Source: Strigamia acuminata | Lineage: Eukaryota; Arthropoda; Chilopoda; Geophilomorpha; Linotaeniidae | Length of the DNA stretch: 64,000 bases | Reading direction: 5' to 3' | NCBI GenBank assembly: GCA_949358305.1 | Contig: OX442314.1 | Location: forward strand, 7,309,060 to 7,373,059 | Shown here: piece after piece, positions 1 to 64,000 of the stretch | Layout: every line of letters begins with the position of its first letter | Numbering within the stretch: position 1 is the first letter of the stretch | Notes under the pieces: generated by a model | The model's database searches: none | Told to the model about the DNA's origin: nothing | What the model saw: the letters and a program-made list of their open reading frames with translations, nothing else | Program-made: the position numbers and the translations under genes

Positions 1-953
1 TCCGGGTTTTTATCTACTTAATTTCTAATAAATTAAGCAGAAACCGCAGGTGAATGCTTAACAAGACTTATATCGCGGCCGAAACTTGTCTAGGGTTAAG
101 TTTATGGAAATAAAGGCACAATTTAATATGGTAATAAAAATCACACAAATATTTATTCTTTAAATTACAATATATATTAAAAACGATGGAAATATCACAG
201 AATGCGACAAGTCGCAAGAATAAATGAGCGGGAACAATGGAAGGGCTTGCAACGACTGTTGCAAGCTACAAAGCGCTAAAATGGCGCTTAAACAACACAC
301 AGTTGTTAGGCGAAGGCGAATTGTCTTCGTTTGCTGAACTCACGAACGATGGTCGAAGACGATGGTTCTCGTGGGCTCCTTCTACGGCTCGTGCGACGGC
401 TCGGCGGCGGTGGTTGACGGCTGTAGGCGTCCGGCTCTCGTACGATGGCGGTGGCTGTCGTTCGCGCGGCAGCGACGGCGATGGTTCACGATCGTCGGGA
501 AACTTCTACTTCTCGATAGCTGGAATTAGCGACGGCTAATTCAAGCTGAATTGCTGGCTTTGTGCGTTTGATACACAAAGATAGCAGGCGAAACTGAGTT
601 ACAACGGTCCTCTATCAATACTTTTCTTTCAGGAGCAAAAGCAGTGATGTTGAGGTTGTTGTTGTATTTTTCAGAGTCCCGATTTGAGCCAAGACGCGAG
701 CCCAGCACGCTTCAATATTGCGCAGAAAACCTGCGCACTTAGCTCAAATGGGTGCAACTAGTGGTTATTACACCATATTGCACCATAACGGCTAATAACC
801 GTTTTCACCCCGGACAACCTGGGGTGATATGTGCCTAGAGAGGATTTCTCCCCTCGGTCACATGATCTGACTTGGCGTGTGCCACAGTCAAATTAATTAG
901 AAGATAATTAATTTAATCTTCTAAGTTGGTGAATATTTTGAGATCACCACACA
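1..953 (-). mobile_element. LTR (family A), left edge cut by window
   Basis: This is a diverged copy of the 970-bp LTR at 20046-21015 and 32455-33424. It lacks only the first five bases (TGCGA), which fall outside the window, and ends in CCACACA at 953. By comparison with the complete element it reads on the minus strand. The next base continues directly into a DEG/ENaC coding exon, so the LTR sits inside that exon. It is either a solo LTR or the 5' LTR of an element extending left; the window cannot tell. The adjacent TTTAG is the candidate target-site duplication, whose partner would be just outside the window. Confidence 0.9.
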
Positions 954-3397
954 TTTAGGAGGCAACTTGGGCCTGTTTCTTGGCTTATCATTAATTTCAT
1001 TACCAGAAATCACTTGTTATTTATATCATGTTGCAACAAACATTTACCAAAAAAGATCTGTCAGTAAGATTGACCGTCTGTACGATATATGTAAGAAGAA
1101 AATAATAGCGAGTGAAGAGCTTATCGCGCCAAATGGAGTCTTAGAAAAGCTGAAGTTTGTTCTGGTATTTGTGACTGCGGGATTCACTTTATATTGCTTG
1201 CAAATTCGTTTAAACTACTACATTGATGAACCAGTAACAAAAATGGTTAGAATAGCGGAACTTCGCCATAGAGAATTCCCATCTGTCACGGTATGTGGCG
1301 AAAAACAAAATGATGACATGGACAGAGCCAGATCACGCTTATTGAAACATACCAACAAACACTGCAATGAATTATCGCCCTGGCAATTATTCAATAAGAA
1401 ATTGTCGCTGGAAGAAATCTGGAAAACACTCAATGTCCATGACACAATTGATATTAAGAATGAGGTATTCTAGTTGTATGTTGCTTTCCAAAAACAAACA
1501 CCACAATGAAAATGATTTTTCTTATAGAAACTTTATGGATATAAAACAGCACTAGACGTATCGATGCAGCCTATTCCACTTCCTTTTGGTAATTGTTCAC
1601 GGATAAACACAGGTAATTTATTAATTTATTGTATAATATGGATATTAAAGAGTATGGTTTTATCCATGGGAGCCTGGGGACTGGACACCATGGGGTGTAA
1701 TGCATACTCACGTAAATAAAAGACAAGGACTCCAGATTGTTGGGTTGTTGGCCTTTAATCGTGTTGTTTAGGGGTTGGAGTCTCCCATCTACCCACTTGT
1801 TGGCAGTGCGACAAAGGCATGCCACACGAGCAACCGACCCGTCACACACAGGAAAGGATCCTCATGATTGACGTGGTCGGTTGGATATAACTATCCTGCC
1901 GTACTCACTCGTACGGCCCATGCAAGCGCTCATGGAGGCTGTGGTGGATCCGACATCTTACCACTGAGCGTCGCATTGGTGAATAGGGAAGAAAGGAGAG
2001 TCAGCACAGAGAGCACGACTGCTTTTGCTGGCTTCGGGACTTCACTTCCAAACATCTGTCTCAATTGAGACCCAGTGTTCTTCTTACTCCTTACATCACT
2101 CAGCTCCCTCTTTCCCCATACCTGGGTCATACCACTCTGCAAGGAGGGATGACTTTGGGGCCATTGGGCAGTGTGTGGACTGACGCAGGTCACCCTTGGG
2201 TGGCCAAGCGGTCACACGTACTTGTATTTGGCGCCACTATATGCATAGGGTGTGCCAGATCTAGCAGCCATTAGGAAAAATCTTTCTGCATGAAGCATCT
2301 GAAAATTAATTCTGACTTTTCCAATGTTTTTCAGAAACAACAATGGACTTGTATGCTTTCCTTTTCATTACATTTCATGATCTATTTCCTTCAAATGTAT
2401 GTGATCAACATTTAAAGGTACTATAACAACATTTAGAGATACTATAACAGCATTTAATATTTAGTAGAACCCCCAGTTACCATCATTACTTCTTAAGTAA
2501 CAATTAGTTACTCTTTAAATCTGTGATAGTACCTTATTTATTGAAAATTTATTCAAACCATTTACGGATAAATACATACACTTATACACCATATTTCGAT
2601 TTATAATAATATTCAGTTATTCCTAAGTAATCTGAAAGAAGAAGTTAATATTCTGACACTTTTGGCTGTAAACTATGGATGGGGAAATATTGTAACACTT
2701 CGAGGATCTAAGGTAAAAATTAAACATAAACTAAACAACCTATATAAATCCTCAAATTAAGCGTCCTGTGATGAAATAGACTATACGAAGAAATACAAAG
2801 CGTAATCCATGTGATAAAAATACCAGTGCTTATTTCAAGTGTAAAAATGCTTGCATCCAAAACCATTTATTTCAAAATGTTAACTGCAGGTATGTTAATT
2901 TTGATATTTCACTTTTTTCACATGTGTATACAGTATTATGCATGGTTGTATGTAAATTTTACCAGTCTACTTTTTGTTCTAGATTACCATATTTCTGGAG
3001 ATCGAATTTGCCTGCTTGTAACACAACAAAGGAAATAAATACAGCATATATGATGTCCTTAAAGAATTTTGACTTAAATAAAAAAAAATGCAAATGCAGA
3101 CTGCCTTGCGAAAATCGTTTTTACAAAATTATTTTGCATGGGAATAGATACTTAAATAATTCTTTCACATTGATACTTATTCAAATACCTGACACTTTCT
3201 TAGAGATTATAGAAGAGGAACAAGCTTATCCAGTGTCCCAATTACTAAGCGATGTCGGTAGCATTGTGGGATTAGGTTTGGGAACGTCATTGCTGTCTGT
3301 CTACATTTGCATTTTAAAAAGTTATAATTGGTATCGAAGGCAGGATATGGGTTGTCGATTTTGCCCCAAAGGAGGCAATAAAATAATCACTCTGTAA
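954..3397 (+). pseudogene. DEG/ENaC two-module channel, copy 1 (5' part lost, LTR in exon)
   Basis: Only the 3' half of the gene is in the window. Inferred exons are 954-1464, 1528-1612, 2335-2417, 2617-2712, 2780-2889 and 2993-3397, all with AG acceptors and GT donors and compatible phases. The first begins inside TM2 of module 1 (GLFLGLSLISLPEI) and runs on through a cytoplasmic linker to TM1 of module 2 (FVLVFVTAGFTLYCLQIRLN) and the family motif FPSVTVC. Later exons give the Cys-rich ectodomain (YFKCKNACIQ, CKCRLPC) and the final TM2 (GSIVGLGLGTSLLSVYIC). The 3' coding part is open to its stop at 3397. The LTR interruption at 953 should prevent a normal product, although upstream sequence is not visible. 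Family assignment is secure; the status as a broken gene is inferred. Confidence 0.85.
1645..2216 (+). mobile_element. Dispersed element R1 (about 570 bp) in intron
   Basis: This copy matches 5607-6176, 35915-36172 and, inverted, 11602-11868. Shared landmarks are a GGACTCCAGATTGTTGGGTT block, an ACGTGGTCGGTT block and a terminal GGCCAAGCGGTCACA. It lies in the intron following exon 1528-1612 of channel copy 1. No coding capacity was recognised. The complete copy at 5607 has TGTGAC/GTCACA ends. Confidence 0.75.
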
Positions 3398-3802
3398 AAG
3401 CTACCGCTATAAGAATATTTTAAATCTTTTTGTCACAATTGCAACACATTTGGTAATTTTAAAATTTTTTTTACTACCGGTACACACATTGAAATACAGT
3501 ACTATATGGTATTTTGTAAAACAAAACATACCGGTATACTAATCTACCTAATTGTCCATTTAAACTCATTGCATTCAAAATTACATAATGATTAATTTAA
3601 TTTACATTTTTCTGGCGTACTCTGTATTCAATTGTTATTATCGATAAGTGATTTAAATGTTTTTATGAATTAATAATGCAATAAAATTATTATAAGCATC
3701 AGCTTATCCGCAGTTTGTATGTATGTATGTATCAGTATACTGATCGTCCAAAAAATTAAGATTCTGAATGAAATATTGCACATCAAGGTCCACTGGTGAA
3801 TC
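3398..3802. other. Intergenic, AT-rich
   Basis: This is the region downstream of channel copy 1. I see no gene, only AT-rich sequence and short TACCGGTA and TATG runs. Confidence 0.6.
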
Positions 3803-3810
3803 AATAAGAA

Positions 3811-3935
3811 CAGTGCTGGACTGGCCCGTGGCCGTTGTGGCCTGTCGCGGCCTGCTGTGGCCTGTCCCAACTTCATTAATTGTGGCCCAGACACCCAGAT
3901 TTCCCGGCAATAAATTTGTTCCCAGTCCAGCCCTG
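3811..3935 (+). mobile_element. hAT-type MITE, copy 1
   Basis: The 125-bp element starts CAGTGCTGGACTGG and ends CCAGTCCAGCCCTG, which are terminal inverted repeats. It is flanked by AATAAGAA (3803-3810) and AACAAGAA (3936-3943), an 8-bp target duplication with one mismatch. The 8-bp duplication and CAG-type ends are hallmarks of hAT elements. The interior is rich in TGGCC and carries no ORF. Confidence 0.85.
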
Positions 3936-4269
3936 AACAAGAAGACCATACATTAGCGCAGCAAAAACAACAACTACCAGAGGGATTAAGAGCACCAAAT
4001 TTTTGAAATACAGGCGAGAAAAGCAAGACATTCAGAAGTCTCACAAATCACAGGTGTGACTGCGTGGTGAAGGTAATGAGTGTAGCAGAAAGAGTTGATA
4101 ATAACCAAATTGTTACCCAAAATTTGGCTGGAAAAACAGCTAATGTGCATGCGTGGCACACTTCGTAGTTAGCAACCTCTAATTTGGCAGTTTCATTACT
4201 AAGCAACAAGCAACAGCTTTTCATTAATAGCCGATAGCACTGACGAGAAGAAAACAAACACATTGACAT

Positions 4270-4900
4270 TACTACATAATATTACACATTACATCAAAAT
4301 ATCAAAAAGACATTTGGGGTCACAACAAAAAGAGACATAAAAGGGACATGAAAGAATGTAAAACAGACAAAGATGTCGTAAATATGATATGACAATGTCA
4401 TAAAAATGACATAACAATGTCATAAAAATAACATAACGATGTCATAAAAATGACATAACGATGTCATAAAAATGACATAACGATGTCATAAAAATGACAT
4501 AATGATGTCGTAAAAATGACATAACGATGTCATAAAAATGACATAACGATGTCATAAAAATGACATAACGATGTCGTAAAAATGACATAACGATGTCATA
4601 AAAATGACCAAAATGACAATTCATCCTACAAAGGGACAGTAGTGGTAGAAACTGTTTGTTTACACTCAACAACTCAAATGTACTGTATACACACTGCCAT
4701 TAAACCGGAAAAAAATGTGTGATGTAGATAACGATTTTACCAGAGAGCATACAGGTCAGGTTGGTAAACAAAGTGTCAAAATAAAAAACTAATACAACAA
4801 CTAAACAAAGAACAGTCGATTCTAAACTGAGCACTGACAGACACCAGAGAACTTTCTATCTTTTCAACACCACCAAAACAGGTAAAACCTTAACAAAATC
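4270..4900. other. Upstream block shared with channel copy 3
   Basis: This matches the sequence upstream of copy 3 (about 36500-37080), including the CATTGACATTACTACATAA tract. It ends with a candidate 5' untranslated exon donor (ACCACCAAAACAG followed by GTAAAAC, about 4870-4882). It is therefore likely the promoter region of the exon-1 relic at 5514. It contains a 22-bp minisatellite. Confidence 0.6.
4388..4608 (+). repeat. 22-bp minisatellite (about 10 units)
   Basis: The unit is close to GACATAACGATGTCATAAAA plus AT, repeated head to tail with single-base variants. It is itself partly palindromic (ATGTCAT/ATGACAT). The homologous block at about 36720-36785 has only about two units, so the array expanded in this copy. 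Confidence 0.85.
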
Positions 4901-5022
4901 AGTGCTGGACTGGCTCGGCAAGCAATCGGGAATTTCCCGGTGGCCTGTGGCCTGGTGGCCCTTCCCTGTGGCCCGACCCATCCAGATTTCCTAGTACTAA
5001 ATTGGTACTCAGTCCACCCCTG
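4900..5022 (+). mobile_element. hAT-type MITE, copy 2
   Basis: This is the same family as 3811-3935: a CAGTGCTGGACTGG start and a CAGTCCACCCCTG end. The flanking 8-mers are AACAAAAT (4892-4899) and AGCAAAAT (5023-5030), matching at 7 of 8 positions. Confidence 0.85.
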
Positions 5023-5179
5023 AGCAAAATACTAGATATGGTAAATCATCTCATAATGCGCGGATCCCACAGACCCCCGGGTCAAATAATGAGCGGGAGA
5101 CATCTGGATTGTGCAATTAAAACACCCGTGCACTATGAGAGAATTTACGGTAATTACAAGTGGTTTCTAACGGTTAGCG

Positions 5180-5431
5180 TCATTTTAGCGACGCTCATTT
5201 TAGCGAAAAAGTCTCATTTTAGCGAACATGTCATTTTAGCGACACAAAAAACAAGATTTTAGCGACGCGACACGAGAAAAAAGTGGTTTTCATCAAAAAA
5301 CCAGTAAGGTTAGGTTCGCGGGGGGTCAAGGGGGGGCGCAGCCCCCCCTTGTTAGCCCTTCTTAAGAATTAAACCTAGGTTTTTGTGTCGCTAAAATTAC
5401 ATGTTCGCTAAAATGAGCGTCGCTAAAATGA
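5180..5431 (+). mobile_element. ATTTTAGCGA-type inverted-repeat element, copy 1
   Basis: The element has a perfect terminal inverted repeat of about 27 bp made of two ATTTTAGCGA units. More ATTTTAGCGA or TCGCTAAAAT units follow inside in both orientations. The core holds a G-run/C-run hairpin (GGGGGGGCGCAGCCCCCC). Related copies are at 12746-13037 (core inverted) and 53291-53536. No ORF is present. It resembles a foldback or MITE-type element, but I do not recognise the superfamily. Confidence 0.75.
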
Positions 5432-5513
5432 TGGAGATCCGTTTCTAATTGACCTTACAGAAACTTTGTTGAAAACACTGTTTGAAATCAGTATATTCTG
5501 TATAGCAGATGAG

Positions 5514-6290
5514 ATGCAGAATAATTATTTCTTGAGAAGAAACAGGCAAAGATTAAGACAACTACGTCCTGCAATCCATCAACTGTTGAAGGATGATGGA
5601 AATAAATGTGACTGGATATGGTCTTACCCACGGAGGTATAGGGATTACCACCATGGGAAGGACGCATCCTTCACGTAAATGATAAGACAGGGACTCCGAT
5701 TGTTGGGTTTTGACCTTTAATTGTTGTCTAGGGGTGGGGTCACTTATCTCACCATGCGGCAGTGCCGTTGGGCACGCTACACCAGCAACTGTCCTGTAAC
5801 ACACAGAACCTAAGTCCCATGAGTGACGTGTTCGGTCGCTGCAGACAAACATTCTGCCGTACTTACCCAGTACAGCCCATGCGACCACTCATGGAGGCTG
5901 AAGCAGGGACATCTTCCTGCTACTGAGCGTCACAGTGGTGAATGGTGAGAATGGCAGAGTCAGCAGTTGTTTCTACTGAGGTAAGGACTGTGGAAGCTCA
6001 ACCTAATCCCTTCTCACCCACTGCTCTCTCAGCAACATCTCTCTCTCATCAGTCACCACACCACTCAGCTCTCCTCCTCCCCTGCTAGGCCAGTCCACTC
6101 TATGAAGGGGACGGCTTGGGGCCACTGGGCGGTGTGTGGAGTAACGCAGGTCACTGAGGGTGGCCAAGCGGTCACATAAACTTCGAAGCAACTTAATTGG
6201 CTTTGATGATTTTATCAATAGCAATCATCATGGGAGCAAGCATCGCCTGTTTTGACTTCTTTTATTCTCATTTTGCACGTGCATGTTCTC
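5514..6290 (+). pseudogene. DEG/ENaC exon-1 relic, interrupted by R1
   Basis: The reading frame from the ATG at 5514 matches exon 1 of the array genes (MQNNYFLRR then QLRPAIHQLLKDDGNK). It is broken at 5607 by a 570-bp R1 element. It resumes at 6177 (LRSNLIGFDDFINS) and shows a TGA where the paralogs have the TGG of TM1. Similarity stops near 6290 and no other exon of this copy follows before copy 2. This is a dead, single-exon remnant of an extra array member. Confidence 0.85.
5607..6176 (+). mobile_element. Dispersed element R1, complete copy with TSD
   Basis: The ends are TGTGAC and GTCACA, a 6-bp inverted repeat. TAAA flanks both sides (5603-5606 and 6177-6180). The interrupted exon reads through when the element and one TAAA are removed, so the insertion boundaries are well supported. 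I found no convincing ORF. Confidence 0.85.
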
Positions 6291-6314
6291 GACTACATGG
6301 GCTGTAGATGAGTA

Positions 6315-6716
6315 CTATACTCTTTCCACACTCAAGTGGAACCTTGGAATCTTGGCTCCCAATGGCCTAGTCTGATTACTCAGAACTGTAGTTGAACTTT
6401 TGTTACGAGGAAAAGTAGTTTCCTATAATTTTTAGTCTTTTTCAGTAGAATAATGATTGAAATGATGTACATTTAATGTTACTCTAAAATAAAAAGTAAT
6501 TTTCATTTTAAAAATAAAGTTTTATGCTTTTTTATATTAAAATGCATGTCTGTTAAGTTGATTGCTTGCTTTCTATTGTTATGTCTGTACTTCTATTTAT
6601 ATCTATATATCTGTATAATGCAATTCTGGTGTTTTAGGTCTTTTTTTATGTATCACTACACTCGGCCAATGGGGGCCAAGATTCCAGGGCTCCTCTTGAG
6701 TGTGGAAAGAGTATAC
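6315..6716 (+). mobile_element. Inverted-repeat element with ends of about 50 bp
   Basis: The left end (TACTCTTTCCACACTCAAG, then a GGAATCTTGGCTCCCAATGG block) is mirrored by the right end (CCAATGGGGGCCAAGATTCC, then CTTGAGTGTGGAAAGAGTA). The interior is AT-rich and has no gene. The right end is also present at about 43090-43145 in the block upstream of copy 4. Confidence 0.7.
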
Positions 6717-6811
6717 GACAGAATGTTATGTGTTATCCAACCATGCCACTTGTACTAGTAGTAACACTATCACTATATAAAACAATGGTCAAGAATGACC
6801 AATGGAGTGCA

Positions 6812-6976
6812 CAGTGCTAGACTGGCCCGGCGGGTTTCCAAGAATTTCCCGGTGGCCTGTGGCCCGGTGGCCTGTGGAAGGCCCACCGTGGCCCTTCCCT
6901 GGTCTACCGTAGCCTGTCCCTATGGTCCGATCCATCCATATTTCCCAATACAAAACTTGTACCCGGTCCAGCCCTG
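6812..6976 (+). mobile_element. hAT-type MITE, copy 3
   Basis: The family ends are CAGTGCTAGACTGG and GTCCAGCCCTG. The flanking 8-mers are GGAGTGCA and GGAATGCA. The same insertion, with the same flanks, occurs at 43243-43392. It was therefore present before the upstream region was duplicated with the gene. Confidence 0.85.
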
Positions 6977-7104
6977 GGAATGCAAGACACTCCAGCTACA
7001 TAGCAACTGGAATTAGAAAATCGTCTGTGCAGAATGGGATGTGCAGTAAGAATTTAATTGTTAACACTTTGAATGTCACACCGTCACTGTGATGTGTGGT
7101 TATA

Positions 7105-7215
7105 AATATGGCCGAGGCTATTTCCCCAAACGTGTGGGGAAATAACATGTACCTTATTTCCCCATACATGTGGGGAAATAGTCAGCCCTCACTGGCCAGG
7201 CTGTTTCCCCACACA
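7105..7215. repeat. Nested TTTCCCC/GGGGAAA inverted repeats
   Basis: Several alternating TATTTCCCCA and TGGGGAAATA motifs could form hairpins. The block is shared with the sequence upstream of copy 4 (about 43530-43640). It is probably part of a repeat; I assign no function. Confidence 0.5.
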
Positions 7216-7242
7216 ATCTGATTGTGATCTGATTGTGTAAAC

Positions 7243-7462
7243 TGGAACCTCATTCTACGCTGGCAAGTGAAATTGTGAGTAATTTAATATTTTGCCACTA
7301 GGTGATAATACTTGTATAATACTTGCATAGCAGACAAGGGTATGCAAGTAACTTATTATCACCTGTTGATGTCTGATGTTTAACCTAGAGGCAAAACACG
7401 AAAGTACTCGCAATCTCAATTGCCACCCTAGAGTGAGGATCCAATTTTTTTGAACACGACTG
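7243..7462 (-). mobile_element. Tc1/mariner-type MITE (left end lost)
   Basis: The right end reads TTTTTTTGAACACGACTG followed by TA, the inverted form of a CAGTCGTGTTC terminal repeat typical of Tc1-like elements. The body (GCAAGTGAAATTGTGAGTAA) matches 43678-44130 and 56300-56526. It sits just before the candidate 5' untranslated exon of channel copy 2, so it abuts the promoter. Confidence 0.7.
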
Positions 7463-7841
7463 TACCTTTTCACGCCACCACAAAAGCAGGTAAAAAGATC
7501 ATAACATCTACATTTATTCTATTCAATAATCAAATTGTTTATACCCTATTTTAGCGATTGAGAGTAGCCCTCGAATTGTAGCCGCCCTCAAATTGTAGCC
7601 GCCCTCGAATAGTAGCCGCTCTCGAATAGTATTATTTAACCTCACGGACGATAAACGTACGCTTCGTTTGTGACGTTCAGACTTCGTTTGTTACATTAAA
7701 CAAATGTAACAAATGAAAAACGGAAATTGCAATTGCTGACAAAAATAGCAGTTTTTAATAAGAGCCGCGACTATTCATCAACAAAATACACTAATCATCA
7801 ATTGTCATTACAGAATAAACCTTGGATTTAAATAAGATACA

Positions 7842-10800
7842 ATGCGGAATAATAATTTGGTGAGGAGACTACGTCCTGCAATCCATCGATTGTTGAAGGA
7901 TGATGCAAATACACTTCGATGCAACTTAGTTGGTTTGGATGATTTCATTAACAGAGGAAAATATTGGACAAAGCGACACACCATTTGGCTACTTTTATTC
8001 TCATTTTGCATGTGCATGCTCACTTTATCAGATTTACGATAGGATAATGCATAACTTAAATTATCCTTCGGCTGTTGATGTAACGAATAGGTCGGAAGAG
8101 GTCGTTCTACCAAATTTGTTGATATGTAATAGCAATACAAAAGAAATGTCGAGACTTTGGAATAAATCTAACTCAAAATCCCAACCATCGCGTTTCGACT
8201 GCATTAACATGGTAAAAGCACTGATGGAAATCCCAACTTACAGTCTAGAGGAAATTTGGGAAGCGAGTAATTTGACGAAAGAAGTAGTGAGCGTAAAAAT
8301 AAAAGTGAAAAGATGGAATAAAGTAATTTTTACTGAGTTGAAGAAAAAATATTTAAATCTCTTTATTTTGCATAGGGATATTCTAATTCAAACAAAACAT
8401 TTGTTCTGACAGAAATGATCAATTATCTGGCAATATGCTCATCAATTCAATTTCGTAAGTATAATCAAAATTTACCACCATCAACTTCAATGGACTTTAT
8501 TATTTATTGATATATAGCTAAGGCATCTAGCGAATCATTTGTCGGAAAAGTCGTAACAGCTAAAATAAAAACAAATTATGATGACATATGCCCTGCTCCG
8601 ATATACAATGTAATTTTAATAAATTGCAAAAATAATTGTAGTCTACTTTTCTTTCTTCTGCCTTTAGCTTGGTCTTCATTTCTACGATTTTGGAAAATAT
8701 TTTGGGATGGGACAACAATATGCCGGTGGAACAACAAAAGTTTATTTGAGTTATAACAAAGTAAAATTTTATCAAACAACGAAAGTTCCTATGCATCACC
8801 TTATTTTATTCAAAAATTTTAGTTTATTTTTCTGAATTCACCAATAAATGAATGCTCCGGTGAAGACGAATACAAAGAATGTTATCTGAGGTGTTTATTG
8901 AAGAAATTTAAGAAGTTAACATGCAGGTAAAAAATCAAAATAGTCAACAGACATAGTTACCATTTCCTACATCATTTCCGTTCGTTCCCTACGTTATTTC
9001 CGTTTTCTACGTGATTTCCATTTTCTACGTAATTTCCGTTTCCTACGTCATTTCCTAACCCTACATCATTTCCGCTCCTCATGACATTCCGGTTCAATTG
9101 CTGCAGCCCGCTTAGGGGAGAGAAAGATATAGTTCTACATAAAAATATAATGATTACAAGTTTTCCATCAAAGATTTCCCTTCATGAAGATCGATTTGCC
9201 GCTTTGCAAATGTTCAAAGGACATACAGATGCATTACGATGCTGCCAAGCAGTTGATTCAAACCACAAATCCCATTACTGTTTGTCTCTGTCGACGTCCA
9301 TGTCATCAAATAACCTTTACACCTTCTACTGAAATAGGCACCGGAGATGATAAAAGTACAGTATCTGTATCTCTAGCAATTGCTAATGAGAAAATTAGCG
9401 TGTATGAAGAACGATACACGTACGACGCAATTGCTCTTCTGTCAGATTTAGAAGGCAATCTGGGCCTGTTCCTAGGTATCTCTGTAATATCATTACCTGA
9501 TATCATTTGGTATTTACATTATGTTGCAACAAATATTCACCGAAAGACATTTGTCGATAAGATTCGTCCTCTGTACGAGACATGCAAGAAGAAAGTCATT
9601 GCAAGCAAAGCGAAAACCACAACAAATAGAGTCTTAAAAAGGTTTAAGTTTGCGCTAGTATTTGTGACTGCGGGATTCACTTTATATTGGTTGCAAATTC
9701 GTATCAACTACTACATTGATGAACCGGTAACAACAATGGTTAAAATAGTTCAACGTCGCTACACCGAATATCAGTCATTCACGATCTGTGGTGAAAATCA
9801 AAATGATGCCATGGACGAAACCAGATCACACTTACTGAAACACACTAACAAAACCTGCAATGAGATATCGCCCTGGCAATTATTCAATCATGAATTGTCA
9901 CTGGTCGAAATCTGGGAAACACTCAATGTTCATGACACAATTGATATTGATAATGAGGTATGTCTGTACTAGTAGTATGTTATATTCCAAAAACAAATGC
10001 AGCAATGAAAATTATTGTTTTTGTAGGCGTTATATGGATATAAAATTAAATTAAATATATCAAAGCATCCTATTCCACTTCCTTTTGGTAATTGTTCGCG
10101 AGTTAACACAGGTAATTGTAATGTGCTTTTGCGTTCAATTTATGTGTTAGTTTTTATTATTGTCACTCTTTACCACCCAGCTTCACTCTAAGTTTTTATT
10201 ATGGCATTTATTAAATTAACAGCATTACCATATTTTATGGATTCTAAGATGCACTTTTATTCCCATACTACCGGGTGGCCCACATAAAAGCGGCCCGAAA
10301 ATGTGTGTATGTAATATTATGGGGCCGCTTTTATGTGGGCCACCCGGTAGCTGTGACCGGCCATCCGTTGCTGTGGCTCATAAATAAATCTCGTGGAAAT
10401 AAATCCCGTGGAAATAAATCCCGTGGAAATAAATCCCATGGAAATAAATCCCGTGGAAATAAATCCCGTGGAAATAAATCCCGTGGAAATAAATCCCGTG
10501 GAAATAAATCCCGTGGAAATAAATCCCGTGGAAATAAATCCCGTGGAAATAAATCCCGTGGAAATAAATCCCGTGGAAATAAATCCCGTGGAAATAAATC
10601 CCGTGGAAATAAATCCCGTGGAAATAAATCCCGTGGAAATAAATCCCGTGGAAATAAATCCCGTGGAAATAAATCCCGTGGAAATAAATCCCGTGGAAAT
10701 AAATCCCCTGGAAATAAATCCCGTGGAAATAAATCCCGTGGAAATAAATCCCGTGGAAATAAATCCCGTGGAAATAAATCCCCTGGAAATAAATTCCGTG

Positions 10801-13800
10801 GAAATAAATCCCGTGGAAATAAAACCCATGGAAATAAATCCCGTGGAAATAAATCCCGTGGAAATAGATCCCGTGGAAATAAATCCCGTGGAATCTTGTG
10901 TTGTATTTACGCCCAATAGAAGTTGCTGATTTTCCAAAAAAGCATGTTTTTACCTGTCACAGGTGTGATATCCATATGAAAACCATATAACAACAGTCCC
11001 CTATTCAAATGCAATGTTGTGTCAAAATTTCAAAGCAATCGGTGAAGAACTTTCGGAGATTTGAGGTCAGTAACAGACAAACATACATTTTTATCTATAT
11101 AGAATACAGTAAACACCTGTAAAAGCTGGGTGCGTCTTATAATCGGTGATATCTTAGAACGAAAAAATGTTAACATGCAGTTTGCAATATGCAAAACGCC
11201 CAAAATCTACCTCATATACAGTGTTAGAAAAAGGTTTGAGACCACTCCAAGTTTCTTGGTTGTAAGTCAAATTTTGACTTACGTGATAATAATACATGAT
11301 AATAAAGTATTGTATAAAATTATCTGACAATAGCTCTGTAGATTCCAAGCATTCAGTTGCACTGCAAAACATTTTGGATTTCCAAAAAAAAAGTCATTGG
11401 AAAGCAAAAGGTGAAATTGGATAAATTCCAGTTTGGAAATATAATGGAAAGAAAATGAGAAATATTTTTTAGAAAGTTGAATTTCTGTAAATTTTCAACA
11501 CTGAAAGATAATGTTGCAAGTTTTTGTTAAATGTATGAAATACTAATGTAAACTAGGTTTGGTAATTTAAATTTCTTTACTTTTCAACACTGAAAAATTT
11601 TGACCGTTTGGCCACCCTAGTGACCTACGTCACTCCACACACCCAAGTCGTCCCCCTCACGGAGGAGTGAACCGGCGTAGCATGGGAGGAGAGAGCTGAG
11701 TGGTGTGATGAGAGAGAGACGTTGCTGAGAGAGCCGAGAGTGAGGGCGTGCCAAGGGAGGGCTGACACGGTCCGAGCACCAGCAGAGACAACTGCTGACT
11801 CTGTTCCTCTCACCATTCACCACTGTGACGCTCAGTAGCAGGAAGATGTGCCTGCTGCAGCCTCTTTGACTGTAGGTAGAACAGACAGATTTTCAAGTAA
11901 AAATTTATCGCCATATTTCTTTTTTAGGCGACCATGTAATTTTGTACTGTTAGTTCTAACGCTTTAATATCATTCAATGCGTCCCCGTGCAGATACGTGA
12001 GCAAGTGTAGCAATTTATTTATATTGTCCAGCTGCTCGTCATCTCCATATTGCACGCTAAATGTTTTCCAGAACCCACTACAATCCTCTGGCCACCTACC
12101 ATCAAATTTTGGCACTTCCAACAGCTTCCTTTTTATTGAATTATTAGCTGCTGGTATTATGGCCAGGTTTAATTGTTGCGGCAAATTTAGAGCCACAATG
12201 GGTTGAATTGGATAATTTTGAGTGTCATACGATACAATGCGGCTCTTGTTGTTGCAGCGCAGTCTTCAATGGCGTCGAGCTCGTTGCTTACTTCATCTAC
12301 CTCAAGATCGTTTTTGGCCAAGTCCATAGCCAAATTACAAGCCTTTGTTACACGAATCACTTTTCCCGCCAATTGGTCTGTCCAGATGCCGAGTATTTCC
12401 TTGGTCACTACTGGCACATCAGCAAAGGCGGTTGTGATGGTAGCCATCAACGTTTCAGCGGCCTATATGGCTGTGGTCAAGGCCCTTCTTTTCAACTTGA
12501 ATTTTGGAGGCATATTCACTTGTAATGGTTATTTCTTGGGATACTCCCGGGTTTCGGCACCAAAATGTAGATTCCAAGCATTCAGTTGGTATTATTAAAA
12601 GTCTCTGGCTTCTTTGAAAATGGAAATGTGAATTTGAAGAAAATTGAAGCATGCTACCACCATGAAGTTTGTACATTCACTGGGGTTAAACTTTATTGTC
12701 TCTAAAAATATACACAAGAAAAGCTCCTATTGGAGCGGATGTACATCATTTTAGCGATTTCATTTTAGCGATTTCATTTTAGCGACACACCATTTTAGCG
12801 AACATGTCATTTTAGCAACACAAAAACCTAGGTTTAATTCCTAAGAAGGGCCAACAAGGGGGGGCGCAGCCCCCCCTTGACCCCCCGCAAACCCAACCTT
12901 ACTGGTTTTTTGATAAAAACCACTTTTTTGAGCCGGCTTGGCACTAAAACCTAGGTTTTTGTGTCGCTAAAATGACATGTTCGCTAATACGGGACTTTTT
13001 TTGGTAAAAATCGCTAAAATGAGAGTCGCTAAAATGACTATAACCGATTGGAGCAACACTAATCCGTTAATTGGCTTCAGCTGCATTCCAAAGTGGGGAG
13101 CTGAAGCAGAGTTGACAGTTGAGTGACAACAAATCTAACCCAATTACTTAAAAAAAATAAACTAAGGTTAATGACACTAAATATTGTAATGCCAGTTTTC
13201 ACAAGATCAAATCAAATTAAAGAAAAAAAAATTGTTCAAAAAATGCCATTTATGGTGGAAAAAGGTTCGAGACCAATTGCAAGAGCTGATATTTCATTCA
13301 AGGCAATTTTACCCCAAATCATCATTGCTGATCCAACAACACTGAACTGGCCAAAAAAATGAAGAGAATAAATTTATTTTAGATGGACCTGATGGTCTTC
13401 AAGACTGTTTGTATGATTTTCATCAATCACCAAATCTATTTTTTGCTGGTAGGTGATTAATGACTTAGGGTGAAATTGCCTTGAATGAAACATCAACTCC
13501 TGCATATATGTTTCACAAAACACTGCATATGTTTCAGAAAACTCTCCATATGTTGTTAAAGTATTAATGTTTTAAAAATTCTTTCTATGAAGTCATGCAT
13601 CTGAAGTTTTCATCCTGACCTTTCAAATATTTTTCAGAAAAATCAAAGGACCTAAATTCTTACCTTTTAATTACATTACATAATGAATTTCCTCACAAAC
13701 CATGTCACCAGGATCTGAAGGTAATAATTATTTATTATTTATTGCATTCAACACTCCTGCTGTGTTCGGACTTCACTGCATGTTTTGTGTAGTGACGTTA

Positions 13801-16800
13801 TCTTTGCCTCAGGCGCTGTACCCCCAGCGCCACCTTGTAGCTTGACCCCGAATAAACTTCACTTGTTAGTTCTTAGCCTAATATGACTGACCTTTCATTT
13901 CAACCATCCTCAACATAATTTGTTATTAGTAAGATATATACTAAATGGCGACGAGATAAGGATCCGAAATCCACGTTCAACTAATGAATCCAGTAGCGAC
14001 GCAAGTTTTTTCGTGTTTTTCGAACTTTTTGAGCGCTTTTTCGGCCCGTTGCTGACCACGCCGTCTCGACGTTAGGCCTACGTTCTATTGTCTCGTTTTC
14101 CTCGCGTTTTCGTACTCAACGCCGACTTTTGCCATCAATATGTCAGCTCTAAAAGGGACGCCGCGGGAATACGATCCAACAGAGGATTGGGGCCTATATT
14201 GCAAGCGTATGACAAGTATTTTTGCTTGCAATAAGATCGTCGATGACCAGGAGAAGGTCCATACGCTCTTGTCGTACGTCGGCATGCCAACCTTCAAGCA
14301 GCTGGACACGCTCGCGGCGCCGAAGGAAGCTGCTGAATTGAAGTACGCGGATCTAGTGGCTTTGATGCAAAAAAATGCACGCGCGAAGCCGCTCGTGCTG
14401 GGAGAAATTCGCCGTTTTCACCGCCGTGATCGACTGCCGAATGAAACCGTGCTGGAGTATTCTCTCGCTCTTCAGGACCTGGCCCAAAACTGTGAGTTCG
14501 CCAATAAAACCAACGAATTAAGAAATCGCTTTCTTTGTGGCCTCCAGAATGAGCAAGTGCAACAGGCGCTCACGTTAAAAAAAGATTTGACGTTCGACGA
14601 CGCAGTCGAGTTCGCTGCCGCTGCTGAAGTGTCGCAAAAGGAATTTTCGACGATCGCGACGCAGAATGCATCGGCGCTGCCGGTGCACAAACTCCACCAC
14701 GACTCCAAACCACGTCACGATGCGTCAAGGGGTAGAAAACGCTCCTCGAGGGGCACTACCTCGTTTCAACCAGGCCGCCAACCATCCAACTCGAAAGGAA
14801 ATGTGTCGGCGTGTTCTGCTTGCGGCAGTAAGTCGCACACGCGTGAAGCGTGCCACTTTCGCGATGCCACGTGCCACGGATGCGGAAAAACTGGCCACAT
14901 CAAACCAGTTTGCCGGTCGGTCTTGAAGTCACCAGCTCCAGTCCATGCAGTCGAGATGCCACAACAGCTCACGTACTACGCTGTCGAGCCGGATTTGACG
15001 ACGACCGTCAACGCGATTGGCATTAAAGCCACACAACCAATTATTTTGGCCATTAAAATTGCTAATGTCAATCTCCTAATGGAAATGGACACGGGAGCAG
15101 GCGCTACATTTATAAATCTCGAAACTTATACTAAATATTTTTCAAATTTTCCATTGCAGCCCCTTCCGGTCCAGATGAACACGTACGGCGGCACAACACT
15201 CCGAATGGAAGGGGTTTGCGAAGTTCCGGTTCGTCATCGTGATCGCGATTTTCGTTTGCCGTTGTGTGTGGCGACTCACGGCCCCATTCCACTTCTTGGC
15301 CGCGACTGGCTCGAAGCATTTGGTTTGCTGTCGAAAACTGGCGACCTGGTGGGCGCGGAAGTATTTTCGTTGTCCACATCAACGCCATCGCCCGAGAAAC
15401 TCGATACACCGTCGTCCAACAGATTGGACGAGATTTTGGCACGCCATGCCGACGTTTTCCGAGACGAAATAGGCTGTTATAATGTCCACAAGGTCCACAT
15501 CGACATCGATCCGACTGTTCAGCCGATTTTCCTGAAAAATTATCCGGTTCCGCTCGCAATGAAGCCACGACTGGAGGAGGAGCTGCGCCGACTGCAATCC
15601 TTGGGTATCATTACACCTGTCGCCTCTTCCAAGTGGGCGACACCAATTATGCATGTCCTAAAATCAGATGGCACACTTAAGATAGCGGGATGCTATAATA
15701 GGACCATAAATAAAGCGGTTCTCCCCAACTCTTATCCTTTGCCTCTCTTCGACGATGTCGCAGCAAAGTTGTCAGGCGGTGAGACATATTCCATTTTGGA
15801 TATGAATTCCGCCTACAATCAGCTCGAATTAGATCAGGAGAGCAAAGAAGTGTGTACAATTAATACCCACTTGGGTCTATTTACAGTGAACCGGCTCTTC
15901 TATGGAATTTCCAGCGCGCCAGCCATTTTCCAACGCGAGATGGACAAATTAACAGCCAAAGTCGAGAGTACACAGCCGTTCATTGACGATTCGGCCGTGA
16001 CTGGTGCCACAAACGCAGCCCACTTATGCAACCTGGATCAACTATTGGGTGCATTTAATAAGGCGAATTTAACTTTGAATAGGAAAAAGTGCAAGTTTTT
16101 GCGTTTGTGCGTGCAATTTTTAGGGCTGAACATTTCCAAGCAAGGAATCACGCCCATCGACTCTAAGCTGGCTCCACTTCGCAACGCCATGCAGCCCAAC
16201 GATGTGTTATCATTGAAATCGTTTCTGGGGCTCATAAACTACTATGGCAGATTTATTAACAATTTATCTACATTATTAGAGCCGCTTTACCGCCTGACGC
16301 GCGACGACACTCCGTGGACTTGGGGACCTGAACAGCACAAGGCCTGGACCAAGGTGAAGGCTGCAGTGACTGTTGATTCGGCGTTGGCGCACTACGACGC
16401 GAAGAAGCAACTTTATTTGACCGTTGACGCCTCGCCTGTCGGTGTGGGCGCCTTTATTTCCCACGTAGAAAATGGAATCCATCGCCCAATTGCCTTTGCC
16501 AGTTCCCTCTTGTCCAGCGCGCAGAAAAATTATGCGCAAATCGACCGCGAAGGACTCGCGATCGTTTATGGCGTCCGCCGCTTCCACCACCACCTGTTTG
16601 GAAGAAAGTTTATTTTGCGAACTGACCATAAACCGCTCGTGGCAATTTTTGGAGAGAAGAAAGGATGCAATCAAATTGTCGCCGCTCGCCTGCACCGGTG
16701 GGCAATTTTCCTAAGCGCCTATGATTATGCTATCGAGCATGTGCCTGCTGTCGACAACCAAATTGCAGACGGATTGTCTCGCAATCCTCAACCCGTAGTC

Positions 16801-19372
16801 GACGGTCGAGAAGACCTCGACATGCATGTTAACGAAATTTTTTCCGTTTCTCTCTCTCAGTTTCCGGTATCGCAGGCAGCTTTACGTGCAGCATACGACG
16901 CAGACGCCCAATTGCAAGCAGTTCTGCAGTGCATCCAAGACGAATGGAAATCGAAGACACCTGACCTAATAAATTTTTATAAGCACAGGTCCGCCTTTTC
17001 CACACATGGATCATTCTTGTTCTTGTCGGAGCGTTTGGTCGTGCCAGAGCAGCTTCGCCGGGCAGTCCTGACGGAGTTGCACGCAGGACATTTTGGAATC
17101 GTGCGCACCAAGTCACTCGCTCGTTCAACAGTTTGGTGGCCGTCAATCGACCGTGACATTGAGTCGATGGTCCGTTCGTGCGACGTGTGCCAGCGCGCAC
17201 TTCCGGATCCCCCTAAGACGTCCGACTTGCGTTGGCCCATTCCCGACGAAATTTGGGGGCGAATCCACCTCGATTTCGCCGGCCCCTTTCATGGCAAAAT
17301 GTTCCTGTTGGCTGTGGATGCGCGCACCAAGTGGTGCGAAGTTCGTATGATGACCGCCACTACCTCGAAAGCAACAATTGCGGTTTTAAAATGTTGGTTT
17401 AAACGTCACGGCTTGCCGATCCACGTTCATTCCGACAATGGGCCGCAATTCACTTCAGCGGAATTTGTTGACTTCCTGTCACGGAACGGCATCCGACAAA
17501 CTCGTTCACCGCCTTTCCACCCAGCTACCAACGGAGCAGTGGAAGGCTTCGTGAAGACATTTAAAAATCAAGTCGGGAAATTTCTAAATTTGAATTTGAG
17601 CATTTCAGAAGCCGTTGACCAATTTTTGATTGCCTATCGCTCGACGCCGCACGTTTCTACACGGACTACGCCGTCCGAGGCATTTCTACAACGAACTGTT
17701 CGAACTAGATTACATTTGTTGAACCCCCGCTTAATGCCGGAGCCAACAACTGTGGAAACGCGCCGTTCCTTCGAGCCTGGGGAATTGGTGTTCGCGCGCG
17801 ACTATTCGCACGCCGCGAGATGGGTTCCTGGAATAATATCGCAGAAGACATCGTCCACCACGTACGATGTGGCCGTCGGAAATGCCATAATTTGGAACCG
17901 ACATGCGGACCAGCTCCGAAGACGCCAGACTTTGCACGCCCAAACTCCGGAGGGGGGAGGGAATCGCGGACATTTTCCTTTGATAATAGACGACTCAAAC
18001 CTCGGTAACACACCGCCAGTTGTACAACCGCAAGTCCTAGTTGCTCCTCCCAATTCACCCAATCTCCCAAACGTTCGTAATGCTTCTCCAGCTCCTACAC
18101 CTCCTCCTGTTCCCGTCAATACTCCTGTTGTGCCGTACCGCCATCCCCAGCGTATTCGCAACCCGACACAATTTTACGGATATAATAACAGTGATTAAGT
18201 GTATTTGTTTTTATTAATCGAATTGGTACATTGTCTATCGTGAATGAATTCTATTATTGTATTTGTGATTTGATTAATGTGCCATTAATGGGGAATGATG
18301 CTGTGTTCGGACTTCACTGCATGTTTTGTGTAGTGACGTTATCTTTGCCTCAGGCGCTGTACCCCCAGCGCCACCTTGTAGCTTGACCCCGAATAAACTT
18401 CACTTGTTAGTTCTTAGCCTAATATGACTGACCTTTCATTTCAACCATCCTCAACATAATTTGTTATTAGTAAGATATATACTAACTCCAATGGAGTAAT
18501 TGTATGCAAAGATTAGTCAAAGAACATTTTGTCAATTATGGATAAATACTATACACATCATTGTGCATAATAATAATATTTAGTTTTTCCTAAATAATCT
18601 GGATGAAGAGGTTAACATTTTGGCACCTTTGACTTTAACGTATGATTGGTGGAATTTAGTAACACTTCGAGCACTTAAGGCAATAAATAAAACAAATAAT
18701 ACTTACATGCTTTTATTTTGACTTATTTTGATTTTATGAAATAGACTATACGAAGAAATACAAAGAAAAATCCATGTGAGCAAAACAAAAGTTCTTATCT
18801 CAAGTGTAAAAATGCTTGCATCCAAAACAATTTGTTTCAAACTGTTAACTGCAGGTAAGCTAATCCAGACACATCTCAATTACGATTTTATTCTGTTTGC
18901 AACACAGTTGTTCAAAAAACACCTAGCCATTTCAGTTCAGTTACATGCTACAGTTGTTTGTAAATGTTTCAGATTACCTTATTTCTGGAAGCCGGACTTG
19001 CCAGTTTGTAACACAACAACAGAAATTACAACCACTCATTTAATGTATTTAAAGAATTTTGACTCAAATCACAAACAATGCAAATGTAGACTGCCTTGCG
19101 AAAATACTTTTCACAAATTTGTTTTGCATGGGAACGAAAATAAATTATTGCCTTTTTCTGCCACATTAATACATATTGAATTCTCTGATACTTTCTTAGA
19201 GAGTATAGAAGAGCAACAGGCGTATCCACTATCTCAATTGTTAAGCGATGTCGGTAGCATCATAGGATTGGGTTTAGGAATGTCTTTGCTGTCTTTCTAC
19301 ATTTGCGTTTTAAACACTTATACTTGGTGTAAGAATAAGAGCTTTTTGATGTGGTTCCAAAAGAAGAAATAA
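7842..19372 (+). CDS. DEG/ENaC two-module channel, copy 2 (one frameshift)
   Basis: Inferred exons: 7842-8304, 8376-8454, 8518-8609, 8668-8760, 8823-8926, 9174-9957, 10027-10111, possibly 13383-13448, 13638-13720, 18584-18679, 18745-18854 and 18973-19372. Exon 6 joins module 1 TM2 (GLFLGISVISLPDI) to module 2 TM1 (FALVFVTAGFTLYWLQIRIN). Both ectodomains have cysteine motifs (CLCRRPC; CKCRLPC), and the last exon has TM2 GLGLGMSLLSFYIC. Family members are sodium-permeable trimeric channels of the plasma membrane. The only defect I see is one extra T at 8024-8026 in exon 1, just after TM1, relative to copies 3-5. This makes the gene inactive unless it is a sequencing error. The donor after 18679 is GC rather than GT. 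A gypsy element occupies the intron at 13721-18583. A candidate untranslated exon ends at about 7486 (AAAAGCAG before GTAAAA). Confidence 0.85.
10271..10347. mobile_element. 77-bp hairpin MITE with TA duplication
   Basis: Two perfect 26-bp inverted arms (CCGGGTGGCCCACATAAAAG..., then its complement) surround a loop of about 25 bp. The element is flanked by TA at 10269-10270 and 10348-10349. The paralogous intron of copy 4 reads straight through (CATACTAGCTGTG), giving an empty site. Confidence 0.85.
10348..11105 (+). mobile_element. Dispersed retroelement-like repeat carrying a minisatellite
   Basis: The repeat begins at GCTGTGACCGGCCATCCGTT and ends in a TCGGTGAAGAACTTTCGGAG/ACATACATTTTTATCTATATAG tail. 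Both segments look like 3'-end repeats common in insect genomes, possibly RTE-like. Homologous copies lie in the same intron of copy 4 (46955-47225) and copy 5 (60084-60372). No RT coding sequence is present. Confidence 0.55.
10381..10892 (+). repeat. 15-bp minisatellite (about 34 units)
   Basis: The unit AAATCCCGTGGAAAT is repeated about 34 times with a few variants. A 15-bp unit without stops leaves long open frames on both strands (10275-10919, 10393-10929 and minus 10317-10937). These are artefacts of periodicity, not genes. The same intron has about 8 units in copy 4 and 4 in copy 5. Confidence 0.95.
11602..11868 (-). mobile_element. Dispersed element R1, inverted truncated copy
   Basis: The GACCGTTTGGCCACCCTAGT start and the CACTGTGACGCTCAGTAGCA block are the reverse complement of the R1 end at 5900-6176. 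The 5' half of R1 is absent. Confidence 0.75.
11924..12566 (-). pseudogene. BEL/Pao gag fragment (DUF1759-like)
   Basis: Minus-strand frames give LLEVPKFDGRWPEDCSGFW and LLHLLTYLHGDALNDIKAL. These match the DUF1759 gag pattern of Pao elements (LPKFxG...FW...F, YL...L.GEAL). Two overlapping frames (12450-12187 and 12196-11924) must be joined by a one-base shift near 12190, so the ORF is frameshifted. It is a decayed, non-functional gag. Confidence 0.7.
12746..13037 (-). mobile_element. ATTTTAGCGA-type inverted-repeat element, copy 2
   Basis: Multiple CATTTTAGCGA units lie on the left and TCGCTAAAATG units on the right. The G/C hairpin core (GGGGGGGCGCAGCCCCCC) and the AACCTAGGTTTAATTC arm lie in the opposite order to 5180-5431. 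There is no ORF. Confidence 0.7.
13758..13943 (+). repeat. 5' LTR of gypsy element (186 bp)
   Basis: This starts TGCTGTGTTCGG and ends TATATACTA. By my reading it is identical to 18299-18484. It is preceded by target duplication ACTCC (13753-13757). The internal region follows with ATGGCGACGAGATAAGG, a likely primer-binding region. Confidence 0.92.
14140..18198 (+). CDS. gag-pol: Gypsy Gag-Pol polyprotein, 1352 aa
   Basis: One uninterrupted frame encodes all functions of the retrotransposon. Approximate residue positions: gag region, then two CCHC zinc knuckles at 225-260 (CSACGSKSHTREAC, CHGCGKTGHIKPVC); aspartic protease with DTGA at about 317; reverse transcriptase with an FIDD catalytic box at about 612 in place of the more usual YxDD; RNase H starting TVDASPVGVGA at about 762; integrase with an HAGH...CDVC zinc domain at about 980-1020. 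The integrase DDE triad is carried by LDFAGP, HSDNGPQF and GAVEGF (about 1043, 1097 and 1134). A proline-rich tail follows. Gag and Pol are fused in frame, so no frameshift is needed. The ATG at 14140 is the first of the long frame. It acts in cytoplasmic particles and at integration. Confidence 0.95.
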   Translation: MSALKGTPREYDPTEDWGLYCKRMTSIFACNKIVDDQEKVHTLLSYVGMPTFKQLDTLAAPKEAAELKYADLVALMQKNARAKPLVLGEIRRFHRRDRLPNETVLEYSLALQDLAQNCEFANKTNELRNRFLCGLQNEQVQQALTLKKDLTFDDAVEFAAAAEVSQKEFSTIATQNASALPVHKLHHDSKPRHDASRGRKRSSRGTTSFQPGRQPSNSKGNVSACSACGSKSHTREACHFRDATCHGCGKTGHIKPVCRSVLKSPAPVHAVEMPQQLTYYAVEPDLTTTVNAIGIKATQPIILAIKIANVNLLMEMDTGAGATFINLETYTKYFSNFPLQPLPVQMNTYGGTTLRMEGVCEVPVRHRDRDFRLPLCVATHGPIPLLGRDWLEAFGLLSKTGDLVGAEVFSLSTSTPSPEKLDTPSSNRLDEILARHADVFRDEIGCYNVHKVHIDIDPTVQPIFLKNYPVPLAMKPRLEEELRRLQSLGIITPVASSKWATPIMHVLKSDGTLKIAGCYNRTINKAVLPNSYPLPLFDDVAAKLSGGETYSILDMNSAYNQLELDQESKEVCTINTHLGLFTVNRLFYGISSAPAIFQREMDKLTAKVESTQPFIDDSAVTGATNAAHLCNLDQLLGAFNKANLTLNRKKCKFLRLCVQFLGLNISKQGITPIDSKLAPLRNAMQPNDVLSLKSFLGLINYYGRFINNLSTLLEPLYRLTRDDTPWTWGPEQHKAWTKVKAAVTVDSALAHYDAKKQLYLTVDASPVGVGAFISHVENGIHRPIAFASSLLSSAQKNYAQIDREGLAIVYGVRRFHHHLFGRKFILRTDHKPLVAIFGEKKGCNQIVAARLHRWAIFLSAYDYAIEHVPAVDNQIADGLSRNPQPVVDGREDLDMHVNEIFSVSLSQFPVSQAALRAAYDADAQLQAVLQCIQDEWKSKTPDLINFYKHRSAFSTHGSFLFLSERLVVPEQLRRAVLTELHAGHFGIVRTKSLARSTVWWPSIDRDIESMVRSCDVCQRALPDPPKTSDLRWPIPDEIWGRIHLDFAGPFHGKMFLLAVDARTKWCEVRMMTATTSKATIAVLKCWFKRHGLPIHVHSDNGPQFTSAEFVDFLSRNGIRQTRSPPFHPATNGAVEGFVKTFKNQVGKFLNLNLSISEAVDQFLIAYRSTPHVSTRTTPSEAFLQRTVRTRLHLLNPRLMPEPTTVETRRSFEPGELVFARDYSHAARWVPGIISQKTSSTTYDVAVGNAIIWNRHADQLRRRQTLHAQTPEGGGNRGHFPLIIDDSNLGNTPPVVQPQVLVAPPNSPNLPNVRNASPAPTPPPVPVNTPVVPYRHPQRIRNPTQFYGYNNSD
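18299..18484 (+). repeat. 3' LTR of gypsy element (186 bp)
   Basis: This matches 13758-13943 base for base in my comparison and is followed by target duplication ACTCC. It contains a GAATAAACTTC polyadenylation-like motif. Confidence 0.92.
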
Positions 19373-19739
19373 AATATGAAATTGTTAAAGCTATCTATGC
19401 GCAACAACAATTTAAATCTTTTTCAAATGTTAGTTCTAAGCTTAAGTGTATTGCTAATCGTTTACAGTTGTTCATTTCAAAGCTAGTTTATAATGCCACA
19501 AAATTAAATTGTTGCACTAATTTTTGCACAAAACGTCTGTTCACAATGCAGCGAAATATTGTTGTTACTCAGAGCTCTACTGCATATTAATGTTAAAGTT
19601 GCTTAGCAACGTTCTTAACATGCAATAAGAACTTGTTCAAAAATTTTTACAACGTTACGGTGTAGTAAAGTTTGCTACTTTTGCACTTCAAAATAAACTC
19701 TCTACAATCATTGAGTTTTCACATCAGAATTGAGGTAAA

Positions 19740-19900
19740 TATAAGTATACATTGTTGGAGAGTATAGAAGAGCAACAAGTTTATCCAATGTCTCAATTGT
19801 TACGCGATGTCGGCGGTATTGTAAGATTATGTTTGGAATGTCATTACTGTCTCTCTATATCTGCATTTTAAACAGTTGTAATTGGTATAAGATGCAATTA
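19740..19900 (+). pseudogene. Decayed extra terminal exon (TM2) downstream of copy 2
   Basis: The sequence resembles the last exon of the array genes (AGAGCAACA...TCTCAATTGTTA.GCGATGTCGG...GGAATGTCATTACTGTCT). It carries indels and substitutions that break the frame. A similar relic follows copy 5 (62270-62440). Stretch 19373-19739 is otherwise AT-rich with no gene, and none is seen at 19901-20045. Confidence 0.7.
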
Positions 19901-20045
19901 AATATAACTATGTTAAAAGTATCCACATGTCACATATTAGTCCTAAGTTTAAAGAGGGATAGGCTGGCTCCTATATTTTTAAGATATAAAATGCACAGTA
20001 GTTTTTAAAAGTTACATTTGTCACAAAGTTTATTACTTCATTTGC

Positions 20046-21015
20046 TGCGATCCGGGTTTTTATCCACTTAATTTCTAATAAATTAAGCAGAAACCGCAGG
20101 TGAATGCTATAAAAGACTTACAATCGGCGGCCTTAAACTTGTCTAGGGTTAAGTTTATTAAGTAGGAAAATAAAGACACAATTTTTATGATAAAAATCAC
20201 ACAAATTCTTTATTAAGTTAAATACAATGAAATATAAAATATATTGACTAGTTGAAATAGGAAGAGCGACAAGTCGCGTAACAATTTGAGCGGAAAACAA
20301 TGGAAGGGCTTGCAACGACTGTTGCAAGCTACAAAGCGCTAAAATGGCGCTTAAACAACACACAGTTGTTAGGCGAAGGCGAATTGTCTTCGTTCTCTGA
20401 ACTCACGAACGATGGTCGAAGACGATGGTTCTCGTGGGCTCCTTCTACGGCTCGTGCGACGGCTCGGCGGCGGTGGTTGACGGCTGTAGGCGTCTGGTCC
20501 AGGTACGATGGCGATGGTTGCCGTTCGCGCGGCAACGATGGCGATGGTTCACTTGGATCAGGAAACTTCTTCTTCTCGTTTGCTGGAATTAGCTTCGGCT
20601 AATTCAAGCAGGATAGCTGGCTTTGTAATTCGTTACAAAGCAAGCTGGTGAAACTTGGAATACACGGTCCACTATCAATACGTATTGTCGGAGCAGATAT
20701 CGCAGTGATGTTGTGGGTTGTGTATTTTTGTCAAGAGTCCCGATTTGAGCCAAGACGCGAGCCCAGCACGCTTCAATATTGCGCAGAAAACCTGCGCACT
20801 TAGCTCAAGTGGGTGCAACTAGTGGTTATTACACCATATTGCACCATAACGGCTAATAACCGTTTTCACCCCGGACAACCTGGGGTGATATGTGCCTAGA
20901 GAGGATTTCTCCCCTCGGTCACATGATCTGACTTGGCGTGTGCCACAGTCAAATTAATTAGAAGACAATTAATTTTATCTTCTAAGTTGGTGAAATATTT
21001 TGAGATCACCACACA
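20046..21015 (-). repeat. 3' LTR of large LTR element (970 bp)
   Basis: The LTR reads TGTGTGGTGATC...GATCGCA on the minus strand. It pairs with 32455-33424 at the same length; I noticed one substitution (20809 against 33218). On the minus strand it is preceded by the purine tract AAATGGGGGGA (about 21016-21026), a typical polypurine tract. Confidence 0.92.
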
Positions 21016-21065
21016 TCCCCCCATTTAAGACGAATCTTACATGGAGAGAAAATGAACGAACCAAT

Positions 21066-23297
21066 TTATGATTCGTCCATGTTCTGAGTTCGCTCAGGCG
21101 TCAACGGGCGCATCATATCCGTGGTGTCGTCCCTCGGGTTGGACCGCTCGTTAACCGTACACAGGTCGCGACCTGCGTTTGGTCCGGAGACCATTCCAGG
21201 GTTGACATGAAGCCAAACCTGGATGATTCTCGCCGAGTTTGCTCGGTTGAAAAATCCTAGCGCCGCAAACTCTATGGGATCCTCTGGCGCCAATCGTGCT
21301 CTCAGGAGTCGATCGTGGAGCACTGATGGTGGGCTTAACACCCGGATGTGGTCCTCGAGCCACATAAACACCTGCCTCGACAACTTGTGGTTGTTGCTAA
21401 GCAGTGTTCGCGTATCCGGCGTCAAATAGAAGTGCGGATACAGGCGCATCAGGGTCTTGAAAGCCGACTCTTTTTTCAGCGGCTTGACCTTCGTCTCCGG
21501 CTTGGCTGGCGGCGGCGGCGGACGTGAGTCTTCCGTCGTGGCATCGTCAAAATGGCTCGGCGAGCCCAAGAAAACCAACGCGGGTGCGGAGGTTGACGAG
21601 GGTGTGACGCCTCGCCCCTGCGCTCGACCCACACCGGGGAGCTGACGGGTTTCGACTTCCCGTTGAACTCCGGCAGGAGTTGGAGAACTTCTCGGGTTCT
21701 CTTGCCAAAACGAGCATCCAGCGCCTTCTTGGGCCGACTGAAAAACAGCCAGTGACGCAGCTGCTGTGGCGCTTGTAACTGGAAGCGGTGGTCTTCCGGC
21801 TATTCGCGCCGTGGCCTTCGCAAAGGACCACTCGGTTCGCAACCGAACGGCGGCCTCTTCTTCGGTCTCACCGTTTGCTACGACTTGCTTTATTAGCTCG
21901 GCTAAGATCGTAGGCGGGTCGAGCCTGAGGTGGTACCACAGCTCGACTTTCTTCTCCGACAGGCCCATCGGCGCGGTCCAAAGGTACGTAATGGCCGCTA
22001 ACGCCTGTCCTGGCGAAGGAAGAACACCAGGGTACAACACCCTAGTCATCCCCGGAATTAGCTGACGCTGAAAATCCATCAGGCGGGGATCATCAATGGT
22101 ATTGATGTCGGAGACTTCTAGCCTTTCAGCTAGTCTCTGCCAGTCCTTCTGTGACTCGGCGATCTGGGCGCTTTGGTATGCGTCCAGCTTCTGGAGCACT
22201 TCCTGCTGCGCTCTAATGGGTTGCTGCTCGTAGCAGGTCCATTGTGGGCCGAACGACTCACTGAAAAATGGCCGGAGTTGCAGGTTGCTAACTCCAGCCG
22301 GCAAGCGGGAAACATATCCTTGTTCGGGCAAGCGGCTAGCGTGTCCAGGTACAGGCACACTACAGTCGGGAGAAATATCACCGACGACACGTCTCATGGC
22401 GTATGGAGTAGCCGGGTTGTCCACTTTGAACGTGGAGGCGGTTCGGCTACTTCGGGCGGACTTAATTGTGGAGTCCGATTCGAAACTCAGCGAAGACGAC
22501 GAGCCAAACGACTCTGGTGTCCGTCCTCGTCGCGACTGCGGGCGTGACGGCTGCACGTCAGTCGAATACGGGCGCGATCGCCTCTGTCGCTCCTCTCGAT
22601 CGCGGCTTGATTCGCGGAACATTGGTCTGACTGGAACCGGCGGAGGGAGTTGCCCCACCCTCAAATCCTCGTCTTGCGGCGGAGGATTGATGGCCGCTGG
22701 GGCCGGAATTTCATCTTCTCGATAAAAAGGGAGAGCGCAACGCGCTTGCTCATCTGCCTCGTGAGCCAGTTGTCGATTTTCGTCGACGCGAAGCTGCGCT
22801 GCGGCAGCTCGGAGTGCTTTTGACGGGAAGAATCCCGGAAAATCGTTGAAACACCCGGCGAGCGCCAACTGGTGGAGCTCGGTTTGTGTGACGGGAAATT
22901 GCGGGTTCCCGTCACGAACGGACTTGCGGTACCGTTGCACGACTTCGCGTTGAGTCGTTTTGAGGTTCTTCCTCAATTGGGTGAGAGCACCGTAATTAAT
23001 TCCGGTACTCTTTAGCGCTCTTCTGCGCTCGTGACGCTCTCGTGGCGTCACTGGCCACTGGTTGTGCAGCAACTCTGCTGCAAGCGGTCCTGGGGGGCTC
23101 TCGTCGAGCGTCCACTCGATTTCGTCAACTCCGTGGACGTGAAGGCGCTCGATGAACCGGCCTCTTGCTCCGAATCCTTGCAGCGCTGATCTGCTGAAGT
23201 CGTGGCGCAACTTCCACCACGTGTTGTTTGCCGTCTTCAGTCTTCTGATTTTTTCGGGCAACGCCGCTCGAAAAATCAGCGGGTGCTGAGTCGGCAC
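21066..23297 (-). CDS. ORF3 of LTR element, 743 codons, unknown protein
   Basis: I do not recognise this protein. It occupies the env position, between pol and the polypurine tract, but I see no signal peptide, hydrophobic membrane segment or cysteine pattern of an envelope. The product is basic and proline/arginine-rich. It has a globular-looking N-terminal third (WWKLRHDFSRSALQGFGARG), a low-complexity Ser/Arg middle and a helical C-terminal half. The frame is open upstream to about 23339 without an early ATG; position 23297 is a GTG. On the minus strand a pyrimidine-rich stretch and TATAG precede the open frame, a possible splice acceptor at 23340-23341. A second, truncated copy at 33475-34439 shows that the ORF belongs to the element. 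Candidate roles (a second gag-like or accessory protein) are speculation. Confidence 0.75.
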   Translation of the reverse strand: MPTQHPLIFRAALPEKIRRLKTANNTWWKLRHDFSRSALQGFGARGRFIERLHVHGVDEIEWTLDESPPGPLAAELLHNQWPVTPRERHERRRALKSTGINYGALTQLRKNLKTTQREVVQRYRKSVRDGNPQFPVTQTELHQLALAGCFNDFPGFFPSKALRAAAAQLRVDENRQLAHEADEQARCALPFYREDEIPAPAAINPPPQDEDLRVGQLPPPVPVRPMFRESSRDREERQRRSRPYSTDVQPSRPQSRRGRTPESFGSSSSLSFESDSTIKSARSSRTASTFKVDNPATPYAMRRVVGDISPDCSVPVPGHASRLPEQGYVSRLPAGVSNLQLRPFFSESFGPQWTCYEQQPIRAQQEVLQKLDAYQSAQIAESQKDWQRLAERLEVSDINTIDDPRLMDFQRQLIPGMTRVLYPGVLPSPGQALAAITYLWTAPMGLSEKKVELWYHLRLDPPTILAELIKQVVANGETEEEAAVRLRTEWSFAKATARIAGRPPLPVTSATAAASLAVFQSAQEGAGCSFWQENPRSSPTPAGVQREVETRQLPGVGRAQGRGVTPSSTSAPALVFLGSPSHFDDATTEDSRPPPPPAKPETKVKPLKKESAFKTLMRLYPHFYLTPDTRTLLSNNHKLSRQVFMWLEDHIRVLSPPSVLHDRLLRARLAPEDPIEFAALGFFNRANSARIIQVWLHVNPGMVSGPNAGRDLCTVNERSNPRDDTTDMMRPLTPERTQNMDES

Positions 23298-23341
23298 ATG
23301 ATCGGGAAGCGCGAATGGCGTTTCTCGATCTCTCTCGATCT

Positions 23342-23440
23342 ATATTCGAAGAAAAATAAATAAATTAGTTTATTTAAAATAAACAAATAATTTCTTATTT
23401 GAAATATTTTTTAAGCTTAGCGCTTGTGGCTGTGAGTCAC
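23342..23440. other. Gap between ORF3 and nested palindrome
   Basis: This is a short AT-rich retrotransposon spacer. Read on the minus strand, its ORF3-proximal end is the pyrimidine-rich candidate splice-acceptor region. Confidence 0.4.
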
Positions 23441-23800
23441 TAACAAGGGGAGAGCACCAATAAGCTATCACAGATTGTTATAATATTAAACAAGAAGGAT
23501 TGTTATATCATGCTGAATGAGACCCTAAAATAATTTTATTCCATAGACAGCCAACAATGCAAACAATGAGCTCAAAGTTGGCACTATTTTGTCTGTGTAT
23601 ACATCAAATCTGAGCAATCAGGCCTAGTGTATGAATACTGTAAACAACAGTTGCTAGGTAAAAAATAGTCCCAAGATCCAAGTTCAATTTTATCATTTGA
23701 GATTCAATGATGTCATTTCCTCTTTTGATATCACATGACATATGACATCAGAACTTTGTTCAACAACATGACTGTCTTCATGAAGACAATAATAGTTTGT

Positions 23801-23870
23801 AGTGGTGGTCCAGTGGTTCAGGCAATGGACTAGGAATCTTTCCACACAGGTTCAAATCCTGGTGTGTGTG
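23801..23870 (+). other. tRNA-Ser-like sequence in left palindrome arm
   Basis: The segment has an A-box-like TGGTCCAGTGGTT, a GGACTAGGAATC anticodon-region block as in tRNA-Ser(GGA), and a perfect B box GGTTCAAATCC (23849-23859). The acceptor ends do not pair and the variable arm is missing. It is therefore a tRNA-derived relic, such as a SINE head or internal RNA polymerase III promoter, rather than a working tRNA gene. Confidence 0.6.
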
Positions 23871-24043
23871 AAAATTTTTTACTTTTACTTTTTATTTTTT
23901 TTTAGCAGTAATTTTAATGTTTGTAATTTTATGTTTGTTTTTAGAAAACTTTAATTAATTAATTTTAATTTTTTAACAAACATAAAATTACAAACATTAA
24001 AATTACTGCTAAAAAAAAATAAAAAATAAAAGTAAAAAATTTT

Positions 24044-24113
24044 CACACACACCAGGATTTGAACCTGTGTGGAAAGATTCCTAGTCCATTGCCTGAACCA
24101 CTGGACCACCACT
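24044..24113 (-). other. tRNA-Ser-like sequence in right palindrome arm
   Basis: This is the mirror copy of 23801-23870 on the minus strand (GGATTTGAACC B box on the plus strand at 24055-24065). If both were transcribed, the transcripts would converge through the palindrome centre and could form a long hairpin. Confidence 0.6.
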
Positions 24114-24473
24114 ACAAACTATTATTGTCTTCATGAAGACAGTCATGTTGTTGAACAAAGTTGTGATGTCATATGTCATGTGATATCAAAAGAGGAAATG
24201 ACATCATTGAATCTCAAATGATAAAATTGAACTTGGATCTTGGGACTATTTTTTACCTAGCAACTGTTGTTTACAGTATTCATACACTAGGCCTGATTGC
24301 TCAGATTTGATGTATACACAGACAAAATAGTGCCAACTTTGAGCTCATTGTTTGCATTGTTGGCTGTCTATGGAATAAAATTATTTTAGGGTCTCATTCA
24401 GCATGATATAACAATCCTTCTTGTTTAATATTATAACAATCTGTGATAGCTTATTGGTGCTCTCCCCTTGTAA

Positions 24474-25069
24474 GGGATGTTGGTTGTCATGGCAACTCCC
24501 TTCGCACATGCTTGAAGCACGTGACTTTTATAGCCGCCATTTTTATTTTTTAGCGGCTTGTGTTTGAAGTCAGGAAAAGTGAATTTTCTCAATTTTTCTG
24601 ACTGAAACACCAAGTGAAAATTATTTTACTAATTTACCCTTTCTTGTAACGATAACTGGGCATCGTTATTGGCTCCTTCCATCGGTATTTCCTCGTCCGC
24701 ATGGAGGTTGACTTCGTCGTCTGCCATTCGTTTTCTTTTTCGCGTCGGAAAAGAAATTCTTTCGGCTAGAAAGAATTAATAAACTATATTAAATATATTT
24801 ATCGAATTTTTCTTTCAGAAAAATAACTTACAGTTTGCTGAATCAAGAAAAACTGTCGTGCGGTATCGGAGTTGATGCATCCACTTCAAAACTTATCGGA
24901 AAAGTGGCTAAGTTCGTTGATTGGAGCAACGAACTTGTTTCGGTGACACCGAATGACGTCACAAGTTATAACGCATTGTGAACGTTGTCATTCGAGTATT
25001 TACTACGAATGACGTCACGAGATTGCTCTCTCGGATCTTTCGGGTAAACCCAAAAGGTGAAAGTCAACG
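24474..25069. other. LTR-element spacer between pol and the palindrome
   Basis: I recognise no gene here. It belongs to the non-coding region after the pol stop and may hold the donor and leader sequences for an ORF3 transcript. Confidence 0.5.
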
Positions 25070-28000
25070 CTATGTCTTGACTCGCGGAACGCGAGATCTC
25101 AAGTTGTACTTTGACTTTCGCGAAGTACAATCCAACTTGTTTAGATTGTCATCAGCATCGTCTCCAATGTCAGATGAGTTATTTTCTTCATTGTTTGAAA
25201 TTTTCTCTTTTTCTAAAAACATTTCCTTTTCTAGATTTTCATCAAGAGAAACATTTTCAAGTCGCTTGTTTATTTCATCGACTTCGTTATTTTTGAGTTT
25301 CGATTTTTCACTCGATTCCGTGTTTTCGACAGGAATTTTGGATAATTCAACATCATCCAAGGTATTAACAATATTTTTTGTTTTTTGACCCACTTCCTCC
25401 CCTTCCAGCCAAATTTCTTGGTTGAAAACGGGAAAGTACGGCATTAATTCAGTGCCGTGAACAGCTGGATAAATTTTATTATCACTCAGCCGTCGAAGTT
25501 GAAAGGCGCCTCCTTGTAATCTTTTGACAATTACATAAGGCCCATTCCTTTTTGGTGAAATGCCTGCTGCTATTCCTTTAGCGGCATTTGAGAGAATATG
25601 AGACTCTCGCCAGACTAAATCATTTTGTCTGAAGTTGTCGAATTTCTTATCTGATTTTTCAGCTTCGACACGGCGTCTCAAATCTAAGACGTGAGACATC
25701 ATATGCTGATACGTCTCTGCAATTATTGTTTCTAATTTCTGAACATATAAATGCGGATTTTTTGGGTCAATGACTAAAATTCCTTCCGGAATTCTTGGAT
25801 CCCAAGAAATTCTTAATTCTCGGAAAAAATTTAAGAAAGCAGGAGAATAATCTCTGCCTCTTGTTACAGTTGTTCTCAAACTGAATGCAAATTCGCGTAG
25901 ATACTCATCCCATTGGTCATGAATATCTAAATAAATCGAAACTAAATATTTAATATCTCGATTGGTTCTCTCCACAGGATTGCTTTGTGGATGATAAATC
26001 GATGTCGGTGTTCGCGACATGTCGAATTTTTTGCAAAATTCTTTATAGACCTGTGATCGAAATTGTGGTCCATTATCACTTATGATTTGTCTCGGAAATC
26101 CGAAAGTCATCGATAAGTGATAAATTGTGTTGGCAACTTTTATTGCCGTTGGATTACACATTGGAAATAATTCGGGCCAATGTGTAGCGACATCTACGAT
26201 GACGCAAATGTGGGTATTGTTTCTTCTGGTTCTTGGTTTGGGACCAGACAAATCCACACTGAGGCAGTCGAATGGTCCAAATGGTCCAATTTGAGCGCCT
26301 TCAATTTCGGTCTTTGATCTCGGCTTGCAGGCCTGACATCCTTGACAATGTTGAATAAAACGTGTAATATCACGTTTCATACCTTTCCAGGTATAAACTC
26401 TTCGAGTTCTGTACATTGTCCTCGCAATGCCTGGGTGGCCGGACAGTGGATGTCCGTGCATCAACCATATGATTTTATAAATCAATTTCTTTGGCACAAC
26501 AACTTTAAGCGCCCTACCATCCTCTCCTAATTCATCGGTAGAGGTAGGATGATAATGGAGTAACATATCTTCTTCAATGAGATAAGTACTCGCGTGTCTT
26601 TCAAAATTTCTTCTTTGAAGACGAGTTACTATGTAACTTGGATATTGCTTGTTTAACAAGTAATTGCGAATATGTTGGCAAAATTTGTCTGCTTTTTGCG
26701 CCGCAATAATGTCATCTCTCGTTGGAGGATCACATTCTAATTGCTTCGCAATTTTAGCCGCAAATGCTTTTATTAAAACATTTGTTGTTGGCAGCTCGAA
26801 TTTTTTAGCCATCATGGCTCTTAATTCGACGTCAGGGGTTCCTGACGGATCATGCATTTTAATACAAAAATTAATTAATGCTTGATCGTCTTCATTAACT
26901 ATTATTGACTTGGGTAATTCGTTCAATTTTCCCATTTGCCAACTTCGGCAAGGAGATGGACAATATGATAATAAATCATCATTATCGCCATCGTCTTCTG
27001 GTTCGTCAGGTGCGCTAACAGGTGCACGTGACAATGCGTCTGCTATTACATTCAGCGGACCTTTGACGTATTGTATTTCGAACGAATACGCCATCAGCTC
27101 CATTTGCCAACGAGCTAATCTGCCCGACGGGTCAGATAACGACATCAACCACTTAAGCGCTTGGTGATCCGTTTGTACAGTGAATGTAGTGTACTCTAAG
27201 TATGGGCGAAATTTGCGCAATCCCCATACTACTGCGAGACATTCCAATTCTGTCACAGTATAATTTTTCTCTGCGGGCTGCAAGCTTCTGCTTGCATACA
27301 CGCATGGCATTTCGACTTCTTGGCCATCCACATTTTTCTTTTGTGTAAGGGCTGCACCCAACCCTTGTTTACTGGCGTCAGTATGAACAATAAATGGCAT
27401 GTACAAGTCAGGCATCTTCATTGTTTCAGCATTCGTAAGCAAGTCTTTTATTGCGTCGAATGCTGCTTGATGATGCAGTTCCCAATCGAACTCCGCATCT
27501 TTCTTCAAGAGTGGCCTTAGTGGTTCTGCCACTGTGGCCATATTCTTGATTAGGCGGTGAAAGAAATTCACCATGCCTAGAAATCTTTGTAATTCCTTAA
27601 GATTGGTAGGAGCAGGAAATTGCGTAATTGCAGCGACTTTTTTAGGGTCTACTGCAAGTCCTTCTACTCCTACTTTGTAGCCTAGAAAAATTAATTCCTT
27701 TCTACACAGATGCGTCTTGCCAGGGTGCGCATGTAAATTAGCTTCTGCCAATTTTTTAAACACTATATCTAAATGTTTAATGTGTTCTTCGAACGATTTG
27801 GATACAACAATTATGTCATCCAAATATGCCCATGCAAATTTTCTGTAAACGTTACCCAAAACTTTTTCCATCAATTCTTGGAAGGTAGTTGGTGCGTTTA
27901 CTAATCCGAAAGGCATGACTAAAAACATTAGTCTTCCCATTGGGCTCCAGAAGGCAGTTTTTTCTCTGTCTTCAGGTCGCAATTCTATCTGCCAATATCC

Positions 28001-29296
28001 CTTGGTCAGATCTATAGTACTGACCCATTCGAATTCTCCGATTTCTCGCAGAATTTCCTCAATTGTTGGCATTTGAGGTGGGTTGTACTTAGTATGTGTA
28101 TTGATGGGGCGGAAATCAATGCACAAGCGTGGGTCGTTTCCTGGTCGCATGACTAGGACTGGCCGCATTCCGTAATCGCCTTCAGCTTTGACGACTACGC
28201 CTTTGTCAATCATGTCTTGACAAAGTTGTCTGATTATTTCCCTTTTTTGAGGGTTTATGCTCTTAAAGGGGGCACGGATGGGTTTCTCCGTGTCAAGCTC
28301 AATTTTGTGCTTAACCAGGTGTGTTTTACCTGGATCTTTAGAAATAATCCTTTTATGTTTGGATAACATCTTTTCTAATAATTTGGATTGCTCCAAATTT
28401 AAGTTAGCTTCTTCGACTAACTTTTGGATGAAATTCTCTTCATCAATTTTGCCTTGAGTTACACTTGCAGCATAAGCTTTTGCAAAGGTCATAAATGAGG
28501 AATCGGGTTCCTCCACTTTCTCCAAATAACGTTCCAGCAACGCTTGTGGAATGTAGGGTAAATCTGCATCCACAGGTTGCGTGAAATTCCAAGACATCGT
28601 CTGTGGATTAGGTTGGATTTTTAATTTATTCATAAAATCGCAACCCAATAGTACCATTGGATACTTATTTGGTATTACGATGAACGGATGACGTAATGTG
28701 CCATGTGTCCATCGAAATGAAAGATGGATGGTTCCATCTGGAGTGACTTCTTCACTAGCCGTCGTAACTCTGACACCAGGTCCGATAGGTCGTAGATATT
28801 TTTCTAGACCTAATTGATTAATAACTGAAGTGGCTAGGAAGCTCTTATTTGCTCCTGAGTCCAACATACCAGTTATTACACCTTTTAACGTTTCTAACTT
28901 TAACGTTGGAAGGTCATGGCTGTTTGGTATTCCAGCCACTTTGCACTCAAACTTGCGCAATTTATGATGAACTGTAATTGGAGGCTCCAAAGGCAGTTCG
29001 TCTAATAACTCATTGGTATCAAGAGTTGTAGCTGCAAATAACTTAATGCACTCCTCAATTCCGGGTGTCTCTGGAACTGAGCTTGGTCTATCGTCTTTAA
29101 CTTCGACTTTATCTTGAATATTGGAAGTGTCTTCTTCAGTCGGGGTTTCGCCGACAATCTCCTTTTTTACATCAAGAGATCCTTTTTCTTTTAGTTCTGT
29201 TTGACGAATTAATTCATCAATAACTTCTCCAACATCTTCCATTATCTTCAGATTTTCATTCTCTGATTCCGATTTCGGAGGTGACGCAGCGTCCAC
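25070..29296 (-). CDS. pol: Pol polyprotein of large LTR element
   Basis: The frame starts at GTG 29296 only because it is the first start-like codon; the frame is open back into gag. Approximate residues from 29296: aspartic protease with MLDSGANKSF (about 147); reverse transcriptase with AYLDDIIVV (about 493); RNase H (IVHTDASKQGLGAAL, TVQTDHQALKWL); integrase zinc domain (HPLSGHPG...CQGCQAC). The DDE triad is in SVDLSGPKP, IISDNGPQF and SNPVERTNR. The tail is acidic and ends in a YNLRSR-type motif. Pol is in the -1 frame relative to gag and is most likely made as a Gag-Pol fusion by frameshifting at 29323-29329. All catalytic motifs are intact. Confidence 0.93.
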   Translation of the reverse strand: MDAASPPKSESENENLKIMEDVGEVIDELIRQTELKEKGSLDVKKEIVGETPTEEDTSNIQDKVEVKDDRPSSVPETPGIEECIKLFAATTLDTNELLDELPLEPPITVHHKLRKFECKVAGIPNSHDLPTLKLETLKGVITGMLDSGANKSFLATSVINQLGLEKYLRPIGPGVRVTTASEEVTPDGTIHLSFRWTHGTLRHPFIVIPNKYPMVLLGCDFMNKLKIQPNPQTMSWNFTQPVDADLPYIPQALLERYLEKVEEPDSSFMTFAKAYAASVTQGKIDEENFIQKLVEEANLNLEQSKLLEKMLSKHKRIISKDPGKTHLVKHKIELDTEKPIRAPFKSINPQKREIIRQLCQDMIDKGVVVKAEGDYGMRPVLVMRPGNDPRLCIDFRPINTHTKYNPPQMPTIEEILREIGEFEWVSTIDLTKGYWQIELRPEDREKTAFWSPMGRLMFLVMPFGLVNAPTTFQELMEKVLGNVYRKFAWAYLDDIIVVSKSFEEHIKHLDIVFKKLAEANLHAHPGKTHLCRKELIFLGYKVGVEGLAVDPKKVAAITQFPAPTNLKELQRFLGMVNFFHRLIKNMATVAEPLRPLLKKDAEFDWELHHQAAFDAIKDLLTNAETMKMPDLYMPFIVHTDASKQGLGAALTQKKNVDGQEVEMPCVYASRSLQPAEKNYTVTELECLAVVWGLRKFRPYLEYTTFTVQTDHQALKWLMSLSDPSGRLARWQMELMAYSFEIQYVKGPLNVIADALSRAPVSAPDEPEDDGDNDDLLSYCPSPCRSWQMGKLNELPKSIIVNEDDQALINFCIKMHDPSGTPDVELRAMMAKKFELPTTNVLIKAFAAKIAKQLECDPPTRDDIIAAQKADKFCQHIRNYLLNKQYPSYIVTRLQRRNFERHASTYLIEEDMLLHYHPTSTDELGEDGRALKVVVPKKLIYKIIWLMHGHPLSGHPGIARTMYRTRRVYTWKGMKRDITRFIQHCQGCQACKPRSKTEIEGAQIGPFGPFDCLSVDLSGPKPRTRRNNTHICVIVDVATHWPELFPMCNPTAIKVANTIYHLSMTFGFPRQIISDNGPQFRSQVYKEFCKKFDMSRTPTSIYHPQSNPVERTNRDIKYLVSIYLDIHDQWDEYLREFAFSLRTTVTRGRDYSPAFLNFFRELRISWDPRIPEGILVIDPKNPHLYVQKLETIIAETYQHMMSHVLDLRRRVEAEKSDKKFDNFRQNDLVWRESHILSNAAKGIAAGISPKRNGPYVIVKRLQGGAFQLRRLSDNKIYPAVHGTELMPYFPVFNQEIWLEGEEVGQKTKNIVNTLDDVELSKIPVENTESSEKSKLKNNEVDEINKRLENVSLDENLEKEMFLEKEKISNNEENNSSDIGDDADDNLNKLDCTSRKSKYNLRSRVPRVKT

Positions 29297-29316
29297 TAGA
29301 CCTGATGGATCTGCGT

Positions 29317-32300
29317 CTACAAGTTTTTTCGAAACATGTCAGTTATGATCTTGACTGCTTTTTCAAACTCAGCTGTTGACACTGGTTTGTCCTTTTTAGA
29401 GGATGGGCAGTCTTTTTGCCAATGCCCTAATTTTTTGCATAAATTGCATGGATCAGTGGCAGGCGATTTCTTTTTCGTTGCTGCTGGTGAGGCAGAACGA
29501 GAACGAGCGTCAGACCGGCGCTCTGGCGACACCGCAGGTGACTTTGAATTCCTTTCTGTATTCACCTTTGATGCGTCAAATGAAACATTTTTTGATTTCA
29601 TTTTTGGCTTCCATTTGCCTGCAACGGGGTTATTTTTTGCTAACAACGCCGCTGCTTTGGCCAATAAAGCCAACGTCTCATCTCCTGCTTCCTCCTCCTC
29701 TTCAGCTTCTTCAGCTTCAGACGACGGAGTTTCAGCTCCAGTTATATTTGCATGTAACTTAGGAACTGAATGAGGATTTTTGACGTCCTTTTTGGAAGAT
29801 TCTTTTTTCGAACTCTTCCCTTCCACCTCGTCTAGAAAGTCTTCGTAACTAGGTGGCTGCAACAATTTCAAACCATTAAAGGTTTCATTGTTTTGCTCAG
29901 CGAGTCTTTTCTCTCGCTTTAAGTACGCTGACCTTTCGGCTTCTGTAAGGTAAGCTTTGTACTTTTCGTCAATGCGCAATTGATTGACCTCCATGAACTC
30001 ATTTAACTCGGAGAATTTCCCCGGGTCGGGAGCGTCCGACATCATCAGAATATTTTTACTATATTCTGTGAGACCAGCTCTGAACTGATCATCTGCTGTT
30101 GCATCAGTAACAGCATGTGGCATTCTGCCAAGCAGATTCTCTGCTCTTAGCATGTACGAATGTAAGCTTTCGCCTTTTCGTTGCTTAAGACATCGCCAGA
30201 GCGTCTTGATGTCTTCGCTCGATTCACCAAATTTAAACATAAATTGTTTAACGAAGTCATCCCACTTCGTGAAGTCTTTCCTGCGAAACCACTCCTTGAC
30301 ACCGCCAACTAGTATTCTTGGTACTAGATGGGCCAATGCACCTTCACAGCCAAAACTGTGAACTTTGCCTAGTTCGAATATTTCCAGCAAGAGGTTTGAC
30401 CCTGCTTGCCAACTTCCATTATAGGCATGTGGGATAACTCGATCCCATCTAATGAACTTTTCATCTGTTGTTTGATGAGTCCATTTATCAGAAGTAAATT
30501 CACTTATTTTTTGCAAAATAATTTTATCCCTTCTGCTTTTTCGCTGTTGTTGAGCATTTTGCCTCAACAACTGGTCAATCTCATCTTTCGTGTAGAAATC
30601 GGGTCTTTGGGTTCTACTACGTGTTCTGTGACGAGATCGCCCTCTCACACTGGGACGTGAGGAATCTGTATCTGACGCAGATTCATGATTCGGATTTGGC
30701 GGCGGATCAGGGTCCGGAGGATCGTCGCCATCTGGCGGACGACGGTCTCCATTTGGTGGTCCCCTTCCATTTCGATTGCCATTCGAATTATGGTCACGTG
30801 AGTGGCCACCTCCATGTCCATCTGAACTGTCTCCACCTGGTGGGTCACCACCTGGTGGATTTCCACGGTATCTCGGCCCATCACGGATGTCGTTATGACA
30901 ATCTCGTTTTGGTGAACCTTCTCGCGGATTATCGTGTGACCGTCCACGATCGTGTGGTTTCTCACGTTCTTTATTCTTTCTCTCTAGCAATCCGATTAAT
31001 CGGTCACTATTGCTAAAGAATCGATCCGAATCTTGTGGAACTTTTGGGGAATGATATTCGGTCGGGTCTGGTTGTCGCTTTCTCTTTTTGCGACTGTGAT
31101 GACTATTACGGCTTCCACGACTACTGCGTGAGTCATCACTGTCAGTCCAACTTGATTGTCGACTGACTTTTGGTTTAGCTGATGTTAAATCAATCAACTC
31201 AGGTGATTTGGAAGCACCTTTTTGCAAAACTGGGGCTGGCTTTGCAAAATTATCTTCGCCACAAACGTCTTGTACCTTTTGTACGACTACTGCAAAGTTC
31301 TCTTGTACCGTCAATAGATCTGCGCGAAGAATTTCGTTTTCACGAGCTTGCGCAGCTAAGTCGGCACGTAATAACTGCTCTGCAGTACTTTGACTTTTGG
31401 CGGCTTGACCAGCATCAATTACTGACTGCTGTCGAGCGAGAAATACTTCGTTTTCTCGTTGTGCTAATCTCTTAGCTCTTGCTGCTTGTTCTGCAGCATA
31501 ATTCTCGTAATTTCGAGAAGTGGAGGGGATTGCTTCCCTCGCTCGAACTGGGGCGGTTAGTTCGGCTGTCATTAAATTTGTGTTGGCTTCTCGCAAATTT
31601 GCGTTGGCCAATCTCAAATTTTCATTAGCAATTTCTAAATCTTTTTGTGCTTGATTTAGTTGCTCGAGCCTTTGTTGTTGCTCTTCGTCAGTAATTAGCC
31701 AGGAAGCTTTTTCCTGCTCTAATTGCAACAACTTAACATGGTCATTTGCACGTTGTTGTTTTAGTTCGGCATTTTGCTGCTGCATTTCTGCATGCATTCG
31801 CTCGAACTCTGCTTGCAAGCTTGTTCTGACGATTTCAACGTCTTTTTGGCTTTGTTTGCGAACCATAGCTTTGTGGATTTGTTCCACAGTCATTTCGCTA
31901 GTGACTTTTACTCCCTCGAGCCTAGCTTGCTCACGGAGTGCGTCCATCATGGTTACACGCACGGGAGAATGAGAAACTTCCATATTGGAGTTCTCCGAAT
32001 CTTGCTGTGCTGCACCTTGAACCGGTGATGAATTCAGCGAGTGCTCTGCACTTGATGATTGAATTCGTAAATTCAAATCATCGTTTTGCGACTTGGAACG
32101 GCCACTTCCAGTTGGATTATTTAAGTCCAACTGGCCGCTGGGCGGGGATGGCTGTTGTCGCTCCAATGCTTGCGTGAATTCATTCACGATTAACTGTGCC
32201 GAGTTACAGTTAGCTGTTTGATCCATGGCTTCAAACAATTCTTGTGACTCAGTCACTTCTTGATCCACGACTGGTAGATCGATCGCCACTCGTCTCTTCG

Positions 32301-32340
32301 CCGGCCTTCCTCTCGGTCTCTTCTCTGAAGGAGTCGCCAT
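29317..32340 (-). CDS. gag: Gag protein of large LTR element, 1007 aa
   Basis: The ATG is the first after the primer site. The N-terminal part is Ser/Gln-rich. Residues about 130-300 form a long heptad-like coiled coil (rich in Q, E, L and A). A central Arg/Ser and Gly/Asp/Pro-rich linker follows. About residues 600-750 carry a capsid-like retrotransposon-gag region (ending FVKQFMFKFGESSEDIKTLW). A CCHC zinc knuckle (CNLCKKLGHWQKDC, about 963) binds RNA. It is unusually long for a gypsy-type gag, mainly through the coiled coil and linker. It assembles the cytoplasmic particle. The last codons contain the frameshift heptamer leading into pol. Confidence 0.92.
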   Translation of the reverse strand: MATPSEKRPRGRPAKRRVAIDLPVVDQEVTESQELFEAMDQTANCNSAQLIVNEFTQALERQQPSPPSGQLDLNNPTGSGRSKSQNDDLNLRIQSSSAEHSLNSSPVQGAAQQDSENSNMEVSHSPVRVTMMDALREQARLEGVKVTSEMTVEQIHKAMVRKQSQKDVEIVRTSLQAEFERMHAEMQQQNAELKQQRANDHVKLLQLEQEKASWLITDEEQQQRLEQLNQAQKDLEIANENLRLANANLREANTNLMTAELTAPVRAREAIPSTSRNYENYAAEQAARAKRLAQRENEVFLARQQSVIDAGQAAKSQSTAEQLLRADLAAQARENEILRADLLTVQENFAVVVQKVQDVCGEDNFAKPAPVLQKGASKSPELIDLTSAKPKVSRQSSWTDSDDSRSSRGSRNSHHSRKKRKRQPDPTEYHSPKVPQDSDRFFSNSDRLIGLLERKNKEREKPHDRGRSHDNPREGSPKRDCHNDIRDGPRYRGNPPGGDPPGGDSSDGHGGGHSRDHNSNGNRNGRGPPNGDRRPPDGDDPPDPDPPPNPNHESASDTDSSRPSVRGRSRHRTRSRTQRPDFYTKDEIDQLLRQNAQQQRKSRRDKIILQKISEFTSDKWTHQTTDEKFIRWDRVIPHAYNGSWQAGSNLLLEIFELGKVHSFGCEGALAHLVPRILVGGVKEWFRRKDFTKWDDFVKQFMFKFGESSEDIKTLWRCLKQRKGESLHSYMLRAENLLGRMPHAVTDATADDQFRAGLTEYSKNILMMSDAPDPGKFSELNEFMEVNQLRIDEKYKAYLTEAERSAYLKREKRLAEQNNETFNGLKLLQPPSYEDFLDEVEGKSSKKESSKKDVKNPHSVPKLHANITGAETPSSEAEEAEEEEEAGDETLALLAKAAALLAKNNPVAGKWKPKMKSKNVSFDASKVNTERNSKSPAVSPERRSDARSRSASPAATKKKSPATDPCNLCKKLGHWQKDCPSSKKDKPVSTAEFEKAVKIITDMFRKNL
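29323..29329 (-). promoter_or_regulatory. -1 ribosomal frameshift site A_AAA_AAC
   Basis: In the gag frame the codons are CGA AAA AAC TTG TAG, so the heptamer A AAA AAC is in the correct phase for -1 slippage, two codons before the gag stop (29317-29319). The -1 frame is open into pol. I have not identified a downstream stimulatory structure. Confidence 0.85.
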
Positions 32341-32431
32341 TTTTCAATGAGGATTTAGAAAGGATAGAGAAGAAAGATAAGCAAGATAAAAATGGCGGGT
32401 AAATTTTAACTAACAAAGTTATACAATGACT

Positions 32432-32449
32432 ATCCCGGACGGGCCCCCA
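32432..32449 (-). other. Primer-binding site, tRNA-Pro-like
   Basis: The minus strand reads TGGGGGCCCGTCCGGGAT. It differs at one base from the classical tRNA-Pro primer site. It starts five bases inside the LTR edge at 32455. Confidence 0.85.
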
Positions 32450-32454
32450 CGTGC

Positions 32455-33424
32455 TGCGATCCGGGTTTTTATCCACTTAATTTCTAATAAATTAAGCAGA
32501 AACCGCAGGTGAATGCTATAAAAGACTTACAATCGGCGGCCTTAAACTTGTCTAGGGTTAAGTTTATTAAGTAGGAAAATAAAGACACAATTTTTATGAT
32601 AAAAATCACACAAATTCTTTATTAAGTTAAATACAATGAAATATAAAATATATTGACTAGTTGAAATAGGAAGAGCGACAAGTCGCGTAACAATTTGAGC
32701 GGAAAACAATGGAAGGGCTTGCAACGACTGTTGCAAGCTACAAAGCGCTAAAATGGCGCTTAAACAACACACAGTTGTTAGGCGAAGGCGAATTGTCTTC
32801 GTTCTCTGAACTCACGAACGATGGTCGAAGACGATGGTTCTCGTGGGCTCCTTCTACGGCTCGTGCGACGGCTCGGCGGCGGTGGTTGACGGCTGTAGGC
32901 GTCTGGTCCAGGTACGATGGCGATGGTTGCCGTTCGCGCGGCAACGATGGCGATGGTTCACTTGGATCAGGAAACTTCTTCTTCTCGTTTGCTGGAATTA
33001 GCTTCGGCTAATTCAAGCAGGATAGCTGGCTTTGTAATTCGTTACAAAGCAAGCTGGTGAAACTTGGAATACACGGTCCACTATCAATACGTATTGTCGG
33101 AGCAGATATCGCAGTGATGTTGTGGGTTGTGTATTTTTGTCAAGAGTCCCGATTTGAGCCAAGACGCGAGCCCAGCACGCTTCAATATTGCGCAGAAAAC
33201 CTGCGCACTTAGCTCAAATGGGTGCAACTAGTGGTTATTACACCATATTGCACCATAACGGCTAATAACCGTTTTCACCCCGGACAACCTGGGGTGATAT
33301 GTGCCTAGAGAGGATTTCTCCCCTCGGTCACATGATCTGACTTGGCGTGTGCCACAGTCAAATTAATTAGAAGACAATTAATTTTATCTTCTAAGTTGGT
33401 GAAATATTTTGAGATCACCACACA
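32455..33424 (-). repeat. 5' LTR of large LTR element (970 bp)
   Basis: The partner of 20046-21015. On its right the purine tract and ORF3 end of another unit follow, so it is at once the 3' LTR of that truncated unit. Confidence 0.92.
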
Positions 33425-33474
33425 TCCCCCCATTTAAGACGAATCTTACATGGAGAGAAAATGAACGAACCAAT

Positions 33475-34439
33475 TTATGATTCGTCCATGTTCTGAGTTC
33501 GCTCAGGCGTCAACGGGCGCATCATATCCGTGGTGTCGTCCCTCGGGTTGGACCGCTCGTTAACCGTACACAGGTCGCGACCTGCGTTTGGTCCGGAGAC
33601 CATTCCAGGGTTGACATGAAGCCAAACCTGGATGATTCTCGCCGAGTTCGCTCGGTTGAAAAATCCTAGCGCCGCAAACTCTATGGGATCCTCTGGCGCC
33701 AATCGTGCTCTCAGGAGTCGATCGTGGAGCACTGATGGTGGGCTTAACACCCGGATGTGGTCCTCGAGCCACATAAACACCTGCCTCGACAACTTGTGGT
33801 TGTTGCTAAGCAGTGTTCGCGTATCCGGCGTCAAATAGAAGTGCGGATACAGGCGCATCAGGGTCTTGAAAGCCGACTCTTTTTTCAGCGGCTTGACCTT
33901 CGTCTCCGGCTTGGCTGGCGGCGGCGGCGGACGTGAGTCTTCCGTCGTGGCATCGTCAAAATGGCTCGGCGAGCCCAAGAAAACCAACGCGGGTGCGGAG
34001 GTTGACGAGGGTGTGACGCCTCGCCCCTGCGCTCGACCCACACCGGGGAGCTGACGGGTTTCGACTTCCCGTTGAACTCCGGCAGGAGTTGGAGAACTTC
34101 TCGGGTTCTCTTGCCAAAACGAGCATCCAGCGCCTTCTTGGGCCGACTGAAAAACAGCCAGTGACGCAGCTGCTGTGGCGCTTGTAACTGGAAGCGGTGG
34201 TCTTCCGGCTATTCGCGCCGTGGCCTTCGCAAAGGACCACTCGGTTCGCAACCGAACGGCGGCCTCTTCTTCGGTCTCACCGTTTGCTACGACTTGCTTT
34301 ATTAGCTCGGCTAAGATCGTAGGCGGGTCGAGCCTGAGGTGGTACCACAGCTCGACTTTCTTCTCCGACAGGCCCATCGGCGCGGTCCAAAGGTACGTAA
34401 TGGCCGCTAACGCCTGTCCTGGCGAAGGAAGAACACCAG
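33475..34439 (-). pseudogene. Truncated second copy of ORF3
   Basis: The copy corresponds to 21066-22030 with no indel; I saw one substitution (21238 region against 33648 region). It breaks off at 34439, exactly where the sequence switches to PDCD2. It retains about 320 C-terminal codons with no start. Confidence 0.9.
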
Positions 34440-35789
34440 TCGAACGAGTCGAACGAAGGGTACGAAAACGGCACGAAACCCAGCGCCGCCGATCTGAAAC
34501 CGCTGTGCTGTGTTTGCGGCTGTTTGGGTCCGCTGCGCCGCTCTAAGTGTCACGTCAAACAATATTGTTCGTTGGGGCATCACAAGATCGATTGGAAAGC
34601 CGCGCACAATAAGGAATGCAAATGTTTGGTCAAAATAGATGAAATTGAATTTTTTTATCGGCTGATATTGAATTTGTTTTTAATTTTTAATTTTTTTTTT
34701 TGGGTTTGGATTTGATTTATGGATTTTTTGGATTTTTTAGGTTTTTATTTGATGTATTTGTCGGTGTTTTGGGTTGTTTGGGTTTTTGATGGGTTTGTTT
34801 ATCGATTTTATGGGTTTTTATGGTTTTCACGGTTTGGTTTTATTGATTTTGTGAGTTTTTGTGTTTTTGATGAATTTTTAACTATTTGATCAGTTTTTTG
34901 TGTTTACATTAATGTTTTTAATGAGTTTTTGTGTTTTAAATGAGATATTTTTTCTTTTAAATGAGATATTTTTTCTTTTAAATGAGATATTTTTTCTTTT
35001 AAATGAGATATTTTTTCTTTTAAATGAGATATTTTTTCTTTTAAATGAGATATTTTTTCTTTTAAATGAGATATTTTTTCTTTTAAATGAGATATTTTTT
35101 CTTTTAAATGAGATATTTTTTCTTTTAAATGAGATATTTTTTCTTTTAAATGAGATATTTTTTCTTTTAAATGAGATATTTTTTCTTTTAAATGAGATAT
35201 TTTTTCTTTTAAATGAGATATTTTTTCTTTTAAATGAGATATTTTTTCTTTTAAATGAGATATTTTTTCTTTTAAATGAGATATTTTTTCTTTTAAATGA
35301 GATATTTTTTCTTTTAAATGAGATATTTTTTCTTTTAAATGAGATATTTTTTCTTTTAAAAGAGATATTTTTTGTTTTAAATGTTTTTTTATCGATTTTT
35401 TTGGTTTTTTTTATCAACTATAATCGATGTTTTTGGGTTTTTAATTGATTTTTTGGATTCTTAATCGTTTTTTTTTTGCGTTTTATAGTATATATGGGTT
35501 CTTGATCGTTTATTGGGTTTTAATCGATTTTTTGAGTTTTTAATCGATTTTTTGGGTTTATAGTCGATTTATTTGGGTTTTTAATCCATTTTTTGGGTTT
35601 ATAGTCGATTTATTTGGGTTTTTAATCCATTTTTTGGGTTGTTAATCCATTTTATCGTATTTTTTTTAGTTTTAAAGGAATTTTTTTATTAATTTTATGT
35701 TTTTTTTTTAGTTTTAAATTATTTTTAAAATCGATTTTATTGGTTGTTTTATACAATACTTTTAATTAATTTCTGCAATGATTGATTAC
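34440..35789 (+). pseudogene. PDCD2: PDCD2 fragment (MYND exon end plus intron)
   Basis: From about 34480 the sequence matches the end of PDCD2 exon 1 at 50560-50723 (CSKCHVKQYCSLGH in the intact gene), followed by the start of its intron. The N-terminal part of the exon is missing and the first bases (34440-34480) fit only loosely. There are substitutions and frame changes. Intron similarity continues to about 35760 (TATTGGTTGTTTTATACAAT). No second exon follows. It is a duplicated, dead fragment joined directly to the truncated retroelement. Confidence 0.85.
34938..35368 (+). repeat. 21-bp minisatellite (about 20 units)
   Basis: The unit AAATGAGATATTTTTTCTTT plus T is nearly perfectly repeated, giving spurious open frames on both strands. 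It lies in the PDCD2-derived intron. The source intron instead expanded a 51-bp unit. Confidence 0.95.
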
Positions 35790-36489
35790 AGTGTAGGCTG
35801 CGTAGCCCGGACATAGGACGGGATCCAGAAACTTGTCCGGTCAGGGCAATGTCCTTTCTGTAGGGCGTATAGACTCTCTGGTCCGGACAAATGCCACATG
35901 TCCGGACTAGAGAGTGTGACTGGATATGGATTTACCCGCGCAGTATGGGGATTTACAGCACGGGAGTGATGCATACATCACGTAAACGAGACAGAGACTC
36001 CAGATTGTTGGGTTTTGGCCTTTAATCTGTTGTCTAGGGGTAGGGGTCTCCCATCTCACTGTGTGGAGTGCTGTTAGGCACGCTACACTGGCAACCGTCT
36101 CGTCGCACACAGGGCTTAACTCCCATGTTCGACGTGGTCGGTTACCTCAGACGAAACATTCTGCCGTAACTTTAACGCAAATTTCCTTTTTCCAACCTTT
36201 TCCAACCCTTGTGAACATGCAATAAATTAATTTTGTATTTAAATTTTAGTGTTCTTAATTTTTTTTCCTAATTTGTTTCATTAGAAAATCGGCATTTTTG
36301 GTTTTTGTCCGGACTTTACAGCGATTTTTTCCTATACGGGACGCATTGCTTTGTCCGGGATCCGGAAGGGGGAGCTGTCCAGACCAAAGAACAAATTTAG
36401 CATTGCTCCTGATTGGTTGGGTCCGGCAAACTTGTCCGGACCACACAGCTGTCCGGACGGTGCTATGTCCGGTCCACGCAGCCTACACT
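35790..36489. mobile_element. TIR element rich in TCCGGAC, with nested R1
   Basis: The ends AGTGTAGGCTGCGT and ACGCAGCCTACACT are inverted repeats, extended by imperfect CCGGACATAG/CTATGTCCGG. Many TCCGGAC motifs occur inside. R1 is inserted at 35915. No transposase is present. The target duplication was not resolved. Confidence 0.65.
35915..36172 (+). mobile_element. Dispersed element R1, 3'-truncated copy
   Basis: It begins TGTGACTGGATATGG exactly as 5607 does and follows R1 to the ACATTCTGCCGTA block, where similarity ends. Confidence 0.75.
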
Positions 36490-37213
36490 TTGGCAGTTTG
36501 GCAATTTGGCAGTTTCACTACTAAGCAACAAGCAACAGCTTTTCATTAATAGCCGAGAGCACTGACGAGAATAAAACAAACACATTGACATTACTACATA
36601 ATATTACACATTACACACAAATATCAAAAAGACATTTGGAGTCACAACAAAAAGAGACATAAAAGAACGTAAAAAAGACAAAAAGAGACATAAAAGAGAC
36701 ATAAAAGAACGTAAAAAAGACAAAGATGTCGTAAATATGATATGACAATGTTATAAAAATGACATAACGATGTCATTAAAATGACCAAAATGACAATTCA
36801 TCCTGCAAAGGGACAGTAGTGGTAGAAACTGTTTGTTTACACTCAACTCAAATGTACTGTACACACACTGCCATTAAACCGGAAAAAAATGTGTGATGTA
36901 GATAACGATTTGACCAGAGAGCATACAGGTCAGGTTGGTAAACAAAGTGTCAAAATGAAAAACAAGTACAACAACTAAACAAAGAATTTTGAAAATCAAT
37001 AGCAGTTCTACGTGAAACAAGAATTTACAGTCAATTCTGAACTCACAGCACGGAGAGACGCCGAATAACAAGCAGGTATGTACCTTTTCACACCACCAAA
37101 AGCAAGTAAAAAGATCATAACATCTACACTTATTTCATTCAATAATTAAATTGTTCATAATCATCAATTGTCATTACAGAAAAAACCTTGGATTTAAATA
37201 CGAATAAGATACA
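36490..37213. other. Upstream block of channel copy 3
   Basis: This is homologous to 4180-4900. It ends with the candidate 5' untranslated exon (TTTTCACACCACCAAAAGCA before GTAAAA, about 37082-37103) and an acceptor (TCATTACAG) about 35 bases before the ATG. No protein gene is present. Confidence 0.5.
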
Positions 37214-40200
37214 ATGCAAAATAATAATTTGGCGAGGCGACTACGTCCTGCAATTCACCGATTATTAAAGGATGATGCAAATAAACTGAGATGCAACATA
37301 ATTGGCTTTGATGACTTTGTCAATAGCAAACATCGTGGGGATAAGCGTCATGTGTTTTGGCTTCTTTTATTTTTATTTTGCACATGCATGTTCGCTTATC
37401 AGACTTACGATAGGATAATGCATTACTTAAGTTATCCCACGGTTGTTGACGTAACGAGCAGCTCTGAAGATGTAATTTTACCAAAATTGATGATCTGCAG
37501 TGGCAATACTAAAGAAATGGTCAGACTTTGGAATAAAAATCAAGAAAAACTTCAATTAAAAACCAAGACATGCTTTAACTCGTTGCAAACATTAATGGCA
37601 ATCCCAACTTATACCATAGAAGAACTTTGGAAAGCGACTAATTTGACGAAAGAAGTAGTGAGCGTAAAAATAAAAGTAAAAAATGCGACGATCCGGGTTT
37701 TTACTTAATAAATCGGAGAGACTTATAAAGCAATCGTCGTAGAGATGCCGTACAGGACTTCTACTCTGTGGCCAAATGTTTGTCTAGGGGAATGATTTTA
37801 CACAGAGTAAAGGAAAAATTAGATAGTTTTAATCGTTCAAAATACAAAGGAGGTATTATTTAAAATGTTTGGGGTCGATCTGGCTTCTTCTTCAAATGTA
37901 CACTCACAGTTGACCGTTGGCTCCAAGATGGCGTCGATGGCGTCGTGTGAGCGCGGGATTTTAGCGGAGTAAACTCAACGCTAAAATACCTTGCTGAATA
38001 TACTAAAATCCTCGTGGAGCACGCTCGACACGAGAATACGTCTTGCACACAGCGGTTCGATTATTACGGAGCAAGCTCGACGTAACAATCGGTCTTTACA
38101 CAAATCGCTTTGTGGAGTTAAACTCGACACAAAGCCTTCAAACTAACAGAGTAAACTCGATGTTAGTTTCACACAGAAATGGCTTAAATTACGCGTAGTA
38201 ATTCAAGCTAGAAAGTTGCTATTCCGTACAGTGGGTACAGACCAGCGATGAAACTCAATTCGTCCAAGAATCACAGATCACACTTTGCAGTTTTGGCAGA
38301 AGTTTGACACGGTTGTGAACAGTTTGGAGGTAGAATCAAGAGTGCGGGAAGAGTGGGCCAAAACCGTTTGGCTCGCTCCTAAATCTGCTCAGAAAAGCTG
38401 CGCAGATGACGAGTTGCACAACGATCACACACGGCCGCCTTCGGGTCGTGTGCAACAATTGAGCCGGGCACGCGCGAGGGGAAGGGATGCTCCGCCCAGG
38501 CACACGCCTAGCAGCATCATCAAAGCAATGCACGCTGCAGCGCGATTGGTTGACGCTGTTGCTGGGCCAAAACTTGCTGCAAAACACAATATTATTTGGG
38601 TAATATTGTGTCTTGTTTTATATTTTATTAATGTATGTTTTATTTCAATTTACATTAAAACAAAACATATAAGCTTGTTGAATATGTTTATAAGACAATT
38701 TGGAAATATGGTGCGCACTCAAATAGGAATATTTGAGGTCACCACAAAAAATAATAATAAAGAAAGTGTATTTTTAAATGTATTAAGATTGCGTTATTTA
38801 AACCCTTGATTTCATGCAGAGATATTCAAATTTAAACAAAACGGCTGTTTTGACAGAAACGGACAATTTTTTTGGAATATGCCCAACATTTCAATTTAGT
38901 AATTATAAACAAATATTTAGCACTATCTATTTCAATATGCTTTATCATTTATTGACATAGCTAAAGCTTCTAGTGACTCATTTGTTGGAGAACTGATAGT
39001 AAAAATAGAAAAGAATTATGATTACGTATGCCTTGCCGAGCCATACAGAGTAAATTTAATAAATTAAAATTATGATTTGTATTACTCCGTAATTTTTTTC
39101 TTTTTACACTTAGTTTTTCCTTATGTTCTATGATTTTGGGAGACAATATGATGTAGCACATCAATATATTGGTACAACAACAACAATTTATTTCAGTTAT
39201 AACAAAGTAAACTTTTATTTGAGAATGAAAAATTACTTCACAGAATCTAATTTTATTTTAACTTTTTAGTTCATATTTCTTAATTCACGTATAAATTCAT
39301 GTTCCAGAGAGAAGGAATATAAAGAATGCTATCGGAGTTGCCTATTAAACAAGTTTAAAAACGATCTGACATGCAGGTAGGAAAAGAATGTTTTTACAAT
39401 AAAAAAAAATCTAATCATTAAAAATCTTCTTTAACCTTCCCATAGCCAAGCCTAGTTTCCACCATTGCTAGCTAAGGTCGGTCAAATCGGCCTTCTTTTA
39501 AAATGCTTCTGCGCATGTGCAGAATCACATTTTTCCTGGTGCAATCGCATTTTTCCTGGTAAAAGCACATGTTTTAGGACTAATTTTAATACGCCACCTA
39601 GTGCAAACAGATGGCAAAGCAGTGTACGGCGCTCCCATTAAGGGTGTTTTATGTTATAAATATTAAATTATCTTAATAATAATTGAAAAACTATTTGTAT
39701 TTAGACATTATAAAATAAGAAAAAAAAGTTTTTGAGGAATACAAGTTAACCTCATTAATTAATTATCAGAAAAAAAAGAATTACAGTGATTTTTCCACTT
39801 CTGTAATTTTTTTGACCTACCATGGCTATGGGAAGGTTAAAGATTTCCCTTCATGAAAATTGATTTACCACTTTGCAAATGTTCAAACAATACAAACGAA
39901 AAATACAGTGCTGTAAAGAAACTGATTGAAACCATAAACCCAAGTTCTGATTGTCAATGTAGCATTCCATGTCAACAAATAACTATTACACCATCCATTG
40001 ATACAGGAATAGGAGATGATGACAAAACCTTATCTGTATCTTTAGTAATATCTGATGACAAAATTAGTGTGTATGAAGAACGATACATCTACAACGTTAT
40101 TGCTCTACTGTCAGATTTAGGAGGCAATCTGGGCCTGTTTCTTGGCCTATCATTAATTTCATTACCTGAAATTACTTGGTATTTATATTATGTTGCAACA

Positions 40201-41029
40201 AACATTCACCCAAAAACTCCCGCCATTAGGTTTCGCCATCTATATGAGATATGCAAGAAGAAAGTCAATGCAAGCAAAGAGGAAACCTTGACAACTGGAG
40301 TCTTAGATAAGCTTAAGTTTGTGCTGGTATTTCTGACAGCAGGATTCACTTTGTATTGCCTGCACATTCGTTTCAATTACTACATTGATGAACCGGTAAC
40401 AAAAACGGTTAGAATAGTTGAACGTCAATACACCGAGTTTCAGTCAATCACGATCTGTGGTGAAAAACAAAATAATGACATGGATGAAGCCAGATTACAT
40501 TTACTGAAACATGCTAACAAAACCTGCAATAAAATATCACCATGGCAATTGTATGGCAAAAACTTGTCACTAAACAAAATCTGGAAAATACTTAATGTCC
40601 ATGACAACATTGATATTAAGAATGAGGTATGTCGCATGCTATATGCTGTATATTGTATGTTACATTTTTTTCAAAAACAACTACAACCATGAAAATTATT
40701 ATTTTTGTAGAAACATTTGGGATACAAAACAGCGCTAAACATATCAATGAATCCTATGCCACTTCCTTTTGGTAATTGTTCTCAAATAAATACAGGTATT
40801 AGTTTACAGATTTTGTTTCTTTAAGTTGATGCTTCATATTACCAAACTTCTAAAATCTGAATTTTTGATGGTTTATTTTATTATTAAAAATAAAAATCAA
40901 AAACCTGATGCATTAAAAAATTGATTCTGATTCCAATGTTTTTCAGAAAAATCAGTCGACCTATTTGCTCAACTTTGCATTACATTAAACAATTTAATTC
41001 CTTCAAAACAATGTGACCAGCATCTAAAG
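37214..41029 (+). CDS. DEG/ENaC two-module channel, copy 3 (3' truncated)
   Basis: Inferred exons: 37214-37675, 38820-38898, 38961-39049, 39114-39206, 39270-39376, 39843-40626, 40711-40795 and 40947-41029, all open and in phase. Module 1 is complete: TM1 WLLLFLFCTCMFAYQTYDRI, YKECYRSC and CQCSIPC cysteines, TM2 GLFLGLSLISLPEI. Exon 6 continues into module 2 TM1 (FVLVFLTAGFTLYCLHIRFN). The three final exons, including module 2 TM2, are absent; sequence from about 41080 is repeats up to copy 4. Any product would have three membrane segments and an unfinished second ectodomain. A 1063-bp solo LTR lies just inside intron 1, leaving the GT donor intact. It is the most diverged of the array copies. 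It may be a pseudogene. Confidence 0.8.
37684..38746 (-). mobile_element. Solo LTR (family B, about 1063 bp) in intron 1 of copy 3
   Basis: The ends are TGCGACGATCCGGG and GGTCACCACA, as in family A, with a diverged interior and shared GTCTAGGGG block. It is flanked by runs of A (AAAAA on each side), compatible with a 5-bp target duplication. No internal genes are present. The inserted position is eight bases after the exon-1 donor. Confidence 0.85.
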
Positions 41030-41079
41030 GTATACCATAACATCATTTAATATTTAGTAGGAACTTCATTTATTTATAC

Positions 41080-42740
41080 ACTATTTTCCCTTATTTTTAC
41101 ACTAAAAGAAACTAAATTTTACACGACCCCACTTTCTTTTTTTTACCTATCCTAAACTAACCTAACCTAAACCAGTCCTTGATGTGTATGAATTTTTTAG
41201 TGTAGAAATAAGAAAAAACAGTGTTGGTATTCAGAAATTTAGTGTAAAAGTCAGGAATTTAGTGTAAAAGTCAGGAATTTAGTGTAAAAGTCAGGAATTT
41301 AGTGTAAAAGTCAGGAATTTTTAGTCTAAAAAATAAGGAAAAATAGTGTAAAAATAATTGAATCTCATTTTTTAGAAGGGACTCAAGTTTCATCTATAAT
41401 ATATTACTTTCTTAACCCTTGGAGGCGAAAGGCTATATGCATTTAGAGACAAGCAGTTTCTTGAAAAGGAAATATTTTCCATATTCATTTTTTTTGCTGA
41501 ATTTTTTTTTACTGTGTGACGGGAAAACCTAGCACCTAACATAAAAGTGTAATTTCTCCTGTTGACAATCATTTAAGTTGTGTCTGTAGTTATATACAGG
41601 GTGTCCCAAAAGTCTTAACCCCCCCCCCCCCCTAAATATTTCGTGAGCAATTGCATGTAGGCCAACTTTGATCGGGACAGAATATAACACAAGCGTGTTC
41701 AATTTCCTGATAAAAACCATTAAATTGTGTGTACCGGTTATAAACTATTAAATGAGTAAATAAACCATTAGACAAAACAGCTAACGTATAATTACAAGCA
41801 GTAAATAACTGTCAGACTCGAGACCAGCTACAAAATCGTTTCCGGTATTTCTACGAAAACTATAAGCTGCGGAGAAATATTAGACATTATAACGACTTAG
41901 GCATCAGAGGCGATAGTTAATATTCTATCCAGACTACGTCACTCAGTTTGGCAACAGCTAAAGTCTGCTTCGGTGTAACGTCGCGGACCGATATTTTTGT
42001 TCCAAAGTGTCGCAGAGCAGTATCACATTCAGTTTTGGTGAAATTTTGATGGACTAGGTAATATTTATTTAAAACAAAAGTAATTTTTATGCACTTCAGA
42101 TTGCATGAGATTAAATGGGGTTTTTCATGTTCATAATTAACAATTACGCACTTTGTGGACCATGTTGCTGGATTCTGAATTTACCTAATGGTAACTGCAT
42201 TCGCCGCTAGATGGCTTTAACTGGCGGGAAAAATTCGTAACGATCGATAATACGCGTGTAATATCGATTAACTAGCAAAAAAATACGAGAAACTATTAAC
42301 TGAAAGTTCACGTTTCAAAGTCATTTCACCTTTTGATCAAAAACACAAAAACGTGTTTACACAAATTTAATTGAAAACTTATTTCCACCAGCTTACGAGT
42401 AATTGAAAACTTATTTCCACCAGCTTACGAGTAATTGAAAACTTGTTTACACAAATTTAATAGAAAACTTGCTTACATCAATTTAATTGAAAACTTGTTT
42501 ACACCAGTTTAATTGAAAACGAAAATGTAATTTAGAGAATTGCCATTAATTTCAGAGTGAATTATAATTTACCGGTAATAAGCAATTGAAAAGAAATGAA
42601 AGCATTTTATAGTTCCGAAATAATAACCCAACTTGCAGTTGTTGTTTCCATTTTATACATCTTTAACATTCATGTATTAAAAACGTCATTTAGAAGTTCT
42701 GTTTACGAGTTACTAATAATTATAATTAGAAAATTGTATT
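41080..42740. other. Repeat-filled stretch without genes
   Basis: This holds a 20-bp tandem repeat (41238-41325), a CAGGGTGTCCCAAAAGTC retroelement-type fragment with a 13-base C run (about 41597-41690), and a short imperfect tandem repeat around GAAAACTTRTTTACACCA (42360-42520). I see no coding sequence. Confidence 0.6.
41238..41325 (+). repeat. 20-bp tandem repeat (about 4 units)
   Basis: The unit AATTTAGTGTAAAAGTCAGG is repeated head to tail. Degenerate related units extend to either side. Confidence 0.85.
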
Positions 42741-42744
42741 GCAG

Positions 42745-42871
42745 ACAAGGGTATACAAGTATTATCACCTGTTGATGTCTGGTGTTTAACCTAGTGGCAA
42801 AACACAAAATTACTCACAATTTCAATTGCTAGCATAGAGTGAGGGTCCAGTTTTTTTGAACACGACTGTAC
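42745..42871 (-). mobile_element. Tc1-type MITE fragment
   Basis: The right half matches the MITE at 43678-44130, ending in TTTTTTTGAACACGACTGTA. The left end is missing. Confidence 0.65.
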
Positions 42872-43242
42872 ATTTAATGTTACTCTAAAATAAAAAGTAA
42901 TTTTCATTTTAAAAATGAAGTTTTATGCTTTTTTTATTTTAAAATGCATGTCTGTTAAGTTGATTGCTTGCTTTGTCAGGACAAAAAATCTATTGCTATG
43001 TCTGTACTTCTATTTATATCTGTATATCTGTATAATGCAATTCTGGTGTTTTGGGTCTTTTTTTATGTATCACTACACTAGTGAAATGGCTCGGCCAATG
43101 GGAGCCAAGATTCCAGGGCTCCTCTTGAGTGTGGAAAGAGTATACAGCAAAATGTTATGTGTTATCCAACCACGCCACTCATGAGGCTGTAGTAACACTA
43201 TCACAATACAAAACAATGGTCAAGAATGACCAATGGAGTGCA

Positions 43243-43392
43243 CAGTGCTGGACTGGCCCGGCGGGTTTCCGGGAATTTCCCGGTGGCCTGTGGCGGGCCC
43301 ACCGTGGCCTTTCCCTGGTTTACCGTAGCCTGTCCCTATGGTCCGATCCATCCATATTTCCCAATACTAAACTTGTACCCGGTCCAGCCCTG
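43243..43392 (+). mobile_element. hAT-type MITE, copy 4
   Basis: Same family and same flanks (GGAGTGCA, GGAATGCA) as 6812-6976, so it is a duplicate of that insertion carried with the upstream region. It is shorter by about 15 bp inside. Confidence 0.85.
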
Positions 43393-43677
43393 GGAATGCA
43401 AGACACTCCAGCTAAATAACAACTGGAATTAGAAAATCGTCTGTGCAGAATGGAATGTGCAGTACGAATTTAATTGTTAACACTTTGAATGTCACACCGT
43501 CACTGTGATGTGTGGTTATAAATATGGCCGAGGCTCTTTCCCCGAACGTGTGGGGAAATAACATGTACCTTATTTCCCCATACATGTGGGGAAATAGTCG
43601 GCCCTAACTGGCCAGGCTGTTTCCCCACACAATCTGATTGTGATCTGATTGTGTACGGTATGGGGAAATAACATGTA

Positions 43678-44130
43678 CAGTCGTGTTCATCAAAACTGGA
43701 CCCTCATTCTATGCTGGCAAGTGAAATTGTGAGTAATTTTATATTTTGCCACTAGGTGAAACACAAGACATCAACTGGTGATAATACTTGTATAATACTT
43801 GCATAGCAGACAAGGGTATGCAAGTAACTTATTATCACCTGTTGATGTCTGATGTTTAACCTAGAGGCAAAACACGAAAGTACTGTGAGTCTATTACAAT
43901 CCGACTAAGGTTAAAGCAAAGGTAAGACTGAACTTTATTCGCAAATACAAAATGGCGTACAATGGGATTTACGGTAGCCAATCCGTAAACCCCTTACAAG
44001 ACCGGGACGCCCCCTTACGGTAGAGGGTGGACTCGGGACAAGGGATGGGATCCGGTGTCCGGTAGTCACAAGTACTTGCAATCTCAATTGCCAGCCTAGA
44101 GTAAGGGTCAAATTTTTTTTAACACGACTG
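43678..44130 (+). mobile_element. Tc1/mariner-type MITE with nested solo LTR
   Basis: The terminal inverted repeats begin CAGTCGTGTTCA on the left and end TAACACGACTG on the right, each with an outer TA. The body is shared with the MITEs upstream of copies 2 and 5. It is split by a 187-bp solo LTR at 43884. It lies directly upstream of the candidate 5' untranslated exon of copy 4 (ending about 44156). Confidence 0.8.
43884..44070 (-). mobile_element. 187-bp solo LTR with AGTAC duplication
   Basis: It starts TGTGAGTC and ends GTCACA, and is flanked by AGTAC at 43879-43883 and 44071-44075. The homologous MITE upstream of copy 2 reads GAAAGTACTCGCAATC without interruption, which is the empty site. 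Confidence 0.88.
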
Positions 44131-44473
44131 TACCTTTTCACACCACCAAAAGCAGGTAAAAAGATGATAACATCTACACTTATTCTATTCAATAATTAAA
44201 TTGTTTATACCGTATTTTACCGATTAAGAGTCGCTTTCAAATTGTAGCCGCCCTCGAATAGTAGTATTCAACCTCACGAACGATAAACGTACGCTTCGTT
44301 TGTGACATTCAGACTTCGTTTGTTACATTAAACAAATGTAACAAATGAAAAACGGAAATTGTAAGTGATGACAAAAATGGCAGTTTTGAATAAGAGCCGC
44401 GGCTATTAATCAACAAAATACGGTAATCATCAATTGTCATTCCAGAATAAACCTTGGATTTAAGTAAGATACA

Positions 44474-47400
44474 ATGCGGAATAATAATTTGGTGAGGAGA
44501 CTACGTCCTGCAATTCATCAATTGTTGAAGGATGATGCAAATACATTTCGATGCAACTTAGTTGGTTTGGATGATTTCATTAACAGCAGAAAACATTGGA
44601 CAAAGCGTCACACCTGTTGGCTACTTTTATTCTCATTTTGCATGTGCATGCTCACTTATCAGACTTACGATAGAATAATGCATTATTTAAGTTATCCTAC
44701 GGCTGTTGATGTAACGAGTAGATCGGAAGAGGTCGTTCTACCAAATTTGTTGATATGTAATAGCAATACAAAAGAAATGTCGAGACTTTGGAATAAAACT
44801 AACTCAAAATCCAAACCATCACGCTTCGACTGCTTGAAGATGGTAAATACACTGATGGGAAACCCAACTTCCAGTCTAGAGGAAATTTGGGAAGCGAGTA
44901 ATTTGACGAAAGAAGTAGTGAGCGTAAAAATAAAAGTAATAAAGATGGAATAAAGTACGGAGTAATTTTTAATAAGTTAAAAAAAATTTATTTGAATTTG
45001 TTTATTTTGTATAGGGATATTCTAATTCAAACAAAACATTTGTTCTGACCGAAATGATCAATCATTATGGAATATGCTCATCAATTCAATTTCGTAAGTA
45101 TAATCAAAATTTACCACCATCAATTTGAATGCACTTTATTATTTATTGATATATAGCTAAGGCATCTAGCGAATCATTTGTTGGACAAGTCGTAACAGTT
45201 ACAATAGCAAGTTATGATGGCATATGCCCTTCAGCACCATACTTGGTAATTTTAATTAATTGCAAAAATAATTGTAGTCTACTTTTCTTTCCTTTGCCCT
45301 TAGCTTGGTCTTCATTTCTTCGATTTTGGAAAACATTTCGGGATGGGAATACAATATGCCGGTGGAACATCAAAAGTTTATTTGAGCTATAACAAAGTAA
45401 AATTTTATCAAACAACGAAAATTCCTATGCTTTACCTTATTTTATTCAAACATTTTAGTTCATTTTTCTGAATTCACCAATAAATGAATGCTCCGGTGAA
45501 GACGAATACAGAGAATGTTATCGGAGGTGTCTATTGAAGAAATTTAAGACGTTAAGATGCAGGTAAGAAATCAAAACAGTCAACAGACAGCGTGGCTGCA
45601 CATGTTAAATCACATTGTTTGTTTGTTGTTTGTTTGAGTTACCATTTCCTACGTCAGTTCCGTTCGTTTCCTGCTTGATTTCCGTTCGATCCCTACGTTT
45701 TTTCCGTTTTCTACGTGATTTTCGTTTTCTACGTGATTTTCGTTTTGTACGTAATCTCCGTTCCTCATGACATTCTGGTCCAATTGTTGCAGCCCGCTTA
45801 GTGGAGAGAACGATGTAGTTTCACATAAAAATATAATGATTACAAATTTTCCAATAAAGATTTCCCTTCATGAAGATCGATTTGCCGCTTTGCAAATGTT
45901 TAAAGGACATACAGATGCATCTTTTTGCTGCAATGCAGTTGATTCAAACTACAAATCCCATTACTGTTTGTCTCTGTCGACGTCCATGTCATCAAATAAC
46001 TTTTACACCTTCCACTGAAATTAGCGCAGAAGATGATAAAAGTACAGTATCTGTATCTCTAGCAATTGCTAATGACAAAATTAGCGTGTATGAAGAACGA
46101 TACACGTACGACGCAATTGCTCTTCTGTCAGATGTAGGAGGCAATCTGGGCCTGTTCCTAGGTATCTCTGTAATATCATTACCTGATATCATTTGGTATT
46201 TATATTATGTTGCAACAAATATTCACCGAAAGACATCCGTTGATAAGATTCGCCCTCTGTACGAGATATGCAAGAAGAAAGTCACTGCAAACAAAGAGAA
46301 AACCATAACAAATGGAGTCTTAGAAAGGTTTAAGTTTGCGCTAGTATTTGTGACTGTGGGATTCACTTTATATTGGTTGCAAATTCGTATCGACTACTAT
46401 ATTGATGAACCGGTAACAACAATGGTTAGAATAGTTCAACGTCGTTACACCAAATTTCCGTCAGTCACCCTCTGTGCTGAAAATCAAAATAATGCCATGG
46501 ACGAAACCAGATCACACTTCCTGAAACACACTAACAAAACCTGCAATGAGATATCGCCTTGGCAATTGTTCAATCACGAATTGTCACTGGTCGAAATCTG
46601 GGAAACACTCAATGTCCATGACGCAATTGATATTGAGAATGAGGTATGTCTGTACTAGTAGTATGTTATATTCCCAAAACAAACCCATCAATGAAAATTA
46701 TTGTTTTTGAAGGTGTTATATGGATATAAAATTAAATTAAATATATCAACGCATACTATTCCACTTCCTTTTGGTAATTGTTCACGAGTTAACACAGGTA
46801 CTTGTAATTGTAATGTGCTTTTGCGTTCAATTTATGTGTTAGTTTTTATTATTGTCACTTTTTACCACCCAGCTTCACCCTGAGTTTTTATTATGGCATT
46901 TATTAACAGCATTACCGTATTTCATCAATTCTTAGATGCACTTTTATTACCATACTAGCTGTGCCCGGCCATGCGTTGCTGTGGCTCATAAATAAATCCC
47001 GTGGAAATAAATCCCGTGGGAATAAATCCCGTGGAAATAAATCCCGTGGAAATAAATCCCGTGGAAATAAATCCCGTGGAAATAAATCCCGTGGAAATAA
47101 ATCCTGTAGAATTGTGTGTTGTATTTACGCCCAATAGATGGCGCTGTTTTTTCAAAAATGCATGTTTTTACCTGTCACAGGTGTGACATCTATATAAAAA
47201 CCATATAACAGCAGTCGCCTATTTGAATGCAAAAATAGCTCAAATCAAATTAAAGAAATAAAAAAATTGTTCAAAAAATTCCATTTATGCTGGCAAAAAG
47301 TTTGAGACCAAATGCAAGGGAATCTTACCCCAAATCATCATTGCTGATCCAACAACAAGTAACTGGCCAAAAAAGTGAAGAGAATAAATTTAATTTGGAT

Positions 47401-48697
47401 GGACCTGATGGTGTTCAACACTATTTGTATGATTTACATCGATCACCAAATCTATTTTTTGCTGGTAGGTGATTCATGACTTGGGGTGAAATTGCCTTGA
47501 ATGAAACATCAACTCCTGCATTTGTTTCACAAAATTCTGCATATTTTTCACAAAACTCTGCATATGTTGTTGAATTATTAGTCTTTTAAAAATTCTTTCT
47601 ACGAACTCATGCATCCGAACTTTTTATCCTGACCTTTCCAATACTTTTCAGAAAAATCAAAGGACCTAAATTCTTACCTTTTAATTACATTAACTAATGA
47701 ATTTCCTCACAAACCATGTGACCAGGATCTAAAGGTAATATTTATTTATTATTTATTGCATTCAACACTCCAATGGCGTTATTAAATGCAAAGATTAGTC
47801 AAAGAACATTTTGTCAATTATGGATAAATACTTGACACATAATTGTGAATAATAATAATATTTAGTTTTTCATAAATAATCTGGATGAAGACGTTAACAT
47901 TTTGGCACCTTTGACTTTAAAGTATGATTGGTGGAACTTAGTAACTCTTCGAGTACTTAAGGCAATAAATTAAACAAACAATACTTACATGCTTTTATTT
48001 TAACTTATTTTGATTTTAATGAATTAGACTATACAAAGAAATACAAAGTACAATCCATGTGAGCAGAACAAAAGTTCTTATCTCAAGTGTAAAAATGCTT
48101 GCATCCAAAACAATTTGTTTCAAACTGTTAACTGCAGGTAAGCCAATCCAGACACTTCACTTTTTACACATATCAATTACGATTTTATCCTGGTTGCAAC
48201 ACATACTGTAACTGTATATACGCATACACCAGTTGTTCAAAAAATACCTAGGCGGTGCAGTTAAGTTACATGCTACAATTGTTTTCAAATGTTTCAGATT
48301 ACCTTATTTCTGGAAGCCGGACTTACCAGTTTGTAACACAACAACAGAAATTACTACCGCTCATTTAACATATTTAAAAAATTTTGACTCAAATCAAAAA
48401 CAATGCAAATGTAGACTGCCTTGCAAAAATACTTTTCACAAATTTGTTTTGCATGGGAATGAGAATAAATTATTGCCTTTTTCTGCCACATTAATAGCTA
48501 TTGAATTCTCTGATACTTTCTTAGAGAGTATAGAAGAGCAACAGGCATATCCGACATCTCAATTGCTAAGCGATGTCGGTAGCATCATAGGATTAGGTTT
48601 AGGAATGTCTTTGCTGTCTTTCTATGTTTGCATTTTAAACACTTATACTTGGTGTAAGAATAAAAGGTTTTCGATGTGGTTCCAAAAGAAGAAATAA
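44474..48697 (+). CDS. DEG/ENaC two-module channel, copy 4 (intact)
   Basis: Inferred exons 44474-44935, 45015-45093, 45157-45245, 45304-45396, 45459-45562, 45860-46643, 46713-46797, 47652-47734, 47866-47961, 48028-48137 and 48298-48697 total 2385 nt, or 794 aa. Module 1 has TM1 at residues 48-64 with LPNLLIC after it, cysteine motifs YRECYRRC and CLCRRPC, and TM2 with GLFLGIS at 373-379. A cytoplasmic linker of about 40 residues follows. Module 2 has TM1 at 434-451, FPSVTLC at 475-481, YLKCKNACIQ, CKCRLPC and TM2 with GLGLGMS at 760-766. G-x-S in each TM2 fits the DEG/ENaC selectivity filter. The HG gating motif is not evident in either module. The family conducts sodium as plasma-membrane trimers. 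The intron after 47961 starts GC. A possible extra exon ends at 47464. This is the only copy with no visible lesion. Confidence 0.88.
46985..47107 (+). repeat. 15-bp minisatellite (about 8 units)
   Basis: The same AAATCCCGTGGAAAT unit lies in the same intron as 10381-10892, inside the GCTGTGCCCGGCCATGCGTT repeat. Confidence 0.93.
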
Positions 48698-48719
48698 AAT
48701 ATACGCAAGACAATTTTAT

Positions 48720-50047
48720 AACATTTTACACAGTAGTTTTTAAAGTTTACTTCATTTATAAAAAAAAAAATAAAAGTTATTTATCTTTATGGAACTATCC
48801 TTAAAATTATGTTCACGTGTGAACTGTTTTGATCTTTCCTGGTCATAAAATATTACTTCAATAAGCTATCCACATAAAATATTTTAAATCTCTCTTGCAT
48901 CACAAATTGAAAAAAGGTCTATATTTAATGAACACGAATTGTTAGTTTGACATGCACTAGAAAGAGTCATTATTTTAAAAGTTAGCGGAATGGTTCCTGG
49001 TCTATCATCACCAGTGTGATCTTTTGTGTTCTCCAATCAACTCCCTAAAATATTATAAATAGTACTTTTAAATGTATTAAAGCACATGTTTTGTGACGTA
49101 GACATCGTATTTGAATGCACGAGCACTTCAATCGTTCTTTTTGCGCTCGCAACATTATAGTTAGTTGGTGAACTTGAGGCGGATTAACACACCCCGTAAT
49201 TGACTGTAGCTTTGCTCTATGTAGATGTTTATCAAATGTTCAAAGTTGTATTTTAACCTTCTGGTGTACCTCGTTTAAAATGATTTGTTTTTAGAATAGT
49301 TATTAAAATGCACGCTGTACTTTCAAATGGCAAAATAAAAAAGTAGTTTAAAAACATTAATAGTTCATTCAATGTATCACATGACAGAAACAATACGGTT
49401 TCATGCACAGGTGACAGGTCCTTCTAAATATTTTATCCTTTGCCACAGAGTCAAACATACACACAAGCCAAATAACTTATAACGTGTTTCGGTTTTGGTC
49501 CAGTGTTCACTGTTCAGTATGTGTGCTGGATGTGCATACACACACTTTCTCTAATCAAATTTTCTAAAAAAAAGCATTAAATTTCTTATTTTAAAAAAAA
49601 ATTGGATTGGATTGGATTCGATTCGATTCTAATTATTATTAATTATTAATTAATTTATTACATTTCGTGCGACGCTTTTCATTTTTGAAAAATTTAATAA
49701 ACAACTTGTCTTATCGTCGAATGGCTAATCCAGTCAAATAATTCAATTCAATCGCAATGTCCGGCTCGTTCATCGGTTGTCGTTCCTCCATTACTGCATG
49801 GGCCAGATCCGGTCGAATGGTCGTTTGGTCCCAAACGCTCGTATGATTTTATACAGCGTCACTACCGATTGCTTGCGATCATCACAATTTTCCTGCGCGC
49901 AATTATCAGGTTAAGTTAGGTTAGGTTATTTGTAGGAGGAAGTTAATATTAAAATTTGAAATCACAAACCTCCTGGCATGCAATACACACAAATGAGCGC
50001 GAAAGGCATTGATCGCTTACAATGTCTGGTGCAGCGGCGGCGATCGG
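48720..50047. other. Downstream block duplicated at 62510-63852
   Basis: It is AT-rich with no convincing gene until its end. There, ATG at 50022 opens the same first codons as the exon at 63827 (MSGAAAAIG). After GATCGG (50047) the sequence switches to the PDCD2 upstream region. It probably represents a duplicated promoter plus a broken first exon of another gene. Confidence 0.65.
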
Positions 50048-50185
50048 TCGTGTCGCTGTTGCATTTTTACACTTTAAATGGGCGCCTATCGACGTCAGAG
50101 CAGCAATAGCTCAGCCCCTTCGATTTAATGAAGTGACGTAATTTTGCCCTAGCGGCCAAATCTAACAACTCGTTCAACCTTGATA

Positions 50186-51693
50186 ATGTCTGCCTCCGCT
50201 CAACCAAACAACGTGGAATTAGGATTCGCCGAAGAATGCGTTTCATGGAAGTTAACGAGCAAGTATTTCCCTAGCAAAATAGGCGGCAAACTCGTCTGGC
50301 TCGACCTGAAAAATCTCCCGTCAATCAAGCAGCTATCGTGTCCGAAATGCGAAAATCCGTGCGTTTTCCTGCTCCAAATCTACGCGCCCGTGGACGAGCA
50401 CGACGAGTGCTACCACAGGTCCGTTTTGTTGTTCGTTTGCAAGAACGCAAACTGCTCCAAAAAGAACACGAACGAGAACATTTTAGTGTTCCGATGTCAA
50501 CTGGCGAGGGTGAATGATTTTTTCGATAACGAGCCGTACGAAGAGGACGAAAACGACCCGACACCCAGCGCCGCCGATCTGAAACCGCTGTGCTGTGTTT
50601 GCGGCTGTCTGGGCCCGCTGCGCTGCTCCAAGTGTCACGTCAAACAATATTGTTCGTTGGGGCACCAGAAGATCGATTGGAAGGCCGGGCACAATAAGGA
50701 ATGCAAATGTTTGGTCAAAAAAGGTGAAATTGAATTTTTTTTTTCGGCTGAAATTGAATTTTTTTTTTTTCGGCTGAAATTGATTTTTTTTAATTTTTTA
50801 ATTTTTTTTTGGGTTTGGGTTTTATTTATCGATTTTTTGGGTTTTTATTTGATGTATTTATGGTTGTTTTGTGTTTTTTGGGTTTTTGATGGATTTATTT
50901 ATCGATTTTTTTTGGGTTTTTATGATTTTATTTTATCGATTTTGTGAGTTTTTGTGTTTTTGATGAATTTTTAACGATTTTATCAGATTTTTGTGTTCAA
51001 ATTAATGTTTTTAATGAATTTTTAACGATTTTATCAGATTTTTGTGTTTAAATTAATGTTTTTCATGAATTTTTAACGATTTTATCAGATTTTTGTGTTT
51101 AAATTAATGTTTTTAATGAATTTTTAACGATTTTATCAGATTTTTGTGTTTAAATTAATGTTTTTCATGAATTTTTAACGATTTTATCAGATTTTTGTGT
51201 TTAAATTAATGTTTTTCATGAATTTTTAACGATTTTATCAGATTTTTGTGTTTAAATTAATGTTTTTGATGAGTTTTGTGTGTTAAATGAGATTTTTATT
51301 GATTTTTTTGTGTTTTAAAGAAATTTTTTTTATTAATTTTATGTTTTTTTGTGTTTAAATGATTTTTTAAAACCGATTTTATTGGTTGTTTTATACAATA
51401 CTTTATCGATTTTCTTTTTCTTTTTCCTTTCATTTTTAAATCAATTTCTGCATCGATTAATTAATTCTTTAGTGTATTTTTAAGATTGCGCCATCATGGT
51501 CGAATCGACCGGTTGGAAGGATTTTTTGCTGCCCGAGTACGAGATCGTGATGGAGGAAGAACCGAAAGCCGGCGACAGGCCGAAGAAATCGGAAGACGAC
51601 GTTTTGAACGAGTACAAAACGTTTTTGGTGTCGGAAAAAGCGCAGTCGATGCTGCCCGAGAGCAGCGACAGCAACCACGTGCAACAAATGTAA
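50186..51693 (+). CDS. PDCD2: PDCD2-like zinc finger protein (short form)
   Basis: Exon 1 is 50186-50723 and exon 2 starts at 51485, joined in phase (codon G|AT). The ATG at 50186 (MSASAQPNNVELGF) fits the PDCD2 N-terminus. The PDCD2 N-terminal domain is followed by the MYND finger (CCVCGCLGPLRCSKCHVKQY, SLGH...HNKEC). Exon 2 gives LLPEYEIVMEEE, the conserved acidic segment. PDCD2 is a conserved ribosome-biogenesis chaperone of the small-subunit protein uS5. Read to the TAA at 51693 the product is about 248 aa, whereas family members are nearer 350 and have a C-terminal domain. That domain is not recognisable before copy 5. Either AT|GTAAAT at 51689 is a splice donor to exons I could not find, or the locus is truncated. 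A fragment of the same gene lies at 34440-35789. Confidence 0.85.
50962..51270 (+). repeat. 51-bp minisatellite (about 6 units) in PDCD2 intron
   Basis: Units starting ATGAATTTTTAACGATTTTA recur every 51 bases. The paralogous intron fragment at 34870 has one such unit and an expanded 21-bp repeat instead. Confidence 0.9.
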
Positions 51694-52526
51694 ATGGGTT
51701 GAGTTTATCTTGATAGATTGTTTCAATTTGATTTAATCAATTAATCCGCTGTAAATTCAAATATTTACACAAATTTACAATACGAACCCCCAGTTTTTCA
51801 CCATTGATTTCTCCGTGCGCGTGACATTGGTTTTAAGATTCGCAAAGTCGATTTTCATTAATTTTGAGCAAAAACTGTTATATTTACTGACTTTCTAACT
51901 TTTTGGATTCGAGCAATAAAAACATGTCTTTTTGAAGTCAGAACAAGTTTATTGTAACTTTTTGGGGTTTACATATCAATATTCAAGGGAACAAAGGAGA
52001 ATTTAGCATAATTTATGACACTTTTCGCCGACTTCCTGTTGCGCGTCATTCGTTATCATTCAAAACTCCTGCTGAAAGTTGGCTTCTCCGCACGTCAACA
52101 TCTCATTCCGCTCGAAATCGTATGTCTCCGCTTATAACTAAAATGCCAGTTTTTAAAATTGGCTCGCACTTAACCAAACTCTATGAATAAAATACAAACT
52201 GGAAAGGCCCAAATAATGTTGACATACACACATGTTCGATATAACTGTAGCCACTACGCCTGGTGGTAGTTTGGTACACACGCTTCGATCGGTTCTCCAC
52301 TCTCCACATCAATTCATGCACAGTTGGTCAAGGCTAAATGTTAGATTGCTTATTAAAAAAAATTTAAAATGAAATTACAACTATTTTGGGTTTGGGTCAG
52401 ATCGGACCCTGTTTTTGTCTTCTGTTTGTCATCACACATTGTGGAGACAAATTAGAAAATAAAACTTAATTTCCAATACAATGTCTGAGTAATTATTTGA
52501 GTAATTATTACCTTAGTAAAAATAGC
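51694..52526. other. Intergenic or PDCD2 intron, no gene seen
   Basis: I found no coding segment resembling the PDCD2 C-terminal domain and no repeat family known from the rest of the window. Confidence 0.5.
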
Positions 52527-52980
52527 TGCGATCCGGGTCTTGCAATCAATAAATACACTAACAATTAATGCAAACGCAGGTTGAATGCCGTTTATAGGAC
52601 TTATATCTTATATCACATGTGATCTTAATTTAATCTGCTCATTCATGCGTGCATTTAATTTTTACATGTTATTTCTACATTTTATTAATTTTTTTGACAC
52701 TTTGACACTTTTGACACGCGACTCAATATCCGTTGAGTACGGCACGAAGTCCCAAACAAAAGCGTACAAATTTCAATCCTTTTTTCATAATTTCTTAACA
52801 AAATTTAATAAATTTATCAGAAATTCACAAAATGGCAAAATGGTATTTTGCGTCGTCAAATATGCTGACACAAAAAATGTCAATAGAAATTTTCAACAAC
52901 ATGTTTGGAGAAGAAACGTGCACAACATAGTAATTAAACATCATATTTCATCTGACAAATGTCTTTCAAAAAACTTTTAA
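52527..52980 (-). mobile_element. LTR-related fragment (family C)
   Basis: It begins TGCGATCCGGGTCTTGC and shares the GCAGGTTGAATGC/TATAGGACTTAT start of LTR families A and B. The remainder is diverged, and the far end was not identified. Confidence 0.5.
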
Positions 52981-53147
52981 TGATAGGTTTTCTGACATTC
53001 AACTAGTGATTACCGGTAGTTGAAACCACCTTTTCAATGACTCGTGCCATAGTGATAATTTATTCAAGCTGTCATTAATTTTAATATATTCTCCCAACAG
53101 ACAACATCAATATAATGCATTGCTGTGGTAAGACGAAACAGATCGAG

Positions 53148-53179
53148 TACTACGGATCCACGAAATACAACTTGGAAAC
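53148..53179 (+). other. Possible isolated exon (low confidence)
   Basis: The stretch from an AG-like acceptor near 53099 to ACT|GTAAGT at 53179 has open sequence (KTKQIEYYGSTKYNLET) with more even codon composition than its surroundings. It may be an exon of an unidentified gene or of PDCD2. I cannot assign it. Confidence 0.25.
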
Positions 53180-53290
53180 TGTAAGTACAGAAAGCCAATG
53201 AAAAAAACTGACATTTTAAAAATTCCATCAAAATATTGATAATAAGCTTAGAATTAATCGTTTAAGTCCTGTCAGCCCGGTTGGTTATAG

Positions 53291-53536
53291 TCATTTTAGC
53301 AACGATCATTTTAGCGATTTTTACCAAAAAAGTCCCATTTTAGCGAACATGTCATTTTAGCGACACAAAAACCTAGGTTTTAGCGACGAGCAGGCTCAAA
53401 AAAGTGGTTTTCATCAAAAAACCAGTAAGGTTAGGTTCGCGGGGGGTCAAGGGGGGGCTGTGCCCCCCCTTGTTAGCCCTTCTTAGGAATTAAACGTAGG
53501 TTTTTGTGTCGCTAAAATGACATGTTTGCTAAAATG
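53291..53536 (+). mobile_element. ATTTTAGCGA-type inverted-repeat element, copy 3
   Basis: Same plan as 5180-5431: ATTTTAGCGA units, an AACCAGTAAGGTTAGGTTCG core and a G/C hairpin with CTGTG in the loop. The outer ends have decayed (ATTTTAGCAACG, GCTAAAATGCCG). Confidence 0.7.
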
Positions 53537-53829
53537 CCGTGAAGTCAACCCTATTCCTCGGCCCGCCCGGACATCCAACCAGACGTTGCCTCCAGTTATT
53601 TTACGTGTATTAGAACCCAGACTTTTTGTTAACAAACAATAATAATCATTGATATTGTTTTTTAAGTTATTCACATGTATTTTCACTTAGCGCGCACGTA
53701 GTTTAGCTTATTTGGTAGGTTAGATTTATCTCTAGAAAGATCAAAAGGTAGAATCGTCACAATGCGCATAAAACCACATGGAACATTTCCACTTATTACA
53801 AATTAACTAATGTTTTGTGTTTTGTATTT

Positions 53830-54061
53830 GTCACGGTCCTAGGCCTGGCCCTTGACCCTCACCTGACCTTCGCTTTGCATATTCTGAACCTAACTAGATT
53901 CCTATCCAGGACTGTATTCATCGTCACTCGCATCCGTAAGGTCCTGTCCATGCGCGAATTGACGTCTTATGTTAAATCCAAGGTCCACCCCGCTATCACC
54001 TATGCTGTTGCGATCCTCCGGGCTTTCCACTCTAAAACAAATACTTACCTTGTTAAGAGTG
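53830..54061 (+). pseudogene. Non-LTR retrotransposon fragment, left part
   Basis: The frame GLALDPHLTFALHILNLTRF...MRELTSYVKSKVHPAITYA resembles the thumb region after the RT domain of non-LTR elements (LGVxLDxxLSFxxHI). It is interrupted by the LTR-like sequence from 54062 and continues at 55440. It is a 5'-truncated relic. Confidence 0.6.
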
Positions 54062-55412
54062 GTTCGCAAGTGAGATGCCGTTTATAGGCCTTATACTCGG
54101 TTGCCTGTGTGGTGTCTAGGGGTAATTTTATGAAAGGAAAACGACAGTTTGGATTGAATAAAATACAAAAATGTTTTATTTGAACGGAAATTTACAAATA
54201 TAATTATGAGAAATATAATTATTAAATTTACTAAGAAGTTATGAATTTAGCGGTTGAAATTAGGGAGAGAAAAAGAGAAGAGGAATGAGAAATGAGTCAA
54301 GCAAAACGGTTACGCTCACTTGAAACAAAGGAAAAAGGCGCCAACAACGACGGTTGATCGTTGGGCGCGAGTGTTTGGCGCGCAACAAACGGCAGCTTGT
54401 TGCGCTCGGAAAATGGCGAGTCGGACTCGCCTGAGAAATATTATTTCTCAATGAAAACGATGACTTTCTATTTGTAAGCTCCGGAGTAAAGCTCGCAGGT
54501 GGCTTACGAATATCGGCGATGGTTCTCTACGAGAGATTTGCCGTTGACGACGACGATGAGAGTACCAGAGTAAACTCGATGGCGCTCTCACAATAATCAA
54601 ACAACGAGCAGGAACAAATTTCCTTCGCTCGTTCGATGGCGATGAACAGTGAACTCCGGAGTAAAGCTCGCAGGTGGTTCACTGTCTTCTCACGATGGTT
54701 GACGGCGACGGGTTGCTCGATCGACGGAGGCGAATCACGGAACAAGTCAACGCTACTCGACGGCGGCGGGTGAGCGGAGTTTCTCGGGCGTTACCCGAAA
54801 TTCGATGCCTGTGCGCAAATGTGGCTGGTTCCACCGAAATCTATTCAGTGGAAACAGCAATGTCTCTCAACTCACCAAAACGTGTAAACCCGGTCAGCAC
54901 TTGGAATCCTTGTGTTTGAAGTTCTTCAGTGATGATCATTTGGGTTGTTTGTTGTTTGTGTGTTGTGTCAAGAGTGGGTCAAACCGCCAAAATTTGGGGT
55001 TTTATGCACTCTCGAAATCTGCGCACGAAATATGTGCAGATTACTAATTTTGGCACAACAAAGGATTTTGTTGCGCCAAAAGCCGTTATTATTGCACCAT
55101 AACCGTTGGCTATGGGAAGGGTGGCGTGTGCCAAGCACGCTTCGAATATGCGCAGCGGATGCTGCGCAGACGTCTTAATTTAGTGAGACAAAGGATTTTG
55201 CCTCACTAAGCGGTTAATTAACGCCTCACCCCACACAATATTGGGGTGAACCGTGCTAGGGGAGGATTTTCTCCCCTAATTATGTAATCGTTTGGCGTGT
55301 GCCAAACATAAATATTACCAAAATAAAATGTAAATGCAACTTCTTTCGTGGTGACTCTTTTTATTAAATAAAACACATTAAAAATTGAATAAAAGCGGCT
55401 CAGGGTCACCAC
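54062..55412 (-). mobile_element. LTR-like insertion (family C/D)
   Basis: It carries the GATGCCGTTTATAGGCCTTA and GTGTCTAGGGG motifs near the left and ends GGGTCACCACA, as the other LTRs here do. The first TGCGATCCGGG bases are missing, so the left edge is truncated. It lies inside the non-LTR relic. Small frames within it are not genes. Confidence 0.65.
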
Positions 55413-55439
55413 AATGCTTCCTCCATCTGGAACTCAACT

Positions 55440-55950
55440 CCCCGCCGTTTCTTGATCCCCCTCTACCGCATCCTCCGCGCCTCATATAAAATCCCACCTA
55501 GATCCCGTCTCACTCCTTACTGCAACACCCATAAACTCCTGACCCTCTCTAACCTGTTGCGGCTGAATGACTTATCGTCCCTCGCCGATGCTATCAGGGA
55601 CTCCGGACACCCCGCCCACTTCATCGCACAATTCTACTCTTCAGACACCGCCACCAGGATCACCCGCCGTCACTCATTCAAGATCACTACCCGCGTCTCC
55701 ATTTACCGATCTAGAACTTTCCCTTATCGATGTACTAAGATGTGGAATAATCTTCCGATGGACATCCGTGCTGCCGTGCTCGATTGCGCAGCCTTCAATT
55801 GTTGCTTCCACTGCCGCCACTTCCATCGCCGCTTAAGAAATTTTTTCTTGAACACTCAATGTAACAACTAAACAACCGCTACCAACCAGCACCACATTGT
55901 AACTACTCCCCAGAAGTGCTTGAAATAAAATAATAATAATAATAATAATT
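55440..55950 (+). pseudogene. Non-LTR retrotransposon 3' end with (AAT)n tail
   Basis: The frame from 55452 to 55871 ends with YRCTKMWNNLPMDIRAA and FHRRLRNFFL, typical of the C-terminus of CR1/L2/Jockey-like ORF2. The 3' end is GAAATAAAATAATAATAATA, a microsatellite-type tail. It is a truncated copy. Confidence 0.7.
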
Positions 55951-56299
55951 ATATTGTATTGGTCTGTGGTCTGCGCCCCTCCCTTCACTGCTTGTAAGTT
56001 ATTATATTTTGCTTTTCACCTAACTGTTACATCATTTCCATCACTTATTGACATTTCCGGTTTCGAGTCTCAGCTGCACCAGAAATGCATTAGACGTTCA
56101 GACATTGTAATCGACTACTTATTGTAAGGAAATTCTTTGCTTTCCTGACAAAGCAACCAACGAACTAAACAAGAATGCTTGAGAGAGAATGCTTGAGAGA
56201 GTTGGATGAGGTATCGCAGACGGCTATAAATCTTGTAGTGAGTTAGAGTATAGAAGCGGGAATAGTTTTAAATTTCATCGTCATTTCACCTTCATTATA

Positions 56300-56526
56300 T
56301 GCACGCAAGTGAAATTGTGAGTAATTTAATATTTTGCCACGAGGAGAAACACCAGAGATCAACAGGTGATAATACTTGTATAATACTTGCATAGCAGACA
56401 AGGGTGTGCAAGTAACTTATTATCACCTGTTGATGTCTGATGTTTAACCTAGAGGCAAAACACAAAAGTACTCGCCATCTCAATTGCCAGCCTAGAGTGA
56501 GGGTACAATTTTTTTGAACACGACTA
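56300..56526 (-). mobile_element. Tc1-type MITE upstream of copy 5
   Basis: Body and right end (TTTTTTGAACACGACTATA) match 43678-44130. The left terminal repeat is missing. The candidate 5' untranslated exon of copy 5 follows (ending about 56551). Confidence 0.7.
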
Positions 56527-57713
56527 TACCTTTTCACACCACCAAAAGCAGGTAAAAAGATCATAACATCTACACTTATTCTATTCAATAATTAAATTGT
56601 TTATACCGTATTTTACCGATTAACAGTAGTCCTTGAATTGTAGACACTCTCAAATAGTAGTATTTAACCTCACGAACGATAAACGTACGCTTCTTTTGTG
56701 ATGTTCAGACTTCGTTTGTTACATTAAACAAATGTAACAAATAAAAAACCGAAATTGTAAATGCTGACAAAAATGGCAGTTTTGAATAAGAGCCGCGGCA
56801 ATTAATCGACAAAATATGGTAATCATCAATTGTCATTCCAGAATAAACCTTGGATTTAAATAAGATACAATGCGGAATAATAATTTGGTGAGGAGACTAC
56901 GTCCTGCAATTCATCGATTGTTGAAGGATGATGCAAATACACTTCGATGCAACTTAGTTGGTTTGGATGATTTCATAAACAGTAGAAAACATTGGACAAT
57001 GCGTCACACCTTTTGGCTACTTTTATTCTCATTTTGCACGTGCATGCTCACTTATCAGACGTACGATAGAATAATGCATTACTTAAGTTATCCTACGACT
57101 GTTGATGTAACGAGTAGATCGGAAGAGGTTGTTTTACCAAGTTTGATGATATGTAGTCGTAATACGAAAGAAATAGCCAGACTTTGGAATAAAACTAACG
57201 CAAAATCCCAACCTTCACGTGTCGACTGCGCGAGCATGGTAAATGAACTGATGAAAATCCCAACTTACAATCTAGAGGAAATTTGGGAAGCGACTAATTT
57301 AACGAAAGCAGTAGTGAGCTTAAAAATAAAAGTAAAAAGATGGAATAAAGTAATTTTTAATGAGCTAAAAACAATTAGTTCAATCTTTTTATTTTGCATA
57401 GGGATATTCTAATACAAACAAAACAATTGTTCTGGGAGAAATGATCAATCCACTTGGAATATGCTCATCCATTCAATTTGGTAAGTATAATAAAAAATTT
57501 ACTACTATCAACTTCAATACATTTTATTATTTATTGATACGTAGCTAAGGCATCTAGCGAATCTTTTGTTGGACAAGTCATAACAGTTAAAATAGCAAGT
57601 TATGAGGACATATGCCCTTCAGCACCATACTGGGTAATTTTAATTAATTGAAAAATAATTGTTGTCTACTTTTCTTTCCTTTACCCTTAGCTTAATCTTC
57701 ATTAGGCGCATTC

Positions 57714-58414
57714 GAAAAGTCATTAAAACGAGTGTAAACGTGTTTACACTCGTTTCCACACGACATTTACACGAATTAATTCGTGTAAATGTCGTGTAAA
57801 CTGGTTAAACGGAAACGGCCTGTACGCCACGTTTCCGTTTAAAATCTCCGTGCAACGAGTTTTCTCGTTGAAATCGGGTCTTGCTGGCAGCCATCTTGGA
57901 TTTTCGTTAGATCGGTTGGAACGATGTCGATCGCAAGAACAATTTTTTAGCAGGTATTAGCCGCATTCTTGCGATCGAATGCGGCCGATGTTCGACCGCA
58001 TTTGTACGATCGAATACGGCCGACGTTCGACCGACGTTCGGCCGCATTTGTACAATCGAATGCGGCCGACGTTTGTGCGATCTGATGCGGCCGGTGTTCG
58101 GCCGCATTTGTGCGATTGAGGCGGATGTTCAGCCGATTCCCGTTCGGAATTAAATATTAATAATACAAATAATTAAAATAAATTTACATTTTATAATCAT
58201 GTTTTTATAATCTCCTGTTTTTTTTTTTAGAGTAAACAACAACAATAATGACTATGGTTATTATTTGGACTAATTTAATATTTACACTTGAATTTACACT
58301 ACTGAATTTTACACAGAAATTTATTTTGAAACTCGAAAATTGGGTCGTTTAACTTGAAATTTACACTACCAGTTGCACTGGTCGTTTAGTGCAAATTACT
58401 TTTCGAATGCGCCT
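57714..58414. mobile_element. 701-bp MITE inserted in exon 4 of copy 5
   Basis: The 17-bp perfect inverted repeats AGGCGCATTCGAAAAGT and ACTTTTCGAATGCGCCT are flanked by ATT on both sides. The paralogous exons are uninterrupted (CTTCATTTCTTCG). Inside are further palindromes (ACACGAATTAATTCGTGT) and degenerate repeats built on GCGGCCGA and CGCATTTGTRCGATCGAAT (57958-58130). No transposase is present. Confidence 0.9.
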
Positions 58415-60104
58415 ATTCTTACGATTTTGGAAAATGTTTCGGGGTGGGACAACTATATGCCGGTGAAACAAAAGAAGTTTATTTAAGTTACAACAAAGTA
58501 AAATTTTATCAAAGAACGAAAATTCCTATGCATCACCTTATTCTATTCAAAAATTTTAGTTCATTTTTCTGAATTCACCAATAAATGAATGCTCCGGCGA
58601 AGATGAATACAGAGAATGTTATCGGAGGTGTCTAATGAAGAAATTTAAGAAGCTACCATGCAGGTAAGAAATCGAAATAATTGCAAAGGGGCAGAGTCCC
58701 TACTATGCCAAACGTACAACTACGTGCAGAGATGAAGAAATGTTTGTGTTGTGTGTTTAGATGAGGTTGTGGGAGTTGTGAGTGTGATTTCTGGTTTTGT
58801 TGTTGTTTGTATTTGCTGTGAGTATTGGTTTGTGATGAGAGAAGTAAGAAATGTGTCGCGGAGATTCCAAATACCAAAACGTTTTCTTGTTATTACGCGC
58901 ATTTTGAGTTCTTAAACGCGTATCAACACAATACGCGTTTATATTGGGTTGTCAACAGACAGCTGTGGCTGCTTGTGTCACATTGTTTGTTTGAGTTTTC
59001 ATTCCCAACGTCATTTCCATTCCTGTGTCATTCCTGTCCAATTGTTGCAGCCCGCTTATTTGTTAGTGCAGAGAAAGATGTAGTTCTACATCAAAAAATA
59101 ATGATTACAAATCTTCTATTAAAGATTTCCTTTTATGAAGATCGATTTACCACTTTGCAAATGTTCGAAGGACATATACATGCATTATCGTGCTGCAAAG
59201 CAGTTGATTGAGATCACAAATCCCATTACTGTGTGTATGAAGAACGATACACGTACGACGCAATTGCTCTTCTGTCAGATTTAGGAGGCAATCTAGGCTT
59301 ATTTTTCGGCCTAGCGTTAATTTCGTTACCTGAACTCACTTGGTATTTACATTATGTTGCAACAAACATTCACCGAAAAACATCCGTCAATAAGATTCGT
59401 CTTCTGTACGAGATATGCAAGAAGAAAGTCGTTAAGAATAAAGAGCAAACCACGACATGTGGTGTCTTAAAAATACTTGCGCTAGTATTTGTAACTGCGG
59501 GATTCACTTTATATTGCTTGCAAATTCGTATCAACTACTACTTCGATGAACCAGTAACAACAATGGTTAGAATAGTTCAACGTCGCTACACCAAATTTCC
59601 CTCATTCACAGTCTGTGGTGAAAACCAAAATGATGATATGGACGAAGCCAGATCATATTTACTGAAACACACCAACAAAACTTGCAATGAAATATGGCCC
59701 TGGCAATTGTTCAGCAACGAATAGTCACTGGAAGAAATCTGGGAAACACTCAATGTCCATGATACTATTGATATTGAGAATGAGGTATTCTAGTATTTTA
59801 TATTAACCAAAAACAAATGACAATGAATGAAAATTATTGTTTTTGTAGTTGTTATATGGATATAAAATTAAATTAAATATATCAAAGCATACTATTCCAC
59901 TTCCTGTTGGTAATTGTTCACGAATTAACACAGGTAATTGTAATGTCCTTTTGCGTTCAATTTAAGTGTTAGTTTTTAATATTGTCACTCTTTACCACCC
60001 AGCTTCATCCTGAGTTTTGATTATGGCATTTATTAACAGCATTACCGTATTTTATTGTTTCTAAGATGCACTTTTATTCCCATACGTTGCTGTGGCTCAT
60101 AAAT

Positions 60105-60160
60105 AAATCTCGTGGAAATAAATCCCGTGGAAATAAATCCCGTGGAAATAAATCCCGTGG
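60105..60160 (+). repeat. 15-bp minisatellite (about 4 units)
   Basis: Same unit and same intron as 10381-10892 and 46985-47107, the shortest of the three arrays. Confidence 0.9.
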
Positions 60161-62259
60161 AATCTTGTGTTGTATTTACGCCCAATAGATGGCGCTGTTT
60201 TTCCAAAAAAGCGCGTTTTTACCTGTCACAGGTGTGACATCCATATAAAAACCGTGTAACAACAGTCCCCTATTCAAACGCAATGTTGTGTCAAAATTTT
60301 AAAGCAATCGGTGAAGAACGTTCGGAGATTTGGGGTCAGTAACGAACGAACATACATTTTTGTTTATATAGAACACAGTAAACACCTTTAAAAGCAGGGT
60401 GTGTCTTATAATCTGTGATATCTTAGGACGAAAAAATGTTTTCATGTACTTATCAATGCGCAAAAGGCCCAAAATCTACCTCGTATACAGTGCTGGAAAA
60501 AGGTTGGAGACCACTCCAACTTTCTTGGTTGTAAGTCAAATTTTGACTTACATGATAGTAAGGTATTGTATAAAATTATATGACAATAGTTCAAATTAAA
60601 TTAAAGAAATAAAAAAAATGTTTACAAAATGCCATTTATGCTGGAAAAAAGTTTGAGACCAAATGCAAGAGCTGATATTTCATTCAAGGCAATTTTACCC
60701 CAAATCATCATTGCTGATCCAACAACACGTAACTGGCCAAAAAAATAAAGAGAATAAATTTATTTTGGATGGACCTGATGGTGTTCAACACTATTTGTAT
60801 GATTTTCATCAATCACCAAATCTATTTTTTGCTGATAGGTAATTAATGACTTGGAGTGAAATTGCCTTGAATGAAACATCAACTCCTGCATTTATTTCAC
60901 AAAACTCTGCATATGTTGTTTAATTATTAGTCTTTTAAAAATTCCTTCTACAAACTCATGCGTCTGAAGTTTTTATCCTGACCTTTCCAATACTTTTTAG
61001 AAAAATCAAAGGACCTAAATTCTTACCTTTTAATTACATTAACCAATGAATTTCCTCACAAACCATGTGACCAGGATCTGAAGGTAATATTTATTTATGG
61101 AGTATTATTTATTGCAGTCAACACTCCAATGGAGTAATTGAATGCAGCAAAGATTAGTCAAAGAACATTTTGTCAATTATGAATAAATACTAGACACATC
61201 ATTGTGAATAATAATAATATTTAGATTTTCCTAAATAATCTGGATGAAGACGTTAACATTTTGGCACCTTTGACTTTACAGTATAATTGGTGGAACTTAG
61301 TAACACTTCGAGCACTTAAGGCAATAAATTAAACAAACAATACTTAGATGCTTTTATTTTAACTTATTTTGATTTTATGAAATAGACTATACAAAGAAAT
61401 ACAAAGCACAATCCATGTGAGCAGAACAAAAGTTCTTATCTCAAGTGTAAAAATGCTTGCATCCAAAACAATCTGTTTCAAACTGTTAACTGCAGGTAAG
61501 CTCATCCAGACACTTCACTTTTCACACATCTCAATTCCGATTTTATCCTGTTTAAAACACATACTGTATATACGCATACACCAGTTGTTCAAAATCACCT
61601 AGCCCTTTCAGTTCAGTTACATGCTACAGTTGTTTGTAAATGTTTCAGATTACCTTATTTCTAGAAGCCGGACTTGCCAGTTTGTAACACAACAGCAGAA
61701 ATTACTACCGCTCATTTAACATATTTAAAGAATTTTGACTCAAATCAAAAACAATGCAAATGTAGACTGCCTTGCGAAAATACTTTTCACAAATTTGTTT
61801 TGCATGGCAATGAGAATAAATTAGTGGATTTTACTTTCACAATAATAGCTATTGAATTCTCTGATAATTTCTTCGAGAGTATAGAAGAGCAAGAGGCATA
61901 TCCGACATCTCAATTGCTAAGCGATGTCGGTAGCATCGTAGGATTAGGTTTAGGAATGTCTTTGCTGTCTTTCTACATTTGCATTTTAAACACTTATACT
62001 TGGTGTAAGAATAAGAGCTTTTCTATGTGGTTCCAAAAGAAGAAATAAAATATGCGCAAGACAATTTTAAAACATTTTATGTTAGTTCAAAATTTATGTG
62101 TATTGATAATCGTTTACACTTGTTAATTTAAAGGCTATAAGAATAAGAGCTTGTTTATAAATTTTTGCAACGTTTAGGTGTAGTAAAGTTTGCTACTTTT
62201 GCACTTCAAAATCAACTCTCTACTCTCATTAATGAGTTTTCACATCAGAATTGAAACAA

Positions 62260-62440
62260 TATAAGTATGGAATTCCCTGATACATTGTTGGAGAATATAG
62301 AAAAGCAACAAGCTTACACAATATCTCAATTGTTAAGCGATGTCGGCAGTATTGTAGGATTAAGTTTGGAATGTCATTACTGTCTCTCTATATCTGCATT
62401 TTAAACAGTTATAATTGGTGTAAGAAGCAATACAATATCC
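62260..62440 (+). pseudogene. Decayed extra terminal exon downstream of copy 5
   Basis: GGAATTCCCTGATACATTGT, AGCAACAAGCTTACACAATA and TTAAGCGATGTCGGCAGTAT track the last exon of the array genes. A deletion at GGATTAAGTTTGGAATGTC breaks the frame. It parallels 19740-19900. Confidence 0.75.
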
Positions 62441-62509
62441 ACATGTCACATATTAGTCCTAAGTTTAAAGAAGGATAATAGTCAGGGTCCCATATTTTTA
62501 AGATATAAA

Positions 62510-63852
62510 ATGCACAGTAGTTTTAAAAAGTTACATTTGTCATAAAGTTTACTTCATTTATTATATAAAAAAAAATTAAAGTAATTTATCTTTATGGAAA
62601 TACTCTTAAAATCATGTGCACTTTTGAACTGTTTTGATCTTTCCTGGCCATAAAATATTACTTCAATAAACTATTCACATAAAATATTTTAAATCTCTCT
62701 TGCATGACAAATTTAAAAAAGGTCTATATTTAATGAACACGAATTGTTAGTTTGACATGCACTAGAAAGAGTCATTATTTTAAAAGTTAGTGGAATGGTT
62801 CCTGGTCTATCAGCACCAGTGTGATCTTTTGTGTTCACCATTCAATTCCCTAAAATTTTATAAATGGTACTTATAAATGTATTAAAACACATGTTTTGTG
62901 ACGTAGACATCGTATTCGAATGCACGAAAACTTCAATCGGTCTTTTAACGCTCGAAACATTATAGTTAGTTAGTTACAGTTATAGTTATAGTTATAGTTA
63001 TAGTTATAGTTACAGTTATAGTTTTTAACCTCCTGGTGTACCACATTTAAAATAATTTTGTGTTAGAATAGTTATTAAAATGTACACTGTTCTTTCAAAT
63101 GGCAAAATAAAAAAATAATTTAAAAACATTAATAGTTCATTCAATGTACCGAATGACAGAAACAATAAGGTTTTATGCACAGGTGACAAGTACATTTTTT
63201 CCTTTGCCACAGAGTCAAACATCTATTCTGTGATTACACACAAGCCAAATGTAACGTGTTTCGGTATCCCTAATTTCCCTTGGACTGTTCAGTATGTGTA
63301 CTGGATTTGCATACACACACTTTCTCTAATCAAATTTTCTAAACAAAGCATTAAACTTCTTATTTAAAAAAAATTTGGATTGGATTGGATTGGATTCGAT
63401 TTTAATTATTATTAATTATTAATTTATTCATTACATTTCGTGCACACCTTTCTGTTTTGAAAAATTTAATCAACAAGTTTGTCCTACCGTTGAATGGCTA
63501 ATCCAGTCAAATAATTCAATTCAATCGCAATGTTCGGCTTGTTCGTCGGTCGTCGTTCCGCCATTACTGCATGGGCCAGATCCGGTCGAATGGTCGTTTG
63601 GTCCCGAACGCTCATATGATTTTATACAGCGTCACTACTGATCGCCGCCACTGCACCAGTCATTGCTTGCGATCATCACAATTTTCCTGCGCGCAATTAT
63701 CAGGTCAGATTATGTTAGGTTAGGCTAGGTTATTTGTAGGAGATTGTTAATATTAAAATTTGAAATCACAAACCTCCTGGCATGCAAGACACATAAATGA
63801 GCGCGAAAAGGCATTGATCGCTTACAATGTCTGGTGCAGCGGCAGCGATCGG
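62510..63852. other. Downstream block duplicated from or to 48720-50047
   Basis: Homology with the block after copy 4 is continuous, from the CACAGTAGTTTT tract to GCGGCAGCGATCGG. A TTATAG hexanucleotide repeat (about 62970-63022) is unique to this copy. It is non-coding until the ATG at 63827. Confidence 0.75.
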
Positions 63853-63883
63853 TAATGGGCAGATGATCGAAGTGTCAAGAAAG
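63827..63883 (+). CDS. First exon of an unidentified gene
   Basis: The ATG opens MSGAAAAIGNGQMIEVSRK and is followed by AAG|GTGTGT, a plausible donor in phase 0. The start lies at the end of the duplicated promoter-like block. The protein is not recognised and the gene continues beyond the window or past 63990. Confidence 0.5.
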
Positions 63884-64000
63884 GTGTGTAGAAAACAATA
63901 TATGCTTCCAGTACGCGTGACAGACCAACATACGCAATAAACAATTTAATTTCAGAAACAAGTATTCATTAAACGAAATACAGTTCTGTTCATATACACA

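Follow-up and report, generated by a model that had tools for sequence, protein, structure and literature searches.

A predicted DEG/ENaC gene with two channel modules in one chain, and its family in the centipede Strigamia acuminata

The window analyzed here, a 64-kb stretch of Strigamia acuminata DNA, contains five copies (A to E) of a DEG/ENaC gene characterized by a fused exon, exon 6, in which TM2 of the first module, a linker, and TM1 of the second module lie in one frame (Table 1). One fused exon is partial (A) and one is broken (E); only copy D is intact as a gene. Its 11 exons join into 2385 nt, encoding 794 amino acids with 0 internal stops, and an in-frame TAA is located 3 codons upstream of the ATG. 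The preliminary description had proposed a single gene encoding two DEG/ENaC modules. Its start, end, motifs, and two modules were all recovered, the last as a 794-codon chain with an ASC match for each module, but its exon list needed correction. No exons 9-11 of copy C were found between its exon 8 and copy D.

Table 1. Positions of the copy D gene, its exons and motifs, and the other copies within the window
Feature	Positions	Strand	Basis or remarks
Copy D, 11-exon two-module DEG/ENaC gene	44474-48697	+	Joined exons, ASC matches; begins with ATG, ends with stop codon
Exon 1, copy D: N-terminus and TM1 of module 1	44474-44935	+	Open frame, GT donor
LPNLLIC, copy D exon 1	44738-44758	+	Sequence
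Exon 2, copy D: module 1 ectodomain	45015-45093	+	AG/GT, in frame; kept in copies B, C, E
Exon 3, copy D: module 1 ectodomain	45157-45245	+	AG/GT, in frame
Exon 4, copy D: module 1 ectodomain	45304-45396	+	AG/GT, in frame
Exon 5, copy D: module 1 ectodomain	45459-45562	+	AG/GT, in frame
Exon 6, copy D, fused: module 1 end with TM2, linker, TM1 and module 2 start	45860-46643	+	Single open frame
GIS, GxS filter of module 1, copy D	46161-46169	+	Sequence
Predicted cytoplasmic linker, copy D, 39 residues (394-432)	46212-46328	+	No Met, no stop
TM1 of module 2 through FPSVTLC (46455-46475), copy D	46329-46475	+	Sequence, hydropathy
Exon 7, copy D: module 2 ectodomain	46713-46797	+	AG/GT, in frame
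Exon 8, copy D: module 2 ectodomain	47652-47734	+	AG/GT; kept in copies A, B, C, E
Exon 9, copy D: module 2 ectodomain, GC donor	47866-47961	+	Matches part of Strigamia T1JEH2; kept in A, B, E
Exon 10, copy D: module 2 ectodomain	48028-48137	+	AG/GT
Exon 11, copy D: module 2 end, TM2 with GMS, short tail, stop	48298-48697	+	AG acceptor
GMS, GxS filter in module 2 TM2, copy D	48602-48610	+	Sequence
Copy A, 5'-truncated: fused exon remainder (951-1464), then exons 7-11	951-3400	+	Exon matches; last exon's end approximate
Copy B, 11 exons; extra T at about 8024 breaks exon 1 frame	7842-19372	+	
Copy C, exons 1-8 open, 594 codons	37214-41029	+	
Copy E, 11 exons recognizable; stops, deletions, altered splice sites	56870-62048	+	

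In module 2, comparison with the Strigamia homologue and the remaining window copies led to the adoption of exon 9 and the removal of a candidate exon at 47381-47464, which resembles a channel motif and has an open frame in copies D and E. In copy C just 151 bases separate exon 7 from exon 8, copy A has no match to the candidate, the donor is lost in copy E, and Strigamia T1JEH2 passes from exon 7 directly to exon 8. Once the candidate is left out, the intron phases agree, reading 0,1,0,0,2 in module 1 and again in module 2. The donor of exon 9 is GC in copies B, D, and E and GT in copy A, and skipping of this exon would keep the frame.

The module assignment was made with Pfam ASC (PF00858), whose cut-off is 23.6 bits. 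Module 1 alone matches at 5.9e-25 (88.6 bits) and module 2 alone at 8e-22 (78.3 bits; profile positions 20-449 of 455), so that the conceptual product contains two matches, as the preliminary reading had anticipated. Even single open frames are recognized, namely that of exon 1 (44474-44953; E 6.1e-12) and that of the exon 11 region (48212-48697; E 1.3e-11). The match positions give the order TM1-ectodomain-TM2 in each module, and the two modules are 25% identical to each other. Hydropathy (Kyte-Doolittle, cut 1.6) flagged 3 of the 4 TM segments; TM1 of module 1 did not stand out at this cut but falls within the ASC match.

Both filters (GIS, GMS) and both motifs after TM1 (LPNLLIC, FPSVTLC) are present where they had been noted. 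At some other loci the GxS site of module 1 differs, for instance GLA, GLC, or DLS. An acid, D or E, follows GxS in module 1; none stands at the corresponding place in module 2 of copies D, A, B, and E, nor in 4 further close copies in which the end of TM2 was read. The canonical His-Gly motif near TM1 is absent from both modules of copy D, with VG in module 1 and NG in module 2. This absence is not decisive, since PDPNaC1 also lacks a canonical HG according to PMC12714832.

At the local base composition, 261 open codons, as in exon 6 of copy D, would be expected by chance with a probability of about 2.5e-8. The equivalent of exon 6 is also open in many other copies. Among the loci read as sequence (42 plus 6 more, L053-L058; copies B, C, and D included), all 48 keep the fused exon open across the joint and carry AG at the homologous phase-2 acceptor; the donor position corresponds exactly in 25 of 42. 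These loci are distributed over C1, C3, C4, C5, C6, C8, and C11. In an alignment of 45 rows, two of them copy D, the linker length ranges over 36-49 residues and is 39 in 33 rows. An AlphaFold2 model of exon 6 of copy D, made with four further rows, had a mean pLDDT of 36, too low to be informative.

Such a locus might instead yield two separate single-module subunits, through alternative splicing, polyadenylation, or an internal start in exon 6. Single-module genes are the usual DEG/ENaC kind, and one of them (L052) was read in the same genome; the string AAAG/GTTTAAG in the linker of copy D is a possible weak donor, and a linker Met in 19 of the 45 aligned rows makes an internal start possible in some members. 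However, copies A-D have 0 in-frame ATG from TM2 to the end of TM1 and 0 in-frame stops in exon 6, and the frame and acceptor of the TM2-linker-TM1 exon are kept in every locus read. Production of two separate subunits is very unlikely.

The fused exon is not confined to the window. At least 155 places in the Strigamia acuminata genome match it across the joint without a stop; the span from filter to TM1 is free of stops in 126 of 147 listed matches and in 29 of 30 further places. Reading of the actual sequence covers 48 of the 155; for the remainder, the evidence is how far the match extends and that no stop interrupts it. All fused-exon counts are lower bounds, 146 of 1680, 138 of 1113, and 93 of 2094 candidates having been scored in separate genome searches. 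Some places may represent assembly duplicates or very recent duplications (C32/C1, C50/C4, L011/L012, and four C6 places at 1.77-1.81 Mb).

Flanking exons were searched for around 129 of the 147 fused-exon rows (17 fragments and copy A omitted), using 103 of 150 and 104 of 150 flanking-exon rows, with short pieces and most distant rows omitted. A match to exon 1 before and to exon 11 after, within 10 kb, was found at 61 of the 129 places, and 51 of these 61 have no stop in any of the three exons, the exons between them not being read there. The same test gave no sign of three-module chains at the 129 places. Only one pair of fused exons occurs within 8 kb without an element between; it belongs to the C6 cluster, in which detection of exons 1 and 11 is poor.

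A search for the fusion in related genomes, as the preliminary description had suggested, found it in Strigamia maritima, in which two proteins, T1JEH2 and T1JEG4, run through the module joint. T1JEH2 is a rough prediction, with its early part repeated and other parts missing. Protein searches gave matches only in Strigamia (1 of 6401, 2 of 5642, and 1 of 2501 candidates), which is weak evidence of absence elsewhere. The rough state of T1JEH2 might suggest an artefact of assembly or gene prediction. Against this, a single exon of the raw sequence contains TM2, linker, and TM1, with no predictor joining them, and this exon was read on the seven sequences of one species listed above and occurs in another species. 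For practical purposes, the many independent loci refute an artefact.

Distant members of the family remain open while only 21-31% identical to copy D over the fused exon. One complete distant gene (L051, on another contig, C5) encodes 814 amino acids with the same exons and phases as copy D; its modules are 26-29% identical to those of copy D, and its protein matches Pfam ASC with 159.6 bits against the cut-off of 23.6. Unlike copy D, it has D after GxS in module 2. In a tree of modules, all module-1 rows fall on one side and all module-2 rows on the other side of one branch (100/100); in this tree the rows for Strigamia and copy A were incomplete, and that for L052 was missing its middle exons. 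This separation implies that the fusion predates the split of the subfamilies. As judged from its sequences, the two-module family is old and large, and extends beyond one window.

The same family might be mostly dead, a tandem-duplication fusion that spread as pseudogenes and left copy D open by accident. Apart from copy D, all four copies in the window are disrupted or truncated, and stops are present in several exon matches across the genome. The 51 stop-free three-exon places (with the exons between unread) and the open frames of distant members argue against it, as do the dN/dS values over all codons, whose intervals are below 1 for D-C, 0.46 (0.35-0.59), for D-A, 0.42 (0.32-0.56), and also for D-B and C-A. 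The signal is weak in module 1 of the closest pair, D-B, 0.71 (0.44-1.18), and every interval for the linker includes 1. A largely dead family appears improbable, even more so than two separate subunits.

Among solved structures, BRTNaC1 is the closest to both modules (PDB; 5.4e-22 with the module-1 profile, 2.3e-16 with the module-2 profile). It shares with them a C-R-(L/F)P-x(5-6)-LP-x-C stretch, a short ectodomain, and a centipede origin; however, it is a one-module chain of 431 residues, with three chains per entry, whereas copy D has two modules in 794 residues. PDPNaC1 (PDB 9jf7) is second for module 1 (1.5e-18) and is absent from the PDB matches of the module-2 profile. According to PMC12714832, it is a proton-gated homotrimeric channel of 421 amino acids from sensory neurons of the centipede antenna, encoded as a single module by nine exons, in contrast to about 6 exons per module in copy D. 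From relatedness of this kind, the product of copy D most likely belongs to a cation channel gated by ligand, protons, or heat. The channel is probably sensory, like the centipede channels BRTNaC1 and PDPNaC1.

DEG/ENaC channels are trimers of one-module subunits. The conceptual product of the conserved exon set is a chain of TM1-ectodomain-TM2, a cytoplasmic linker, and TM1-ectodomain-TM2, and two modules per chain is, at the level of predicted protein, the new feature compared with the usual subunit. How two modules in one chain are to be squared with trimeric assembly had been raised at the outset, and the premise is supported by the conservation of the fused exon in 48 of 48 loci, in the Strigamia proteins, and in the C5 gene.

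Laboratory concatemers of ASIC subunits provide a comparison. Trimer concatemers with engineered linkers of 19 residues are functional (PMC10329638), and two-, three-, and four-fold chains of ASIC1a form acid-gated channels (PMC10329638, PMC4529235). As in copy D, their modules are joined head to tail via the cytoplasm; the concatemers, however, are laboratory-made with artificial linkers, whereas the fusion of copy D is natural and old. PMC4529235 argues for ASIC tetramers, which would suit a pseudo-dimer and contradicts the trimeric structures.

In the manner of these concatemers, the two modules of one chain would be adjacent in one trimer, and the third place would be taken by a single-module subunit or by a module from another tandem chain. 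For this favored arrangement, side-by-side modules with the third from elsewhere, the chances seem about even. The tandem chain may also be real and behave otherwise, building two linked trimers (3 chains, 6 modules, 2 pores) or leaving one module idle, and this pair of alternatives taken together deserves appreciable though lesser weight. A GxS tract in both modules of copy D means that each could line a pore, but the 39-residue linker seems short for joining three module pairs across two side-by-side trimers. The loss of the acid after GxS in module 2 of copy D and its close copies would fit an accessory role for that module. Taken singly, two linked trimers built by three chains are rather unlikely, and so, to a similar degree, is a trimer of module 1 alone, to which module 2 is tethered in a regulatory role. 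Overall, it is reasonably likely that copy D codes for protein and belongs to a large, old family of two-module DEG/ENaC subunits whose modules would sit side by side in a trimer.

A natural tandem DEG/ENaC subunit was not found in open-access papers, in agreement with the novelty claimed in the preliminary description. Pore modules are naturally duplicated within one chain in two-pore-domain K+ channels and in two-pore channels. A four-fold pore can be made from whole pairs of modules, as in those channels; the three-fold DEG/ENaC pore cannot. A two-module chain that is natural, old, and present in many duplicates poses a symmetry puzzle for three-fold DEG/ENaC channels, and would be the natural counterpart of concatemers made in the laboratory to fix subunit order. 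It also points to a large receptor-like family in centipedes that is apparently undescribed. Speculatively, the tandem chain in this centipede receptor family of at least 155 places may fill two of the three places of a trimer and depend for the remaining one on a single-module partner, perhaps a shared one, in a co-receptor scheme such as that of insect odorant receptors; although this is rather unlikely, if true, such a scheme would have arisen in a three-fold channel.

Copy D, the gene under study, reads as a single gene across its whole stretch, as the preliminary description had proposed. Its exons were rebuilt by homology to the neighbouring copies and to a Strigamia protein (see the table), and the 11 joined exons encode 794 amino acids without a stop. 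All 10 introns end in AG; the 5' end is GT in 9 and GC in intron 9, and an in-frame TAA lies three codons upstream of the ATG. In the proposed Pfam ASC check, module 1 (residues 1-413; 5.9e-25) and module 2 (residues 414-794; 8e-22) matched independently, each module being one TM1-ectodomain-TM2 unit; the two share 25% identity. GC splice donors recur in the two-module family (at 47962, at the matching site of copies B and E, and at exons 6 and 8 of L051, a complete gene on contig C5), and gene predictors may overlook them. In intron 7, the open part of 47254-47464 misled the first gene model; this stretch has no match in copy A and no room in copy C, and is 83-86% similar to matching stretches in copies B and E.

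Features in the window
Feature	Position	Strand	Remark
Copy A	951-3400		5' part lost
Copy B	7842-19372		complete except one extra T in exon 1
Copy C	37214-41029		open through exon 8, then ends
Copy D	44474-48697	+	intact
Copy E	56870-62048		broken
Copy D exon 1	44474-44935	+	homologous exons
Copy D exon 2	45015-45093	+	homologous exons
Copy D exon 3	45157-45245	+	homologous exons
Copy D exon 4	45304-45396	+	homologous exons
Copy D exon 5	45459-45562	+	homologous exons
Copy D exon 6 (fused exon)	45860-46643	+	homologous exons
Copy D exon 7	46713-46797	+	homologous exons
Copy D exon 8	47652-47734	+	homologous exons
Copy D exon 9	47866-47961	+	homologous exons
Copy D exon 10	48028-48137	+	homologous exons
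Copy D exon 11	48298-48697	+	homologous exons
15-base repeat, copy B intron 7	10382-10893		34 units
15-base repeat, copy D intron 7	46990-47104		7.7 units
Long open frame	14056-18195	+	in copy B intron between exons 8 and 9
Long open frame	21069-23339	-	
Long open frame	25073-29338	-	
Long open frame	29320-32343	-	

The joint between the modules lies in exon 6, whose 261 open codons in copy D encode the final part of module 1, including TM2 and its GIS filter, then a linker of 39 residues and, after it, the TM1 of module 2. No methionine follows TM2 before TM1 is complete in any of copies A, B, C and D, and exon 6 of these copies has no in-frame stop; thus, a separate start of module 2 would not be easy in them. 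The intron phases of copy D, taken from exon lengths, are 0,1,0,0,2 in module 1 and again in module 2, and the intron positions of both modules coincide or nearly so in a pairwise alignment judged by eye. Such repeated phases and positions would be expected from head-to-tail duplication of one ancestral gene, in which the fused exon would have formed from the last exon of the upstream gene copy and the first exon of the downstream one.

The fusion is also present well beyond copy D. In the 237.5 Mb assembly, where the window is C1:7309060-7373059, at least 93 ASC matches were found among the candidates scored. With an E cut-off of 1e-5, the exon-6 protein gave at least 147 matches, in which the stretch from the filter through TM1 of the next module was spanned stop-free in 126, contained a stop in 4 and was not spanned in 17. 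A second query, the sequence of a distant member, gave at least 138 matches and added 30 places absent from the exon-6 list, 29 of them spanning stop-free. The fused exon is therefore stop-free at no fewer than 155 places, a minimum obtained from part of the candidates; some of these places may be assembly duplicates or very recent copies. At 61 of 129 places checked, the fused exon is preceded by an exon-1 match and followed by an exon-11 match, both on its own strand and no more than 10 kb away; at 51 of these 61 places, exons 1, 6 and 11 are stop-free, a count covering these three exons alone. The remaining places had an exon-1 match only (26), an exon-11 match only (11) or, at this sensitivity, neither (31). 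This check of 129 neighbourhoods gave no sign of three-module genes. The DEG/ENaC repertoire of this genome is very large, with two-module and apparently single-module genes on contigs C1, C3, C4, C6, C9, C10 and C11, clustered for instance at C1:4.2-8.0 Mb and C6:3.7-4.2 Mb.

A total of 48 loci were read: the 30 best (including D, B and C, and two mutually identical loci), 12 picked from distant exon-6 matches and 6 of the 29 second-query additions. In all 48, TM2, linker and TM1 lie in one frame, and an AG occurs at the homologous phase-2 acceptor ahead of the (F/L/Y/S)P motif; the donor is at the exactly homologous position in 25 of 42. The 12 distant loci are 21-31% identical to D across exon 6. 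Of 45 rows, in which D is counted twice, 33 have a 39-residue linker, and the range across all is 36-49 residues. L051 has 11 exons encoding 814 amino acids in a single frame, with phases 0,1,0,0,2 twice. In a nine-row module tree, four module-1 and four module-2 sequences fall on separate sides of a branch with support 100/100, and module 1 of D scores 137 bits against module 1 of L051 vs 57 bits against module 2 of D itself. Because modules group by position and score in this way, the fusion is older than the split of these subfamilies. L052 is a single-module gene with a stop 30 residues past its GAC filter, and many further short TM2 exons on C3, C4, C9, C10 and C11 would fit additional genes of the single-module type.

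All matches from the protein searches belonged to Strigamia maritima: T1JEH2 (814 aa), T1JEG4 (395 aa) and T1JA36 (248 aa). T1JEH2 is 48% identical to D over 693 alignment columns and is a rough prediction, with its early part duplicated and other parts missing. TM2-linker-TM1 aligns gaplessly with D in both T1JEH2 and T1JEG4, so that the fusion occurs in a second species.

The nearest solved channels to both modules are centipede channels. Together with the presence of the family in S. maritima, this fits a centipede-like host. BRTNaC1 of Scolopendra (PDB; PMC12714832; see also PMC12804983) is the top PDB match for each module; PDPNaC1 is the second for module 1 and is not matched by module 2. 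PDPNaC1 is described in the available text as a homotrimer of 421 aa in antennal neurons, without the canonical HG motif and the knuckle domain (PMC12714832). The modules are of the DEG/ENaC kind. In the open-access literature, under a search partly blind to the spelling DEG/ENaC, no natural tandem DEG/ENaC was found, in agreement with the earlier statement that none was known to be described; on this ground, the chain architecture may be new. The main text of the Strigamia genome paper (PMC4244043), as available, does not mention ENaC, degenerin, sodium channel or pickpocket, and the terms tandem, fused and duplicat- are absent from the available text of a 2022 review (PMC10148893).

With all aligned codons taken together, D vs C has a dN/dS of 0.46 (95% 0.35-0.59), D vs A one of 0.42 (0.32-0.56) and D vs B one of 0.56 (0.38-0.83). 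Values split by part are softer (D-B module 1, 0.71; 0.44-1.18), and every linker interval includes 1. A repeat occurs at 233-933, 20296-20994 and 32705-33403 (92-96% identity); its first occurrence stops right at the start of the copy A remnant and may have cut that copy short. The same 15-base tandem repeat (AAATAAATCCCGTGG) lies in intron 7 of copies B and D and, being common to both, probably predates their duplication, its length having changed afterwards. Extra last-exon pieces (TM2 of module 2) a little past the ends of copy B (19747-19892) and copy E (62266-62426) are perhaps leftovers of an older duplication, and exon-1-like fragments at 5561-6288, upstream of copy B, perhaps the remains of one more copy. 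The four long open frames (757-1422 codons) are perhaps mobile-element genes.

The termini and linker of the chain would all be cytoplasmic. We favour an assembly in which the two modules of one chain would take neighbouring places in one trimer, with the third place filled by a module of other origin. Functional channels are reported for ASIC trimer concatemers joined by engineered linkers of 19 residues (available text of PMC10329638). ASIC1a chains, 2-, 3- and 4-fold, also gave channels in a study whose available text argues for a tetramer (PMC4529235), which would suit two tandem chains. The modules may differ in role: in D and the copies close to it, module 1 has an acid six places after the serine of the GxS filter, and module 2 lacks it. 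L051, the distant gene on C5, retains an acid there in module 2, so the loss is not family-wide. From its sequence, the two-module chain would be expected to work as a channel, and may have a sensory role.
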